Below, one piece after another: positions 1 to 64,000 of a stretch of DNA of 64,000 nt. The notes beneath the pieces were generated by a model, which worked only from the letters and a program-made list of their open reading frames with translations, was not told where the DNA came from and searched no databases. The translations under genes were made by a program, and so were the position numbers. Positions within the stretch are counted from its first letter, which is position 1; the number at the start of each line of letters is the position of its first letter. The DNA comes from Leptospirales bacterium (GTDB taxonomy: Bacteria; Spirochaetota; Leptospiria; Leptospirales; Leptospiraceae), in the NCBI GenBank assembly GCA_013297885.1, contig JAAFIR010000027.1, positions 1-64,000 on the forward strand. Reading direction: 5' to 3'.

Positions 1-285
1 TTCACAAACTCTTTATTCAAAAATTCAAATACTTCACTATTCAAATTTTCCGTTGCCGCTGATAGAGCTTGATTACTGAAATGTTCAAGATTGTAGTTTT
101 CACAAAAATCAAATATTTCTAAATAATTACTTTTAGAATTTGTGCTTAATGTATTGTATATTAAATTTGGCAATGTTAACTTCCGATTCCTGGTGAAAAA
201 CTGCTTTTCACGTCTAGATAATTCTCGAACATAATTTGAAAGAATTAATTTTTTATGATTCGATATTAATTTGAAACTTTTTTTT
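1..285 (-). mobile_element. IS4-like transposase, N-terminal fragment running off the window
   Basis: Read on the minus strand, an open frame runs from about 285 to the left edge. It contains RREKQFFTRNRKLTLPNLI and then SNQALSAATENLNSEVFEFL, which resembles the N-terminal region of IS4-family transposases (FTRNRKL-x-FPTLI ... SKQAFSKAR-x-KLS). The catalytic DDE part would lie outside the window. The frame has no clean start. An ATG sits just upstream but is separated from the frame by a run of eight A residues, and seven would restore it, so the gene may be frameshifted. The hairpin element at 345-535 lies directly upstream. The family is inferred from a short stretch only. Confidence 0.5.
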
Positions 286-344
286 CATTATTTCAGTATC
301 GTACAAATATTCAATTTCTTTAGCTTTTTTCCTTAAGTTGATAG

Positions 345-535
345 CAATGGTGGGATTGAAACGGGGTCAAAAAATTTTGAGTGATGATTCTAAATTCATT
401 TAGTTTGTTTAAAAGTAAATTGGCGAATAAAATTTTTTGACCTGAGTAGAAAGCCCGACTTTTCATTTGCTTTTGTATGACAATACTATCATCACACAGT
501 AGTATCAAATGAAAAGGAACGCCCATCTAAATCAA
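345..535 (+). repeat. Modular two-hairpin intergenic element, copy 1
   Basis: Linkers are GGGATTGAAACG before arm 1, TGAGTAGAAAGCCCG between the arms and GAACGCCC at the end. Arm 1 pairs 365-378 with 429-442 (14 of 14). Arm 2 pairs 459-469 with 506-516 (11 of 11) and holds an inner ATACTA/TAGTAT stem. The linkers match the other elements in this window while the arm sequences are its own. It lies between two transposase remnants. Confidence 0.7.
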
Positions 536-639
536 AAGTGAAGCAGCTTGTGTAGTTCCTAACCAAAAAATATAAATCTCATCATAAAATTAAAAAAAGA
601 TATTCTGATTATCTAGTCACGATATTGGAATATGTAAAA

Positions 640-880
640 ATTTTTAAAGTAAGCTAAAAGAGTATTTTGCTGAAGTACAATCTTTTATTCCAAATGAAAA
701 AATTTTTCCAACCACTGACATTGTCGAATGTGCTTTTGGAAAACACAAATCCAAAATCTATATGCTTGTGTAACCAAATTTTATTTTGGAGAAAATCTAT
801 TAGAATGTTAAAAAGAAATTTATCCTCCCAGCATAAAACTTGGTCTTGGGATGAAAAATTTTCTCAAAAACAAAACTAAC
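640..880 (+). pseudogene. Degraded transposase remnant
   Basis: Around 671-768 a short frame encodes IFPTTDIVECAFGKHK, close to the (I/L)LPTSDIIES-x-FGKYK motif I associate with the C-terminal part of some DDE transposases. The frame then hits a stop near 765. A different frame downstream reads KEIYPPSIKLGLGMKNFL to a stop near 880. Several frame breaks and the absence of a start argue for a decayed insertion sequence, not a working gene. The rest of 536-934 shows nothing else that can be named. Confidence 0.3.
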
Positions 881-934
881 TAATTTCCTTTACCCACTAA
901 CCTGCAATAAAAAAATGACAGTAAAGAGGCTACA

Positions 935-2590
935 TTGAAAAGAATATTCCAAAATTTAGGAAGCAAAATTAAATTCTTCCTTATCGTTTTTGCTTGGACT
1001 GCAGTGTCCTTATCCCTTTTTTTTGTAGGATTTAAAATTTACCAAGATTCAAAAATTACTAAACAAGAAATTGCAAAAAATACTTCTGAGATAAATAAAG
1101 AATCAACTCCACCAATTGAAGAAAGTATGCTCACAAAATTTTTAAATTATTTTAAAGTTTCATCAGATGAAAAAAAAGTGGAAGAAAAAAAACCTGAAGA
1201 TGTTTCAACATTAAATAAACTTTTTCCACCAAAGATCGAAGAGCAAACTGGTTTTAAAGCATCTACTTGGTTCTCAGATTATACTGCGATGAAAAAAAAT
1301 ATAATCTATTATAATGAAGTTCATCCATTTATTTATTCTATCAAAGGTGGACTTTCCAATTCCCCAGAACTTTCTTCTTCTTGGAGCAAAAAATCCAAAA
1401 TAGAAAGAGTAGAAGAAATGCGTAAATTAAATCCAAACGTAAAAATTATTCCAACTATTTTTAGATGGGAAAATCCAAAAGAAGCTATTCAAGAAGTGAT
1501 TGGAATGAATGGCAGAAATGATATTCGAGATAAACATATCCAAGCTATTTTATATGAAGTGGAAACTTATAATTTTGATGGAATTGATATTGATTATGAA
1601 GGAATGAAATGCCACAAAAAAGAAAAATTTGAAGAATTTATTGTGCTACTTTCAAAAGAACTAAAAGCAAAAGGTAAACTTTTATCTGTTGCAGTTCACC
1701 CAAAAACAGAACTTTCCAATCCAAAAGATTCTAAATGTAAAGGTAGCACAAAAACTTTTAAACAAGATTTTGCTGAAAATTGGCGTGGACCGATGACTCA
1801 TGATTATGAATTTTTAGCTAAGCATGCTGATAAAGTAAAAATCATGGCTTATGAACTTCATCCAAGAAAATATAGAAATCCCGGTCCCGGACCTCAAGCT
1901 CCAAATGTTTGGTTAAAAGCAATTATTGATTATGCAAAAAAAAGAATTCCAAACAATAAACTTTACATGGCAATTCCAACTTATGGTTATGATTGGGCAT
2001 TAAATTGTAATGCAAGTGCTAAAGCTGTGTACTTTAATGTTGCTACAAAAATCAAAGCTCTTCCACATAAAGAATACCAACCTACAAATATCAAAAAGAT
2101 TTTTGAAGAAAATCCAAAATCAAAATCGTGGAGAAATCTTTCTAAGTTTATGTACATTCATGAAAATAAAACTTATGAAGATCCTTCGCTTTGGTACACA
2201 TCAGGTGGTTGTGATAGAGTTGCATTTTATATGAACCGTAGAGCTTTTGAAGAGAAAATGACTCTTCTTCGTGGATACGATCTCGCAGGATTTTCTTTTT
2301 GGCAATTACTTTCAGATAACGATCCTGAAATTAATGATTATTTAAGTTTACTTGTTACAGGTAAACTTCCACCTGTTCCAAAAATCAAAGACGAACCTGC
2401 CCCAGTGAAAGAAACAAAAGATGCAAAAACTTCAAAAGATTCTAAATCAGTAAAAGAGTCTAAGGAAACTAAATCAGATCGTTCCGAAACAGAAAAAAAA
2501 GAAGATTTAAAATTGGATGAAATTGATCCGCCTAAACTTGAAAAAAAAGTAAATAAAGTTTTAAAGAAAAAAGAAAAAGAAAGCGAATAA
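935..2590 (+). CDS. Membrane-anchored GH18-like glycosyl hydrolase
   Basis: A TTG start is chosen because AAAGAGG lies a few bases upstream. The 551-residue product has a membrane anchor at about 13-33, a Lys/Glu-rich stalk to about 100, and a catalytic domain with the GH18 signature FDGIDIDYE at 214-222. Glu222 would be the acid catalyst. The family hydrolyses beta-1,4 linkages in chitin or peptidoglycan-like glycans. A secreted, anchored spirochaetal member more likely acts on cell wall or host glycan than on food chitin, but this is inference. The last ~75 residues are a low-complexity Lys/Glu/Ser tail. No operon partner is evident; a membrane protein gene follows after 68 bp. Confidence 0.85.
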   Translation: MKRIFQNLGSKIKFFLIVFAWTAVSLSLFFVGFKIYQDSKITKQEIAKNTSEINKESTPPIEESMLTKFLNYFKVSSDEKKVEEKKPEDVSTLNKLFPPKIEEQTGFKASTWFSDYTAMKKNIIYYNEVHPFIYSIKGGLSNSPELSSSWSKKSKIERVEEMRKLNPNVKIIPTIFRWENPKEAIQEVIGMNGRNDIRDKHIQAILYEVETYNFDGIDIDYEGMKCHKKEKFEEFIVLLSKELKAKGKLLSVAVHPKTELSNPKDSKCKGSTKTFKQDFAENWRGPMTHDYEFLAKHADKVKIMAYELHPRKYRNPGPGPQAPNVWLKAIIDYAKKRIPNNKLYMAIPTYGYDWALNCNASAKAVYFNVATKIKALPHKEYQPTNIKKIFEENPKSKSWRNLSKFMYIHENKTYEDPSLWYTSGGCDRVAFYMNRRAFEEKMTLLRGYDLAGFSFWQLLSDNDPEINDYLSLLVTGKLPPVPKIKDEPAPVKETKDAKTSKDSKSVKESKETKSDRSETEKKEDLKLDEIDPPKLEKKVNKVLKKKEKESE

Positions 2591-2658
2591 AATTTATTAA
2601 AAAAATTAGTTAGTTATGCATAAGTTTTGGATTTGTAATTTTTTTCTTATCCTTATTT

Positions 2659-3870
2659 TTGAACAAATTAATGTTAAGAATGAAGCTTTTATTTTTTCTA
2701 ATTATAATCCCGATTTTCTCAAATGAAACTTTATCCAAAAATTTTTGGATAAAAAATACTTCAGAGTTTTTTTATTTTTTCATTCCTGAAATTGATAATC
2801 AGAAAATTTTATTTAAAACTTATACTCCCGAATTAAGTTATTATTTTTTGATTTTTATAATTTTTGTTTTTAACTTAACTTTACTTTATTTTTTGATTAA
2901 TTTAAGTAAAAAAAAATATTTTAATTCCACAAAATTGTCTATTTTTACCTTTATAATAGGTTTATTTTTTATTAATCCATTAATTTATTTAACTTATCTA
3001 GAAAATATTGAAACAATTGAGCTGAATCAATTTAGTCAAAAAATCATTATTGATAAAAATTTTTCTTTACCCATTTCTAGTTTAGAAAAAATATCTGTTC
3101 AAAAATTATATGGAAAATCAAAAAAAACAAAAGAAGTAAATAATATTTTTTATAAAATTTTAATTTTTCTAAAAGGAATTGGTGAAATTGAAATTTTTAC
3201 TTCTAGAGATGAAAAAGTCTCATTTCAAGTTTCTATAGAATTAGCAAAAATACTAGGTGTCGAATTGTTTCATTATGAAAAAAAAATTTTTGAAAAAAAT
3301 AATTCTTATATAACAATAGATGAAAATTTTATTCAAAATTTAAAACCAGTTAATTTATTTTTAACAAAAAAAGATAATTCAATTAACATAAGCCTAAATC
3401 GTCTAGAAAAAAATTTGTTTTACAGAAATTTACTTTTAGGAATAGTTTTTATTTTAATTGGAGTTTCTTGTTTGATTCCAGCTTTTAAAAATTCAGCTAA
3501 AGGTATGATTTTTCTAGGAAGTATTTTTATCTTGATAGGATTAATGATCTCAAGTTCTATTTTTTATCTTACAGAATTTAATGTTAAAATTGATAAAGAC
3601 TCAATTTATTTAGAAAGAAAATTTTATGGAAAATGTAAACATCAATTCTTAAAAAAAGATATTTTAAAAATTCAATATTCAAAAAATAATCTAATTTTTA
3701 TTTTAAAAGGTGGAGAAAAATTTTTAAATCCTGAATTTGATAAAAAAAATCTTTCCAGTTTTTCTGATGCGATTTCAAATGTTAAAGATTATTTAAGCTA
3801 TATTAGAGAGTTTAATGTTGATGGACTTGGATTTGAAGACAGATTATTTTTATTTTATCAATTTCCATAA
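2659..3870 (+). CDS. Multi-pass membrane protein of unknown function
   Basis: The product has up to 403 residues. The start is uncertain: TTG at 2659 or ATG at 2671. Hydrophobic stretches at about 8-22, 55-78, 88-110, 255-275 and 283-305 predict a membrane protein with two soluble parts, one between the second and third hydrophobic groups and one at the C-terminus. The C-terminal segment (KIDKDSIYLERKF ... ILKIQYSKNNLIFIL) alternates in a way that resembles a small bacterial PH-like beta domain, which is only a suggestion. It is extremely AT-rich even for this window. No family is recognised. Confidence 0.7.
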   Translation: MNKLMLRMKLLFFLIIIPIFSNETLSKNFWIKNTSEFFYFFIPEIDNQKILFKTYTPELSYYFLIFIIFVFNLTLLYFLINLSKKKYFNSTKLSIFTFIIGLFFINPLIYLTYLENIETIELNQFSQKIIIDKNFSLPISSLEKISVQKLYGKSKKTKEVNNIFYKILIFLKGIGEIEIFTSRDEKVSFQVSIELAKILGVELFHYEKKIFEKNNSYITIDENFIQNLKPVNLFLTKKDNSINISLNRLEKNLFYRNLLLGIVFILIGVSCLIPAFKNSAKGMIFLGSIFILIGLMISSSIFYLTEFNVKIDKDSIYLERKFYGKCKHQFLKKDILKIQYSKNNLIFILKGGEKFLNPEFDKKNLSSFSDAISNVKDYLSYIREFNVDGLGFEDRLFLFYQFP

Positions 3871-3965
3871 TCTAAAATCATTAACTAACTTAAAAAAACT
3901 CATTACGCAATTGAGATTTTTGTTTACTTATCGTTTATGATTTGATACCATAACAGTTTTTCAAA

Positions 3966-4010
3966 TTATTATAAACTCTTTTTTTAAACTACAAGTTTAT
4001 AATATTTTTT
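3966..4010 (+). terminator. Rho-independent terminator between convergent genes
   Basis: ATTATAAACT (3968-3977) pairs with AGTTTATAAT (3994-4003), followed by ATTTTTT. It lies between two genes that converge at 3870 and 4027. The stem is AT-only apart from one G-C pair, so it is weak. Confidence 0.45.
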
Positions 4011-4026
4011 AACATTGAGTTGATTG

Positions 4027-4605
4027 TTAATTACCAAATGTAGTTATAATTTTTTGATTTCCAATTCTACGTTCATTATAATTTTTTAAAGAATATTCTT
4101 TTGGAGCTTGAATATACAAAAATGTATTTAATAAATGATTTTCTTTTTCGATTTCAGAAATCAAATTTTCTATTTTAGAAAAATTTGTTTCCCAAAAAGA
4201 ATAAGGTGGGTCTATAAAATAAACTATAGAATTAAAATTTTCTTTTACAAACTTAGAATGAAATCTAAACGAATCTTTGTGATAAAGTTCAAAGTTGAAT
4301 TCAAAATTACCTAAAGTTTTTTTTAACTCTTTAAACCTTATAAAATCTAATTCAAAAAATATTATCTTTCCAAACCCATTACTAGCAAATTCAATTCCAA
4401 TTTGTCCTGAGCCAGAAAACAAATCTACAAAAAGAGTTTTCTCTTTTTCGATTTTTTCATTTAAAGCTAAAGATTCAATACTAGCAAAAAGTGATTTTTT
4501 TAAAATTGCTGAAGTAAAATTCGAATTACCTTTTATTGCTTTTGGAATTGGGATTTTTTGGTTCTTAAATTTACCAGTTTGAATTGTTAAAAATTCATTT
4601 TGCAT
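4027..4605 (-). CDS. rsmD: 16S rRNA (guanine-N2)-methyltransferase RsmD-like
   Basis: A class I SAM-dependent methyltransferase of 192 residues, the usual RsmD length. SAM-binding motif I is DLFSGSGQIG at 61-70 and the catalytic DPPY motif is at 132-135. The N-terminus (GKFKNQKIPIPKAI ... TSAILKKSLFASI) follows the RsmD pattern, in which a short basic leader is followed by the segment that normally reads TSDRVREALF. RsmD methylates G966 of 16S rRNA during 30S assembly in the cytoplasm. The gene stands alone and diverges from the lipoprotein gene at 4719. Confidence 0.85.
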   Translation of the reverse strand: MQNEFLTIQTGKFKNQKIPIPKAIKGNSNFTSAILKKSLFASIESLALNEKIEKEKTLFVDLFSGSGQIGIEFASNGFGKIIFFELDFIRFKELKKTLGNFEFNFELYHKDSFRFHSKFVKENFNSIVYFIDPPYSFWETNFSKIENLISEIEKENHLLNTFLYIQAPKEYSLKNYNERRIGNQKIITTFGN

Positions 4606-4718
4606 TTAGATTTCTATAAATTTTAATTTGTTATAGAAATCCAGAAGAAATTGTCTTTACCTAAATCCTTTTACTAAAAATTATACAATTGACTAATTTT
4701 TTAGAAGGTCTAATAATT

Positions 4719-5081
4719 ATGAAATTGATTTTTCTTGTTTCTTTACTTAGTGTTAATTGTTTAACTTCAACTGCAGGTTTAACAACTTCCAACATCCCAA
4801 TTGCAAACAAAACCTATAAAGTGATTAATTCTGTTGAAGCAAAAACTAGATGGTATAGTCTAGATTTTATTTTTTTTGGATTTCCTTTTGGAAAACCTCC
4901 CGTTCATGAGTTAATTGAATCCAAAGTTAAATCTGAAAATGCAGATGCTTTAATTAACATCCATTATTGGAATGACAAAATTATTTTTTTATTTTTGACA
5001 GTTCATCGTTTTGGTTTTAATGCTGAAGCAATAAAATTTGAAGAAACAAGCCAAAAAAATGAATCGAAAAAATCTCGTTAA
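4719..5081 (+). CDS. Small lipoprotein, first of a tandem pair
   Basis: I prefer the ATG at 4719 over the in-frame TTG at 4689, because AGAAGG precedes it and it puts a clean signal peptide at the N-terminus (KLIFLVSLLSVNC). The Cys ends a lipobox-like LSVNC. The mature protein of about 100 residues contains ENADALINIHYWNDKI, a pattern seen in small lipoproteins of the TRL-like kind, where a 'sadaLlNi' block precedes a beta-rich end. The function is unknown. It overlaps the next gene by 23 bp, and the two products share layout and motifs, suggesting an old duplication. Confidence 0.65.
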   Translation: MKLIFLVSLLSVNCLTSTAGLTTSNIPIANKTYKVINSVEAKTRWYSLDFIFFGFPFGKPPVHELIESKVKSENADALINIHYWNDKIIFLFLTVHRFGFNAEAIKFEETSQKNESKKSR

Positions 5082-5427
5082 TTTATTACCAATTTTTTTT
5101 CTTCTGAGTTGTGGCTTTAATTTAATATCCATAAATAAAACATACAGAGATGTTTCTATTTTAAATGAAGCGAGAATCATCAGAGAAGTGAATTATCAAA
5201 TTTTAGAAAAAGCAGAAGGTGAGCATTCTCAGTTTTATTTTTTGTATCTTTTTCCTGTTACTCCTCATCTTAATATGGAATATGCACTTAGCCAAGCAGT
5301 TCAAAAAGTAGAAAATGGTGAATCTATCATAAATCTAAAAATTTGGCATGAAACCCATAACTATTTTCCACTTGGTAAAGTCTCTGTTGTAAAAGTATAT
5401 GGTGATGTAATTAAGTATAATAAATGA
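5059..5427 (+). CDS. Small lipoprotein, second of a tandem pair
   Basis: The start is placed at the ATG at 5059, giving the signal peptide NRKNLVNLLPIFFLLSC with the lipobox LLSC. The body (ALSQAVQKVENGESIINLKIWHETHNY ... VSVVKVYGDVI) mirrors the preceding lipoprotein: a signal peptide, a helix, an 'h-IN-h-x-W' strand, then a beta-rich end. The start lies inside the upstream gene, so the two are probably translated together. The function is unknown. It is followed by an AT-rich stretch with no further gene before the methylase tail at 5597. Confidence 0.65.
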   Translation: MNRKNLVNLLPIFFLLSCGFNLISINKTYRDVSILNEARIIREVNYQILEKAEGEHSQFYFLYLFPVTPHLNMEYALSQAVQKVENGESIINLKIWHETHNYFPLGKVSVVKVYGDVIKYNK

Positions 5428-5596
5428 TTATTTTGAATAATATTTTTTTCGTAAGAAAGAAACATCTTTATCAAAAAATTTATTTTACTCTGAAAAAACC
5501 TTTTTTAATTTGGAGTAATTCTTATGATAAATGAAAATTGAGTTCAAAAAATTACATTCTATTTTTACTTAAAACCTTTGATCGCAGAACTACCAC

Positions 5597-5805
5597 TCAT
5601 GGGTTTGTCCCCTCCACAATCCGAATCTCTTCCTCAGTCAATCCATACAACTCATACACCAGCTTATCAATCTGAGCGTCTAGCAAATCGCATTTTTGTT
5701 GAAATACTTTTTTGTCGGAGTCGCTTATAGCAGCATGCAAATCTTCTTGGGAAGTGAGCATAGTATCGACTAGCGATACTAGTTTGTCATGTTGGGCTTT
5801 TTGGG
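5597..5805 (-). pseudogene. Orphan 3' tail of the Eco57I-type methylase gene, copy 1
   Basis: Read on the minus strand this is a near copy of the last ~65 codons of the methylase gene at 10534-10735, with six differences over about 195 bp by my alignment. It still encodes DKLVSLVDTMLTSQEDLHA and ends YELYGLTEEEIRIVEGTNP before a stop at 5597-5599. There is no start codon or methylase body upstream; instead the HEPN gene runs straight into it. The match with copy 3 stops sharply at 5805 (CCCAAAAAGCCC), which marks the junction. Confidence 0.85.
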
Positions 5806-7355
5806 AAAATTTCTCTTTGAAAAGTTACATTTAAACTAATTCTATTTTCCGACTCATCATTTTTTTTAGTATCAGTTTCTATCGCCAAAAATAAATATAA
5901 AATTGCTGATTTAACTATCAAGAATAAATCAAGAATATCAATCTTTAGATGATCTATCGAATAGGAGGGCGTCTCATAGACATCATTTTCAAAAATGTCT
6001 ACCGTTTCATGAGTGATTTTATTTCTAAGATCTTTAAATTTAAAATATACTTTATCTTTATTAAAATCTTTAGCGAGATGATACAATGCTAGAAGTTGAT
6101 AATTTTTTTTATTCAAAACTATTTGCTTGAAAAATTTATTCTCAATATCTTTAAAATATATATTATCATTTCTTTCTACCTCAAAATAAGTGAATGCCGC
6201 TCTTGCAATTTTATCTAATATATTATTTAATGCGGAAAGGATAATTTTCAGAATACCATAATGGATAGAATTTTTTGAATAGTCATGTGTATAAATGAAC
6301 CTTACTTTTTCATCAAGCTCAGAAGTCGTTTTATTAGAATATTCGTAAAATAAATAGCGAAGACTAGCAAAATCTTCATGAATTTGGTTAAAAATTTTAA
6401 AAGTCGTTCTAGTTTTATCTGAAAAAATGGGTTCCCCATTTGAATTCACTTTTGCATCCTGAGTTAAAGGAGGATTCAAATTATCTACTAAGCTCTGCTC
6501 ATCGATGATAAATCCGAAATCAAAATTCAAAAATAAATTATTTTTTAAAACAAAATTTTCGTAATCAGTTATAATATAATCTTTGTTATCAATTGTAGTT
6601 ACATTACCATCAGCTAAAAAATTTGTTATATGATTTAATTTATTTTTGAAATGAGTCAGGGCATTTTCCCCACCGATTTTTAAAATTTGTTCTTCCTGAA
6701 GTAAAGCTTCTGATAATAAATTTTTTATTAAAGTTAATAATCGATAATCTTTATAAGGTGACAAATGGTAGTAAAAATAAATTGCATTTGCTTTTTTACC
6801 TAAAGCCATTCCAAAAGTTGGTTCATTCCTTAACACTTTCTCATAAAGTAGAATTGCTTCAAAGTTTCTACCATACTTATCCAATATACTAGCTTGATTT
6901 GTCTGTGCAGAACTAAAAAAATTCCCCTCTACTTGATTGAAATAATCTCTAGCAGTTGAATACTCAGTTTGCTCAACTAATTTTTCAAAGTTGGTAGGAT
7001 ATGGATTTTCTAAAATAGCTTTGGATTGGTAAGAAGTTCCTAGTTCATATTTAAATTTATTTTTATTTTCTTTGTCAGTTACTTTTTTAATTTTTTCCTT
7101 TAACCTTTTTATCACAAAATTAATTAACTTAATACTATTTATATCTAAAGCTAAATTACTCAATTCTCCTTCAACATTTAAATAATAATATAGATGACTT
7201 GAATATTTATTGTCTAGCTGATTTACTTTTTTTAATATCAACTCTACATTCTTTTGATTCTCAAAACCAAACCTAGTTAATTCCTCTAAATCTTCAACCA
7301 TTTGTTCATTCATAATTTTTCTTTGAATATTTTTGTGTGCCGAAATACTCTCCAT
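5787..7355 (-). CDS. LA2681-type HEPN domain protein, probable defence RNase
   Basis: A 522-residue soluble protein. The N-terminal ~250 residues are all-helical, with TPR-like pieces (YGRNFEAILLYEKVLRNEP, about 165-183). The C-terminal third looks like a HEPN domain: a helix with LDKIARAAFTYFEV, then LRNKITHE near 443-450. That gives R444-N-x3-H449, the R-x4-H site of HEPN RNases, with the usual Asn after Arg. The architecture matches what I recall of the LA2681-like HEPN family, first noted in Leptospira and thought to act in RNA-targeting defence or abortive infection. The start is taken at 7355; an ATG at 7313 is possible. The last few codons (KSPT) and the stop come from the methylase tail copy, so the ORF end was made at the junction. 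Confidence 0.7.
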   Translation of the reverse strand: MESISAHKNIQRKIMNEQMVEDLEELTRFGFENQKNVELILKKVNQLDNKYSSHLYYYLNVEGELSNLALDINSIKLINFVIKRLKEKIKKVTDKENKNKFKYELGTSYQSKAILENPYPTNFEKLVEQTEYSTARDYFNQVEGNFFSSAQTNQASILDKYGRNFEAILLYEKVLRNEPTFGMALGKKANAIYFYYHLSPYKDYRLLTLIKNLLSEALLQEEQILKIGGENALTHFKNKLNHITNFLADGNVTTIDNKDYIITDYENFVLKNNLFLNFDFGFIIDEQSLVDNLNPPLTQDAKVNSNGEPIFSDKTRTTFKIFNQIHEDFASLRYLFYEYSNKTTSELDEKVRFIYTHDYSKNSIHYGILKIILSALNNILDKIARAAFTYFEVERNDNIYFKDIENKFFKQIVLNKKNYQLLALYHLAKDFNKDKVYFKFKDLRNKITHETVDIFENDVYETPSYSIDHLKIDILDLFLIVKSAILYLFLAIETDTKKNDESENRISLNVTFQREIFPKSPT

Positions 7356-7388
7356 GACTACTCATCTTAATAACATAAATCATAAAAA

Positions 7389-7579
7389 TCATCTCCCCTC
7401 CACAATCCTAATCTCTTCTTCAGTCAAGCCATACAACTCATACACCAGCTTATCAATCTGACCGTCTAGCAAATCGCATTTTTGTTGAAATACTTTTTTG
7501 TCTGAGTCGCTTACAGCTGACTGTAATTCTTTTTGGGAAGTGAGCATAGTATCGACTAGCGATACTAGTTTGTCGTGTT
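7389..7579 (-). pseudogene. Orphan 3' tail of the Eco57I-type methylase gene, copy 2
   Basis: This second displaced tail encodes HDKLVSLVDTMLTSQKELQS and ends YELYGLTEEEIRIVEGR, with a stop at 7389-7391. It differs from copy 3 at roughly nine to ten positions, clustered in the AAISDSD region, and the reading frame is intact throughout. It sits between the ABC-3C ATPase gene, whose stop codon overlaps its first bases, and the HEPN gene, which starts 33 bp after its stop. The intact frame and mostly mild substitutions suggest it came from a once-functional allele of the same gene type. Confidence 0.85.
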
Positions 7580-9357
7580 CAAATGAAATTTCTCTTAAAC
7601 AACATTTTACTCTCTATATCCTCTAAGCTAATTATAGTCACATCGTTGAAAGGAAAATTGAATTTGGAAGCACTTTTGTTATTTGGAAGCTCATCTTCAT
7701 TAAAGGTTACTATATACTGAAAATTTCCTAATTCCAAAAACTTAGAGTTCATGAAATTTAAAGACCTAACTAATGTTACCTCAGATATTCCATGAAAAAC
7801 TCCATCATGAATCAGGAAGGATGGAAATTTTCTGTTAAGTTGCATATTATGTAAAAAAACGAGAAAGTCATATGCTATAACTTTTAACCTCGAACGACCA
7901 AGAGCGTCTGCTTTTGGTATTTCAATTTTTATATCAAATGGTAACTGTTTTTTTGACTTAGAGGTTTTTATGGAAATATCAAAATATGATTCCGAATTTT
8001 CTTCTAATGAGATTGCATTTTCTAATATTTCTTGAAATAAAATCCTTAGAGATTTGATATCCTCTTCAAATTTTTTAAGTTGAACTTGAATATCTCTTTT
8101 TAAAGTAGAAATCGTAACATCTAACTCACCTAATGAATTTTCTAAATCTTCGATTCTACGAAGAGATTCTAAATTAGTATTTAATTTTGTTTTTTCTTCA
8201 ATTATTTCCTGATAAGTATTTGTAATGCTTTCAAGTGCTCCTTTCTCTTCTAATTTTTTATAATGTTCTTTTCGTTGAGATTCTAATTTGTTAATCTCAT
8301 CCAGAATTCTTTTTGATTCTTGGTTGAATTCAATTTCTCTACTGTATAAGAATTTATTTCTATTTAAAACTAACTGCTTCTTAAAATCCTTTACTTCATC
8401 AAGCGATTTCTTTACTAAATCGCCAAAGGTTTCTAATGATTGATTATAAATAATTGCTAATTTATTTGTATCGAAATCTAAATTGATAGAGTAAGATTCT
8501 ATAATTTTCTTTAATTTATTATTAATTGAATGATAATCTTTTAATCTCATGTTGATCTGTTCGGTAATCTCCATGATTTTATTTTCTGTGTTTTGATATT
8601 TTTCTGCAAAAGTATAATTTTTGATTGCATTTTCTAATATAGTAATATTTTTTTCGATGCCTAAGCGCTCTGTTTTAAACTCTTCTATTGGTTTGCCAGT
8701 ATCCGTTTCCATCTTTTTAATTAGTGTCTTCTTGGTCTCATTTATAGAATCATAATCTTTAATTGTTGATGAAAAACTTTCTATTATTCTGGTTGGTAAA
8801 TTCAGAAGAAAGAAATTATATAGATTTCTTTCAATAAGATTTGGCTTGAATGTAAACGCATAAAAGTTTAATGGATCTATTCGTTGTAGGCTTTCTAAAT
8901 CATCTTTTATAAAAAAATTCAAAAGTGTTCCATATTTGTTTCCATTTAATATTACATCTGTTGATGATGGAAAAAAAAGGGCGAACAATTTTTCTTTTGC
9001 TTCTTTAAAGTTTAATTCAGATTTAGAATTCTTATTTTCAAGTTGAATATAATCTAATTCTTGGAAAACTCGATGTATTGTAAAGATTTGATTTTCTAGT
9101 TCAAATTCTAAGGAAAGAGAATGTTGCTCATCCCTTAAAAAATTATAGCGTTTATCCGATAAAATTTTTGAGGCTCCCTCAGATAGTAACATAAAATTAA
9201 CTAATCGAATTAAAGAAGACTTTCCGATTCCATTTATATCGTTTCTATTATGCCTTTGAGAATATTTACCTAGAATTATATTTAGTCCGTCCTGAAATAC
9301 TATATCCTTAGTTAGGAGATTTGTTGTTGAATAAAGTTTTCTAAGTTTCAAATACAT
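7579..9357 (-). CDS. ABC-3C system SMC-like ATPase (DUF2326-type)
   Basis: A 592-residue ATPase. A Walker A-like NGIGKSSL is at 42-49, within an N-terminal ATPase half. A long charged coiled coil follows (about 200-430). The C-terminal region has FLIHDGVFHGISE and QYIVTFNEDELP, matching the DUF2326 pattern (FLIHDs-x-LFDG ... QYIvTlN-x-D-x-LP). This is the architecture of the ATPase of ABC three-component conflict systems, thought to sense invading nucleic acid and license an effector. It is the last gene of the effector-middle component-ATPase operon and starts 1 bp after the middle component ends. Its TGA stop straddles the junction with methylase tail copy 2. Confidence 0.8.
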   Translation of the reverse strand: MYLKLRKLYSTTNLLTKDIVFQDGLNIILGKYSQRHNRNDINGIGKSSLIRLVNFMLLSEGASKILSDKRYNFLRDEQHSLSLEFELENQIFTIHRVFQELDYIQLENKNSKSELNFKEAKEKLFALFFPSSTDVILNGNKYGTLLNFFIKDDLESLQRIDPLNFYAFTFKPNLIERNLYNFFLLNLPTRIIESFSSTIKDYDSINETKKTLIKKMETDTGKPIEEFKTERLGIEKNITILENAIKNYTFAEKYQNTENKIMEITEQINMRLKDYHSINNKLKKIIESYSINLDFDTNKLAIIYNQSLETFGDLVKKSLDEVKDFKKQLVLNRNKFLYSREIEFNQESKRILDEINKLESQRKEHYKKLEEKGALESITNTYQEIIEEKTKLNTNLESLRRIEDLENSLGELDVTISTLKRDIQVQLKKFEEDIKSLRILFQEILENAISLEENSESYFDISIKTSKSKKQLPFDIKIEIPKADALGRSRLKVIAYDFLVFLHNMQLNRKFPSFLIHDGVFHGISEVTLVRSLNFMNSKFLELGNFQYIVTFNEDELPNNKSASKFNFPFNDVTIISLEDIESKMLFKRNFI

Positions 9358-9358
9358 G

Positions 9359-9634
9359 CTATACTCCTTTCAATAATAGTTTATAATCTTTTATTTCTAA
9401 TAAATCGAAACAAAATAAGAAAGTCAAGGCGTTGTAAAACATTTCAGGGGTTCTTTTTGCATGCACTTTGAGAAATATTTCGAGTAAATTTTCTAAAAGA
9501 ATTGGTTTCTTTTCTTTTTGTAGTCGTTTTAGAATATCTGCACCTAAAACCATTAAATTTAGAGATAAGTCACTTTCTGGATGGGCTAAAATCATAAAGG
9601 GGACTCCTGTGGAGTTTTCATTCCAATTAAGCAT
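9359..9634 (-). CDS. ABC-3C middle component, small helical protein
   Basis: A 91-residue protein. HPESDLSLNLMVLGADILKRL followed by a helical pair and FYNALTFLFCFDLLEIKD fits the small middle-component type whose members read 'hPdlSvlnlga-Il..L ... al-fLf-Lg-I' (MC6-like in my recollection). In ABC-3C systems this subunit bridges the ATPase and the effector. It overlaps the effector gene by 43 bp and is followed 1 bp later by the ATPase gene, so the three are almost certainly translated as a unit. The assignment rests on position as much as on sequence. Confidence 0.7.
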   Translation of the reverse strand: MLNWNENSTGVPFMILAHPESDLSLNLMVLGADILKRLQKEKKPILLENLLEIFLKVHAKRTPEMFYNALTFLFCFDLLEIKDYKLLLKGV

Positions 9635-10464
9635 TGCTCAAAGATATATAATAGTAAGGAGTTTATCAACAGGCTATATTCGTCATCATCGTATTTTGAT
9701 GAATACCTTTCTATAATTGAATAAAGCTTCTCTTTGAAACTACCCGTCTGTATATTAAAATCCAATATCACTTTTGATTTAATCTTTTGAATTTCTCCAT
9801 CATCAAATGAGTTCAAAGTATTTTCGATAAGAGAAAAATTTTCATTTGCTAAGAGAAAAGAATTTGTAATTGTATCTCTGTCCTCTGATAAAAAATTCAA
9901 TTCTATTTTATTAGGTATATAAGGGGCGTTTTTGAAAGGCATTGCAATGACTTGGGCTGATTCTTTCAGCAAATCATCTAGAAGTTCTTTTATGAAGTCA
10001 GATGCTAAGTATTGATTATCGATTTTTAGATATTTTCCAATTTCTTTACGTTGGAAATTATTTAATTCATTCATTATAAGATTCACAATTTGAGTCAATC
10101 CTATAGGAATTGCATCTTGTTTTAATTTACTCACTGTACTAATTTCATCTGGAGTTAATTCATGATTTACAATAAAACTCCAATTTGAATAGTTCGATTT
10201 CCAGTTATTTGCATATTCCTGAAAATCATCTTTAATTTTTTTAATTGCTTCTTTAGGAGAATATGTTTTCGGACCATAACAGGAAATACTTCTTGATTCA
10301 GAAATAACAAATCCATCGCTTCCTTTATCTTTTGTGTCCCGAATAGAAACGAATCCGTTTGATCCAAATTTTAGCAAATAGAGTTTAATAATGAATCCTT
10401 GAAATTCAAAACCATATAAATTTTTAATTTGAGTTCTAAATTGATTTTCTAAAAATGAATTCAT
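9592..10464 (-). CDS. ABC-3C effector, possible PD-(D/E)XK-like nuclease
   Basis: A 290-residue protein and the first gene of the operon. The N-terminal ~70 residues resemble a restriction-endonuclease fold: FEFQGFIIKLYLLKFG, then DTKDKGSDGFVI (D50) and SISCYGPK (about 59-66). ABC-3C effectors of this kind carry 'GD.G-x-DG ... Q-x-Y-x-P'. Here the usual Gln/Glu is Ser61, so catalysis is uncertain. The remaining ~200 residues are helical and would form the domain that docks on the ATPase and middle component. It begins 69 bp after the methylase stop codon. It could also act by nucleic-acid binding without cleavage. Confidence 0.65.
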   Translation of the reverse strand: MNSFLENQFRTQIKNLYGFEFQGFIIKLYLLKFGSNGFVSIRDTKDKGSDGFVISESRSISCYGPKTYSPKEAIKKIKDDFQEYANNWKSNYSNWSFIVNHELTPDEISTVSKLKQDAIPIGLTQIVNLIMNELNNFQRKEIGKYLKIDNQYLASDFIKELLDDLLKESAQVIAMPFKNAPYIPNKIELNFLSEDRDTITNSFLLANENFSLIENTLNSFDDGEIQKIKSKVILDFNIQTGSFKEKLYSIIERYSSKYDDDEYSLLINSLLLYIFEQCLIGMKTPQESPL

Positions 10465-10533
10465 TATAGACTTTCTAAAATATCGGTTAGATTTGTCATT
10501 TTGTTTTCAAAAAAAAACTGCAAAGCCCACCCA

Positions 10534-11382
10534 TCACCCACCCTCAACAATCCTAATCTCTTCTTCAGTCAAGCCATACAACTCATACACCAGCTTATCA
10601 ATCTGAGCGTCTAGCAAATCGCATTTTTGTTGAAATACTTTTTTGTCGGAGTCGCTTATAGCAGCATGTAAATCTTTTTGGGAAGTGAGCATAGTATCGA
10701 CTAGCGATACTAGTTTGTCATGTTGGGCTTTTTGGGTTTTGTTTGTGAGGTCGAGGAGTGGGATTGGGATTCTACTCGTTACCGGTGAATCAAAGTGCAT
10801 AGTTCTTATAGCTTTCGCAAAAATAAATCTATAAACAAACCAATTACTTAATTTCGAATTCAACAGAGCTATTAAATATCTATTTGAATATTCTGATTTA
10901 TTTTCCAATTGATTAATAGTGTCTAGAATAACAGATTGATTATCGTCTGATATAGTTGCTATAATTTGGATATGGTCAATTGGATTCATAATATGTGCAA
11001 CGATGTTTTGAACAAGAATACTATTCGGTTTGATAAATGCTTTACTATCTTGTACTGCATTTTTATTTATGTAGCCTTTCATTTCTTTAGCAATAGAATA
11101 GCGATTGATTTGTTTACCTCCTAATACTTTATAAAAAGCTTTTTTTTCTTGTACAGCTTTTTGGAACATTCCACCTCTTTGGTTTATTACAAAGTCGTGT
11201 AAGAATTTTCCAATCGAATTTAATTTGATTCCAATCTTGATTTCTTCCTTTGAAACTCCGCTCAGAATAAATTCAAATTTTTTACAAAGAGTTTTCTCGA
11301 TTTCGCCTATTTGTGCAATTACCTGTGTATTATTTTTTCGAATTAATGATTTATACGTTTTTGCTTTTTCAGATTTATCCAA
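10534..11382 (-). pseudogene. Eco57I-type restriction-methylase, C-terminal part after an in-frame stop
   Basis: This is the target-recognition half of a type IIG/Eco57I-like enzyme. It contains ISDDNQSVILDTINQLENKS, YLIALLNSKLSNWFVYRF (the TaqI/Eco57I specificity-domain pattern) and the conserved C-terminal tail YELYGLTEEEIRIVEGG. It lies in the same frame as the upstream part, separated by a TAA at 11395-11397 and four further sense codons, which is best explained by CAA to TAA in a sequence that normally reads KLEQ. A TTG at 11382 could restart translation, but no ribosome-binding site precedes it. Its last ~195 bp (10541-10735) are the source type of the two displaced tails at 5597 and 7389. 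Confidence 0.8.
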
Positions 11383-11394
11383 TGTATAAATTAT

Positions 11395-12597
11395 TTATTC
11401 TAATTTTACTTCTTTCCAAACTTTGGAAACATCGACAATTTGTAGAATATAATCTAATATTATTTCCCTTGTTTTAATCCAATTAGATGAATAAACAAAA
11501 GGTTTTGGGACAATAAATCCACCAATTCCCTTTTCATTTAATAATTTTAATTGCTTCACCATGAATAATGCGGCGGTATCAGTTGAGCCAATCGGCATTC
11601 GATGTTCTAAATAAGTTCGATCTTCAACTGTTAATTCTGCTCCATAAGGCGGATTCCCGATCACACAATCGAATCCACCATCTTTGAACACAGAAGCAAA
11701 CTCTTTGTCCCAGTCGAATGTATTTACTTTGCGAAGTTCTTCTTTGCCGAATAAAGAAAGATTTTTATCTTCGTAGAAATCGGAACCGATTAACGAGTTG
11801 CCGCATTTGATATTGTTGCTTAAATCGGGTAGTAGTTTCAGATTGCTATGTTTAAAAAGAACTTCGGCGGTTTCGGAGTTTTCGTCTTCCATGAGTTTGA
11901 GTAGCAGAGAAAGTTTGGTTACTTCGACAGCTTGGCTATCAATATCTACACCATAAATATGTTCCGTCAGGATTTGTTGTTTGACTACTATCGAGAGACG
12001 ATATGTATTGGGAGAGACTTGAAAGATAAGACCATTCTTCTTACATTTTTCTAATTTTTTTGGATCGGTATAACTTTCTAAATATTTTTCTAATAGGAAT
12101 GTATAAGCTCCCACTAAAAAACTTCCAGATCCACAAGCGGGATCAAGTATAGTTAGCTTTGGATGATTGTATAGATCAATCGGTTGCAAGTCATTGTCTA
12201 GGAGTTTTGCTCCAACTGTATTTTCTACAATATAGTTTACAATATACTGTGGTGTATAATAGACTCCGCCGGCTTTCCGAACTTCTTCTTTCTCTTCGAC
12301 TTTTGCTTGATGTCCCGCAGTGAGTCGAATTGTTTTTCCTAGAAATTGTTCGTATATGTTTCCTAATATTTCAATTGGCAAAACAGAAAATTCATAAGGA
12401 CTTTCTGGATAATACAAGTTGCGAATAATGTTTTGAAAAATTTTATCGTCTATTTTTAATTCAGAAATCCATTTTTCAGGTTGAAACAAACCAGAATTAT
12501 ATTTTTTATTTGCAATAAGAAAAATTTCATTAAGATAGCTGTAAGTAGAAATATTTTTTTTATTATTTATTCCATTCTCACAAGCTTCCAAAAGCAT
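11395..12597 (-). pseudogene. Eco57I-type restriction-methylase, 5'-truncated catalytic part
   Basis: A 400-codon fragment with the gamma-class N6-adenine methylase core: GGVYYTPQYIVNYIV at about 110-124, the SAM motif LDPACGSGSF at 151-160, and catalytic NPPY in DCVIGNPPYGAEL further on. Family members carry several hundred more N-terminal residues, including nuclease and helical regions, that are absent here. The fragment begins only ~20 bp from a two-hairpin element (12615-12732), and stops lie just upstream. With the in-frame stop at its 3' end the gene is broken at both sides. Methylation by this piece alone cannot be excluded. By eye the base composition is less AT-rich than its surroundings, consistent with transfer. 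Confidence 0.85.
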
Positions 12598-12614
12598 TTT
12601 ATATTTTTAAACAC

Positions 12615-12732
12615 TAGCGAAAACGATTGAAGCGGAAATCCTTTTATGAAATAAAAGATTGGAGCGTAAAGCGTGTTTTTTTTAAAGTAAGGAATTAATT
12701 TATTAAGTTCTTACTTTAAAAAAATTCGCCCA
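12615..12732 (+). repeat. Modular two-hairpin intergenic element, copy 2
   Basis: Linkers are GCGAAAACGATTGAAGCGG, GGAGCGTAAAGCGTG and TTCGCCC. Arm 1 pairs around ATCCTTTTAT and ATAAAAGAT with one bulged C. Arm 2 pairs AAAGTAAG (12684-12691) with CTTACTTT (12710-12717). The outer GCGAA and TTCGC are complementary. It sits at the missing 5' end of the broken methylase gene and just after the O-methyltransferase stop. Confidence 0.8.
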
Positions 12733-12736
12733 AGTA

Positions 12737-13369
12737 CTACAACCTAATTTTAACCAAACCATCACCACTTGAAAAAAATTCATACTCATAGTTTTGTAAT
12801 TCAGACCAAATTTTTTTGATGGCGAGATCAGAAGGTTTGTTTGTGTTTTCCAAAAAAATTCTACCATGCCAAATCATATTATCAAATACTAATATAGTTT
12901 TTGGTTTACATTTTTTTTTACATATTTCAAATGCTTCAGGGTAATCAACTTTATCATGATCTATAAAAATAAAATCAAACTCGAATAAATTTTCTGCTTT
13001 TCTTAAATATTCCAAAATATCTTGGTTTAAAAATTGTAGTTTAGCATCGGGATAATTCACGGTTAAAATTTTTTTTGCATGAATTATTTCTTTTTCATTT
13101 CGATCAATTGTTGTTAAGACTAAATTTTTTTTTGCTTCAAGCATCCAAATTGTAGAATAACCAATTCCAGTGCCAAGCTCCAAAATTGAATTTGGGTTTT
13201 CAGATTTGATAATATAATTTAGGCATTGAGCTGATGCAATTGATAAAAATGGAATTTTATTTTGTTTTCCATATTCTTCCATTTCATAAAAAATTGGACT
13301 TGGTCTTTTGATTAGTGAATTAATTTGTTCTTCAAAATTTTCTTTATAAATACTTTGAAATTCTTTCAT
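12737..13369 (-). CDS. SAM-dependent O-methyltransferase (caffeoyl-CoA type family)
   Basis: A 210-residue class I methyltransferase. Motif I is ILELGTGIGYST (62-73), with Asp89 after the second strand and FDFIFIDHDKVDYPEAFEIC as the metal-dependent O-methyltransferase signature. LVFDNMIWHGRI follows, as in this family. The substrate cannot be told from sequence; bacterial members act on small catechol-like or unknown compounds. It is the last gene of a four-gene operon and its ATG overlaps the stop of the tRNase Z gene (ATGA), so it is probably translated by coupling. Confidence 0.8.
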   Translation of the reverse strand: MKEFQSIYKENFEEQINSLIKRPSPIFYEMEEYGKQNKIPFLSIASAQCLNYIIKSENPNSILELGTGIGYSTIWMLEAKKNLVLTTIDRNEKEIIHAKKILTVNYPDAKLQFLNQDILEYLRKAENLFEFDFIFIDHDKVDYPEAFEICKKKCKPKTILVFDNMIWHGRIFLENTNKPSDLAIKKIWSELQNYEYEFFSSGDGLVKIRL

Positions 13370-14193
13370 ATTATAAAAGTTTCAATTCTACCTTTTAAAA
13401 TATCTGGAGTTTTGTTTTTTACAATTTCACGAATTTTATTTTTTGGGTATCGTTTTGAAAAATGAATCAGCACAATTTTTTCATTTTTAAATTTATCAGC
13501 ATGATGAAAAATTTCATCTAGATGAGTGTGTCCCCATTCTCTAGCACGAGCCACATTTCTATCATCAGAAATATAAGTACATTCCATAAATAAAATTTTG
13601 GAATTTCTCACATCTTCATGATCCAAAATGTATTCAATTTGTGTGTCCCCAGAAAAACTTATCATTGGTTTTGAAATTAAATCTGTCAGTATAGTTCCAT
13701 TTTTTTTTAATTGGTGAATTTCATTTGCATCCAAATTCAAATATTCTTTTTTTAATTTTTGCACTTTGTCAAAAATTGTATAACCTTGAGATGGAATTCG
13801 ATGAGTAGTTTTATATGCTTTAAAAAAAGTATTTTGATTTAATTCAAATTCAGTATTCACCGGAGTTTTGATTAAATTGTAATTGTATTGAAAACCTTCG
13901 ATTTCAGAATACAAATCCAAAATTTTTTTTGTATTCTCAAACATAGCTTCATTTACATAAATATTTGGAGCTTTTAATTTTTGAAGAGAGCGTTGTGAAA
14001 TATAAAATGGAATTCCACAAGCATGATCCATATGCCCATGAGTGACTAATAAATTTTCTACATGAGTTTTTTCATGATTAAATCCACCAATATCAAACAG
14101 AACTTTGTATCTTGGAACATGAACTGAAGTTCTCACTCCACCTTCTGAGAATCCTTCAAATTCAGTGTCCAAATATTTTGCTTTAACAATCAT
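13366..14193 (-). CDS. rnz: Ribonuclease Z-like metallo-beta-lactamase-fold hydrolase
   Basis: A 275-residue MBL-fold protein. The zinc motif THGHMDHACG is at 51-60 (His52, His54, Asp56, His57), with further ligands likely in SFSGDTQ and in LIHFSKRY. The segment ECTYISDD ... REWGHTHLDEI matches the conserved tail of tRNase Z, which removes the 3' trailer of tRNA precursors in the cytoplasm. It overlaps both neighbours by 4 bp, placing it inside an operon with two M16 peptidases and an O-methyltransferase. A broader MBL hydrolase role remains possible, because the arm that grips tRNA is not obvious. Confidence 0.75.
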   Translation of the reverse strand: MIVKAKYLDTEFEGFSEGGVRTSVHVPRYKVLFDIGGFNHEKTHVENLLVTHGHMDHACGIPFYISQRSLQKLKAPNIYVNEAMFENTKKILDLYSEIEGFQYNYNLIKTPVNTEFELNQNTFFKAYKTTHRIPSQGYTIFDKVQKLKKEYLNLDANEIHQLKKNGTILTDLISKPMISFSGDTQIEYILDHEDVRNSKILFMECTYISDDRNVARAREWGHTHLDEIFHHADKFKNEKIVLIHFSKRYPKNKIREIVKNKTPDILKGRIETFII

Positions 14194-15596
14194 TTGCCGA
14201 TAGAATCTTCTGGAGAAATTTTGACAAAACTTTCTTCAGATAATTTTTTTAGAGTGGCTTCATCTGAAATGATAATGTTTTTTAAATTGGAATAATCAAA
14301 ATATTTTTTTCCAACTCTTTTGAGGTCAGCTAAACTTACTTTTTGAAGTTCTTTTCTATAATTTTTTAAATAGTTCTCTGGCATTTCGTCTTCATCAAAA
14401 CGAAGTTCATTTTCTAAAATGCTAGAATCATTTGAAAACATAAACACAAATTGATTGATGATAGAAGTTTTTGCAGTTTCAATTTCTTCTTCTTTAATTT
14501 GGTTAAAAGTTTTTTCTGATAAAATTTCTTTCATCAAATTTTGAACTTCTACTAGAGATTCATTTTTAGTTAAAGTATAAGCATATAAAATCCCATGTTT
14601 CTTTTTAAAAACTGGATAAGATGTCGAAGAATAAGCAAGTCCTTTTGCTACTCTAATTTTTTGCATCAAATAAGAATTAAATCCCCCGCCACCGATGATA
14701 TAATCCAAAATTTGAATTGCATAAAAATCTTTTGAATTGTGAGAAGGCATCACTCCAATCATCAAAAGCATCGATTGATTTACTTTTTTTTCAACTAGGA
14801 TTGATTTTTTTGAAAAAGAAGAAAGTGATTTTGCAAGATCATCTTCGTTTAATTCCTCTTTTGCGAAAATTTCAGATTTTGGAAGAGATTTTTTTAAAGT
14901 ATCATGAAGGAGTTTTTTGGAATAATCTCCATTCACCAAAATTGTTTTTCTAGATTTTAAAGATGTTTTCCAAAAATTTTGAATATCATCTAGTTTGATT
15001 TTTTGGATCGACTCAACTTGAGAAATTAAACCTGCACGAGTATTTCTATAAAATAATTCTTTTGCTTTTCTAAAACCAATAGATTCTGTTCTTTCGTTTC
15101 TTCTAGAAATCATCTCAATAGATTTTTTCTTTGCGTTTTCTAAAATGGTTTCATCAAATAGTGCTTCGTTTAAAATTTCATCGATGATTTCATAAATGAT
15201 TTTTTCATCTTTTTTCAAAAAAGAAAATTCCAACTTTAATCTATCATAATCAATTGCAAAAGAAAACTTAGCTCCAAGAAATTCCAATTTTTCAGAAAGT
15301 TTTTCTCCGGGATAATTTTTTGTTCCACTTAGTTTGATCGTTTCAGCCATTAAACCGGGAAGTTCCACAAAAGTTTTGGAAGCTTCTTTTTCACCAGAAT
15401 ACAAATTGATGTCCAAAAAAACAATTGGAAATGTTGGTGAATAAATCGAATACATTTTTGTGCCTGTTGCAATTTCTTCTTTATCAATATTTGGAATTTG
15501 AAATTCGATTTCTTTTAATTTGATGTCTTTAACAAAATCCCCTTTATCTCTCGAAAAAATAACAAGACTTAAAAATAATAAAATTATATATTTCAT
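14190..15596 (-). CDS. M16 peptidase family protein, non-catalytic partner
   Basis: A 468-residue protein with an M16 fold but no HxxEH. The equivalent position reads TFVELPGLMAETIKLSGT. Later blocks fit the family: RSRKTILVNGDYSK, NQSMLLMIGVMPSHNSKDFYAIQILDYIIGGGGFNSYLMQKIRVAKGLAYS. A short hydrophobic N-terminus (KYIILLFLSLVIFS) predicts export to the periplasm. Bacterial M16 enzymes often work as pairs, one subunit holding zinc and the other shaping the peptide-binding chamber. The catalytic partner is the gene just upstream, overlapping by ATGA. Confidence 0.85.
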   Translation of the reverse strand: MKYIILLFLSLVIFSRDKGDFVKDIKLKEIEFQIPNIDKEEIATGTKMYSIYSPTFPIVFLDINLYSGEKEASKTFVELPGLMAETIKLSGTKNYPGEKLSEKLEFLGAKFSFAIDYDRLKLEFSFLKKDEKIIYEIIDEILNEALFDETILENAKKKSIEMISRRNERTESIGFRKAKELFYRNTRAGLISQVESIQKIKLDDIQNFWKTSLKSRKTILVNGDYSKKLLHDTLKKSLPKSEIFAKEELNEDDLAKSLSSFSKKSILVEKKVNQSMLLMIGVMPSHNSKDFYAIQILDYIIGGGGFNSYLMQKIRVAKGLAYSSTSYPVFKKKHGILYAYTLTKNESLVEVQNLMKEILSEKTFNQIKEEEIETAKTSIINQFVFMFSNDSSILENELRFDEDEMPENYLKNYRKELQKVSLADLKRVGKKYFDYSNLKNIIISDEATLKKLSEESFVKISPEDSIGK

Positions 15597-17119
15597 TTTG
15601 CTTTCCTTGAATCTAAATGACCCACAATTAAATTTTCTTTTGTAAAATATTCTTTTGCAACTCGCTTGATGTCTTCAGCTGTTACATAATTTAACTTATC
15701 ATAAGACAAAAATAAATCTTCCCAATTTCCAGTGATTAATTCATAATAACTCAAACTATCTGCCATATTTGCTATCGAATCAATCTCACGAAGAAAGTCA
15801 GCAGTGAGACGATTTTTTACACCTTCAATTTCTTCTTCAGTGATGGATTCTTTTTTTAATCTGTCCAATTCTTCCAAAATAATTTTTTCAAATTTTTCTG
15901 GATCAGTTTCAGCGTTAATATTAGAAAAAATTGTGAACAAGTTTGAATCTCGCTCTCCTGGGTCTGAAGCCCAAGCATCAATCGACAACGCCATTTTTTC
16001 TTTTAGCACAAGTCTTTTGTATAGACGACTACTATTGCCGCCCGATAGTATATTGTCAATGATGTCAAACACAACTGAGTCTGGATGTGGATAAGAAGGT
16101 TTGTGAAATCCCATTAAATAAATGGAACCACCGGGATATGGAAATGAAATTCTTTTTTCACCAATGCCAAAATTTTCTTTTACTTTGGAACGAGTTCTAG
16201 TTTCTTTTGCAGGTTTTAAATCACCAAAATATTTTTGAATCATTTTTTCTGTATCATCAAAATCCAAATCACCCACAATTGAAATCACCATATTATCAGG
16301 AGTATAATATTTTTTGAAAAAATTTTCTGTTTCATAAATATCTAAAAAAGGAATATTTGAATCGTAACCAATTACAGGTTGACCATAAGGATGTGAACCA
16401 AATGCAAGAGATAAAAATTTTTCACGTAAAATTCCTTGTCCACGATTTTCAACTCTCATTCTTCTTTCTTCCATAATCACTTCACGCTCTTTGTAGTATT
16501 CACGAAGGATTGGATTTTTTAAACGATCCGATTCCATCTTCGCCCAAACTTCTAAACGATTGGAAGGCAATTTAATTTGGTAATTTGTAACATCATGAGA
16601 AGTGTATGCATTAAAACCAACTTGTCCATGAAGTTCATAGATATAAGTGTCTTCAGATGGAATGATAAATTCATTTTGTTTTTCTTCAATTGATTTCAAA
16701 CGTCTTTCAAGTCTTGTGATTCTATTTTCTAAATCCTGAGGAACTTTTCGTTTAACATCTAATAAGGCTCTTCTTTGGAGTTTTAATTTATCTAGCTCTG
16801 AGCCAGTTTCTTTTAGTAAAATATAAAACTTTTTTTCTTCTTTAAAATTTGTTGTGCCAACATTATCTGTGCCTTTAAAAAGCATATGCTCCAACAAATG
16901 TGCAGTTCCACTTAAATCTTTGGTTTCATCCACTGAACCAACTTTAAATTTTTCATACAAAGCCAAAGTCGGGGAAGAAGAATTTTTCATCATCAAAATG
17001 GTTAACCCATTTGAGAGCTTGACTTTTTTTATAGATTGTTTTAATTTATCTGCAACTGCTTTGAAGATTGGTTCTGAAAACAAACTTACCGAGAACAAAA
17101 AAAATAGAATCAGTTTCAC
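15593..17119 (-). CDS. M16 zinc metallopeptidase, catalytic subunit
   Basis: A 508-residue protein. The inverted zinc motif HLLEH is at 74-78 within GTAHLLEHMLFKGT, and the third ligand is in EREVIMEERRMRVEN. The later block YPGGSIYLMGFHKPSYPHPDS and DNILSGGNSSRLYKRLV belong to the second M16 domain. A signal peptide (KLILFFLFSVSLFS) suggests a periplasmic peptidase that cleaves peptides or misfolded fragments. The start is GTG at 17119, chosen because AGGAG lies a few bases upstream. An extra charged helix at about 95-150 separates the motif from the rest, as in some bacterial members. It is the first gene of the operon running to 12737. Confidence 0.9.
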   Translation of the reverse strand: MKLILFFLFSVSLFSEPIFKAVADKLKQSIKKVKLSNGLTILMMKNSSSPTLALYEKFKVGSVDETKDLSGTAHLLEHMLFKGTDNVGTTNFKEEKKFYILLKETGSELDKLKLQRRALLDVKRKVPQDLENRITRLERRLKSIEEKQNEFIIPSEDTYIYELHGQVGFNAYTSHDVTNYQIKLPSNRLEVWAKMESDRLKNPILREYYKEREVIMEERRMRVENRGQGILREKFLSLAFGSHPYGQPVIGYDSNIPFLDIYETENFFKKYYTPDNMVISIVGDLDFDDTEKMIQKYFGDLKPAKETRTRSKVKENFGIGEKRISFPYPGGSIYLMGFHKPSYPHPDSVVFDIIDNILSGGNSSRLYKRLVLKEKMALSIDAWASDPGERDSNLFTIFSNINAETDPEKFEKIILEELDRLKKESITEEEIEGVKNRLTADFLREIDSIANMADSLSYYELITGNWEDLFLSYDKLNYVTAEDIKRVAKEYFTKENLIVGHLDSRKAK

Positions 17120-17230
17120 AATTTACTCCTAAATCAATGAAATATTTTCAAGTCCAATTTAAAAGAGAAATTTTTTTCATTCTGAGTCCTTAATATCTAA
17201 TTTTAATTTCCTGATATTAAATAAAAAGTT

Positions 17231-17435
17231 TGGGCGAATTTTTTTATTTGTAGAAGCAATCCGTAAGACAGTGGGTATCAACCCACTGAACAGCTGGTAG
17301 CTCTACCAGCTGTCTAAATTAATGAATACTGCTATCTACAAATAAAAAAACTGTGCTTTTCGCTACTTCCTTCAACCACACCATTAGTTTGTGGTTGAAG
17401 GAAACGCTTCAATCACGTTCGCATGCTTCGCTAGA
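17231..17435 (-). repeat. Modular two-hairpin element, copy 3, with nested hairpins
   Basis: Minus orientation: GATTGAAGCG, GTAGCGAAAAGCACAG and TTCGCCC when reversed. Arm 2 pairs 17239-17254 with 17335-17350 (16 of 16). Its loop holds two further perfect hairpins, CAGTGGGT/ACCCACTG at 17269-17288 and ACAGCTGGTA/TACCAGCTGT at 17290-17313. Arm 1 pairs 17367-17380 with 17390-17403 (14 of 14). It fills the gap between two divergent genes, so it is not simply a terminator. Confidence 0.8.
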
Positions 17436-17489
17436 CTTGAAAAAATTTATTGTACTTGACAATCCTAGAGTTTTCACTAATTTCAAGTT

Positions 17490-18242
17490 ATGAAAAAATT
17501 TATTTACATGATTTTTGGATTTTGTTTTATCTCAATTTTGAATTCATCTGAAAAAGCAAAAGTTGATTTAGCTTTTTTACAATTGAAGATAAAAAAAGAA
17601 TTTGTAAATGAAAATGGTGAAACTGAAGCAGTTAAATCTTTAGCAAAAAAATGTAAAGCTCTACTTGATTGTGAGCTGATCGTTAATGGTAGAGAAGTTG
17701 ACCCAAATATCATTTTTAATGAAAATCCAAAAACTAATCCAACACCAAAAAAAGAAGAACTAAAAACTTCTGAACTAATAACAGAACAACCAAAACAATC
17801 TAGAGAAGCAACCCCAAAGGGTGAAAAAGATAATTTGGTCGGAATCACTGATTCACATAATGAATTCAGAAGACTCAAAAACTTACCTGATTTAGTTTGG
17901 GACGATGAACTAGCTGATTATGCAAATGAATGGGCGATGAACTTAAAAAAATCTCGCAAATGCAAAATGAAACATCGCGATAAAAATAAATTTGGTGAAA
18001 ATTTAGCTTGGGGCAAAAAATCCAATTTTAAAGCCAAAGACGTTGTTAAGATGTGGCATGATGAAGAAGCAAATTACAATTATGCCAATAATTCTTGCAA
18101 AGGTGTTTGTGGTCATTATACACAAGTAGTTTGGAAAAACTCAAAGAAGCTTGGTTGTGCAATGGCTGCATGTGGAGATGAAGAAGTTTGGGTTTGTAAT
18201 TATGATCCACCAGGAAATTTTGTGGGTCAAAAACCTTATTAA
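17490..18242 (+). CDS. Secreted CAP/SCP-domain protein
   Basis: A 250-residue protein with a signal peptide (residues 1 to about 20), a Lys/Glu-rich linker with many prolines to about 112, and a CAP domain from about 115 to the end. The CAP signatures are present: DSHNEFRR (His123), FGENLAWG (Glu170) and GHYTQVVWKNSKKLGCA (His209), the last being the CRISP/PR-1 block. Several Cys in the second half (C158, C203, C207, C223, C228, C236) could form disulphides, fitting an exported protein. The biochemical role of bacterial CAP proteins is mostly unknown; sterol or lipid binding and wall association are suggested. It stands alone and ends in a clear terminator. Confidence 0.85.
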   Translation: MKKFIYMIFGFCFISILNSSEKAKVDLAFLQLKIKKEFVNENGETEAVKSLAKKCKALLDCELIVNGREVDPNIIFNENPKTNPTPKKEELKTSELITEQPKQSREATPKGEKDNLVGITDSHNEFRRLKNLPDLVWDDELADYANEWAMNLKKSRKCKMKHRDKNKFGENLAWGKKSNFKAKDVVKMWHDEEANYNYANNSCKGVCGHYTQVVWKNSKKLGCAMAACGDEEVWVCNYDPPGNFVGQKPY

Positions 18243-18259
18243 GAATTTTTAGGTGAATT

Positions 18260-18304
18260 TTTCCCACTCAAAATTAATTTGAATTTGGTGGGAAATTTTT
18301 TTTC
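18260..18304 (+). terminator. Rho-independent terminator after the CAP gene
   Basis: TTTCCCAC pairs with GTGGGAAA, with an inner TCAAAATT/AATTTGAA, followed by a run of T residues. It starts 18 bp after the CAP stop codon. Confidence 0.7.
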
Positions 18305-18389
18305 CAATAAATGTTTAATCTTTCATACAATTATTGGAATTTAAGCAATTGAAAATATTTTTCGTTTTAAAAAAATTCCCCAATACAAA

Positions 18390-18607
18390 TAGCGAAAAAC
18401 GATTGAAGCGGTGTCAAAAAATTTTATATAAAATTTTTTGACATGAGCTGAAAGCGTGTTTTTTTCACATAACCCAATTCTACTAGAACTCGTTAATATT
18501 TATGTTCAGTTTTACTTCCCTATACTTTTTTTTCGATTTATTCAAGTCCATTTAAACTTTCACTTGTATAGGGAAGGGAAATTGGGTTAGGTGAAAAAAT
18601 TCGCCCT
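18390..18607 (+). repeat. Modular two-hairpin intergenic element, copy 4
   Basis: Linkers are GCGAAAAACGATTGAAGCGG, TGAGCTGAAAGCGTG and TTCGCCC. Arm 1 is a perfect 32-bp palindrome at 18412-18443. Arm 2 pairs the region near 18464-18480 with 18579-18596 (ACCCAATT/AATTGGGT core) and has an inner stem TTCCCTATAC (18515-18524) with GTATAGGGAA (18566-18575). It lies between convergent genes. Confidence 0.8.
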
Positions 18608-18633
18608 AATTGAAAATAATAATTTTTATTGAA

Positions 18634-19404
18634 CTAAGATTTGTCTCTTTCTGGAAAAATATCTTGAATAAACTGAATTGCAAAACTTAATAGACCTGTT
18701 GTAACATAAAATAAAATAATTCCATAAAAAATAAATGGAAGTTTTGAAAGTCCTGCTAAATAAAATACAAGTGCAAGTCCAAGAAAAATTAATACTAATC
18801 TTCCTTTTGAAAATTTCCCTCTCATTGCAACTTGAGGTTTTGAATAACGAATTGTAGAAACCATCAAAAATGCAACTAAAACAAATCCAGGAATTGTTAA
18901 AAAACTTGGCACACCTAAACCAGGAAATGCAACTGGAAAAAGTCCAACAATTACTCCTGCAACTGGCGATGGGAGTCCTGTAAAAGAAGAAGGATCATGT
19001 GAAACAGTAAAACGTGCAAGTCTATATGCAGCACAAATTGGAAAAATAGCAGCAAGTAACATTCCATAGGGAAATGGCTCACCCGTTCCAAAAAAATCAA
19101 ATTTGAAATTTTCCAAAATCATTTTGTACATTAAAAAACCGGGTGCAATTCCGAAAGTTGTTAAATCCGCAAGAGTATCTAATTCAGCACCAATTGCCGA
19201 AGTTGCATTTAAAGCTCTTGCAGCCATCCCATCAAATCCATCAAAAACTGCTGCCAGAATAATAAAAATTCCTGCTAATAAAAAAATTTGTGATTGATTG
19301 GTGCTTCCTTGGTGAATTTCTGAAGCTAAAATCATTGAAACAAAACCTAAAGTTAAATTTCCAAGAGATAAAGCATTTGGTACCCAGTTTAATTTAATTT
19401 TCAT
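18634..19404 (-). CDS. pssA: CDP-diacylglycerol-serine O-phosphatidyltransferase
   Basis: A 256-residue integral membrane protein with about seven hydrophobic segments. The CDP-alcohol phosphatidyltransferase motif is complete: D55-G-F-D58-G-M-A-A-R63, then eight residues, G72, D76 and D80. The serine enzyme of the second type, with GAELDTLADLTTFGIAPG, fits well, because the block after the last Asp (fGiaPg) is characteristic of PssA. It makes phosphatidylserine, the precursor of phosphatidylethanolamine, in the inner membrane. No psd gene is adjacent. It diverges from the large lipoprotein gene at 19590. Confidence 0.85.
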   Translation of the reverse strand: MKIKLNWVPNALSLGNLTLGFVSMILASEIHQGSTNQSQIFLLAGIFIILAAVFDGFDGMAARALNATSAIGAELDTLADLTTFGIAPGFLMYKMILENFKFDFFGTGEPFPYGMLLAAIFPICAAYRLARFTVSHDPSSFTGLPSPVAGVIVGLFPVAFPGLGVPSFLTIPGFVLVAFLMVSTIRYSKPQVAMRGKFSKGRLVLIFLGLALVFYLAGLSKLPFIFYGIILFYVTTGLLSFAIQFIQDIFPERDKS

Positions 19405-19533
19405 GAATTAATTCTTTTTTTATACTTTAGGTTTGTAAATCTTTTTTCAGATAAAATTTAATGTCTCAAAAAGTTGATTTACAAATTGCAATAATTTATT
19501 GAAAAAATTAAATTGTTTGAGATAAGTTTTGAT

Positions 19534-19561
19534 TTGACATTCATAAAGATTGATTTAGGAT
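19534..19561 (+). promoter_or_regulatory. Probable sigma-70-type promoter for the large lipoprotein gene
   Basis: TTGACA (19534-19539), a 16-bp spacer and TAGGAT (19556-19561) lie about 30 bp before the ATG at 19590. GGAG at about 19575 is the ribosome-binding site. Confidence 0.45.
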
Positions 19562-19589
19562 AAATTTCTTTTTTGGAGAAGACAAAAAA

Positions 19590-22500
19590 ATGATTCGATT
19601 ACTTAAAGTTTTTTTAATTTTAATTCTTTTACAAGTAGTTTGGAATTGTGGGCAAAATAGAAAAAAACTTTCAGATGCAAAATTATTTTCTGATGGATTT
19701 AGCCAAACTGGAAGTATTCAGCTTTTTACTTTACTTGATTCTTTTCCTTCTTTAAAACAATCTTTTAAAAGTATGAAAGTAGAAGATTTTAATATAAGAC
19801 TTGATACTTCTTTAAAACTTTCTGCTAGAGAAGATGTTCTAGGTGTACTCAGGATGGTGCAAAGGATTTTTTTAAATGCAAGACCCCAGCTACAAAATTT
19901 ATTAGACCAAACTTCAAAAATTATTGGAAGAATTCAAAGAAATAATCCAACTACTTACCAAAATCTTCAACCACTTTTAGAAAGAATTAGAAACTACCCA
20001 AGACCAGTAATTAGAAATATTATTCCAATTACTACAACCTATCTTTTAAATGAATATAATACTAAAAATTCTAGGACTATAGGAAATCAAATATTAGATT
20101 TTGCTAATACACTTGGTAATCAAAATTCAAAAGATCTCTTAGAAAAATACCAAGACTTAGCTGTAAAAGCCTTAAGAACTAATACAAATTTTAGACAAGC
20201 AACTGAGGATTTAGTCAATGCATTTTTAGAACCTGCTTTTTCAGGAGATAAAAAAATTATTAATTCAGTGATTGATCTTGCATATAATATTGGAGAATTA
20301 TTTTATAAAAGAGCAGGTAGAAGTAACGATACGTCTTCTGAAACAGTAATCAAAACCTTAATGGTGAACCTTGAAAAAAATTTTACGATTGGTGGATCAA
20401 ATCACCAAGGAATTAATTCTTATCAAGATTTGAATTCCCCAGTAATTAAATCTGCTGAACTAAATAATATATCAATTGATTTATTTGTTTTACTAAGACA
20501 ATTTATTCAACCTGCAATTGTTCCAGTAACTAAAGAAGCAAATGTAATTTTAGCAGATAAACTCATTCAAAATATGTCATTATTATCATTTACATCAAAT
20601 ATAACTGGAGCTGAAGAATCTCTTCTTGATATGATGAATCTTGATTCAAATGGTAGAGATCGGAGAACAAATACAGGAAGTAATATTTTGTCAGCACTAG
20701 AAAGTTTATTTTATACTTTATCCATAGTGGATATTTTTGGATACAACTGGTTAGCAGGTGATGGAGTTGGTTTTTCTGATCGCACTTGGTTAAATACTGC
20801 AAACCCTTTCACAAATGGACAAATAAATATTGGTGATGCACTCTGGTCTTTACAATCTGTTATGCAATCTGGAACTGCAGTTAATTTTAATTCTATTTTA
20901 ACACTTAGTAAAAATAGCGGACAAGTATTCAAATCAAATTTAGCAGGAACTTTAATTCCACTAACTGGTGCAACACAAGGAATTGATTTTAATACACCTG
21001 TTCTTTCTTTACTGGAAAGAGAATCAATTGGCTCTACAAGTCCAATAGAATCTCCAAATGTAGATCCAATATTTAGAAAAACTGTACCTTGGGTTTTTAA
21101 TTGGATTCGAAGAGTTACTTATTCAGGGTATGGTCCGTATTATAATAAAAATAAAAAAGATGGAAACGGAAATTTTTTAGCACCTGATGGAACAATTGCA
21201 AGATTTCAAAACTTAACAGAAAATAATTTTAAACCATCTTGGAAAACTGCAAGATATAAAGTTTGCCAACAAAAAACTGGACCATCTACAAACGATGTTG
21301 GATTGGGTGGCAGAGAATATCCAAACTGTTCAGCTGCAAATCCAGGAACTGATTATACAATTTATGAAATTTCAAAAACGAATTCTGAACGGGCAGTTGA
21401 TTCAGATGAAGAAGCATTTTATAAAAATTTTCAGTGGTTACTTTACGAAAAAAGATTTGTAGTGATTATTCCTGCTCGTGCTAAATTAGATGCTTCACTT
21501 GCTTTTGAAGAATCACTTTTTATAATAGCAATTGGAAATGGTTTAAAAGGAATGATGGGGATAAAACCCAATTGCCCTTCTGGAAATAGTGCAAGTTGTG
21601 CTGGAAATTCTAATGGAGTTTGGTTAAACAATACTGGAATCAATTTGAGAAATCCAGGAGTAACCTACCTTGATTTAAACCCAGCAAATTTTTCCGATAA
21701 AGCCGGAGATTCTGTTCTTTATGTTCAAGGTTGGGGATATGGGGCTGCAGGTAATGAAGCTTTTCAAGAAGCATTTGTTCTTAAATCAAATGCAGTTTGG
21801 CCATTACTCATTCCAAATCCGTCTCAAGTATTTGGATTAATCCCACCAGTAATTTCAGTGAACTTCCCTGTTTTGGAGAGACTAGGTTTTACAAATGACC
21901 AAGAAGTGACTCCTACAAACACTGGAAATTTTTGGAATAAACGAAATAGATTATTACCTTTAATATCTGCTTTATTAAAAACATTAGATGATCAAACAGA
22001 TGTTGCCACAAACAAAAATGCATATAGTTTATTAATTGATCTTGCTAAATTATTATCAAGACCTTATATTTTCAAAGATTTTGACAATACTGAAATTATA
22101 AATCCTCAGTATCCCACTAAACCAAGAATAGTTTCTTTTCGTTTAATAGATGACAACCCAATAAGAAATGCTACAGCAACAAGAGGAGAATACCAACCAA
22201 CAGAAATTGTAAACTCACCTATAAGTTTTCTTATTGAAAGTCAAAAAAGATTTCAAAATGGTGTTTTAAATTTAGTTGCAAAAACTGATCTTGTAACATC
22301 ATTATTAAAACTAGTTTCTATTCTGGGTGAGCCTAGTAGAACAATTCCTAGAAATAAATTAATTAACGCTCTTCAAAGAATGTCTACTGAAATAAAAATT
22401 AGTTCTGACGGAGCTATTTTAACTTCACAATTTAATTTTCAAACATGGGTTTCTGAACAAGTTACCGAGCTTGCAAATTATCCCGATACTCGTTCTACAA

Positions 22501-23096
22501 ATCTAAGAGATTCTTCATGGGCAGGAGTAGATGATTCACTTGCATTTGTGAGAGATTATTTTTCAAAAACATCTGGTTACTCTTTGGTAAAAAGTTTAGA
22601 CTTTATTTTACAGATGGTAATTGATTTAAAACCAAGCACAGTAGAAATAAAATCTGCTTTAGATTTGGTAGATTCTTTATTATCTAAAGAAGCAAATGGG
22701 AAATACAATTTAACGAATATTCTAACTGATTTTGTTCCACCAATTCTTTTACAAATGGCACCAAATGGTAGAAATTTTTTTGGAGTATTTTATTCGCTTG
22801 CAGCAACAAATGGGTTTGTAAATTATATGGAAAATAATATGAGCTTTGCTCCATTCCAAATAAAAAATTTAATTTCAGATACTGAAAATTTATTAAACTC
22901 AAATATGGTTCGCACAACTGAAAATTCTGGGAACTCGTTATTGTTTTCTGCTGGAACACTAATTTCTTTATTTGCTGATATTTATGAGTATGGAAAAAAA
23001 ATGGATGCAGTTGGGTTTCCATTTGCAGATGGATTAAATGTGAATGAAAACACTTCTGTTTGGCAAAGACTAAATATTATCTTGAGTACAAAATAA
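19590..23096 (+). CDS. Large lipoprotein of unknown function (1,168 residues)
   Basis: The signal peptide is MIRLLKVFLILILLQVVWNC with a lipobox-like VVWNC, so Cys20 is the probable lipidated residue. The mature part starts as mainly helical, Leu-rich repeats of uneven length (LLDSFPSLKQSF, LLDQTSKIIGRIQ, LLERIRNYPRP). A central region of about 450-760 has many Gly, Asn and Cys-containing loops (NCPSGNSASCAGNSNG). The C-terminal third is helical again. No catalytic motif is recognised. Large lipoproteins of this layout are found in Leptospira, but I cannot assign a function. It heads a three-gene unit; the next gene starts within its stop codon (TAATG). Confidence 0.75.
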   Translation: MIRLLKVFLILILLQVVWNCGQNRKKLSDAKLFSDGFSQTGSIQLFTLLDSFPSLKQSFKSMKVEDFNIRLDTSLKLSAREDVLGVLRMVQRIFLNARPQLQNLLDQTSKIIGRIQRNNPTTYQNLQPLLERIRNYPRPVIRNIIPITTTYLLNEYNTKNSRTIGNQILDFANTLGNQNSKDLLEKYQDLAVKALRTNTNFRQATEDLVNAFLEPAFSGDKKIINSVIDLAYNIGELFYKRAGRSNDTSSETVIKTLMVNLEKNFTIGGSNHQGINSYQDLNSPVIKSAELNNISIDLFVLLRQFIQPAIVPVTKEANVILADKLIQNMSLLSFTSNITGAEESLLDMMNLDSNGRDRRTNTGSNILSALESLFYTLSIVDIFGYNWLAGDGVGFSDRTWLNTANPFTNGQINIGDALWSLQSVMQSGTAVNFNSILTLSKNSGQVFKSNLAGTLIPLTGATQGIDFNTPVLSLLERESIGSTSPIESPNVDPIFRKTVPWVFNWIRRVTYSGYGPYYNKNKKDGNGNFLAPDGTIARFQNLTENNFKPSWKTARYKVCQQKTGPSTNDVGLGGREYPNCSAANPGTDYTIYEISKTNSERAVDSDEEAFYKNFQWLLYEKRFVVIIPARAKLDASLAFEESLFIIAIGNGLKGMMGIKPNCPSGNSASCAGNSNGVWLNNTGINLRNPGVTYLDLNPANFSDKAGDSVLYVQGWGYGAAGNEAFQEAFVLKSNAVWPLLIPNPSQVFGLIPPVISVNFPVLERLGFTNDQEVTPTNTGNFWNKRNRLLPLISALLKTLDDQTDVATNKNAYSLLIDLAKLLSRPYIFKDFDNTEIINPQYPTKPRIVSFRLIDDNPIRNATATRGEYQPTEIVNSPISFLIESQKRFQNGVLNLVAKTDLVTSLLKLVSILGEPSRTIPRNKLINALQRMSTEIKISSDGAILTSQFNFQTWVSEQVTELANYPDTRSTNLRDSSWAGVDDSLAFVRDYFSKTSGYSLVKSLDFILQMVIDLKPSTVEIKSALDLVDSLLSKEANGKYNLTNILTDFVPPILLQMAPNGRNFFGVFYSLAATNGFVNYMENNMSFAPFQIKNLISDTENLLNSNMVRTTENSGNSLLFSAGTLISLFADIYEYGKKMDAVGFPFADGLNVNENTSVWQRLNIILSTK

Positions 23097-23500
23097 TGAA
23101 TAAATTTAAAAACGAAGAAGTCGCAGTAAAATTTTTTAATTACCCAAAAAAAGTAAAAGATAAACTTTTAGAAATTAGAGAAATCATTTTTCAGATTTCT
23201 AAAAATTCAAAACAGATTGGTAACTTGGAAGAAGTTTTAAGTTGGAACCAACCAAGTTATCTCACAAAAGAAACAAATTCTGGATCCATAATTAGAATTG
23301 ATTCCCTCAAATCAGAAGATAAAATTGCTGTTTTTTTTCATTGCCAAACTAATTTAATTTCTAGTTTTAAAAATAAATTTAAAGATAAATTAAATTATGA
23401 AGGAAATCGTGCTTTGGTATTTGACTTAAATAAAAAAATCCCAGAAAGTATTTTAAAAGAATGTATTGAAGATGCTTTAACTTATAAATTAAAAAAATGA
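23096..23500 (+). CDS. DUF1801-type small protein
   Basis: The start is placed at 23096 because the ATG overlaps the previous stop as TAATG; a longer start would run inside the lipoprotein gene. The 134-residue product carries the DUF1801 (YdhG-like) pattern: PKKVKDKLLEIREIIF, EEVLSWNQPSYLT, DKIAVFFHCQTNLISSF, ALVFDLNKKIPESILKECIEDAL. The family is common in bacteria and its molecular role is not established. It is cytosolic with no signal peptide. It overlaps the next gene by 4 bp (ATGA). Confidence 0.75.
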   Translation: MNKFKNEEVAVKFFNYPKKVKDKLLEIREIIFQISKNSKQIGNLEEVLSWNQPSYLTKETNSGSIIRIDSLKSEDKIAVFFHCQTNLISSFKNKFKDKLNYEGNRALVFDLNKKIPESILKECIEDALTYKLKK

Positions 23501-24381
23501 AAAATAAAAAATTTATTTATTTAGTATTTTTATTTTTGACTTATTGTAAAGTTGAAGCACCTAAAAATAATTTAAAAGAAATTTCGCTTGGTTTGGTATT
23601 ACAGAATAGTAATTTAGGTATTACAGATTCAAATCCAACTATACAACAAAATTATTTATTTGGAATTCTTGGTGATTCATGGACTGATATGAGTTTTAGT
23701 CCAATTCCAGTAACAGATTTAAGAGCCAATTTAACAACAAGAGGATTTAGATTAATTGGGGACACTCTAGCTGGTAGAACTTTAGCAACTGCAATATCTC
23801 AAAATTTGCATAGAAATGTAATTGATCAAACTGGAAAAAATATCAAATATATGATTGTTTCACTTGGTGGAAATGATTACCAAGCAAATTTAAACCAGTA
23901 TATAGGTGTTCATGTAAACATGGGCTCAAACATAAATACAAGAATTGCAACAATTCAAACAAATTTAAATCAACTCATTAACGATGGAAATTCGTATAAA
24001 ATTTCAAAATATGGCGGTGGGAAATTAATTTGGATAATACATGGATACGACTATCCAAATACCACAATGACAACATGCTCTGTTGCAAATCCAATTTTTC
24101 AATCTTACCAAGCATGGGGTATATCTCAAGGTGTTTCCATTCAAGATGTAAATTATGTTGCCACTCCAGGTTTTGATGCATTAAATACAATGTATTCCAA
24201 TTTAGCCAGCTCAAGTGATGGAACTGTAAAATATGTTAATCTTAGAGCAACTCTCGGCGGTCCACCTCAATCGATTGTTGCAAATATGATTGATTGTATT
24301 CATCCAAACACACAAGGATTTAATTTGATTACAAATAAATTTGTAAATTCTATTGCACCATTTATTGGAACAGATAGATGA
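23497..24381 (+). CDS. SGNH/GDSL-like hydrolase lipoprotein
   Basis: A 294-residue protein with a lipoprotein signal (FIYLVFLFLTYC, Cys17). The SGNH blocks are visible: GDSWTD at 59-64 with Ser61 as nucleophile, GGND at 124-127 with Asn126, and DCIHPNTQGF near the C-terminus supplying Asp and His. The family cleaves esters of lipids, acyl-thioesters or acetylated glycans. Lipidation would place it on a membrane facing the periplasm or surface. It is the last gene of the unit starting at 19590. A strict block II Gly is not clear, so the substrate class is open. Confidence 0.75.
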   Translation: MKNKKFIYLVFLFLTYCKVEAPKNNLKEISLGLVLQNSNLGITDSNPTIQQNYLFGILGDSWTDMSFSPIPVTDLRANLTTRGFRLIGDTLAGRTLATAISQNLHRNVIDQTGKNIKYMIVSLGGNDYQANLNQYIGVHVNMGSNINTRIATIQTNLNQLINDGNSYKISKYGGGKLIWIIHGYDYPNTTMTTCSVANPIFQSYQAWGISQGVSIQDVNYVATPGFDALNTMYSNLASSSDGTVKYVNLRATLGGPPQSIVANMIDCIHPNTQGFNLITNKFVNSIAPFIGTDR

Positions 24382-24514
24382 TTTTTTAAAGATGAATTAG
24401 GAATTATTGTGAAGAAACTAAGTTAGAATTCTTTTTCTAATTTTTCTTCTTAAAACATTTTTTCTCCGATTCTTCAAAAAATTTTTTTTTACTTATATTG
24501 ACTTGATTGTTCAG

Positions 24515-24735
24515 ATTTGGGCGTTTCGGCAACTCAATACTACTTTCTTGCGATACTATCATGTAACGAGAGTAAGCAGTCAGGCTAGGAAATGTCCTCA
24601 CAACTTCTTGCGAAGTTCCAAGCCAAGCTTATGTCACTTCGTGACCCATTTCATGGCATTTTCTATCCTTAACGCTTGTATTGAAAAACTTTTCTGCTTT
24701 GTTAAAAATTTTTCTCAATAACATTTTGCCCTTTA
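24515..24735. repeat. Divergent intergenic repeat-like block, richer in GC than its surroundings
   Basis: The block begins GGGCGTTTCGGC, ends near TTTTGCCC, and holds small hairpins such as GTCACTTCGTGAC and AACTTCTTGCGAAGTT. It resembles the end motifs of the modular elements (GGGCG ... GCCC), but I do not find the ATTGAAGCGG and AAAGC linkers clearly. A short open frame of 72 codons on the plus strand is probably incidental. It lies between genes converging at 24381 and 24845. Confidence 0.4.
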
Positions 24736-24844
24736 TCATCCAAACACGCTCGCTAATTTTCCATTTAACAATTCAGTATTGAAAAAGATTTTGTATTGTG
24801 AATAATTATTGTAATTCAAAACATTATTCATTTGGTTTGCTCTT

Positions 24845-25261
24845 TTATTTTGGTTCTTTAAAATCAATTTGAAAACTTCCACCTATACCGATTGTATAAT
24901 CATTTTGGTAAGCAATTAATTCTTTTTGAAAATATTGATTATCAAAATAAGATCGCTTATACCCAAACTCAATTTTAAAAACACCTTTATCAGAAAATAA
25001 ATTTGAATCTGCTGTATAACTTAATCCAATTGCCCCACTTATATAGTCATAATTAAAATTATTTTTTCCGAATACACTTGTTGAAAGTAGCCCATCACCA
25101 AAAGAAAAAATAGAATAAACAGAAAATTTACTAACTTTAATTTGATAATTATAACCTAATCTCAATCCATTATCAAGAGTTGAAAAATTTTCATAAATTC
25201 CTCTTTTTTATTCTTTTGAATTTCCATTCATCATTCCTAATTTTAAATTCATCATGAACAT
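24845..25261 (-). pseudogene. Outer-membrane-like protein gene with in-frame stop
   Basis: An ATG at 25261 overlaps the stop of the upstream gene (TGATG). From it the frame reads MNGNSKE, then TAA, then KRGIYENF and an uninterrupted 106 codons to 24845. The joined frame has plausible composition on both sides, so the stop is probably a recent mutation (for example TAT to TAA). The body has alternating strands (GAIGLSYTADSN, KIEFGYKRSYFDN, YTIGIGGSFQIDF) of the kind found at the end of beta-barrels. A restart at the ATG at 25165 would give a fragment. The function is unknown. Confidence 0.5.
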
Positions 25262-25929
25262 CACAATCTCCTAGAAACCCCAAGTTGAAATCCAAGTTCA
25301 TTTCCAGTTAACAGTATTGTATCATAAAACTCTATTTTGTCCCTCTGAGAAAATTGTTTATAAGAATAAAAAATTTCTCCTGCTAAATAATAACCATTTT
25401 CAGCAATTGGATATTCATAACTGATTGATGGAGTAAATTCGTGGAAGTTGTAATACTTTTCATCTATATAATTTAATGTAAGTAAAACAACTGACAAATA
25501 TGAGCGATCTTCAAATAATCTATTTTGAATTAAGTAGTTGGTATTTGAAAAATAACCTTGAGAAAATTTTTTCATATACCCTAATTGTCCTTTACCTAAA
25601 AAAAAATGTAATCCAATAAATGATTTATTCTTAAAAGAAAGTAAATAGGAATAATTCATTCCATATGAATAACTAATAAAATTTTTATAATATACAGATT
25701 TTGTTGAAGCACCTAAATGATGAGAATCACTTAACAAGGCTATATTTACACTTGAATTGACATTAGTTCCATAAATTGACAGTGATTCATCTTTTGAATT
25801 CAAATTTGAATTAGATCCACCAATGCTAGTTTTTACATAAAACAATGTAGAATCATTTTTATGTTTTTCCCCTTTAGATGTAAATACGACAGATAAAGTT
25901 AATGCATAAAGAAATATTAGTAAGTCCAT
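25261..25929 (-). CDS. Putative outer-membrane beta-barrel-like protein
   Basis: A 222-residue protein with an N-terminal hydrophobic segment (LLIFLYALTLSVVF) followed by many amphipathic strands rich in Tyr, Ser and Asn: NFISYSYGMNYSYLLSF, SFIGLHFFLGKG, EFTPSISYEYPIAENGYYLAG, LTGNELGFQLGVSRRL. The pattern suggests a small barrel in the outer membrane. It overlaps the small upstream gene by 13 bp and the broken downstream gene by 1 bp, so the three once formed an operon. The start could lie further in. No family is recognised. Confidence 0.5.
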   Translation of the reverse strand: MDLLIFLYALTLSVVFTSKGEKHKNDSTLFYVKTSIGGSNSNLNSKDESLSIYGTNVNSSVNIALLSDSHHLGASTKSVYYKNFISYSYGMNYSYLLSFKNKSFIGLHFFLGKGQLGYMKKFSQGYFSNTNYLIQNRLFEDRSYLSVVLLTLNYIDEKYYNFHEFTPSISYEYPIAENGYYLAGEIFYSYKQFSQRDKIEFYDTILLTGNELGFQLGVSRRL

Positions 25930-26102
25930 TTCAGAGGAATCTCCAGTTCAAAATTTATTGAAATATAAATCATTTTACTTTTTGAATGATAGTCATCCAA
26001 CCAAGTAAAAGCGATATAAAGCAATGCTGCTAAACTTGAATTTAACGCTGCTAAAAAGTATGCATTTGTTAATCTATCTTCTGTTGGAAAATTGTTTTTC
26101 AT
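25917..26102 (-). CDS. Small membrane protein, first gene of the OMP-like cluster
   Basis: A 61-residue product with one hydrophobic stretch (AYFLAALNSSLAALLYIAFTW) and a beta-like end (KMIYISINFELEIPLKW). GAGG precedes the ATG at 26102. It overlaps the next gene by 13 bp. It may be a remnant of a longer protein, since the neighbouring gene 24845-25261 is already broken. The function is unknown. Confidence 0.4.
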   Translation of the reverse strand: MKNNFPTEDRLTNAYFLAALNSSLAALLYIAFTWLDDYHSKSKMIYISINFELEIPLKWTY

Positions 26103-26496
26103 AAACCCTCATTTATTTTTTCTATAAAACTAAGAAACATTCTATTTGGAACTCAGAATAATTAGCATAAATTTATACTCAGGAATTATCTAAATCAATA
26201 AGGAAGAATCCATAGTTTTTTTATCTAGATTTTTGATTTATTTTTGTAGCAAGCAAATTTTATATTTAGCTAGCAGATTTTTACACTGAGAAGTAACAAA
26301 TTCAAGAATATCATGAGTAATTTCAAAAACTAAACTTACACTGAATTTTAAAAAATACAATTAAAATCAATGCCTTAATGAGTAAGTTTTAATAGTGCTA
26401 CTTAAGTTACTGAATTTCCTAAGTAGTTTTTAAAAGTAATTACACTACTAACTCCACAAAAAGAAAGTTCTTGATTCTTATTTTAAATCAAATACT
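26103..26496. other. Intergenic region without a recognised feature
   Basis: An AT-rich stretch between divergent genes (minus-strand cluster and plus-strand PIN gene). I see no coding frame with family resemblance, no modular element linkers and no strong hairpin. Promoters for both sides presumably lie here but none is clear enough to call. Confidence 0.5.
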
Positions 26497-26952
26497 ATGA
26501 AACTTGAAATGCTAAGAGTGTATTTAGACAATTGTTGTTACAATAGACCATTTGATGACCAAAGTTCAAAAAAAATTTTATTTGAAACTGAAGCTAAATT
26601 ATTTATTCAAGAAAAAATCAAATTGGGTGAATTAGAGTTAGTCTGGTCATTTATTTTAGATTATGAAAATAATCAGAATATGGATTCAAGAAGAAAAGAA
26701 GAAATTTTTAAATTTGAAAAATATTCAAAAGTTTATTTTATTGGTACTAATGATACACAAATTCTTTCTGAAAAATTGTATTCTTATGGAATTAAAAAAA
26801 AAGATTCAATACATCTTGCATCTGCAATTGAAACTAACTGTGATTATTTTATTACAACAGATATTGGAATTATCAAAAAAAAATCTTTTTTTTCAGAAAT
26901 AGCAATTATCAATCCAATTGATTTTATAATTCAAATAGGAGAAACTAAATGA
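26497..26952 (+). CDS. PIN-domain protein, probable VapC-like ribonuclease
   Basis: A 151-residue protein with PIN-domain acidic residues: Asp in MLRVYLDNCCYNRPFDD near the start, KKKDSIHLASAIETNCDYFITTD in the second half with the conserved Asp/His and the final TTD. The arrangement, with a Cys-rich variant after the first Asp (YLDNCCYNRPF), is typical of a PIN subgroup seen as lone or paired genes. PIN enzymes cut RNA in a metal-dependent way and many are toxins. Its downstream partner overlaps by ATGA, opposite to the usual antitoxin-first order. No classical DNA-binding antitoxin is evident. Confidence 0.7.
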   Translation: MKLEMLRVYLDNCCYNRPFDDQSSKKILFETEAKLFIQEKIKLGELELVWSFILDYENNQNMDSRRKEEIFKFEKYSKVYFIGTNDTQILSEKLYSYGIKKKDSIHLASAIETNCDYFITTDIGIIKKKSFFSEIAIINPIDFIIQIGETK

Positions 26953-27170
26953 AGTCGGATACAGAAGTTAGATCAATGGGTTATAAAATTTTATTCAAAT
27001 ACATGGATGTTATTGATGCTGAAAGATTTATTTCTTTGATTAATAGAGATAGATTTGATTACACTGAGTGGAGTCAAAATTTATTCGAGGAAATTGGTTT
27101 AGAAGAAATTTTAGAAGACGCAAAAAAATTTGCAATTGATTTTAGAAAAATTAAAGGTGATTTGAAATAA
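26949..27170 (+). CDS. Small acidic partner of the PIN protein
   Basis: A 73-residue product that is acidic in its second half (NLFEEIGLEEILEDAKKF). It starts within the stop of the PIN gene. The first part, YKILFKYMDVIDAERFISLINRDRFDYTEWSQ, suggests a helical fold. Position and size suggest an antitoxin or accessory factor. I recognise the pattern of small proteins coded next to this PIN subgroup but cannot name a family. A two-hairpin element follows directly. Confidence 0.55.
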   Translation: MKSDTEVRSMGYKILFKYMDVIDAERFISLINRDRFDYTEWSQNLFEEIGLEEILEDAKKFAIDFRKIKGDLK

Positions 27171-27186
27171 TAAATTTTTAACTATA

Positions 27187-27292
27187 CAAAGCGAAAACGA
27201 TCGAAGCGTTTCTGAATAGCCTCGGACTTTAGTCCGAGGATTCAGAAGTAGCTGAGAGCGTGTTTTTTTCCATTTGGAAAAAATTCGCCCGA
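27187..27292 (+). repeat. Modular two-hairpin intergenic element, copy 5
   Basis: Linkers are AAGCGAAAACGATCGAAGCG, TAGCTGAGAGCGTG and TTCGCCC. Arm 1 pairs TTCTGAAT (27210-27217) with ATTCAGAA (27240-27247) and has an inner perfect stem CCTCGGACT/AGTCCGAGG (27220-27239) with a TT loop. Arm 2 is short, TTTTTTCCA/TGGAAAAAA. It lies between two genes in the same direction. Confidence 0.8.
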
Positions 27293-27362
27293 ACAATTCT
27301 CTCTAAGTTTATTATTCAATATATGAAGTTACAAAAAATTAATTCTCTAAAATTTTGTATTT

Positions 27363-28208
27363 ATGAAAAAAGAAATCCATGTTCAAAACCATAAAATCAC
27401 TTACGAATCTCATTCCAAAGGAAAAGAAAAAATTATTTTTATTCATGGTTGGTCTTCTTTTCAATTTTACTGGTCAAATATCATTCAATATTATAAACCA
27501 TTTGGTGAATGTATCACAATTGATTTACCTGCTCATTATCCTGCTGTTGCTCCAGAAAATTTTAAAAATTTTTCGATAGATGACATCATTAATATTGAAA
27601 CAGAAGCAATAAAAAAAATTATCGGCGATGAAAAATGTATTTTGATTGGTCATTCAACTGGTGGGATTACTGCGATGGGAGTTGCATACAATTTAAAAGA
27701 ACAAGTTTCAAAATTAATTTTAGTTTGTTCAGTTGTTCATGGTCCAGTGACTAATTTTTTAAAATTTTATAAAATGGCTTTTGAAAATAATTTAGGTGGG
27801 ATTGTTTCTGAAATTCAAAAATTTTTGCTTGGTGTGAATGGAAGCAAATACATTTCTTTTCTGCCAGTTGTGCATGATAAATTTAAATTTTTTTCTGATC
27901 CAGAAATTAATTCTTATTTAGAAATTTATAACCAAATTTTTAAAAATATTTCTTCTGAAATTATGGGTGAATATTTGATAATGTTAGATAAATGTGATTT
28001 TAGAGAAAAAGCAAAAGAATTAAAAATGCCAACCCAAATTCATGTTGGGGTTCATGACATTATGGTTCCTGCAGAACATGGTTTTGAGCTTGCAAAAATT
28101 ATAAATCATGCAGAATTAGTGAAATACGAGAGTTCTGGACATGTTCCAACTCTTGAAGAAAAACAAAAATTTTTATCCAATACTTTGAGGTTTTTAAAAA
28201 ATGAGTGA
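27363..28208 (+). CDS. Alpha/beta-hydrolase-fold protein
   Basis: A 281-residue protein with the oxyanion HGW at 28-30, the nucleophile elbow GHSTGG at 96-101 (Ser98), an acid in GVHDIMVPAEHG and the catalytic His in SSGHVPTLEE near 258. It has no signal peptide. It belongs to the broad family of esterases and C-C hydrolases; the substrate cannot be told. It is followed at once by the first giant secreted protein, whose ATG overlaps its stop (TGATG), so the two may be co-translated. That link between a cytosolic hydrolase and a giant exported protein has no obvious meaning. Confidence 0.85.
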   Translation: MKKEIHVQNHKITYESHSKGKEKIIFIHGWSSFQFYWSNIIQYYKPFGECITIDLPAHYPAVAPENFKNFSIDDIINIETEAIKKIIGDEKCILIGHSTGGITAMGVAYNLKEQVSKLILVCSVVHGPVTNFLKFYKMAFENNLGGIVSEIQKFLLGVNGSKYISFLPVVHDKFKFFSDPEINSYLEIYNQIFKNISSEIMGEYLIMLDKCDFREKAKELKMPTQIHVGVHDIMVPAEHGFELAKIINHAELVKYESSGHVPTLEEKQKFLSNTLRFLKNE

Positions 28209-31200
28209 TGAATGCAAAACTTTTATTTAGTTTTTTAATTTTACAATTTTCTATTTTTGCTGTTGATTTTGATGATTTAAAAGAAAAACAAGGCAAAATT
28301 TATGGCTCAGAAAAAGACGAAAAGTATGTATATGATGCATTTTTTTCAGAATGGGAAAGTTGGCCTAGAAAAAATCCAACCCATTCCTCATTTCATTTTT
28401 TTTGGATTTTTAATTCTACTGATTACCCAAAATATTCCAAATCTCAATTTTTACCTTTTTATTCTTACCAAAAAAGTAAAATAGACAAAAGAGAAGAAAG
28501 TAATTTTTTACTTTTGTACAATTCTGAAATTGATGATAAGTCAAATGAAAGTTGCTATTTTTTACCATTATATTTTAGCGGGAAAACTGGAAAAAACAAT
28601 TATATATTCATGCCATTTTTACTAACCAGTTTTAGTGAAACTTATTCAAACCAATCAATTGATAAAACAAATTTTGTTGGACTTCATTATTCCAATTCTA
28701 TCAAAAATGAGTCAACTGGTATTGATGAAACTACCTATGTAAATCCATTTTTTTATTGGTCCGATTCCAAATCAAAATCAGGAAATTCTTCCACTTTATT
28801 TTTTCCAATTTTACCAATTGTTTATTCCTTTGAAGATGAAAAAAGTTCTAGAAAAAATTTTTTATGGTTAGTAGATTATACAACTGAAAATGATTCACTA
28901 AATAGATTTTTTTTCATGCCATTTGTATTTTACAAAAAAAATGAATACACAACAGTTTTTCCAATTTATTTTAATTATATAACTGATGCAGGTTCTGAAA
29001 AAACAATTATCCCAATTTTGTATTCATCTGAACTGAACAAAGATAATTCTTCTTCCAAAAATTTTCTATTGGTTTACAATCATGAATATGACCAAGAAGG
29101 AAACTTAAAAAATGTAAATTTTATAAATTCATTCTACAAAAAAGATTCTTATTATATATTTTTTCCATTTTATTACAATTGGTATGGAAAACTTCCTGAT
29201 GATAAAAAAGAAGAATCTAGTTTGTTCTTGCCACTATTTTACAAAAACCAAATTCAAAATGGAAATTCTTATTTGAATGTTTTGGGAATTTTTTCCACTG
29301 AACAAAATGAAAAATCAGAAACAATTTCTTCAAATTTATTTCCAATTTTGTTTTACAAAAAAGATTCAAGATTTGTATTTTTTCCTTTTTATTATAACTG
29401 GAAAGATAAAACACAGGAAAACAAAACAGAACAATCCAATTTATTTTTTCCAATTTATTACCAAAACAAAATTCAAGATGGAAATTTTTATGCAAATCTT
29501 TTGGGACTTTATTCTTATGAAGAAAACCAAAAATCTGAAAGAATAGGAACTTCCATATTTCCACTATATTATTACAAAAAAGATGATTATAGAGTCTATT
29601 TTCCATTTGTATTTTTATTTGGTTCTGAATCAGATATTGCTCCAAGTGGAAAAAATTTTGGTTTATTGCATTATCATTCTTGGGATGAACTTGGTGAACA
29701 AACTTTTATCACAAATTATTATTCTTCCAAAACAAAATCCACTAATGGAATTTTTAGAACATTCTTTCCATTCTTTTTTTATAAAAATGATATGAATGAA
29801 AAATATTTACAAAGTTTGATTTTTTATTCTTATCAAAATAAAAATAAATTAGATGAAAGTTTTTATATTTTTCCAATTTATTTTTCAAATGAAAAAGATG
29901 TTGAAAGTTCAACTTGGGCATTAAATTATTATACATCCGAAGACAAAAAGAAACAAGAAATTTTTACTACGCTCTTTCCTTTGTATTTTAAATCTGAAGA
30001 CGAATCTTCAAAAACTAGACAATCGCTATTATTATTTGAAAACAAAAATAAAAAAACTGGAAATTATTTTAGAACTGCTTTTCCAATTTATTATTCTTGG
30101 AAAACAGCTAAATCTGATGGATATGTATTTTTTCCTTTTTACACAAATATTGATTATCCAAACAAAACTAATTTTAATTTGAATTTATTTGGTTTTGCAA
30201 AAAATACAAATACTGGAATTTATTCTCCAGATATAAATTTAGATGCTGGAACAAAAGATTCTTACACTTATCTAGACACTGATTTTTCTTGGCTTTATAA
30301 TGTATTTAAGATTGAAACTAGAATCAGCACAAAACTTTTAGAAGAAATTAAAGAAGAGTTTCAAACTAAAAAAGTTTCGAAAGATGAAAAATTAGTTGTT
30401 TCTGAATCTCCAAAAATTACAAAGAAAAAAGATTTTACTCGCGAAAATACTTTAAACTTTTTTGGAATTAATTTTTTATTTTCAGCGTTTTCATTTGAAA
30501 GAGGAGATTCCAAAAGACATTTTAGGTTATTACCTCTAACTTGGCTAACTTGGGATAATAACTCCAAAGATCAATTAGTGGCAGTTCCATTTTATGTACA
30601 TTTCAAAAATCAATTTTTAGAATACACTGTATTATTTCCATTTTATGGAAAGCAGAAAACTCCTGAAGAAAAAAGATCTGCATATGGATTATTTTTCTAT
30701 TTAGATGAAGAATTCAAAAAAAATAATCACAAAGAAACATCTATCATTTGGCCTTTTTTTAATTCTTATAGAGCAGATAATCAGGAAGGTTCTCGTTTAA
30801 TTCCATTTTACCGCCATAAAAAAACTTGGAACGAATCAGAATTAAAAGAAAATACAATTTCATTATTTCATTATTCCAATTCTTATTTAGATGAGTTTGG
30901 AAAAGAAAAATCTTATCTGATTTCTCCGTTTTGGTTTTCAAATTCAGATACAAAAGATAATCTCACAGATTCATTTCACTTTACTCCACCATTATATGTA
31001 AAAACTTTTGAAGAAAATTCTAAACAAGAATTTCATCGTTTTGTTTCACTTCCATTTTATTACAGTTCTAGTTTTGATAAAGAGAAGAATTTTAGAAATT
31101 CAATTTTTTGGACAGTTCCGATTGTTCTACTTAGAAATAGAGAACACGATGAAGTGATTTGGAATTCATTTTTTATCAATAATTATTTTGATTCAGCTAA

Positions 31201-34200
31201 AAAGAATAATTTAATCCTCAGCGGAATTTATTATCATAATTTGGAATATGAAAAAGAAAATCAATTTTTAACTACTAGATGGACTTTACCTTTATTTTAT
31301 TATTATCGAAAATTACCTCGTGAAGGAGAAATTTATGATAAACTAAAATTTTATTCACCACTTGTTTTTTATTCTAGTTTTGAAAATCAAATAAACAATG
31401 AAAAAAGATATGATTATTTAATTCCACCACTTTTGTATTATAGATTGAATAATCCAAAAAAAGATTATTATAATTTTGCAGTCCTTTTTAGTTATGAGAA
31501 TTTTAAAATTAAAGAAGAATCAAATTTATTTTTAACTCCATTTTTTTCGATTCAATCTAAACCAGATTTATCTAGAAATTATTTGTTCCCAGTTTATTTG
31601 TACAATGATGTTCCAAAAGAAAAACGATTCCTTAGTTTAATTTACTCTTACCAAAATGAAAAATTGGATTTAGGGGAAGAAACAACTCATAATATTCCAA
31701 TTATCACTCCATTTTTATACTACCAAAATTCGTTTCTAGATTCAAAAAGTTGGAATTTATTAAGTTTAATGTATCGCAGAAAAAAAGCAGATTATATCTC
31801 TCATGGATTTTTACCATTTTATCATAATGAATCAACAGAAAACACAAACTATTCTGAAGATTTATCTTTTGTTTTTCCAATTTATTATTTTAAATCTTTA
31901 AACTCAGATGATCTAAATGAAAGTAATTTTTTTAGTTTATTCTTTGAAAGAAAAAATACAACCTCTGCAAATTTAAAAAACACTACTTATAAATTCCCGG
32001 GTATTGTTCCAATTGTTTTATATTTAGATAATGAAAACAATCAATTCTCTTGGAATATTTTTGGACTAGCTTACAGAAGAGAAAAGTCTGAATATGTATC
32101 ACATGGATTTTTGCCGTTTTATCATAATGAATCCATAAAAAATAAAACTCTCACTGAAGACCTAAATTATATTTTTCCATTTTATTATTCTTATGATACA
32201 AAAACAAAAGATAAATCTGAAACAAATTTTGCTTCGATTTTATTTTCTAGATCAGTTGTTGAAACTCCAAAGTTAAAAAATATCACTTACAAATTTCCAA
32301 GTTTTGTTCCAGTTTTATTTTACCAAGACGAACAAAATAAAAACTTTGATTGGAATTTGTTAAGTTTGATCTATAGAAGAGAAAAGTCTGAACATGTATC
32401 TCATGGATTTTTGCCTTTTTATCATAATGAATCCACAAATAGTAAAACTATCGCTGAAGACCTAAATTATATTTTTCCATTTTATTATTCTTATGATACA
32501 AAAACAAAAGATAAATCTGAAACAAATTTTGCTTCGATTTTATTTTCTAGATCAGTTGTTGAAACTCCAAAGTTAAAAAATATCACATACAAATTTCCTA
32601 GTTTTGTTCCAATTTTATTTTACCAAGATGAACAAAACAAAAATTTTGATTGGAATGTATTAAGTTTAATTTACAGAAGAGAAAAGTCTGAATATGTGTC
32701 ACATGGATTTTTGCCGTTTTATCATAATGAATCCATAAAAAATAAAACTCTCACTGAAGACCTAAATTATATTTTTCCACTTTATTATTCTTATGATACA
32801 AAAACAAAAGATAAATCTGAAACAAATTTTGCTTCGATTTTATTTTCTAGATCAGTTGTTGAAACTCCAAAGTTAAAAAATATCACATACAAATTTCCTA
32901 GCTTTGTTCCAATTTTATTTTACCAAGATGAACAAAACAAAAATTTTGATTGGAATGTATTAAGTTTGATTTACAGAAGAGAAAAACCAGATTATATCTC
33001 ACATGGATTTTTGCCTTTTTATCACAATGAATCCACAAATAGTAAAACTATCGCTGAAGACCTAAATTATATTTTTCCACTTTATTATTCTTATGATACA
33101 AAAACAAAAGATAAATCGGAAACAAATTTTGCTTCGATTTTATTTTCTAGATCAGTTGTTGAAACTCCAAAGTTAAAAAATATCACATACAAATTTCCTA
33201 GTTTTGTTCCAATTTTATTCTACCAAGATGAACAAAACAAAAATTTTGATTGGAATGTATTAAGTTTGATTTACAGAAGAGAAAAGTCTGAATATGTGTC
33301 ACATGGATTTTTGCCGTTTTATCATAATGAATCCATAAAAAATAAAACTCTCACTGAAGACCTAAATTATATTTTTCCACTTTATTATTCTAAATTCAAT
33401 CAAACTGGAAAAAATTCAAAATCAGAATTTTATTCATTGATTTATTCTAGCGAAGAAAAAAGAAATTTAAAAGAAAATTCAAGAATCACTTACCATAAAG
33501 TTCCATCCATAATTCCATTTATTTATTACCAAGATTCAAATGAAGCTGGAGAAACAAATTGGAATTTATTAAGTGTAATTTATTCTAGGAGTTCTAGATT
33601 TTTTGATGCAAATGGTTTTATCCCATTTTATCATTTTTCGACAAATAAAAATAAGAAAAATGAATTGGAAGAATCTTATGCTTATGTGTTTCCTTATTTT
33701 CAATTTGAAGATAAACAATCTGAAATTAAAAATGTAATGGGACTTTTATTCCATCAAAATTATTCTAAAAAAGAAAAATCAAATTCAACTTCAGTACTTT
33801 ATCCAATTGTAACTACAAAAAATTCTAAAGACAAATTTCAATTCCAAAGTTTATTTGGTCTAATTGAATCAAATTCAGAAAAAGATTTTTCAGATTTTAA
33901 TTTCTTCTGGCTTGGTTATAAAAACAGGTCCGAAATTTCTAGCGTAAATTTATTTCCATTCTTGTATTCAAAAGATACAAAAGAAGAAAAAACAAAATTA
34001 GTTTTACCTTTACTTTCTTATTCAAATAAATCTAAAAATGAAGAATTACAATCTACTGGGCTTAGTTTGATCTATCATTCCAAAAAAGATTTAGTTACTA
34101 AAGAAGAAGATACTTTTTTACTTGGTGGATTATTGTATTATAAAGTCAAACGACCAAGTGAAAGAGGTTATGAAGGTGAAGGGTCTTTGTGGGGAGTTTT

Positions 34201-34285
34201 ATGGGAATACAAAACTGAGTCTGAAACCAATTATAAAAAATTATCTGTCTTAAAAGTGATTACTCTTTATAAAGAAACAATGTGA
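28208..34285 (+). CDS. Giant secreted protein with aromatic FP-x-YY repeats, long paralogue
   Basis: I prefer the ATG at 28208 (TGATG with the previous stop) over GTG at 28205. It gives about 2,025 residues with a signal peptide ending SIFA before VDFDDLKE. Nearly the whole mature chain is built from short strands of the form (F/L)-FP-(F/I/L)-YY-x, LSLIY-RR and FLPFYHNES, at intervals of about 20-50 residues, separated by Lys/Asn/Glu-rich turns. This suggests a long repetitive beta structure, as a fibre, solenoid or very large barrel. Residues about 1,190-1,730 contain exact 100-residue repeats. There is no catalytic motif. A paralogue of 1,462 residues follows. It is probably envelope-located; the function is unknown. 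Confidence 0.75.
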   Translation: MNAKLLFSFLILQFSIFAVDFDDLKEKQGKIYGSEKDEKYVYDAFFSEWESWPRKNPTHSSFHFFWIFNSTDYPKYSKSQFLPFYSYQKSKIDKREESNFLLLYNSEIDDKSNESCYFLPLYFSGKTGKNNYIFMPFLLTSFSETYSNQSIDKTNFVGLHYSNSIKNESTGIDETTYVNPFFYWSDSKSKSGNSSTLFFPILPIVYSFEDEKSSRKNFLWLVDYTTENDSLNRFFFMPFVFYKKNEYTTVFPIYFNYITDAGSEKTIIPILYSSELNKDNSSSKNFLLVYNHEYDQEGNLKNVNFINSFYKKDSYYIFFPFYYNWYGKLPDDKKEESSLFLPLFYKNQIQNGNSYLNVLGIFSTEQNEKSETISSNLFPILFYKKDSRFVFFPFYYNWKDKTQENKTEQSNLFFPIYYQNKIQDGNFYANLLGLYSYEENQKSERIGTSIFPLYYYKKDDYRVYFPFVFLFGSESDIAPSGKNFGLLHYHSWDELGEQTFITNYYSSKTKSTNGIFRTFFPFFFYKNDMNEKYLQSLIFYSYQNKNKLDESFYIFPIYFSNEKDVESSTWALNYYTSEDKKKQEIFTTLFPLYFKSEDESSKTRQSLLLFENKNKKTGNYFRTAFPIYYSWKTAKSDGYVFFPFYTNIDYPNKTNFNLNLFGFAKNTNTGIYSPDINLDAGTKDSYTYLDTDFSWLYNVFKIETRISTKLLEEIKEEFQTKKVSKDEKLVVSESPKITKKKDFTRENTLNFFGINFLFSAFSFERGDSKRHFRLLPLTWLTWDNNSKDQLVAVPFYVHFKNQFLEYTVLFPFYGKQKTPEEKRSAYGLFFYLDEEFKKNNHKETSIIWPFFNSYRADNQEGSRLIPFYRHKKTWNESELKENTISLFHYSNSYLDEFGKEKSYLISPFWFSNSDTKDNLTDSFHFTPPLYVKTFEENSKQEFHRFVSLPFYYSSSFDKEKNFRNSIFWTVPIVLLRNREHDEVIWNSFFINNYFDSAKKNNLILSGIYYHNLEYEKENQFLTTRWTLPLFYYYRKLPREGEIYDKLKFYSPLVFYSSFENQINNEKRYDYLIPPLLYYRLNNPKKDYYNFAVLFSYENFKIKEESNLFLTPFFSIQSKPDLSRNYLFPVYLYNDVPKEKRFLSLIYSYQNEKLDLGEETTHNIPIITPFLYYQNSFLDSKSWNLLSLMYRRKKADYISHGFLPFYHNESTENTNYSEDLSFVFPIYYFKSLNSDDLNESNFFSLFFERKNTTSANLKNTTYKFPGIVPIVLYLDNENNQFSWNIFGLAYRREKSEYVSHGFLPFYHNESIKNKTLTEDLNYIFPFYYSYDTKTKDKSETNFASILFSRSVVETPKLKNITYKFPSFVPVLFYQDEQNKNFDWNLLSLIYRREKSEHVSHGFLPFYHNESTNSKTIAEDLNYIFPFYYSYDTKTKDKSETNFASILFSRSVVETPKLKNITYKFPSFVPILFYQDEQNKNFDWNVLSLIYRREKSEYVSHGFLPFYHNESIKNKTLTEDLNYIFPLYYSYDTKTKDKSETNFASILFSRSVVETPKLKNITYKFPSFVPILFYQDEQNKNFDWNVLSLIYRREKPDYISHGFLPFYHNESTNSKTIAEDLNYIFPLYYSYDTKTKDKSETNFASILFSRSVVETPKLKNITYKFPSFVPILFYQDEQNKNFDWNVLSLIYRREKSEYVSHGFLPFYHNESIKNKTLTEDLNYIFPLYYSKFNQTGKNSKSEFYSLIYSSEEKRNLKENSRITYHKVPSIIPFIYYQDSNEAGETNWNLLSVIYSRSSRFFDANGFIPFYHFSTNKNKKNELEESYAYVFPYFQFEDKQSEIKNVMGLLFHQNYSKKEKSNSTSVLYPIVTTKNSKDKFQFQSLFGLIESNSEKDFSDFNFFWLGYKNRSEISSVNLFPFLYSKDTKEEKTKLVLPLLSYSNKSKNEELQSTGLSLIYHSKKDLVTKEEDTFLLGGLLYYKVKRPSERGYEGEGSLWGVLWEYKTESETNYKKLSVLKVITLYKETM
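31775..33390 (+). repeat. 300-bp tandem repeat within the giant gene, with 600-bp higher order
   Basis: Units start at 31775 (divergent), 32075, 32375, 32675, 32975 and 33275 (partial), exactly 300 bp apart and in frame. The marker peptide in the last five alternates: KNKTLTED, NSKTIAED, KNKTLTED, NSKTIAED, KNKTLTED. The units at 32075-32674 and 32675-33274 therefore form a nearly identical 600-bp dimer repeat. This points to recent expansion by unequal recombination or slippage. Confidence 0.9.
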
Positions 34286-34410
34286 GTTTTATTTTAAAAT
34301 TTTGTGAAGTTTATAATTATTAAATTGAATTAGCGAAATTTAAAATTATATAAATTTATTGAAAATTAAAAAAATATATCCTTCAGTTTAAGGTTTTTAA
34401 AAAATGCATT

Positions 34411-37400
34411 ATGCCATTTAAATTCGTATTTAGTTTTTTTTTAGTTTTACAAATTTCTATTTTTGCTGTTGATTTTGATGATTTAAAAGAAAAACAAGGG
34501 AAAGTTTATGGCTCAGAAAAAGATGAAAAATATATTTATGATGCTTTTTTTTCTGAGCTAGAAAGTTGGCCAAAAAATAATCCAACACATTCTTCTTTTC
34601 ATTTTTTTTGGATTTTTAATAATACAGATTATCCAAAATATTCAAAATCTCAATTCAGTCCATTTTATTCTTTAGAGAGAAGTAAAGTAGATAAAAGAGA
34701 AGAAACAAATTTTTTAATTTTATATAACTTCGAAATAGATGAAAAATCAAATGAATCCGCATATTTTTTTCCGTTTTATTTTAGTGGAAAAATTACAAAT
34801 AGAAATTATACTCATTTACCACTCTTAATGACTAGTTTTAGTGAATCTATTTCAGCTAATTCAAGAGAAAGTTCAAATTTAATTGGACCATTTTATTCAA
34901 ATCATTTAAAAGATGATAGAAATAATTTTGAAGAAAATTCAAGTATAAATCCTTTTTATTATACAAATCAACAAAAAACAAAATCAGGAAATTCTTCTAC
35001 TTATTTTTTTCCTATCTTACCTATTATTTATTCATTTGAAGATGAAAAAAGTTCCAGAAAAAATTTTTTTTGGTTAGTAGATTATACCACCGAAAAAGAT
35101 TCACTAAATAGATTTTTTTTCATGCCATTTGTATTTTACAAAAAAAATGAATATACTACTATTTTTCCAATTTATTTTAATGTAAAATCTGAGACTGGTT
35201 CAGAAAAAACGATTATTCCAATTTTATTTTCTTCTGAAACAAAAAAAGATAAATCTTCATCTAAAAATTTTCTTTTGGTTTACAATCATGAATTTGATTC
35301 AAATGATAAATTAAAAAGTTTTTATTTGTTTCCACTATATTTTCATTGGAAAAATAAAATTTCAGAAAATCAAACTGAAAAATCAAATTTATTTTTACCA
35401 TTATATTACACGAATCAAATTGAAAATGGAAAATCTTATCTAAATCTATTTGGACTTTATTCTTATGAAACAAATGAAAAATCTGAAAGAATGGGAACAA
35501 CGATTTTTCCATTTTATTTTTATAAAAAAGATCAATACAGAGTCATTTTTCCAATAATATTCAAATTTGGTGAAGAATCTGAAAAAGCTCCTTCAGGAAA
35601 AACTTATGGTTTATTCTATTATAATTCTTGGGATGAAAAAACTGAAGAAACTTTATTAGCAAATTATTATACTTCAAAATCAAAAAATGAAAATTTTAAA
35701 ACTTTTTTTCCATTATTTTTCCAATCTGAAGATGAAATTTCCAAAATTCAAAATGTCGGGTTATTTTTATTTCACCAAAATAAATACAAAAGAACAGGTA
35801 ATTATTATAGAACTGCATTCTTAAGTTATCATTCTTGGAAAACTGATAAATCAGACGGAATATTATTTTTTCCTTTTTATATTAATATTGATTATCCCAA
35901 TAAAACTAATTTTAATCTGAATCTAATTGGTCTTGCGAATAGTTCTTCAAAAGGACTTTATACACCAGATATAAATTTAGATGCTGGAACAAAAGATACT
36001 TATAAATATATTGATACAGATATTTCATGGCTGTATAATATTTTTAAAATTGAAACTAGAATCAGCACAAAATTAATCGAAGATCTTAAAGAAGAATTTA
36101 AATTTAAAAAATATTCTAAAGAAGAAAAACTAACAAATCAAACTTCTCCTAAAATACAAAGGAAAAAAGATTTTACTCGTGATAATACTTTAAATTTTTA
36201 TGGAATCAATTTTTTATTTTCAGCATTATCTTTTGAAAGAGGAGATTCAAAAAGGCATTTTAGAATCTTACCACTTACTTGGGTAACTTGGGATGAAAAA
36301 TCTAAAGACCAATTAATTGCTGCACCTTTTTTTGTTTATTTTAATGATGAAGTTTCAAAATATATTGTAGCATTTCCATTTTATGCTAACCAAGAAACTC
36401 CAGAAGAAAAAAGAACTGCTTATGGTTTGTTATTAAAAATTGATGAAGAATATAAAGAAAACAAACTTAAAGAGCATTCTTATATTTGGCCAATAATTAA
36501 CTATTATACTTCAAAAAATGCAGAAGGTTCTCGCATAATTCCGTTTTACCGCTACAAAAGAACTTGGAATGAATCAGAAGAAAACAAAAATACTATTTCT
36601 CTTTTATATTTTTCTAATTTTTACATAAATGATTCTGGAATTGAAAAAGGCATAGTTGTTTCTCCTTTTTGGTTTTATAATTTAGATAGTAAAAATGATA
36701 TTAAAGATTCGTTTCATTTTACGATTCCTTTTTATTATAAAACTTATGAAGAAAGTAAAACTACAGAGTTTCATCGTTTTATTTCCCTACCATTTTATTT
36801 AAGTTCAAGTTTTGATAAAGAAACTAAGTTTAAAAAATCTATTTTTTGGACGATTCCAGTTTTAGTATTTAGAAATCGAGAAAATGATGAAGTCACTTGG
36901 AATACTTTATTTATAAATAATTACATTGATTCATCAAAAAAAAATAATTTATTCTTAAGCGGAATTTATTATCATAATTTAGAATATGAAAAAGAAAAAC
37001 ATTTTTTAACTACTAGATGGTTTTTGCCCTTATTTTATTATGATAGAAAATTACCTCGCCAAAATGAAGTTTATGATAAATTTAAAATTTATACTCCATT
37101 TATTTTTTATTCAAGTTTAGAAAATACTTCATCAAAAGAAAAAAGATATGATTATTTAATTCCACCTTTGCTGTATTATAGATTAAATAATCTTGAAAAA
37201 GATTATTATAATTTTGCAGCTATTTTTAGTTATGAAAAATTTAAAACTAAAGAAGAAAGTAATCTTTATTTAACTCCATTTTTTTGTGTTCAATTAAAAC
37301 CAGAATTAAATCAAAATTATTTTTTCCCAATTTATTTCTATAAGAAAAATTCTAAGGAAACTATATTTACAAATTTACTATTTTCTACTCAAAGTGAAAA

Positions 37401-38799
37401 ATTAGAATTAGGTGAAGAAAATACTTTAAAAGTTCCAATGTTTCTTCCAATACTATTTTATAAAAATTCTTATCCAGATAACAATTCTTGGAATTTTCTT
37501 AGCTTTTTATATAGAAGAGTTAGTAATGATTTTGTTTCACATGGAGTTTTTCCAATATATAATAATGAAAGTAAAAAAAATAAAAACTATTCTGAAGACC
37601 AAAATTATATTTTTCCAATTTATTATTATAAAAATTATAAATCAGGAGAAAACTCAGAAACCAATTTTATTACAATTTTTTCAAGAACAAACGAAGAAAG
37701 CCAAAATATAAAAAGAGTAATTTACAAATTTCCAAGTTTTGTTCCGATTGTTTGGTATAAAGAGAATGAAAACAATAAATCTTCTTGGAATTTTTTAAGT
37801 TTAATTTACTCAAGAGAAAATTCTGTTTCAAATTCTTTTGGTTTATTTCCAATTTTTGGAAAAAAATCAACTGAAACAAGTTTCATGAATTTTCTAGCAC
37901 CTGTTTATTATTATTATAATGATGAAACCAAACAAGATAAAATTTCTGAATTAATTACTTTGCCTTTTTATTATAAAAATCAAAATTATTCAGGAAAAAA
38001 ATATTCAAAATACCAAATTCCTTATTTTCTTCCTTTTATATATAATTATGAAAATGAAAACGATTCTACTGGTTGGAATTTATTTAGTTTATTTTATTCA
38101 AGAAGTTCCAGTCTTCATTCTTCAACTGGGTTTATTCCCTTTTACCATTTTTCAACCACAAAGAATCAAAAAAGTGAATTAGCTGAATCATATTCTTATC
38201 TTTTTCCTTACTTTCAATATGAAGATAAAGTTATTGAAATTAAAAATGTTTTAGGAATTTTATATCACCAAAATTATTCTAAACTAGAAAAATCAAATTC
38301 TATTTCAATTTTATATCCATTAATTCATTCTGAATCTGCAAAAGATAAATTTAAATTCCAAAATTTATTTGGGTTAATTGAATACAATACTGAAAAAGAA
38401 TTTTCTGATTTTAACTTTTTCTGGTTTGGATACAAAAATAATTCTGATTCAAATTCATTAAATTTATTTCCAGCTTACTATTCAAAAGATACTAAAGAAG
38501 AAAAAACAAAACTAGTTTTACCATTATTAACTTATACAAATAATTCTAAAACTGAAGAATTTCAATCAACTGGTCTCAGTATTTTGTATCATTCCAAAAA
38601 AGATTTAGTGACTAAAGAAGAAGATACTTTTTGGTTACTTGGAATTTTATACTATAAAATTAATCGTCCTTCTGAAAGAGGTTATGAAGGGCAAGGTTCA
38701 CTTTGGGGAGTATTATGGGAATACAAAACAGAGTCAGAAACTAATTACAAAAAATTTTCCATTTTGAAAATAATAACTATTTTTAAAGAAACAAAATGA
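34411..38799 (+). CDS. Giant secreted protein with aromatic FP-x-YY repeats, short paralogue
   Basis: A 1,462-residue paralogue of the previous protein. The N-terminal region is nearly the same (signal peptide ending SIFA, then VDFDDLKEKQGK-x-YGSEKDEK and the WPxxNPTHSSFHFFWIFN block), and so is the C-terminal region (KKDLVTKEEDTF, RPSERGYEG, SLWGVLWEYKTESETNYKK). The middle has the same aromatic strand pattern, but the 100-residue block repeats of the longer paralogue are not expanded here. The conserved ends with a variable centre suggest fixed end modules and a length-variable body. It has its own 125-bp leader. The function is unknown; it is probably exported to the envelope. Confidence 0.75.
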   Translation: MPFKFVFSFFLVLQISIFAVDFDDLKEKQGKVYGSEKDEKYIYDAFFSELESWPKNNPTHSSFHFFWIFNNTDYPKYSKSQFSPFYSLERSKVDKREETNFLILYNFEIDEKSNESAYFFPFYFSGKITNRNYTHLPLLMTSFSESISANSRESSNLIGPFYSNHLKDDRNNFEENSSINPFYYTNQQKTKSGNSSTYFFPILPIIYSFEDEKSSRKNFFWLVDYTTEKDSLNRFFFMPFVFYKKNEYTTIFPIYFNVKSETGSEKTIIPILFSSETKKDKSSSKNFLLVYNHEFDSNDKLKSFYLFPLYFHWKNKISENQTEKSNLFLPLYYTNQIENGKSYLNLFGLYSYETNEKSERMGTTIFPFYFYKKDQYRVIFPIIFKFGEESEKAPSGKTYGLFYYNSWDEKTEETLLANYYTSKSKNENFKTFFPLFFQSEDEISKIQNVGLFLFHQNKYKRTGNYYRTAFLSYHSWKTDKSDGILFFPFYINIDYPNKTNFNLNLIGLANSSSKGLYTPDINLDAGTKDTYKYIDTDISWLYNIFKIETRISTKLIEDLKEEFKFKKYSKEEKLTNQTSPKIQRKKDFTRDNTLNFYGINFLFSALSFERGDSKRHFRILPLTWVTWDEKSKDQLIAAPFFVYFNDEVSKYIVAFPFYANQETPEEKRTAYGLLLKIDEEYKENKLKEHSYIWPIINYYTSKNAEGSRIIPFYRYKRTWNESEENKNTISLLYFSNFYINDSGIEKGIVVSPFWFYNLDSKNDIKDSFHFTIPFYYKTYEESKTTEFHRFISLPFYLSSSFDKETKFKKSIFWTIPVLVFRNRENDEVTWNTLFINNYIDSSKKNNLFLSGIYYHNLEYEKEKHFLTTRWFLPLFYYDRKLPRQNEVYDKFKIYTPFIFYSSLENTSSKEKRYDYLIPPLLYYRLNNLEKDYYNFAAIFSYEKFKTKEESNLYLTPFFCVQLKPELNQNYFFPIYFYKKNSKETIFTNLLFSTQSEKLELGEENTLKVPMFLPILFYKNSYPDNNSWNFLSFLYRRVSNDFVSHGVFPIYNNESKKNKNYSEDQNYIFPIYYYKNYKSGENSETNFITIFSRTNEESQNIKRVIYKFPSFVPIVWYKENENNKSSWNFLSLIYSRENSVSNSFGLFPIFGKKSTETSFMNFLAPVYYYYNDETKQDKISELITLPFYYKNQNYSGKKYSKYQIPYFLPFIYNYENENDSTGWNLFSLFYSRSSSLHSSTGFIPFYHFSTTKNQKSELAESYSYLFPYFQYEDKVIEIKNVLGILYHQNYSKLEKSNSISILYPLIHSESAKDKFKFQNLFGLIEYNTEKEFSDFNFFWFGYKNNSDSNSLNLFPAYYSKDTKEEKTKLVLPLLTYTNNSKTEEFQSTGLSILYHSKKDLVTKEEDTFWLLGILYYKINRPSERGYEGQGSLWGVLWEYKTESETNYKKFSILKIITIFKETK

Positions 38800-38834
38800 A
38801 AAAAATTGTTTAAGATTTTGTTAAAATAGAATAT

Positions 38835-40949
38835 ATGTATAAAATGAAAAATTTATTATTCATATTAATTTTTAGTTTTGAATCTTGTTCGTTCACTGAA
38901 AGATTTTTTGGATCAATTTCTTCCAGTAATACAATTCAACTTGCTTTTGCTAATTTTTTAGCTAGATATAATAATCCTAGCTCTACACCAACACCTTCAC
39001 CGACTCCATCACCTCCAGCAAAAACTTGTATCAAAGTAGCAACTAAAACTCAAAGCACAAACCAAACAACTGGCGAAACAAATACGACTACTTGTAAATT
39101 TGATTATTCAACTATTTCTAATTTATGCACCAACGAAAAACCAATTCTGGAAAGTGAGATTCAAGTTAACCAAAAAAGAACTTATTTTAAATCAGTTGAA
39201 GATTTTATTAAACAAAAAGAAATTTTTGCAAAAAACTTTCAAACATTTGAAATTTATAATGAAGATAACACTAAAAAAAAACAATTTTACTATGATAATG
39301 ATAAAAGATATAGAATTTTAGAGTTTGATGGAGGAGAATCAATTTATACAGAATTTGATTCTAAAAATAGACCCACAAAAGGAAAATTAATTGCTCATTG
39401 TGAAGTTCCAATTGATGCAAGTTATGATGATCAAAACAATATATTTAGTGTTAATATTTATTTTTCTCAATCAGGACCTGATACAAATAATTATTGTTTA
39501 ATATACAGAAGTTTAATACAAAATCAAAATTTAAAATTTGAATTTAATCAAGAATTCTTAAAAGTAAGAGATACAATTACAGTTGGGAATTCTTCTACTA
39601 TAATTAATTATAACAATATTGAGACTGAAGAAGTATGCACTGGAACTTCAACTGGAACTAGTTTTACCGAAAATTTAGAGCCTGCTGAAGTTACTTCTAT
39701 TGAAACTGAAAATATTCTACCTGGTGCTGCTGCTGGAGAATTTATAATTTTAAGGGGAAAAAATTTTAATCCAAATTTTTCTAATAACCAAGTTCAATTT
39801 CATCAAAAAATTCCAGTAACCCCAGTTTCAGGTGATACAAGTTTTATCCGTGTACAAATTCCACCTAATGCTCGCTCGGGTAGAATTCTAGTAAATAACG
39901 GAAAAGCAAAATCCTATTCACCAAATTTTATTGTGTATAAGTATTTTTTGTTTATCGCTGATACTGGAAATAACCAAGTTTTAGTATATAACATGAATGC
40001 CTTGGATGGTTCGTTGGTTTCATTTCAGACCCTTAGTTCTTCTTCAACAGTAAGAAGTTTTGCTGTAACTCCAAATGGCAAAAACCTTTACATATCAAAA
40101 AACTCTGGTTTAGCAAATATGATTGAAAGAAGAAAGATTGAAATAGATTCAATTCCACCATTTCTCCAAAAAATTTCGACTACATCATTAGAAAATTTTG
40201 GAGATGATGGCAATCCAAAACTAATTGCAATTGACCCAAAAGGTGAATTTTTATTTGTTTATCATGAATCAGGAACTCCATTTAATTTTAGAAACCAATT
40301 AAGAAAAATTGATTCAGATGGATCAACTTCTTTTTTAAGTAATTTTAATGTAGTTAACTCTTCTGGAGAATTTTCAATTCACCCAACAAAAAAAAATTAT
40401 TATATCACTTCAGGATCAATGACAAATGTTAGATCAAATAATTTTGATAATAATACAATATCAGAAATTGCAATTCCAATTAATACTTTAACAACACCTA
40501 ATTTTGGGGCAATTCATCCAAACGGGAACTATTACTACATTGCAACAAGTGGGGCTTCAGCAGGTATAAGGTTATATTCAATAGACTCAATTGGTTCACT
40601 ATCTCTTATAAACACTTATAATACTGTTACATCAGGTCATTTTGGTATTGCAATTGATAATAAAGGAAAATTTTTAGTCACTGCTTCTGACGTTAACGAT
40701 ACAATAAAATCATTCCAAATAAATTCTGATTTTTCACTTTCAACTCCAATAAGCACAATAACTATTACTGACCCTAAAAAACTCATTTTTGACCCAAGTG
40801 GAAGATTTGTTTATAGCTTTAGAGATACAACTCCTTATTCTTTATATATCTATTCTGTTAACCAAACAACTGGAGCTTTAACAGCAGTATCAAATTCAAT
40901 TACTTTTTCTTCACCTCAAAACATCTTATTCGCAAAAATTCCACAATAA
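38835..40949 (+). CDS. Lipoprotein with TIG/IPT domain and beta-propeller
   Basis: A 704-residue protein with the signal KNLLFILIFSFESC (lipobox FESC). A Pro/Thr/Ser linker (TPTPSPTPSPP) follows. At about 270-365 there is a TIG/IPT-like immunoglobulin fold (VTSIETENILPGAAAGEFI, LRGKNFNP). From about 370 to the end there is a beta-propeller of the lactonase/YncE kind: FIADTGNNQVLVYN, FAVTPNGKNLYISK, FGIAIDNKGKFLVTAS, LIFDPSGRFVYSF. Such proteins are often surface-exposed and bind ligands. No catalytic residues can be assigned. It is transcribed in the same direction as the giant genes, 35 bp after the shorter one. Confidence 0.8.
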   Translation: MYKMKNLLFILIFSFESCSFTERFFGSISSSNTIQLAFANFLARYNNPSSTPTPSPTPSPPAKTCIKVATKTQSTNQTTGETNTTTCKFDYSTISNLCTNEKPILESEIQVNQKRTYFKSVEDFIKQKEIFAKNFQTFEIYNEDNTKKKQFYYDNDKRYRILEFDGGESIYTEFDSKNRPTKGKLIAHCEVPIDASYDDQNNIFSVNIYFSQSGPDTNNYCLIYRSLIQNQNLKFEFNQEFLKVRDTITVGNSSTIINYNNIETEEVCTGTSTGTSFTENLEPAEVTSIETENILPGAAAGEFIILRGKNFNPNFSNNQVQFHQKIPVTPVSGDTSFIRVQIPPNARSGRILVNNGKAKSYSPNFIVYKYFLFIADTGNNQVLVYNMNALDGSLVSFQTLSSSSTVRSFAVTPNGKNLYISKNSGLANMIERRKIEIDSIPPFLQKISTTSLENFGDDGNPKLIAIDPKGEFLFVYHESGTPFNFRNQLRKIDSDGSTSFLSNFNVVNSSGEFSIHPTKKNYYITSGSMTNVRSNNFDNNTISEIAIPINTLTTPNFGAIHPNGNYYYIATSGASAGIRLYSIDSIGSLSLINTYNTVTSGHFGIAIDNKGKFLVTASDVNDTIKSFQINSDFSLSTPISTITITDPKKLIFDPSGRFVYSFRDTTPYSLYIYSVNQTTGALTAVSNSITFSSPQNILFAKIPQ

Positions 40950-40992
40950 TAAAATAATTGACTAGAATTTTTTTGGAAATAAAATTAATTAA

Positions 40993-41418
40993 ATGAAATT
41001 ATTTTTTCTAATTATTTTACTAAATTGCTTGAGCATAAAAAATCATTCTATCAAAGATTTAAAATTTCCTAGTTCTGAATTTGAATCTGGTTTTATTTCT
41101 GGGACTTTTGAGATTAATCCAAATTATTTTGATTCTTGGTGTAATAAAAATTGTGAAACATTAAAAACTTATTTAGAACAAAATCAAAATTTGTTTTTAG
41201 AAATAACTGTCAGAATGGATGCAACTGAACAACCAGAAAATATGATTATAATTTCTAAAAATCGTGCAGAATCTCTAAAAAATAAATTGATTCAAAAAGG
41301 TTTTCCAAATGAAAAGCTAATTGCAAAAGCAAATCTAGATACAAAAAATTTTATTGGCAAAGATAAATTTGATCCCATAAATAGAACAGCTAGTTTTAGT
41401 TTTGTGGAAAAAAATTAA
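40993..41418 (+). CDS. Small OmpA-like lipoprotein
   Basis: A 141-residue lipoprotein with a very short signal (KLFFLIILLNC, Cys12). The rest follows the OmpA C-terminal peptidoglycan-binding pattern: LFLEITVRMD (strand), SKNRAESLKNKLIQKGFPNEKLIAKA (helix with the RA signature and the 'L--kG' turn) and NRTASFSF (the 'NRrV' strand). The domain is shorter than usual and the classic Asp and Arg pair for diaminopimelate is only partly visible (N..R present). It probably anchors the outer membrane to the wall. Confidence 0.65.
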   Translation: MKLFFLIILLNCLSIKNHSIKDLKFPSSEFESGFISGTFEINPNYFDSWCNKNCETLKTYLEQNQNLFLEITVRMDATEQPENMIIISKNRAESLKNKLIQKGFPNEKLIAKANLDTKNFIGKDKFDPINRTASFSFVEKN

Positions 41419-41702
41419 TTCTTAAACTTACAAATTTAGGAAAAATTTTTCAAAAAATACTATACAAAATTTAACCTATTAAGATACTTGGAATGTACAA
41501 AATATTTTTTTTTATGTCTCATAAAATTTGACATAATCCTGAAAAACCTTTAAAACTTTTTTTTAAATTTCAAGAAAATTTTTTTTTTCTAGTTCAATAA
41601 ACTAGAGTATAGTTAAAAAAAAATTGGAACATAAAAAAAAATAGAGTACATATAAGTATTTAAAACCGATTCTTATTGTAAAGAAGAACAAGAGAGTAAA
41701 AT

Positions 41703-42602
41703 TTGTCAAATCAAACCCCTGCAAAACTATTACAGAACTTTCAAGAGTACTTATCTATTGAAAAAGGATTAAGTGATAATTCTATCTTCTCCTATGGGTA
41801 TGATTTGAATAAATTTAAAACTTTTATTGATAAACAACAAATTGATTTATTAAAAGTTCAATCAAAAGATATTATGAAATTTTTAGTGGAAGAAAAAAAT
41901 AGAAAAATTTCTTCAAAAACTTTAGCCCGTGAAGTAGTAGCTCTTAGACAATTTTACAAATATTTAAGAGATGAAAAAAAATTAGACATTAACCCAACTG
42001 ATAAAATTGAAACCCCTGAAGTAATGAGGGCAATTCCTGACCATTTGAGTTTAGATGAAATCGAAGAACTATTTGCAAAAATTAAAGAAGATAACATTTA
42101 CGAGTTAAGAGATAAATGTATTTTCGAATTATTGTATTCTACCGGTCTTAGAATTTCAGAAGCTTGTAATTTAAAAATTGAAGATTTAGATTTAGAAAAT
42201 CTCACTCTGACAATAGATCAAAAAGGTGGAAAATCGAGACTAGTTCCTTTTGGAGAAAAGGCTAAAACTATTTTAGAAAGTTACTTAAAAAATTCAAGAA
42301 CAGAAATTTTAAAAATTAGAAAATGTGAATATGTTTTTGTTTCAAAAAAAGGTTCATTTATTAACAGAAAATCTGTATGGAGACTTTTAAATCTTTATAT
42401 TAAAAGAACTTCTATTCAAAAAAAAGTAACCCCTCACACTTTAAGACATTCATTTGCAACTCACCTTTTAGAAAATTCAGCAGACCTAAGAGCTGTTCAA
42501 GAATTACTTGGTCATATCGACATTTCTACAACACAAATTTATGCTCAAATGGCGAAAAAATCTTTAAAAGAAGTTCATAAAGATCATCACCCAAGAGGTT
42601 AA
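41703..42602 (+). CDS. XerC/XerD-type tyrosine recombinase
   Basis: A 299-residue recombinase. The N-terminal SAM-like core-binding domain is at about 5-95 and the catalytic domain follows. The catalytic set is present: Arg150 (STGLRISEA), Lys177 region (KGGKSR), His245-x-x-Arg248 (TPHTLRHSFATHLL), His271 (LLGH) and nucleophile Tyr280. The length is that of housekeeping XerC/D, which resolves chromosome dimers at dif, so it is not a phage integrase by size. I cannot tell XerC from XerD. The start is TTG at 41703 with AAGAGAG upstream. The 284 bp before it are AT-rich with no other feature seen. Confidence 0.85.
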   Translation: MSNQTPAKLLQNFQEYLSIEKGLSDNSIFSYGYDLNKFKTFIDKQQIDLLKVQSKDIMKFLVEEKNRKISSKTLAREVVALRQFYKYLRDEKKLDINPTDKIETPEVMRAIPDHLSLDEIEELFAKIKEDNIYELRDKCIFELLYSTGLRISEACNLKIEDLDLENLTLTIDQKGGKSRLVPFGEKAKTILESYLKNSRTEILKIRKCEYVFVSKKGSFINRKSVWRLLNLYIKRTSIQKKVTPHTLRHSFATHLLENSADLRAVQELLGHIDISTTQIYAQMAKKSLKEVHKDHHPRG

Positions 42603-42614
42603 ACTTTTATTGAC

Positions 42615-42640
42615 AAAAATCTTCGATATGGAAGATTTTT
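42615..42640 (+). promoter_or_regulatory. Perfect hairpin just before the SH3b lipoprotein start
   Basis: AAAAATCTTC (42615-42624) pairs with GAAGATTTTT (42631-42640) around the loop GATATG. The only Shine-Dalgarno-like bases (GGAAG, 42630-42634) lie in the stem, 9 bp before the ATG at 42644, so folding would hide them. It could also act as a terminator for the Xer gene, which ends 12 bp earlier. Confidence 0.5.
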
Positions 42641-42643
42641 AAA

Positions 42644-43453
42644 ATGCAAAAAATTTTAGCAATAATTCTAGTTTGTATTAATTGCCAAACTTTTCAAATA
42701 GAAAATCCACCACCACCATTTGTTTATGCTAATACTTATGCCCGAGTAAAATTAAAATCTAATTTAGTTTTAAAAGAAAGTCCAAATTTAAATTCTGTTA
42801 GTTATGAATCTATTTCTATTCCTGATAATTACATTTTACTCACTAGGAATAGAACAGATTTTAGAGAAATCATAAATGGATTTGAAGATTATTGGTATGA
42901 AGTTGAATACAAAGATAAACGAGGTTGGGTATTTGGAAAGATGTTGGATATTTCTGATGAAGAAACTAATATAATACGTTATCTAAATGTGATGGAAACA
43001 AATCCAAATTTATCAAATTTCAAAAAAGTAAAAAAATATTTTGATGATAATTTTAAAAAAATAAATTATGAAGAAGCTATTGAAAAATATGGAAAACCAA
43101 TCAAAGAACAAAAATATACTCTTTCCAATCATCATGGAGGTTTTAATCGTTATCTTGAATTAGAATATTCAGATATTAGATTAAAATTTATAGATAAAAA
43201 TCTATTTGAATACACTCTTTTTAATACTGAAAAATTAAATATTAATTCGAGATATATTTTTATTGGAAGTGAATGGAAAGTTTTAGAATTTGAATTCGGA
43301 ATTCCATTTTCCATTTCAAAAAAAAGTTTAATCTATTCAACTTGTAATCCAAATTTTTCAGATAGTTGTAGTGGAAATTATGCTGATAATTTAGAATTCA
43401 AAATGGAAAATCATCGTGTGGTAGCAGTTCAATTTACTAAACATGTGGACTAA
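42644..43453 (+). CDS. SH3b-domain lipoprotein
   Basis: A 269-residue lipoprotein (signal KILAIILVCINC, lipobox VCINC). A bacterial SH3 domain lies at about 25-105: YARVKLKSNLVLKESPNLNS and WYEVEYKDKRGWVFGKMLD, the usual 'glnvR..p' and 'W-k-V-y-G-WV' pattern. The remainder (about 105-269) is a mixed domain of unknown kind with a Cys pair (STCNPNFSDSCSGNY). SH3b domains bind cell wall or other surface ligands. It heads an envelope operon: VanW overlaps its end by 11 bp, then AMMECR1, then alpha-2-macroglobulin. Confidence 0.75.
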   Translation: MQKILAIILVCINCQTFQIENPPPPFVYANTYARVKLKSNLVLKESPNLNSVSYESISIPDNYILLTRNRTDFREIINGFEDYWYEVEYKDKRGWVFGKMLDISDEETNIIRYLNVMETNPNLSNFKKVKKYFDDNFKKINYEEAIEKYGKPIKEQKYTLSNHHGGFNRYLELEYSDIRLKFIDKNLFEYTLFNTEKLNINSRYIFIGSEWKVLEFEFGIPFSISKKSLIYSTCNPNFSDSCSGNYADNLEFKMENHRVVAVQFTKHVD

Positions 43454-44141
43454 TACTTATATTAAATGTGTCCTATTTTTATTTTTCTTATTTAGTCTTA
43501 ATTCAGAAGAAATATTAATTCATTCTTTTGGAATTAATATTTCGAATCAACCTGAAATAGTTAAAAAAAATTTATTTCTATCAAGTGAAAAGCTAAATGA
43601 ATATAGAATTGAACCAAAAACTAATTTTTCTTTTTCAGATGTTGTAGGTGAAAGTAAAATTACTGAGGGTTATTCAATAGCGAGAACACTTCTGAATGGA
43701 GAAGCCGTTTATGAACTTGGTGGAGGTTTATGCATTGTATCCTCTGTAGTTTATAATTTACTTTTAAAATCTGGATTTGAAATTATAGAAAGACATAAAC
43801 ATTCTAGACCAGTTCATTATATTCCACTTGGGCTTGATGCAACTATTTATTTTGGTAAAAAAAATCTAAAAATGAAAAATCCTTTTGAACAGAGTTTTAT
43901 TATTAAAGTTGATATTACTGAAAGTTATTTATTGATGAAGTTATATTCTAACTCTAAACTACCTCATGAATTTTTGATTGAAACTGAAGAAGATGAATTA
44001 GAGGTCCCATTCCAAACAAATAAAAAAAATTTTCAAAATCCAATTTTTGTTTCTGTTTATAGAAAAAAATTTAGTAGTTCAAGTTTAGTTGAAAAAAAGT
44101 TTTTATATAAAGATTTTATATCTGCAATAAAATTGCCATGA
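43443..44141 (+). CDS. VanW-like family protein, exported
   Basis: A 232-residue protein with an N-terminal hydrophobic segment (CVLFLFFLFSLNS). The VanW core is clear: NFSFSDVVGESKITEGYS, GGGLCIVSSVVYNLLL, ERHKHSRPVHYIPLGLDATIYFG and LKMKNPFEQSFII. VanW was first seen beside vancomycin-resistance genes; its fold is likely peptidoglycan-related and its activity is not settled. The Cys in GGGLC and the His in RHKHS are invariant in the family and may be catalytic. It overlaps the SH3b lipoprotein upstream and the AMMECR1 gene downstream (ATGA). Confidence 0.85.
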   Translation: MWTNTYIKCVLFLFFLFSLNSEEILIHSFGINISNQPEIVKKNLFLSSEKLNEYRIEPKTNFSFSDVVGESKITEGYSIARTLLNGEAVYELGGGLCIVSSVVYNLLLKSGFEIIERHKHSRPVHYIPLGLDATIYFGKKNLKMKNPFEQSFIIKVDITESYLLMKLYSNSKLPHEFLIETEEDELEVPFQTNKKNFQNPIFVSVYRKKFSSSSLVEKKFLYKDFISAIKLP

Positions 44142-44698
44142 AATTTTTTATTTACTTTTTTGTTTTAAAATTATTTTCAAATGATTTAGATAATTGGAAA
44201 AGAGAGAATCAAGATAAAAAATTTTTTTTACTTGAATATATTAATTGTAAACTCAAAGAAAAATTAATTAAAGAAGAATGTATTTTTGAAAAAAAACTAC
44301 CTGCAATTAATTTAAATTTAGGAATATTTATAACATTTTTAAAAAAAGGAAAAGTTAGAGGATGTTTTGGTGGTTTTGACCATAAGTATTCCATGACAAA
44401 TAAAAATTTAGATGAATATTTGATTTCAGCAATAGAATATGATAAACGTTTTGAACCTATTCAAGTTGAAGAAATTTCTCAGTTAAAAATTGTATTGACA
44501 ATCTCAGAAAAACCAATTCAAATTGACAATGTTGATTTTTTAAGAATTGGGGAAGAAGGTTTATTTTTAAAAAATGAAAATGGGGAAGAATTTATTTTTG
44601 TTCCTGAAGAATTAAAACAAAACTTGAATATAAAAAAAATTTTAAAAGAAAAGAACATTTCTGAAATTTATAAATTTAATGCTATTTCAATAAGGTGA
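44138..44698 (+). CDS. AMMECR1-domain protein with apparent signal sequence
   Basis: A 186-residue protein. The AMMECR1 signatures are VRGCFGGF (usual LRGCIG), YDKRFEPIQVEEISQLKIVLTI (the 'DpRF-P-----el' block) and GEEGLFLKNENGEEFIFVPEE. The N-terminus (KFFIYFFVLKLFSND) is hydrophobic, so this copy may be exported, unlike the typical cytosolic member. The domain's activity is unknown; it often sits near MEMO and radical-SAM genes, which are absent here. It is translated from a start inside the VanW stop and is followed 4 bp later by the alpha-2-macroglobulin gene. Confidence 0.8.
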   Translation: MKFFIYFFVLKLFSNDLDNWKRENQDKKFFLLEYINCKLKEKLIKEECIFEKKLPAINLNLGIFITFLKKGKVRGCFGGFDHKYSMTNKNLDEYLISAIEYDKRFEPIQVEEISQLKIVLTISEKPIQIDNVDFLRIGEEGLFLKNENGEEFIFVPEELKQNLNIKKILKEKNISEIYKFNAISIR

Positions 44699-44702
44699 TT
44701 CT

Positions 44703-47700
44703 ATGGTCAAATATTTTTTATTTAGTCTATTTTTTTTTCAAACTCTTTTTGCTGTTGAAGTTAACAAGTCTGAAATTTTTAGAGGAAGAGTAATTGATCA
44801 GTCCACAAATCTTGGAATTCCTGAAGCAATTATAGAATTAAAAAACTCTAATTTGGGTGTTGGATATTATAAAGTTGAAACTGACAAACTTGGATATTTT
44901 GAAATTAAAAATTTTATTTTTAAAATTAATTATAAATTAACAATTTCAAAAAAAGGCTATTTAGATTTTGTAAAACAAGATTATTTTAATTCAAATCCAA
45001 ATAAGTTCTTATTATATAAAGAAAGTAAAATTTTAGGTGAAGTAAAAAATACTAAGGATAAAAATTTAGATAATGTTGAAGTCACGGTAATTGAAGGATA
45101 TTATTCTCAAAAAAGAATTCATACTACTAAAACTGATAAATTTGGAAGGTATAGTTTTGAAAAATTAGAAAATAAATCTTATATTTTAGAATTTAGAAAA
45201 GAAAATTTTATCACAGAAACAGCAAGTATTAAAGAAATGAAATTTGGTGAAAATTTTTATTTACCCATGAGACTTTATGAAAATAGCTCACTATATGGTA
45301 AACTAAAAATTGAATCTTCTGAAACACCTGCTGATTCAATAAATGTAATTTTACAAAACGGAAAAATTTCTCATAATGTTCAAACTTTTTTAAATGGAGA
45401 ATTTCAAATTGATGCAATTAAGCCAGGGGAATATATTTTAAAATTTTCTCATATTGGTTTTTATGAAAAAGTTGAAAAAATTAAGATTGGTGAAGGATAT
45501 AAAGTAAAAAAGGAAACTATTTCATTAAAAGCTAAAGAACCTAGTCTAATTTTATCTGCAAATCGTTTTGTTTTTACTCCTCTAGATAAAATTAGTTTTG
45601 ATTTAAAAACTTTTAGACTAGAAACTGTAAAAGTAAAAATTTTTGAATTAAAATCTAAAGATAAATCGAATATAATTCAAACAAGATTTAATGAAAAATC
45701 ATTAACTGATTCAAAATTGGTTTCAGAGTGGATTTTAAATATTAAAAATTTTAGAGATTATAATTGGAATTATACTGAAGTAGAATTAAAAGAAAAATTA
45801 CCAACTGCAAATTATCTAATCCAAATTTCTTCAGAAGATGAAAAAGTTTTAACTAATAAATATTTTTCTATCACAACTGTTGGAATTTTAGTAAAACGTT
45901 CAGAAGAAAAATTATTTTTATATGCCTCTGATTTTATTACAAATGAACCAATTAAAGATGCAAAAATTTATTTAAGTTATGAAAAAAAGGAAATTGAAGA
46001 TAAATCAAAAAAAGATTCCATAAAAGAAAATAATCAATCATCTGTTCAAGGAATTGATGAATCTTTTCCTCTTGAAGATGAAGAAGGTAATAATTTATCT
46101 AATCAAATTAAAACTGTTGATAGAACAAATTTAGAAATTTTTGGAGAAGGAGTCACAGATAAAAATGGTTTATTTGAAATAAATGTAAAAAATATAGAAG
46201 AAGAAATTGATATTGTCATTTTTAATTTTGATGGAAGTTCAGCATATGCAAGTATTTCAAAAACAAATATTTCAGATTCTGAATTAAATACTTATTTTGC
46301 TTATACAGATAGACCAATTTATAGACTAGGTGACGAAGTTCATTTCAAAATCCTTGCTAAAGAAAGGAAAAATAAATTTCGACCAATTACAAATGCAAAG
46401 ATAACTGTTGAAATTAAAAATCAAGATTCTGTATATTCTTTGCAAGAATTTCAGTTGGATGAATTTGGAACTTGTAATGGAAATTTTATTATACCAAATG
46501 AAAAAACAGGTTTGTATCAAATTTTTATTAACAATATAAATATCAACTATTTTCAAGTTATAGAGTATCGAAAACCAGAATTTAAAATAGAATTAAATCC
46601 CATTAAATCATATTACACAAATAATGAAGAAGTTGAATTTAAAGTCGAAGCAAAATATTTTTTCGGCTCACCTATGTCAGAAGCTTTAGTTTCTTATAAA
46701 TTTTATGAAGAAAAAGTGGATCAAGAAAAAAGGTTTACAGATAATGTAAACCAATCTTATTTTAATCGTGAACTCAAACTTGAGGGTTCAAAAAATCTCG
46801 ATGAAAATGGAATTAATATATTAAAATTTAACTCTAAAGATTTACCTTATTCAAGAAAAATTATTTTAGAAGTAAGTATTAGTGATAAAAGTAATATCAA
46901 AATTACTGAAAACAAATCTGTTTATATAAGAAAAGGTGATTTTTATATTTCTATAAATTCTGATAAAAATTATTTTTTTGGACAAGAAAAAAAGAAATTT
47001 TTAATTGAAACAAAAGATTTTAATCAAAAACCAATTTCAACTGAAGTTCAAATAAATTTTCATCGTTTTATTTGGAAACCACACCAAAGAATTTATTCTC
47101 ATGAAGAAAAACCATTAGTAATAAAAAAAATTAAAACTGATAAAAATGGTCTTTTTGAATTAGAAATTTCAGATGAATTTAATTTTTCAGGTGAGTTTGA
47201 TGTTTTAGCAAGTTCCGTGGATATAAAAGGAAATATAGTTAAAGAAAGTAAGTTATTTTGGAATTATTTTAACAACCAAATTGATACAAGTTCCAAATTG
47301 AAAAATTTAGAAATTTCTCTTGCAAACGAAAAATTAAATGGTGAAGATCAACTAGAAATATTGATTAAGTCAAAATTTAAAGATTCTTTTATTTTACTCA
47401 CTTTAGAAGGAAAAGAAATTTTTGAAACTAGATTAGTAAAAATGGAAGGAAATTTTTATAATACGAAAATAAAAATTAAACCAGAATATTCTCCAAATTT
47501 ATTTATTAAAGCTAGTCTTCAAAAAAATAAATCTTTATATGTTGTTTCGCATAACTATAATTATCCTGAAAAAGATACTAATTTAAAAATCAGCATTAAA
47601 ACTGACAAAGAAAAATATTCACCAAGAGAAAAAATGAAATTAGAAATTGATGTTACAAATGAAATAGGTAAGCCAGAAGAAACAGATTTATCCATAGCGG

Positions 47701-50033
47701 TTGTTGACGAATCTATTTTTAAAATTACCGAAGACCATACTCCAATCATGCAGCCATATTTTTACAAACCAATTTCAAATTGGGTAACAACTACTTATTC
47801 ATACCCAATTAGTTTTTTAGCAGGTGCTTCAAAAGATTTAACTGAAGAAATTGTTCGAAAAAATTTTAAAGATACTGCATTTTGGATTCCAAATTTAAAA
47901 ACCGATAAAAATGGAAAAGCTGGTCTAGAAGTTCAATTTCCTGATAATTTGACTGAATGGAGGATTACTTCAAGAGGACATGATAAATCTGGAAGAGTGG
48001 GTGAGGTGATTGAAAAAAAATTAGTTACTAAAGATTTAGTTTTAAGATTAGCTAAACCAAGATTTTTAATTGAAGGAGATGAAATTGAATTATTAGGTAT
48101 TATTAATAATAATTCTAATGATAATTTTTCTTTAGTTGAAACAGAATTTAAAATTAATGATAAAAAAATTACAAAACAAAATTTAGATAAAATTTCTTTA
48201 GCCACAAAAGCTGCCACAGAAGAAAAATTTAGAATTAAAGTGCCCAATTCGGAATTTTTAAAAGTTGAATACAAAGCAAACGTAAATGATAAAATCAAAG
48301 ATGCAATTGAAATTAAAATTCCAATTTATAAAAATTCTATTGAATGGATTGTAAAAGAATTTGGAACCCAAGATCAAAAAAATATAAAAGTAAAATTAAA
48401 TCCAAATCCTTCTGAATATGTTTTATATTCAAATGAATTAAAATTAAATACCTATTTTTCTCAAATTGAAAAATTATTTTTAGCTAATAAATCTATACAA
48501 GAGTTCCCTTATTCTTGTATAGAACAAACTACAAATAAAATTTTACCTTCTTTAAAATTACAAGAATTGTATTTAAAATTGATGGCTGAAAAAAATACAG
48601 ATACTAGTTCAATTGAACAATTAGCATTAGAGAATTTAGACTTTATCCAAAATAAATCTTCCAGCTTAAAAGAAAAAATTCAAAACTCTCAAAATTATGA
48701 TGGAAGTTTTGGTTGGTGGGATGGTGGAAAAGGAAATGAATTTTTAACTTCCTATTTAATTGAATCTTCAGAAATTTTAGAAATTCGAGAAATAAATAAG
48801 TCTGTTAAATTTGCAAAAAAATATTTAGAAAATAATCAAAATATCGGACTAGATGAAAAAGCTTATTTATTATTTGCATTAGCAAAAAATTCTTTATGGT
48901 CTGAAGCAAGTTTTAAATCTTTAGAAAATAAAAATTTATCTAATTTTGCTCTTTCCTATTTTATTCGTGCTATTAATTTACAAGTTAAACAAAATCGAAA
49001 AAGTGAAATGAATGCAGATAATGAAAAAGTTGATCTTTTTCAAAAAAATAATTTTAAAGACAAATCAAACTTATTGGAAAGTTTAATTAAAGAATTATTA
49101 TCTAGAAAAAAAGCTGATTCAAATGGAGTTTATTTTGAGTCTGAACAAAAGAATACTTCCAATTGGCAAGGCTCTGATATTGAAATTACAGCTCTGACTT
49201 TACAAACTTTTATGGAAGTAGATTCTAAACTTGATCTAAATGATTTAGCAAACTCTTTATTAAATCGAATCAAAGGTGATTCTTGGGGAAATACAAAAGA
49301 AACTGCTAGAGTAATTTGGGCATTATCTAATTTTTATTTAACTAAGAAAAATTTAAAATTAGATAAAACAGATTTAAATTATTATTTAAATGAGAAATTG
49401 ATTCATAAAATAGATAAATCTAAAAATGAAATTTTAGATAAAAATAAAATCATAAAACTTGATTCTGAAAAGATGGAAGATTTGAATTTTCAAGTTCAGC
49501 TTAAAGAAAATACTAACTTTAGTTTTGGTTTAACTTTTAAAAATGATTTATTACCTATTTCAAATAATTCTAAAGTTGAAAAATTAAACCAAGGTTTGAG
49601 TATCAAAAAAGAATTTTTCGGATTAAAAAGAATTAGAGATAAACAAAATTCTGAATATTTTGTTCCGTTTTTATTAAACTTAAAAGAAATACAGATTGGT
49701 GATGAAATTTTAGTTAAATTAAAAATTAAAGCTAAAAAAAATTATTCATATTTAATGTTAGAAGATTTTATTCCTTCTGGATTTGAAATTGTTAAAACAG
49801 ATGCTTATGATGGAATTAAAAATTATACTTTTTCAGAAATCAGAGATAATCGAGTGATTTATTTTTTTGAAAAAATTCATGAAAATCTAGAAGAAGAAAT
49901 TTCTTTTATTTTAAGAACAGAATTATCTGGTGAGTTTTCAGTGAGACCGGCAAAAATTCATGGTATGTATTCTCCTGAAATAAGAGGTTATTCAGAATTC
50001 AAAAAAATAAAAGTTGTCACAAAGAATAAATAA
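44703..50033 (+). CDS. Alpha-2-macroglobulin-like protein with thioester
   Basis: A 1,776-residue protein with a signal peptide ending LFA before VEVNKSE. The N-terminal ~280 residues hold carboxypeptidase-regulatory-like beta domains (GRVIDQSTNLGIPEAIIELK, GEVKNTKDKNLDNVEVTV). The macroglobulin body follows, with DRPIYRLGDEVHFKILA as the classic MG motif, then WIPNLKTDKNGKAGLEVQFPDNLTEWRIT. The thioester motif is CIEQ with Cys1272, and GSFGWWDGG follows in the alpha-helical TED. It traps attacking proteases covalently in the periplasm. The usual penicillin-binding partner PbpC is not adjacent. It closes the SH3b-VanW-AMMECR1 operon. It may anchor through another partner, as no lipobox is seen. 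Confidence 0.9.
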   Translation: MVKYFLFSLFFFQTLFAVEVNKSEIFRGRVIDQSTNLGIPEAIIELKNSNLGVGYYKVETDKLGYFEIKNFIFKINYKLTISKKGYLDFVKQDYFNSNPNKFLLYKESKILGEVKNTKDKNLDNVEVTVIEGYYSQKRIHTTKTDKFGRYSFEKLENKSYILEFRKENFITETASIKEMKFGENFYLPMRLYENSSLYGKLKIESSETPADSINVILQNGKISHNVQTFLNGEFQIDAIKPGEYILKFSHIGFYEKVEKIKIGEGYKVKKETISLKAKEPSLILSANRFVFTPLDKISFDLKTFRLETVKVKIFELKSKDKSNIIQTRFNEKSLTDSKLVSEWILNIKNFRDYNWNYTEVELKEKLPTANYLIQISSEDEKVLTNKYFSITTVGILVKRSEEKLFLYASDFITNEPIKDAKIYLSYEKKEIEDKSKKDSIKENNQSSVQGIDESFPLEDEEGNNLSNQIKTVDRTNLEIFGEGVTDKNGLFEINVKNIEEEIDIVIFNFDGSSAYASISKTNISDSELNTYFAYTDRPIYRLGDEVHFKILAKERKNKFRPITNAKITVEIKNQDSVYSLQEFQLDEFGTCNGNFIIPNEKTGLYQIFINNININYFQVIEYRKPEFKIELNPIKSYYTNNEEVEFKVEAKYFFGSPMSEALVSYKFYEEKVDQEKRFTDNVNQSYFNRELKLEGSKNLDENGINILKFNSKDLPYSRKIILEVSISDKSNIKITENKSVYIRKGDFYISINSDKNYFFGQEKKKFLIETKDFNQKPISTEVQINFHRFIWKPHQRIYSHEEKPLVIKKIKTDKNGLFELEISDEFNFSGEFDVLASSVDIKGNIVKESKLFWNYFNNQIDTSSKLKNLEISLANEKLNGEDQLEILIKSKFKDSFILLTLEGKEIFETRLVKMEGNFYNTKIKIKPEYSPNLFIKASLQKNKSLYVVSHNYNYPEKDTNLKISIKTDKEKYSPREKMKLEIDVTNEIGKPEETDLSIAVVDESIFKITEDHTPIMQPYFYKPISNWVTTTYSYPISFLAGASKDLTEEIVRKNFKDTAFWIPNLKTDKNGKAGLEVQFPDNLTEWRITSRGHDKSGRVGEVIEKKLVTKDLVLRLAKPRFLIEGDEIELLGIINNNSNDNFSLVETEFKINDKKITKQNLDKISLATKAATEEKFRIKVPNSEFLKVEYKANVNDKIKDAIEIKIPIYKNSIEWIVKEFGTQDQKNIKVKLNPNPSEYVLYSNELKLNTYFSQIEKLFLANKSIQEFPYSCIEQTTNKILPSLKLQELYLKLMAEKNTDTSSIEQLALENLDFIQNKSSSLKEKIQNSQNYDGSFGWWDGGKGNEFLTSYLIESSEILEIREINKSVKFAKKYLENNQNIGLDEKAYLLFALAKNSLWSEASFKSLENKNLSNFALSYFIRAINLQVKQNRKSEMNADNEKVDLFQKNNFKDKSNLLESLIKELLSRKKADSNGVYFESEQKNTSNWQGSDIEITALTLQTFMEVDSKLDLNDLANSLLNRIKGDSWGNTKETARVIWALSNFYLTKKNLKLDKTDLNYYLNEKLIHKIDKSKNEILDKNKIIKLDSEKMEDLNFQVQLKENTNFSFGLTFKNDLLPISNNSKVEKLNQGLSIKKEFFGLKRIRDKQNSEYFVPFLLNLKEIQIGDEILVKLKIKAKKNYSYLMLEDFIPSGFEIVKTDAYDGIKNYTFSEIRDNRVIYFFEKIHENLEEEISFILRTELSGEFSVRPAKIHGMYSPEIRGYSEFKKIKVVTKNK

Positions 50034-50327
50034 TTTATTATTTGTGACTTTAGAAATTTTTTCTCACCTAATATTAATTAGCCAATACTAATGATAAGTC
50101 AAAGTTAGAAAAAATCAAATTTCAAAACTTTCTTCTATATATTAGCTGATTAATAGAGCCTAATGGGCAACACTTTTTGTTCTATAAATTAGTTAAATTT
50201 TAGCAAAAGGATTTATAATTGAATTTCATTTGCAATACAGATTTGATAATTCCAGCATTTAATATCTACTTGACCCTAATTTGAAAAAAAATATTTTGAC
50301 ATTAAGTTTATAGCCAAGGAGAGGCAA

Positions 50328-50546
50328 ATGGGAAGACTAGCTCATGTAATAAAAGAAGATTGTACATCTTGTAATCAATGTGCAGACAATTTACCTAAGT
50401 ACTTTCAGATGGATGATAATGATAACTCAGAAACACATATTGGTGGTGAGTTTATCAATAATGCAGAAATCCCTGATGAAGACATCAAAAGAGTTCAAAA
50501 AGAAATGGATGAATGTCCAGGTGAATGCATTAAGTGGAAAAACTAA
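50328..50546 (+). CDS. Single-cluster ferredoxin
   Basis: A 72-residue ferredoxin. Cys12, Cys15 and Cys18 (EDCTSCNQCADNLP) and Cys63 (ECPG) bind one [4Fe-4S] cluster; Cys67 is an extra residue nearby. The acidic middle (QMDDNDNSE) and the 'CxxCxxC ... CP' spacing match the Fd-I type used as a soluble electron carrier. AAGGAGAGG is a strong ribosome-binding site 5 bp before the ATG. It is a single gene, with 295 bp of AT-rich sequence upstream and a hairpin downstream. Confidence 0.85.
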   Translation: MGRLAHVIKEDCTSCNQCADNLPKYFQMDDNDNSETHIGGEFINNAEIPDEDIKRVQKEMDECPGECIKWKN

Positions 50547-50564
50547 TTTAGTATTTCTCACTTT

Positions 50565-50600
50565 CTCACCTTTTGCACTTATTCAATGTGCTTAGGTGAG
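50565..50600 (+). terminator. Hairpin after the ferredoxin gene
   Basis: CTCACC (50565-50570) pairs with GGTGAG (50595-50600), with an inner GCAC/GTGC stem. No T-run follows directly, so it could be a stabilising hairpin more than a classic terminator. Confidence 0.4.
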
Positions 50601-50778
50601 GTTTATGCAGCATAAATGATACCTTCCCTGTAATTTTCTAAATTCCTAATTTTATTCTAATTTTTTTTATTCAGTTGAGTCTGTTTGATTTGTGAAGAAT
50701 TGTATTTGACTTTTAAAAAATTGATTTTATTAATATTGAAGTATTCAAAAAAATTTTAAATTAATAAAGGATAAATAG

Positions 50779-51156
50779 ATGAAAGAAACTCCAGAACATA
50801 ATGAAAGAATGGCAAAAATGACTTTTTCATCAGTTTTTCCACATTATATTACAAAAATAGAAACTAAAGGCAGAACAAAAAATGAGCTACTCCAAGTGAT
50901 TAATTGGCTAACAGGTTTTGATGATAAAAAAATAAATGAATTGATTGTTAAAAAAGTTAATTTTGAAATTTTTTTTAAAAATGCAAAACTAAATCCAAAT
51001 TCAAAATTTATTAAAGGAACTATCTGCGGTTATAAAATTGAAGAAATAGCAAATCCATTAACTAAAAAAGTAAGATATTTGGACAAGCTTGTAGATGAAT
51101 TAGCTAAAGGAAAAAAAATGGAAAAAATTTTGAGAAGTGTGGAATCTTCAAAATGA
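50779..51156 (+). CDS. DUF2200 protein, intact copy
   Basis: A 125-residue cytosolic protein with all of the DUF2200 blocks: MTFSSVFPHYITKIETKGR, INWLTGFDDKKI, NFEIFFKNAKLNPNSKFIKG, GYKIEEIANPL and VRYLDKLVDELAKGKKMEKIL. The family is short, helical and of unknown function; it is widespread in bacteria. A nearly identical 3' copy of the gene lies at 53700-53966, on the far side of the sigma-54 activator locus. It is preceded by AAAGGAT as a ribosome-binding site. Confidence 0.85.
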   Translation: MKETPEHNERMAKMTFSSVFPHYITKIETKGRTKNELLQVINWLTGFDDKKINELIVKKVNFEIFFKNAKLNPNSKFIKGTICGYKIEEIANPLTKKVRYLDKLVDELAKGKKMEKILRSVESSK

Positions 51157-51195
51157 CTCATTTCAGAAACAATTCCAAAATGAGCCAAAATTAAT

Positions 51196-51510
51196 TTACT
51201 CTTTGTTAAGTGATTCGTAATTTTTTGCTTCTTGCTCTAGGATTTCAGCTTGATGAATTAGTTCTTTTTTTCTATTTTCACCACTCATAAATTTTCCCCC
51301 AAAACCAACACTTGCCATTTGTCTAAGTTTTTCAGCTTCTTTTCTTTTCTCAGCTGCTATTCCATTCATAAAAACTGTTACTGAACTTTTTGAACTTGAA
51401 CCCTCAGTTAATGCTTTTCTTAACAATCTGATTTCAGTATCTGTATCAATTGAGTAAATACTTATTGAAGCAAATAAAAAACTTATTCCTATTAATTTGA
51501 TTTTTGACAT
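51196..51510 (-). CDS. Small exported protein, probable sigma-54 target
   Basis: A 104-residue protein with a signal peptide (KLIGISFLFASISIYSI) and a helical, charged mature part (AAEKRKEAEKLRQMA, RKKELIHQAEILEQEAKNYE). AGAGGTGA before the ATG at 51510 is a strong ribosome-binding site. A well-formed sigma-54 promoter lies ~60 bp upstream and the gene next along (51631-53145) encodes a sigma-54 activator. The function is unknown; a periplasmic stress or scaffold role is possible. Confidence 0.65.
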   Translation of the reverse strand: MSKIKLIGISFLFASISIYSIDTDTEIRLLRKALTEGSSSKSSVTVFMNGIAAEKRKEAEKLRQMASVGFGGKFMSGENRKKELIHQAEILEQEAKNYESLNKE

Positions 51511-51569
51511 ATAGTCACCTCTTGTTTATTAAAATACATTAAAATTGTATTTCTTTTTTTATTAATATA

Positions 51570-51587
51570 TTGCAGATTCCGTGCCAA
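51570..51587 (-). promoter_or_regulatory. Sigma-54 promoter (-24/-12)
   Basis: On the minus strand this reads TTGGCACGGAATCTGCAA. The GG and GC dinucleotides are 10 bases apart as required, and TGGCACG matches the -24 consensus exactly. Transcription would start about 50 bp before the ATG of the small exported protein. It lies just downstream of the sigma-54 activator gene. Confidence 0.7.
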
Positions 51588-51630
51588 AAAAAAGATATTG
51601 ATTTATTGAGAAAAAATGAATTTTAATTTT

Positions 51631-53145
51631 TTATTGATTATTCTTAATCAAAAAATTTTTCAACTCTAGATTATTTTTAATCTTATACTGTAAAGCTCCT
51701 CGGCTGATACCAACAAGGCTAGCTACTTTGTCTTGAGATTTTACTTTTATAAATGCTTCTTTCAAAATTTTAAACTCTAATTCAAGAATTGCTTTTTCTA
51801 AATTAAAATTTATTTCTTTTGAATCGTTCAGATTTAAAGAATCTGCTCTTTTGCCGATGACAACTGATTCGGGCAAGACATCGGGAGAAATTTGATCTTC
51901 AGTAGAAATAATTGCAGAATATTGAACTACATTTTCTAGTTCTCTAACATTACCCGACCAAGAATATCTGGATAAAATTTCAATTGTTTCTGAATCAAAA
52001 AATTTATTTTTTCCATATCTACGATTAAAATTAAGTAAGAAATGATGAGCAAGTAAAGCAATGTCACCTCTTCTTTCTCTTAAAGGGGGAATCCGAATTG
52101 GAATTACTGCAATTCTAAAATATAAATCATTTCTAAAATTTCCTTTTTCAACTTCTAGAGGAATATCTTTATGTGTTGCAGAGATAATTCTCACATTGAC
52201 TTTTATTTTTTTATAATCACCAACTCTTTCTATTTCACCTTCTTGTAAAACACGGAGAAGTTTTATTTGTAAACCAATTGGCATTTCTGCAATTTCATCT
52301 AAAAAAAGTGTTCCACCGTCAGCTGCTTCAAACCTACCAACAACATTTCTATCAGCACCTGTAAAAGCACCTTTCACATGCCCAAACATTTCTGATTCCA
52401 ATAAATTTTCATTTAAAGAACCACAATTTAATGTCACAAAAGGCTTGTCTTTTCTGGTCGAAAGTAAGTGCAAACTTTTTGCAATTAATTCTTTTCCTGT
52501 GCCTGATTCACCAAGGAGAAGTAAGGAAGCATCAGATGGTGCAACAGTTCTAATTCTATTTTTTAAAAAAATAATTTGAGCATCATAACCAAGAATTGAA
52601 TTAACATCATCATTTTCTTTTTTATCTTTTTCTAATGCTTGAAAATAATGAATATTTGAAGATAAAGATTTTCCCAAATACTTTGAAAGTTTATCTGCTC
52701 TTGAAATATCTTTTTTATCAAATGAATTTTTTTGATTTGATTCCAGATTCAAAATTCCAATTAATTCTTTTGAAAATAAAATTGGAACTGCTAATTCAGA
52801 AACAACTGAATCAATTAACTTTACATATCTTGGATCTTTTAAAACATCAGGGGAATAAATTGTTTTTTGAAGAGTTGCTGCAGTTCCGGTGAGTCCGATT
52901 CCAAATGGAAGTTTTGCTGCAATTTTTTTTTCTTTTTCTATCCCAACAGCTGAATATATAATCAAATTTTTATCTTTTTTATTTACTAAAGAAATACTTC
53001 CAGTTGTAGCATTAAAACAAGTTAAAATTTCTTTTAATAATTCATCAATTGAATCAAAAATATTTTTCTTTTCTTTTATTAATTTAGAAATTTTTTCAAT
53101 AATAATTTCTAAATTTTCTTCGTTTTGTTTAGAGCTGCTTAACAT
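51631..53145 (-). CDS. GAF-domain sigma-54-dependent transcriptional activator
   Basis: A 504-residue enhancer-binding protein. An N-terminal GAF sensory domain (about 20-170) with FGIGLTGTAATLQKTIYSPD replaces a receiver domain. The AAA+ domain follows, with Walker A GESGTGKE (212-219), the sigma-54 contact loop GAFTGAD (259-265) and Walker B FLDE (281-284). A Fis-type HTH ends the protein (DKVASLVGISRGALQYKIK). The layout is that of NifA/FhlA-type regulators, which sense a small molecule or redox state. The sigma-54 promoter just after its own stop is the obvious local target. The gene ends ~40 bp upstream of that promoter. Confidence 0.9.
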   Translation of the reverse strand: MLSSSKQNEENLEIIIEKISKLIKEKKNIFDSIDELLKEILTCFNATTGSISLVNKKDKNLIIYSAVGIEKEKKIAAKLPFGIGLTGTAATLQKTIYSPDVLKDPRYVKLIDSVVSELAVPILFSKELIGILNLESNQKNSFDKKDISRADKLSKYLGKSLSSNIHYFQALEKDKKENDDVNSILGYDAQIIFLKNRIRTVAPSDASLLLLGESGTGKELIAKSLHLLSTRKDKPFVTLNCGSLNENLLESEMFGHVKGAFTGADRNVVGRFEAADGGTLFLDEIAEMPIGLQIKLLRVLQEGEIERVGDYKKIKVNVRIISATHKDIPLEVEKGNFRNDLYFRIAVIPIRIPPLRERRGDIALLAHHFLLNFNRRYGKNKFFDSETIEILSRYSWSGNVRELENVVQYSAIISTEDQISPDVLPESVVIGKRADSLNLNDSKEINFNLEKAILELEFKILKEAFIKVKSQDKVASLVGISRGALQYKIKNNLELKNFLIKNNQ

Positions 53146-53284
53146 AAAATCTAAAATTTACAATAAACTTGGTATATTTTTCATACAAGAATTAATTTTT
53201 TGTATTTGAAATTTTATTTTAAAAATTCCGAATTCAGATTAAAATTAATCATATTCTAGATTAATAACAATCAAAATGATTTTG

Positions 53285-53480
53285 GGAGTTCCCTTTAATT
53301 AATGAAGAATAAATGGGATGTTTATTAATTTTTAATCGGATTTAGAGTTTTAATTCTTCATTAATTAAAGGGTCAGGCTTTTCGCTACAATCTTTTGCGA
53401 TTTTCTTTAATCCTAAATCTATTCAATTTAAGCAAAAGTATTTCCGCTTCAATCCTTAACTCTAGTACCCAGATTCAGAA
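53285..53480 (-). repeat. Modular two-hairpin element, copy 6 (GGGAACTCCC-ended variant)
   Basis: Reversed, the linkers are GGATTGAAGCGGAAATA, GATTGTAGCGAAAAGCCTGA and GGGAACTCCC. Arm 2 pairs 53291-53310 with 53353-53372 (20 of 20). Arm 1 pairs CTTTTGC (53392-53398) with GCAAAAG (53432-53438). It lies between divergent genes and just before the truncated DUF2200 copy. The remaining sequence 53481-53699 shows further inverted sequence (GATTCAGAATC) but no gene. Confidence 0.75.
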
Positions 53481-53699
53481 TCTCGCTTCGCTACTACGTT
53501 CGATTCTAAATTTGGGACTGATTTTATTAGCTTTGATAAAAATTTTACTTTTAAAAAAACATCACACTCTGATGAAAGCCATACAAAAATGTTTTTTATC
53601 GAAAAACACAAATTCTAAAGGAAAATTTGTAAATTTTTCTTAGGAAAAACTTTTTTGTCAGCCTCTGAATCTAGATTTGAGTATTAAAAAATAGAAAAT

Positions 53700-53966
53700 A
53701 AATGCAGAACAAAAAAAGAGCTACTCCAAGTGATAAATTGGCTAACAGGTTTTGATGATAAAAAAATAAATGAATTGATTATTAATAAAGTTAATTTTGA
53801 AATTTTTTTTAAAAATGCAAAACTAAGTCCAAATTCAAAATTTATAAAAGGAACTATCTTCGGTTGTAAAATTGAAGAAATAGAAAATCCATTAACTAAA
53901 AAAGTAAGATATTTGGACAAGCTTGTAGACGAATTAGCTAAAGGAAAAAAAGTGGAAAATTTTTGA
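53700..53966 (+). pseudogene. Truncated second copy of the DUF2200 gene
   Basis: About 265 bp nearly identical to the 3' two thirds of 50779-51156. The match begins abruptly at GCAGAACAAAAAA and the first ~33 codons are missing. The frame is open to a TGA at 53964 that arises from a changed 3' end. There is no start codon except a weak internal GTG. A two-hairpin element lies ~220 bp upstream of the break. The high identity implies a recent duplication. Confidence 0.8.
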
Positions 53967-53988
53967 GAGTTCAATAAATAAATTTAAA

Positions 53989-55296
53989 TTGCAAAATATT
54001 TCTAAAATAAGAAAACAATTTTTTAAATCATTAATTGCAGGAACTGGTGAATGCTTTTTAATTTTAAAAGAAAATCCAGAAATTGATTTTTCAGATTTAA
54101 TTTATAAAGCTTCAATAATAAATTTTGCTTATGATCCAGGTCCAGAAGGAAGTAGAGCAGATTTTATTTATAAATTAATTATAAACTCAAAACAAAAAAA
54201 TAAATTAATTAAAAAAATTTTAAAAAAACTAAAAACAGAAGAAAAAGATTTTTATGCACTACAACAAATGAGTGATTTGGCAGTGCAATTTTTCAATGCA
54301 GGTTATATAGAAAGTAAATCTATTCTTTATTATGCATTTGAAAATAATCAAATGGAGGATTCTAGTTTTTTTGGCGAGAAACAATTAATTGAATTATTTG
54401 GATTAGAAGGAATTTTTAAAATAGCTGAAGTAATCGGTAAAAAAATTTATGAAAACTCAGAAACAATTGCATATCCTTGGTTCATAAATGATTTCCAAAA
54501 GAAAAACAAATCAATCGATGTGAATTCAGAAATAAAAAAAGCCTCAAAAAAAAATAAATATATCAAATTCTATTATAATTCAATAATAAATTATAAATTA
54601 GATTTTAAAAAGCCAAAAAAAATTAAAAGAATTGATTATAAATACATTAAAGAAAAAATAATGAATTCTTCAATTGGTATTGGTCGAACAAAAAGAGTAA
54701 ATGAACTTACAAATGAAGAAGTTGAAAAATTAGCTTCTGAATTTTTAGTAGAAAAGGATAAAAAATTAAAAGAAAAATATTTGAGTTTTTTTAAACAAAG
54801 AAAATTCCCTTTTGATTATAAACAAATTTTTGAAATTGCAAAAAAGAAAAATAAAAAAAATCCAAGATTTCAATGGAATGCATTAGAATCACTAAAATTT
54901 TTTTCTTCAAAAGAAATTAGAGAATATGCTTTAGAAAAAATTAAATCTTTAAAAAATCCTTGTGATTATTTATGTTTGCTAACAAGTAACTATAAAAAAG
55001 GAGACTATAAACTTTTAGTTGAAATTCTAAATCGCAGAAATGATTATCATTACATCCATTCTTTAGTTTATGGGTTTATAGATATTTATGAAGTTAATAA
55101 ATTAAAAGAATCTAAAGCACCATTAGAATTAATTTATTCTAAAATGAATTGTGGAATGCATCGTGCTGATATTGTAAAAATCTTATTCGACAATAAAGTT
55201 CTTTCACAAAAAATTTTAAATGAAATAAAATCTGATTCTTATTATGCAGTTCGTAAATTGTATAAAAAGTTTTTCAAAACTAGCAAAAGGGATTGA
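53989..55296 (+). CDS. HEAT-like helical repeat protein of unknown function
   Basis: A 435-residue protein with a TTG start. It opens KQFFKSLIAGTGECFLIL and AYDPGPEGSRADFIYKLI. Related proteins I recall begin with the same 'sL..G.geayli' and 'aYDpq-EGSRAdY' pair and are helical repeat proteins of unknown role. The second half (FQWNALESLKFFSSKEIREYAL, KILFDNKVLSQKILNEIKSDSYYAVRKLYK) fits HEAT-like helix pairs. It starts 22 bp after the truncated DUF2200 copy and is followed by a two-hairpin element. Confidence 0.65.
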   Translation: MQNISKIRKQFFKSLIAGTGECFLILKENPEIDFSDLIYKASIINFAYDPGPEGSRADFIYKLIINSKQKNKLIKKILKKLKTEEKDFYALQQMSDLAVQFFNAGYIESKSILYYAFENNQMEDSSFFGEKQLIELFGLEGIFKIAEVIGKKIYENSETIAYPWFINDFQKKNKSIDVNSEIKKASKKNKYIKFYYNSIINYKLDFKKPKKIKRIDYKYIKEKIMNSSIGIGRTKRVNELTNEEVEKLASEFLVEKDKKLKEKYLSFFKQRKFPFDYKQIFEIAKKKNKKNPRFQWNALESLKFFSSKEIREYALEKIKSLKNPCDYLCLLTSNYKKGDYKLLVEILNRRNDYHYIHSLVYGFIDIYEVNKLKESKAPLELIYSKMNCGMHRADIVKILFDNKVLSQKILNEIKSDSYYAVRKLYKKFFKTSKRD

Positions 55297-55460
55297 CTCG
55301 GTATCATAATTTTTTGAATAAAAAATTATGATAAAAGAGGAAAGCCCGGTTTTTCATAAATTTAGAATTAAAAATTTTTACTTGAGTTTTATTTGATTCT
55401 AGAATTTTAATTTTTAATTCTAAATTCATTCGTGAAGCGAATGGAAAAATTTGCCCTAAA
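55290..55460 (+). repeat. Modular two-hairpin intergenic element, copy 7
   Basis: Linkers are GGGATTGACTCGG, AAAGAGGAAAGCCCGG and TTTGCCC. Arm 1 pairs 55302-55315 with 55320-55333 (14 of 14, loop GAAT). Arm 2 pairs 55359-55376 with 55409-55426 (18 of 18) and carries a small ATTCG/CGAAT hairpin near 55428-55442. It lies between two plus-strand genes; its first bases overlap the stop of the HEAT-like gene. Confidence 0.75.
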
Positions 55461-55522
55461 AAAAATTCTGCTTGCAAAAAAATGAGTGAAATTAGCAGTC
55501 TATTTAATGGGACATAATATTA

Positions 55523-58500
55523 ATGGGCTCTGAATTACTTTTTCCTTTTATCGCATCTGTTATTGTAATTTTACTTTTTAGAAAATTAGATAGATCGAAC
55601 TATCGCTTAAGCCAAATAAAAAAACATTCCACTAAAATGGGTGAAGACATTCAATCGATTGCAATGGATAGCATTCAATCTGTGAAAGATGCAACAATAG
55701 ATTTGGAACTTTCTGGTAAACAAGCAAAAAAAACAATCCAAGATTTAGAAAACAAAGGACAAGAAACTTTATCTATAATTGATTCCATCAAACAGCACAA
55801 GGAATATTTAGATTCCATATCTGATGATTTAAAAGGTGTTGTGAGACTTGCAACTGAAATCAAACAAGAAGCAAATTCCATTCAGGAAGGCATGCAACTG
55901 ATCGGGACTCAAAGAGAAAACATTCGTGACATGGAAAGAGATATTCGCGAAGTCCGTGAAGAAGTAAATGGAATGATCCGAAACTTCAACGACACTTTGC
56001 ACACTAGAACAAATGATATGCTGGAAACTCTTGCTGTAAAAATTACTGAGCTAGAATCATTATTGGAATTAAAATCTGATAAAGTGGATGATTCTTTAAC
56101 TCATATTGTTGCAGATTATAAAGATAAATTAGCTTCTGAAATTGAAGTTATGTCTGAAGCAACAATTGGCAAAGTTGAAATTGCAAATAAAAAATTAGAA
56201 GACTACAATACATTTATTCGTGAATCAGAAAAATCATTAGAAGTTCGTTTAATTAGGTATCGTGATGCAACTGAAGCAATTTCAGAAAAAATTGAAAAAC
56301 TAGATTCTCGTTTTGAAGAAAAAGCTGAAGCAGTTGGAGAAATAGTTGGTGACAAACTTTCTTCTTTTGAGAAAAAATTTCAAGATAGATTTGAAACTAT
56401 TTTAGATCAGGTCACTCAAGGCAAAGAAGCAATTATCGGTGGATTAAAAATTGAAGTAGATTCCATCAGAAATGAAATTGAAAGTATGTCTCTTGAAACA
56501 ATGACTAGAAGAGACGAGTTGTTAAACGATACTAGAAGACAATCTGAAACAATTACTCAATCTATTCAAACTTTCCAAGAAAAATATTTAGAGGCTGATA
56601 ATAAATTACTTCGTGAAGCTGATTTAAAAAAATCTGAATTGATGAAAGAAATTCTTCGATTTCAAGATGAATTCCAACGTGTAAAAGAAAATTTCTTTTT
56701 GGAAACAGCAGACAAAAAAGATAATTTATTTGATTCCATGAAAAATTTTGAATCCGAAATGAATCGTGTTGCAAATCAAATAGAAAACAATACAAAAGAA
56801 AAATACATTAGTTTAAAAAATGAATTAGAAGATTCTCTAATCAATCTTCACGGTAAGAAAAAATCTGAAATCTTAGATGATATGGCAATTGTTGAGCAAA
56901 GAATTCGTGAACTCGGAAAAGACACTCTCCAAAAAATCAAAACTGTTGATGATTATTTTTATGATCTTAAAAATGCAATGCTTGAATCAGCTAAAGATAT
57001 TTTAAAACAAGTTGAATTAGATGTGAACAAACTCACATTGAATCTTGAAAAAGAAAAAGAAAAAACAGATGGAAAAATTGATTCTTATATAGAAATTTGG
57101 AATCATGAATTAGATAAAATTAAATCTCGCACAAATCGTGAAATTGAATCTTTAACTGAAAGATTAAAAGATATTCATATCGAAGGAAAAGATCTATCTG
57201 ATATTTTTAAATCTGAATTCCAAACTGGAAAACAAGAACTCAATTCTTTATTTATAAAATATTCAGATTCTCTTTCAAATAAAACAGATGCAATTACAGA
57301 AGAAGTTCAAGAAAAAGTTAAACGTTCTTCTGAAGATGTAGATCGAGTTCTTTCTAGAATTCAAAAAGCAGGACTAAATTTATATGAAAAACAAGAAGCT
57401 TTACTTTCTGAATATGGTGAAAAACTCCATAAAGATCTTCAAGGCAAACTTGAAAAAGTTAGAATTGAATCTGAAGATTTATTAGAAGATATTCAAAAAG
57501 CTGGAATGAATCTTCTTGAAAAACAAGAAGAAAAAATTGATAAACTCACTGCTACAATTGATGAAAGAATTTCTCGTCAACTCACTACTCTTCTAGACAA
57601 AGGTCAATTACAACTTGGAAAATTAGAAACTAGAATTGCAAATTATGTTCAAGATGTAAAAGTGAACATTGAAAATACTCTGCGTATGGCAAAAGATGAT
57701 TCTGATAAACAGATTCATAATTTTAATTCTCAAATCCAACGTTCATTTAAAGAAATGGAAAAATCAAATTCCAATTTCCTTGAAACAAACAAACAAGAAT
57801 TTAATCGTACAAGAGATGAATTTCTAAGAATTAAAAATTCTCTTGAGGCTGATTTAGGTAGAGCTTCTGAAATTAAAAAAGGGCTTTCAGAATTTTTAAC
57901 TGAAGAGTCTGAGACTCTGAAAAATTCTCTTGAACAAATAAACGAAAAAATCAATGAAGTTCAATCCTATTCTGATTTATTTGATAGGACAAAAGATTTA
58001 ATTCAAAATTCAGATACTACTATGAAAAATTTATCAAATATGCTTCATCATTTGAAAAAAGAGGGTGGTGTTGCCTCTGAATTTTTAAAACAAGCTGAAA
58101 TGATTAAGTCAGCAAAAAAAACAATGGAAACTGAACTTCGCGGAATTGAAACAGCTAAACTTAAAATAGAACAAATTGAAAATGAACTAGCTCGTGCAAC
58201 AAATGTTTGTGATTTAATTAACAATAGAACAAAAGAACTTCATGATAAAATTTCAATGATTACTTCTGTTGATCAAAAATTAATTGAAATTGATAGAGTT
58301 CAAAATGAATTAGATTTTAAATTGTCAGAAGTCAAACTTGCAAATGATAGACTTGCAGATATTTCAGATTCCTTAAATGATTCATCTAAATCAGTATTTG
58401 AAATTACTGAACGTGTTCAAAAAGTTTATCGTGCAATTGAAAAAATTGAATCTAGAGAAACTGATCTTGGTAAAAATTTAAGTCTAGTTGAAGAAAAAAC

Positions 58501-58927
58501 GGCAAAGTTAAGCAACAAAAATATTGATATTAAATCTATTGAATCAAAATTTGATCAAGTAGAAGGTTTGATGAATGATTTATCATCACGCCACAAACAA
58601 ATTTCTGCTATGCAAAAGAAAATTGAAACATTAAAAACTGAAACTGATGAAATGAAAACTGGTTTTGAAAATTTACTTTCAGAAGCAGATGAAAAATTTG
58701 ATAAACTTTCTGACTTTTTAGTTGTAGTTGATTCTGTTACTTCAAACGGTGGAAAATCAAATCCAAAAAATTTCAAATTAGACAAAGACACTGCTGAAAT
58801 TTTAAAACGTAAAAAAGCAACTGTGTTAAGCCTTGCTGAAAAATTTGATTGGTCTAGCGAAACGATTGCAGAAAAATTGAACATCGAAAAATCACTTGTG
58901 GATTCGATCATTAGCAAGAAAAATTAA
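55523..58927 (+). CDS. SpiroCoCo-type coiled-coil protein
   Basis: A 1,134-residue protein with an N-terminal membrane anchor (LLFPFIASVIVILLF, about 4-18) and then a continuous coiled coil of roughly 1,000 residues with heptads rich in Glu, Lys, Leu and Ile. The last ~45 residues depart from this: DTAEILKRKKATVLSLAEKFDWSSETIAEKLNIEKSLVDSIISKK reads as a short helix-turn-helix. This layout is that of the SpiroCoCo family, found in spirochaetes and thought to be cytoplasmic scaffold or filament proteins. The HTH-like end may bind DNA or a partner protein. It is an isolated gene between two hairpin elements. Confidence 0.85.
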   Translation: MGSELLFPFIASVIVILLFRKLDRSNYRLSQIKKHSTKMGEDIQSIAMDSIQSVKDATIDLELSGKQAKKTIQDLENKGQETLSIIDSIKQHKEYLDSISDDLKGVVRLATEIKQEANSIQEGMQLIGTQRENIRDMERDIREVREEVNGMIRNFNDTLHTRTNDMLETLAVKITELESLLELKSDKVDDSLTHIVADYKDKLASEIEVMSEATIGKVEIANKKLEDYNTFIRESEKSLEVRLIRYRDATEAISEKIEKLDSRFEEKAEAVGEIVGDKLSSFEKKFQDRFETILDQVTQGKEAIIGGLKIEVDSIRNEIESMSLETMTRRDELLNDTRRQSETITQSIQTFQEKYLEADNKLLREADLKKSELMKEILRFQDEFQRVKENFFLETADKKDNLFDSMKNFESEMNRVANQIENNTKEKYISLKNELEDSLINLHGKKKSEILDDMAIVEQRIRELGKDTLQKIKTVDDYFYDLKNAMLESAKDILKQVELDVNKLTLNLEKEKEKTDGKIDSYIEIWNHELDKIKSRTNREIESLTERLKDIHIEGKDLSDIFKSEFQTGKQELNSLFIKYSDSLSNKTDAITEEVQEKVKRSSEDVDRVLSRIQKAGLNLYEKQEALLSEYGEKLHKDLQGKLEKVRIESEDLLEDIQKAGMNLLEKQEEKIDKLTATIDERISRQLTTLLDKGQLQLGKLETRIANYVQDVKVNIENTLRMAKDDSDKQIHNFNSQIQRSFKEMEKSNSNFLETNKQEFNRTRDEFLRIKNSLEADLGRASEIKKGLSEFLTEESETLKNSLEQINEKINEVQSYSDLFDRTKDLIQNSDTTMKNLSNMLHHLKKEGGVASEFLKQAEMIKSAKKTMETELRGIETAKLKIEQIENELARATNVCDLINNRTKELHDKISMITSVDQKLIEIDRVQNELDFKLSEVKLANDRLADISDSLNDSSKSVFEITERVQKVYRAIEKIESRETDLGKNLSLVEEKTAKLSNKNIDIKSIESKFDQVEGLMNDLSSRHKQISAMQKKIETLKTETDEMKTGFENLLSEADEKFDKLSDFLVVVDSVTSNGGKSNPKNFKLDKDTAEILKRKKATVLSLAEKFDWSSETIAEKLNIEKSLVDSIISKKN

Positions 58928-58944
58928 TTTGATATAGTTTTTTT

Positions 58945-59090
58945 TTGGGGAGTTCCCTTTTTTAAATGTAGAAAAAATTATTAAAAAGTTTCAATTATCT
59001 ATTTTTAATTCTACATTTAAAAAAGGTCGAGCTGAAAAAAGCTAGATGCTTCGCCCCTTGGGCTTGCATTCGCTTTGCGACTTTTTTCAT
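58945..59090 (-). repeat. Partial or degenerate modular hairpin element, copy 8
   Basis: Reversed it ends with GGGAACTCC and has an arm pairing 58956-58973 with 59009-59026 (18 of 18). The neighbouring GTCGAGCTGAAAAAAGC resembles the central linker, but arm 1 and the ATTGAAGCGG linker are not clear. It lies between convergent genes. Confidence 0.6.
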
Positions 59091-59131
59091 CTCTAACTCA
59101 AGTCTTGGAACATTTTTTTACATTTCTAGAC

Positions 59132-59560
59132 TTATTTATTCAACGCCAAAATAATTGTAAGAACTCCAATCAACAAACATAAAGGTGAAAAGTATTTAGT
59201 ATCGTTTTTACCAAATTTTGTATCTTTGATTTTTTTAAAAAAACCTACATATTTTAATTCACCAATTGCTCTAAGTATAAAAATTGTAGCTATGACCCAA
59301 AGTCCATATTTATCAAATAAATCTGGTAATTGAAAAATGATGAGGCCTGATTTGGTTAAAATAAATATTCCAAAACCTAAAAGTCCAAATGCTACAATTA
59401 AAGTAGCAAAAATCCCCGTATTAAATAAGATAGTATTACCATCTTTTTTAGTTGGTATTACAGAATCTCCACCCCATTTTCCACCAAATGCCCAGTAAAA
59501 ATGAATTAATGAAATAGATAAAAAAATTAAAAATAGTAGAATTGAGATTGTAGTAATCAT
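59132..59560 (-). CDS. DUF3995 membrane protein
   Basis: A 142-residue protein with four hydrophobic segments (about 3-22, 45-68, 80-97, 122-140). The DUF3995 hallmark is SLIHFYWAFGGKWGGDSVIP near residues 17-36, followed by RAIGELKYVGFFKK. The family is of unknown function and inner-membrane. It stands alone, converging on the SpiroCoCo gene. The start is ATG at 59560. Confidence 0.85.
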   Translation of the reverse strand: MITTISILLFLIFLSISLIHFYWAFGGKWGGDSVIPTKKDGNTILFNTGIFATLIVAFGLLGFGIFILTKSGLIIFQLPDLFDKYGLWVIATIFILRAIGELKYVGFFKKIKDTKFGKNDTKYFSPLCLLIGVLTIILALNK

Positions 59561-59835
59561 AATATATGAGTTTAAGATGAATTAAATTTTGACAACAAAA
59601 GAATTTTAAGAAAGATAAACCTGACTTTATTTTTCTGGAATTAGTTTTGCTTCAATAAGTTTGACTACAGATTATTTTACAAGTTATCATAAAATTCAAC
59701 CTGAAGAATTTCAAATTAATAAAGAATAAATATCTACATATATGAATATTGAAGTTAAAAACTTCAAAAAAATAAATAATTGTAAAATTTTTAATGTGTT
59801 TAAAATATATTCTCAAATAATAGCATCTATTTCCT

Positions 59836-60435
59836 ATGAACAGACCTGAAATCAAAAATATTCAAACAGGACTTGAACTAAAAAAATGGTATTGGTTAAA
59901 AGAAGAATTAGTTGAATTTTGTAAATTGAAACAAATAAGTTATACGGGTGAAAAATTTACTATTTTAGAAAGGATTGCAAATCATCTAGATAATAAAGTT
60001 GTTAAAAGTAAAAATTCCAATTCAAAAAAGTTAAAATCAAAATTTGATTGGAATTCTGAAAAATTAAATTTGGATACAATCATTACTGATAGTTATAAAA
60101 ATTCTCAAAGTGTGAGATTGTTTTTTCAGAAGTATTGTGGAGCAAAATTTCATTTTAGTATTCCATTTATTAAATTTATGAAAGAAAATTGTGGAAAAAC
60201 TTTACAAGATGCAGTAAATGAATGGAAAAAATTAGAGAATCAAAAAAAAGATAAAAATTTTAAATCTGAAATTCCAGAAGGAAATCAATACAATAAATAT
60301 ATCAGAGATTTTTTTGCAGATAACCCAGATAAATCAATTCAGGAAGCAAGACATTTTTGGAAACTAAAAAGAAGTTTACCGCTTGGAAAACATAAATATG
60401 AAAAGTCAGATATGAAGTTGAAAGCTAGGAAATAG
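59836..60435 (+). CDS. SAP-like and DUF6434-type protein
   Basis: A 199-residue basic protein. The N-terminal part (about 10-50) looks like a SAP-type helix-extended motif: LELKKWYWLKEELVEFCK and SYTGEKFTILERIANHL. The middle FDWNSEKLNLDTIITDSYKNSQSVRLFFQKYCGAKFHFSI and the C-terminal YNKYIRDFFADNPDKSIQEARHFWKLKRSLP match the domain pair I recall as DUF6434/SAP proteins. Such proteins probably bind nucleic acid. It is cytosolic with no partner gene; the 275 bp upstream hold no clear feature. Confidence 0.75.
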   Translation: MNRPEIKNIQTGLELKKWYWLKEELVEFCKLKQISYTGEKFTILERIANHLDNKVVKSKNSNSKKLKSKFDWNSEKLNLDTIITDSYKNSQSVRLFFQKYCGAKFHFSIPFIKFMKENCGKTLQDAVNEWKKLENQKKDKNFKSEIPEGNQYNKYIRDFFADNPDKSIQEARHFWKLKRSLPLGKHKYEKSDMKLKARK

Positions 60436-60605
60436 AATTAAATTAAAAATATAAGCCAATTTGAAAATCTATATTGATTTTATAAATAAATATATTCTAA
60501 TGATTTTATTAATTCTTATTCTTGTTAAAAAAAAAGTTCTTATTCAAAAAAGAAGTTCGATAAAAACAAACTAGCTAGAAAAAATAATTATACGATAATG
60601 GAAAT

Positions 60606-62423
60606 ATGATTAAAGAATTTAAAGAAAGACTTGGGATAGTTATGGCTATTTTATTTTTACTTTTTTCTATTTTGCTAATTCGTGTAACCTATCTAACTTT
60701 TTTTAACGGAAATCTCTCTGAAATTAAAAATGAATACAGAGTAAAACGAGGGGTGATTTATGACAGGCGAGGTCTGGAACTTGCACTTTCTCAAGATTCA
60801 TCAACAGTTGGAATTAATCCAGCAAAAATTTATGATTCCAATTTCACTGCTACTAAACTTTCTAAATATGTAAATATTGATTCTGAAAAAATTGAAACAA
60901 TGATTTTGGAAAAACCAAATTATTTTTTACTCAAACGTGAAATTGATAATTTGGTTGCAGGGAAAATTTCTGAAATGAGTTTACCCGGTGTTAGAATCGA
61001 AAAAGAATACAAAAGAATTTACCCTAACGGAACACTTGCTTCAAACTTAATTGGTTTTACTGGTAGAGATGATAACCAATCAATTTCTGGAATTGAACTT
61101 AATTTTCATCGGGAACTTCAAACTTATACAGATACTGAAACTTTGAGGGGAAATGATATTTACCTTACAATTGATTCACTTGTCCAATATAGATTAGAAA
61201 CTGCACTTGGAAAAGCTTTTAAAGAAACTAGATCAAAAAAAGCAGTTGGAGTTTTTTTAGATGTACATACTGGAAAGGTAATTGCTATGGCAAGTTTTCC
61301 AAACTATGATCCAAATAAATATAATGATTATCCAGTTACAGATACAACTAATTGGGCAATTCGATATGAATATGAACCGGGCTCTACTATGAAAATTTTT
61401 ATGGCAATGATTTTATTAAACGAAAATCTAATTGACTTAAACGAAAAATTTTTCTGTCCCGGTTTTGTTGAGTTTGGCTCAAGAAGAGTGAATTGTGGAG
61501 AAAAACACGATATGGTTGATCTTGATGAAATTTTACAACATTCGTGTAATGTTGGAATGATCAAAGCTATCAAAAAAGTTCCGGATAAAGTTTTATATAA
61601 ATACATGAAACAATTTCATTTTGGTTCCAAAACAGGAATTTTGCAAGATGAGTTAAAAGGAAAATTACCTAGTATCAAAGATTGGACTCCTAGTACTTCT
61701 TATTATATGGCTATTGGACAAGGTTTTTCTGTTACACCCATTCAACTAGTTAGTGCAGCAGCAAGTTTAGTGAATGGTGGAAAAGTTATTATTCCAACAG
61801 TTCTCTCACATATTACTAATTCATATGGTGAGGTAATAAAACAGTCTCTGGCTCAATCTGATAGTTTAGATCTCAAAGATGAAATAGGTGGTCAAATCAT
61901 GAGAGCAATGACAAAAGTTGTTAAACTAGGAACAGGTCAAAGAGCGTTTACTCAAAGTATTGGAATTGCAGGAAAAACTGGAACATCACAAGTTTCTGTT
62001 AAAGGAAAAGGTTACCAAGAAGGTTTGTTTAATGCTTCCTTTATTGGTTTTTTTCCAGCTGAAAAACCACAAATTGTGGGGTTAATATTGTTATCTGAAC
62101 CAGAAAGTTTTCTTCATTCAGGGGGAAGCATTGCAGCACCTGTATTTAAAGAAGTTGTAGAAAATATAATACCAATAGTAGAGTTTACTGAAAATCCAAT
62201 CTCATACCAATTAAAAGATGTAAATATAGAATCATCTAAATTAGATAAAAATTTAGTTCCAGATTTTTCAGGTAAAAGTTTAAAAGAAAGTTTACTAATT
62301 TTAAAAAAATTTAATACTAAATATAAAATTCATGGATCAGGTTTTAATGTGAAGCAAAATCCTGAAAAAAATTCCAAGTTTAATGATGATGAAACATGGG
62401 AGTTATTTTTTAAACCAGATTAA
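60606..62423 (+). CDS. Penicillin-binding protein with PASTA-like end (FtsI/PBP2-type)
   Basis: A 605-residue class B transpeptidase. A membrane anchor at about 12-32, then the dimerisation domain with RGVIYDRRGLELA (the 'RG-I-DRnG' motif). The transpeptidase motifs are STMK (Ser260, Lys263), SCN (about 315) and KTGTS near 456-460. The C-terminus (LVPDFSGKSLKESLLILKKF) reads as a PASTA-type domain. It cross-links peptidoglycan in the periplasm during division or elongation. The dcw neighbours of ftsI are absent, so I do not give a symbol. The last bases overlap the convergent gene by 4 bp (stops in TTAA). Confidence 0.85.
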   Translation: MIKEFKERLGIVMAILFLLFSILLIRVTYLTFFNGNLSEIKNEYRVKRGVIYDRRGLELALSQDSSTVGINPAKIYDSNFTATKLSKYVNIDSEKIETMILEKPNYFLLKREIDNLVAGKISEMSLPGVRIEKEYKRIYPNGTLASNLIGFTGRDDNQSISGIELNFHRELQTYTDTETLRGNDIYLTIDSLVQYRLETALGKAFKETRSKKAVGVFLDVHTGKVIAMASFPNYDPNKYNDYPVTDTTNWAIRYEYEPGSTMKIFMAMILLNENLIDLNEKFFCPGFVEFGSRRVNCGEKHDMVDLDEILQHSCNVGMIKAIKKVPDKVLYKYMKQFHFGSKTGILQDELKGKLPSIKDWTPSTSYYMAIGQGFSVTPIQLVSAAASLVNGGKVIIPTVLSHITNSYGEVIKQSLAQSDSLDLKDEIGGQIMRAMTKVVKLGTGQRAFTQSIGIAGKTGTSQVSVKGKGYQEGLFNASFIGFFPAEKPQIVGLILLSEPESFLHSGGSIAAPVFKEVVENIIPIVEFTENPISYQLKDVNIESSKLDKNLVPDFSGKSLKESLLILKKFNTKYKIHGSGFNVKQNPEKNSKFNDDETWELFFKPD

Positions 62424-63160
62424 AATCTATAAGTAAAAGAAAGTTCTGCCATTCTATTTTGTGAAGCAGTATCATTGTAGGCTTCAAAACTTCTATAAAT
62501 TCTAGGAATAGCTAGAAGTCCAATTAAAACAGCTCCATGGTTTCCATCTAATAAAGCTTCTCCTTTTCCAGGTGCATTAACACCCTGACGATTTAACAAA
62601 TCGTCCAACCTAGACTTGTTGTTAATATTGGAGTTATTCACATAAAAAGCAGTTATTGCAATTACTACTATATCATAGAGTAAATAAAAAATAGATTTGA
62701 TAGCTGTGTCATTTCTAGAATAAAAAGGAGAACCATAAGCATTGTACCAAACTGAAAAAGTAGGTGATATCCAATTTAAGGTTTGAGTAAGTATATGAGA
62801 TTTTTTTTTAAAACTTTGTTGAAATTTGTATTCACTTTCATTTTTGTTAAATTCAACATCAAGAATATTTTTAAATACTTTTGCTTCACCGTTTTTAGTG
62901 GATTCAATTCTAATAATAGACTCTTCATTTTTTTTGGAAAATTTCCCAACATAAATATCAAACCTAAATGGTGAAAAAAAATTACTTTTGTATCGATAAT
63001 TAAATCCAGAAGTTTTTTCAACTGGTTTTATTGAATTATCAGTTATTTTATTTAAAATTTTTATTAATCTTAGATTTGTGTCTTCAATTGTGTATTTAGT
63101 TTCCACTAATTCCGAAGAATAAATTTCTGTAAAAAATAAAAAAAATAGGATATATCTCAT
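62420..63160 (-). CDS. Exported protein of unknown function
   Basis: A 246-residue protein with a signal peptide (RYILFFLFFTEIYSSE). The middle is beta-rich (YRYKSNFFSPFRFDIYVGKF), and the end has a hydrophobic segment (SIFYLLYDIVVIAITAFYV) followed by HGAVLIGLLAIPRIYRSFEAYN and a strand AELSFTYRF ending in Phe, as in outer-membrane proteins. No family is recognised. It is translated by overlap with the CPBP gene (ATGA) and converges on the penicillin-binding protein. Confidence 0.6.
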   Translation of the reverse strand: MRYILFFLFFTEIYSSELVETKYTIEDTNLRLIKILNKITDNSIKPVEKTSGFNYRYKSNFFSPFRFDIYVGKFSKKNEESIIRIESTKNGEAKVFKNILDVEFNKNESEYKFQQSFKKKSHILTQTLNWISPTFSVWYNAYGSPFYSRNDTAIKSIFYLLYDIVVIAITAFYVNNSNINNKSRLDDLLNRQGVNAPGKGEALLDGNHGAVLIGLLAIPRIYRSFEAYNDTASQNRMAELSFTYRF

Positions 63161-63981
63161 TTGTATATTTTATCTCCCAAAAAATAAGCCATTAATATAA
63201 TTAAAGAATTATAAATTACATGAGCAGAAACAGATGCCCAAATGTTTCTTGTGCGAATATAAACAAAACCAAAAATAAAGCCAACTATACTTAATATAAT
63301 TGGACTGATAATGGAACCTTCATTGGAATAATGCATTGCACCAAAGAGTATTGAAGTGATTAAAAGTCCTTCTTTCGATTTGTCATGAGTTATAAATTGG
63401 TGGAGTAAAAATCCTCTGAAAAAAATTTCTTCAATCAAACCTGTGATGATAGCAATTGTATAAATTGCCCAAGCTAGCAAATAAGGATTTGCTCTGAGAT
63501 TTTTAACTAATTCTTTTTGAAAATTATCAATTGGAGTTTTAATATCAAAATAGTAAAAAGCAATAGATAAAAAACTTATAAGTACAAAAATATTGATACC
63601 ATTTTTTAATCCAAATAAAATAGATTTAGAATTTATTTCATCATAAATTAAATTAAATTTTTCTTTTAAGCCATATTTAAATAACAAGAATGCTGGAAAA
63701 ATATAAGATACGAGCCAAAGAATATTGAGTATTAATAAAATACTTGGTGATTTGGAAGTTGCTTGAGTTATAAACGTTTCGTAAATGATTTTAGGATTGT
63801 TCTGAACAGCTTCAATAAGTTCTTTTTCTAATTTAGTTTGGACTTGTTTTAATTCAAAACTGGAATAGTTTTTAATTTCAGGAGGGAGTTTGTCAGCTTG
63901 AAAAACAATTGCAGTTAAAAAACTACTAAAAATAAAATGAATAAAAAAGCAAAATAAAATTAAACTAAATTGAATCATCAA
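63157..63981 (-). CDS. CPBP-family intramembrane metalloprotease
   Basis: A 274-residue protein with about seven hydrophobic segments. The CPBP (CAAX-like) motifs are in place: EExxxR in GLIEEIFFRGF (Glu184, Glu185, Arg189), FxxxH in LFGAMHY (His217) and HxxxN in HVIYNSL (His254, Asn258). These proteins are glutamate-dependent intramembrane proteases involved in processing or self-immunity. The start is taken at 63981; the following ATG at 63978 is equally possible. Only 19 bp of upstream sequence is in the window, so the operon may start further right. Confidence 0.85.
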   Translation of the reverse strand: MMIQFSLILFCFFIHFIFSSFLTAIVFQADKLPPEIKNYSSFELKQVQTKLEKELIEAVQNNPKIIYETFITQATSKSPSILLILNILWLVSYIFPAFLLFKYGLKEKFNLIYDEINSKSILFGLKNGINIFVLISFLSIAFYYFDIKTPIDNFQKELVKNLRANPYLLAWAIYTIAIITGLIEEIFFRGFLLHQFITHDKSKEGLLITSILFGAMHYSNEGSIISPIILSIVGFIFGFVYIRTRNIWASVSAHVIYNSLIILMAYFLGDKIYK

Positions 63982-64000
63982 AATAGAAGTTAAGTCTTTT

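Follow-up and report, generated by a model that had tools for sequence, protein, structure and literature searches.

How did a run of near-identical 300-bp units arise inside one giant gene of a Leptospirales bacterium, and what might such units contribute to the encoded protein? The gene, P0001 (28205..34285; 2026 aa), lies in a 64-kb stretch of DNA, termed here the window, from a host genome of 4.6 Mb in 72 contigs; all features given below for P0001 and its neighbor are on the plus strand. Its likelier start is the ATG at 28208, which opens a signal-peptide-like N-terminus (28208..28267) recognized by eye as a hydrophobic stretch followed by FAVDF; this start suggests that P0001 encodes a giant secreted protein. 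Farther along are an older tandem pair with a period of 219 bp (29135..29584; 73 aa, four strand-like segments), a conserved core region common to family members (30434..30817), a run of eight modules of ~100 aa each (31157..33541; profile score at least 40 bits per module) and the LA_1737_Cterm domain (NF047486; 33872..34261; E 2.6e-34). Beyond membership in the LA_1737_Cterm family, we found no known surface domain in P0001.

A sequence-only reading of this locus had proposed exact 300-bp repeats comprising six in-frame units. The unit starts (31775, 32075, 32375, 32675, 32975 and 33275) are indeed spaced by 300 bp and all fall in the frame of P0001, and Tandem Repeats Finder reports the interval 32071-33391 with a period of 300, 4.4 copies, 93% matches and a score of 2369. 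The period is therefore exact as claimed, but near-identical whole units number only four: U2 (type A; 32075..32374), U3 (type B; 32375..32674), U4 (type A; 32675..32974) and U5 (type B; 32975..33274), so assigned by comparison of unit DNA and sharing 91.3-96.0% identity in DNA (ungapped) and 89-97% in protein. U1 (31775..32074) is diverged, with 64-66% DNA identity to U2-U5, and U5 is U1-like over its first 24 bp. U6 (33275..33391) is a partial type A unit: its overall DNA identity to U2-U5 is 59-63%, the resemblance is confined to the first 117 bp, and it agrees with U4 at every site to column 117. The longest exact repeat in the array is 133 bp, at a lag of 300.

Two marker peptides, NESIKNKTLTEDL versus NESTNSKTIAEDL, follow the order A-B-A-B-A across U2-U6. 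The alternation previously noted amounts to six sites in columns 42-79, which set U2, U4 and U6 against U3 and U5; there it holds, but the remaining columns are mosaic, with the 3' parts of U3, U4 and U5 mostly alike and U2 differing. In all, about 30 sites vary among the units, and the variants are arranged as a consistent mosaic. Because the alternation in columns 42-79 coincides with identity of U4 and U6 over 117 bp, a copy of a 600-bp block is likely, which supports the earlier suggestion that two units were duplicated together, from [U3 U4] to [U5 U6]. The simplest history on these comparisons would be this single 600-bp copy followed by conversion among units. In-frame recombination between repeats, with purifying selection acting on them, best accounts for the mosaic, recombination being the presumed mechanism.

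The age of the expansion can be set against that of the gene pair. P0001 is followed by a tandem paralogue, P0002 (34411..38799; 1462 aa), also of the LA_1737 family. Pairwise comparisons among U2-U5 give dN of 0.01-0.05 and dS of 0.09-0.32 (dN/dS below about 0.35), and P0001 differs from P0002 with dS of 0.59 in the 5' part, 0.78 in the core and 0.81 in the 3' flank. Since dS between units is below that between paralogues, the near-identical run arose after the gene pair. The supposition that the expansion is recent was thus borne out in this relative sense, and amplification in P0001 appears to postdate the gene duplication, with the qualification that conversion lowers dS, which is consequently not a clean clock. 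The related statement that the shorter paralogue has no array needs amendment: P0002 is devoid of the near-identical run, but the module profile detects in it four diverged module copies (36895..38064) against eight in P0001. Modules run end to end after the core in eight copies in P0001, four in P0002, seven in the relative L073 and eight or nine in L074, at ~40 bits or more, these four genes matching by construction because the profile was built from them; no comparable run occurred in the other genes scanned with it. To judge from these comparisons, the module is old and its amplification new.

Both window genes belong to the LA_1737 family by the curated cut-off of NF047486.1 (60 bits), with scores of 118.5 and 133.5 bits, and LA_1737_Cterm is their sole NCBIfam match. 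The model, which assigns no function, is limited to 158 C-terminal positions; in both genes the best match ends at model position 139, short of positions 140-158, which the cut-off does not require. In the window (34240-34285 and 38750-38799), both genes end without the last ~13 residues (a RILGVRL-like end) of most relatives. Start, core and end are otherwise held in common between the window genes and LA_1737 relatives. With P0001 as the only query, genome contigs gave no relatives, and with the core alignment they gave 11; all 11 members of alignment A2 match NF047486. In searches of nested groups, the family domain was present in 6 of 8 genomes of the family, 20 of 30 of the order, 30 of 48 of the class and 49 of 296 of the phylum, and in none of 14 controls. 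Named relatives are Leptospiraceae and Spirochaetes metagenome-assembled genomes. Plasmids searched with P0002 yielded nothing, PDB sequence searches returned no similar chain up to E 1, and no Pfam repeat family, beta-propeller or other, matched among the 11 members; a Pfam Transposase_31 match on the P0001 array (E 5e-6, 26.7 bits) was judged to be chance, occurring in only one of the 11. Among the papers listed in literature searches none dealt with LA_1737, those retrieved by name being unrelated as judged by their titles. One relative, L097 (G008), carries on its reverse strand two ORFs (2487-4313 and 4225-6348; 609 and 708 aa) that seem to be a single LA_1737-type gene, split.

Recent copying is not peculiar to P0001. 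Tandem blocks of 69-215 residues that share at least 85% DNA identity over 120 bp were detected in 7 of 51 distinct family genes, representing five genera and three families by taxonomy labels (L083 was matched to G065 through an 1804-aa reading frame). The periods are 300 bp in P0001, 207 and 645 in L073, 639 in L074, 399 in L083, 267 and 351 in L094, 423 in L096 and 249 in L098; with every lag scanned, and the masked N runs of L082 excluded, all are multiples of three and none of the seven arrays breaks the frame. Two of the seven are weaker family members under the cut-off, L098 (E 9.1e-5) and L094_6176 (44 bits). The 51 genes are ORFs picked by motif and by length near a family hit, after dropping G001 (a duplicate of L077), L097_2487 (the smaller piece of a broken ORF) and L140_1888 (a duplicate of L082); the count leaves out family hits retrieved only in part (e.g., G028, G046, G013:C26, G181:C183 and G204) as well as L138 and L141, from which no ORF passed the filter. 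Tandem blocks occur in seven of the nine genes of at least 1700 aa and in none of the 42 shorter ones, lengths being lower bounds for genes that are masked or truncated at a contig end (L081, L082, L088, L091, L092, L128 and L139 among them). Because arrays occur in 7 of 51 genes and are concentrated in seven of the nine longest, the LA_1737 family grows repeatedly by amplification of modules, using different blocks. The link between length and arrays is partly arithmetic, as copies add length; extreme length in this family is nevertheless usually accompanied by recent copying. By eye the units of different genera show no close resemblance, and the amplification events look independent. An arrangement like that of the window recurs in G018 (L094:6176-16900), where the long array-bearing LA_1737-type gene (2268 aa) has a shorter LA_1737-type gene (1306 aa) immediately after it.

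We consider it likely that the locus records a recent in-frame amplification, through recombination, of one structural module in a giant exported LA_1737 protein, and that this amplification sets the protein's size. The module of P0001, 100 aa with five strand-like segments, would have been added to by homologous recombination between modules, whether by unequal crossing-over or by slippage during replication, and some gene conversion would have taken place as well; at least one addition would have been a two-module block of 600 bp, and purifying selection would preserve the reading frame of the units and their likeness as protein. More generally, members of the family are probably built as a chain of strand-like segments of ~18-20 residues in which start, core and end are conserved, and probably grow by copying blocks of four to 10 segments on either side of the core.

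Large arrays are uncommon in the host genome, and that of P0001 is not the only one. Within the 64-kb window, repeats with a period of at least 45 occur only in P0001, and in a Tandem Repeats Finder control of 331 kb in 20 other stretches they occur in seven of the 20, with periods that include 61, 69 and 149 bp. What looks like a CRISPR array, with a ~29-base repeat (cggttcaaccccgcgtatgtggggaatag) and ~32-base spacers, lies at a contig end (L115:1-730), and L118 has similar 61-bp periods. In L116, tandem repeats of 69/345 bp fill much of a 4.3-kb contig that encodes, on the minus strand (428-2944), an 838-aa leucine-rich-repeat-like protein. Another contig end, L110:1-441, carries a 149-bp repeat in three copies (96% matches); the encoded start, MKPYPKYKDSGVEWLG, resembles type I restriction specificity subunits. 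Elsewhere in the window are a gene for a tyrosine recombinase of 299 aa (41703-42602; Phage_integrase, E 8.9e-49) and one for an alpha-2-macroglobulin-like protein of 1776 aa (44703-50033), the latter behind VanW-like (43443) and AMMECR1-like (44138) genes.

Could the units have expanded merely as repetitive DNA does, with no functional effect? The other repeats in the genome and the scatter of array-bearing members over genera would both fit such neutral drift. Preservation of frame in seven arrays and the low dN/dS among U2-U5 speak against it, although they counter it only in part, as selection may keep the module without favoring extra copies; we regard this account as rather unlikely. The array might instead act as a contingency locus whose length differs between cells and so varies a surface antigen. 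The exact repeats, as long as 133 bp, can recombine, and module number does differ both between the paralogues and between species. Because all changes are in frame and the units of P0001 are under purifying selection, however, on/off switching is not indicated and diversifying selection is hardly in evidence; nothing in the named relatives, which are metagenome-assembled genomes, points to a host. Antigenic variation of this kind is accordingly an unlikely purpose of the array.

The remaining structural question is what the copied segments form. Counted by hydrophobicity, units contain whole numbers of segments, stable over most of 12 settings: four in units of 69, 73, 83 and 89 aa, five in 100 and 104 aa, six in 117, 133 and 134 aa, seven in 131 and 144 aa, eight in 141 aa, and 10 in 213 and 215 aa. 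The shortest unit is even-numbered in eight of nine recent arrays and two of five older ones (one protein can give two arrays), a pattern noticed after the fact in few arrays and taken only as a lead. Across 779 instances of the motif, from 37 proteins, its core has hydrophobic residues on both sides of a proline, at -2, -1, +1, +2 and +3, and shows no in/out alternation, positions -1 to +3 being partly forced by the search pattern. On their sequence pattern the modules are predicted to be of beta structure. AlphaFold returned a mean pLDDT of 34.1 for the whole of L077 (939 aa, 11 rows) and 32.4 for four array modules (415 aa, 5 rows); such models were rejected as fold-search queries, as matches to a low-confidence model are meaningless. 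Alignment A4, made from overlapping windows, was set aside because identical stretches had collapsed onto the same columns.

Outer-membrane proteins have a hydrophobic C-terminal end, and LA_1737 relatives end in hydrophobic ...ILGISF or ...ILGVRL. Together with the segment length of ~18-20 aa and the even shortest unit in eight of nine recent arrays, as antiparallel closure needs, this would suit a giant outer-membrane beta-barrel in which every segment would cross the membrane as an antiparallel strand and added copies would make the barrel wider. Against it stand the missing alternation of polarity in the motif (some positions, again, forced by the search pattern), the five segments of the P0001 unit, the even count in only two of five older arrays, and the loss from both window genes of the last ~13 residues of relatives. 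The 11 proteins, furthermore, have about 55-133 segments, far above the 8-26 strands given in PMC6340704. We doubt, on balance, that these proteins are barrels of this kind.

A more ambitious version, which we hold to be distinctly improbable, would place LA_1737 proteins in a class of their own, not described before: giant antiparallel beta structures, closed or stacked, with a diameter or length set by copied even-numbered blocks of strands. Recent copying would then favor blocks of four, six, eight or 10 strands, odd blocks flipping the sheet, and the odd five-segment unit of P0001 would have been copied most recently as a pair of 10 segments.

That assembly created or distorted the array is very improbable: the 72 contigs include some ending in repeats, and exact repeats of 133 bp are near short-read length, such that copies may be missing and the copy number in P0001 possibly wrong (e.g., through collapse in a short-read assembly), but assembly error would not generate the consistent mosaic at ~30 differing sites, the array is well inside a 69-kb contig, and comparable arrays occur elsewhere, one of them in an assembly of about three contigs (G018).

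Size-setting amplification of a module, the reading we prefer, has parallels in known systems. In PMC9218822, recently amplified beta-propellers likewise consist of near-identical structural units copied independently, at the DNA level, in many lineages; in LA_1737, by contrast, no propeller or known repeat domain was detected, Pfam giving only chance-like hits, and block size ranges from four to 10 segments as opposed to the fixed four-strand blade. Outer-membrane beta-barrels similarly have hairpin-like repeats, and hairpin amplification is known in them and proposed as their mode of growth (PMC6340704); LA_1737 proteins differ in a motif that lacks alternating polarity and in far more numerous segments. 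Copy number would most likely set the size of an extended, beta-rich protein of the envelope, a size that may matter to its function. Protein growth by internal copying of modules is well known, usually in named folds, and is seen here to recur, through different blocks, in an uncharacterized family of very large and apparently exported proteins, which offers several independent, datable cases of a size change in whole-number steps of strand-like segments. Such cases could reveal a fold that tolerates growth, and whether size itself is selected.
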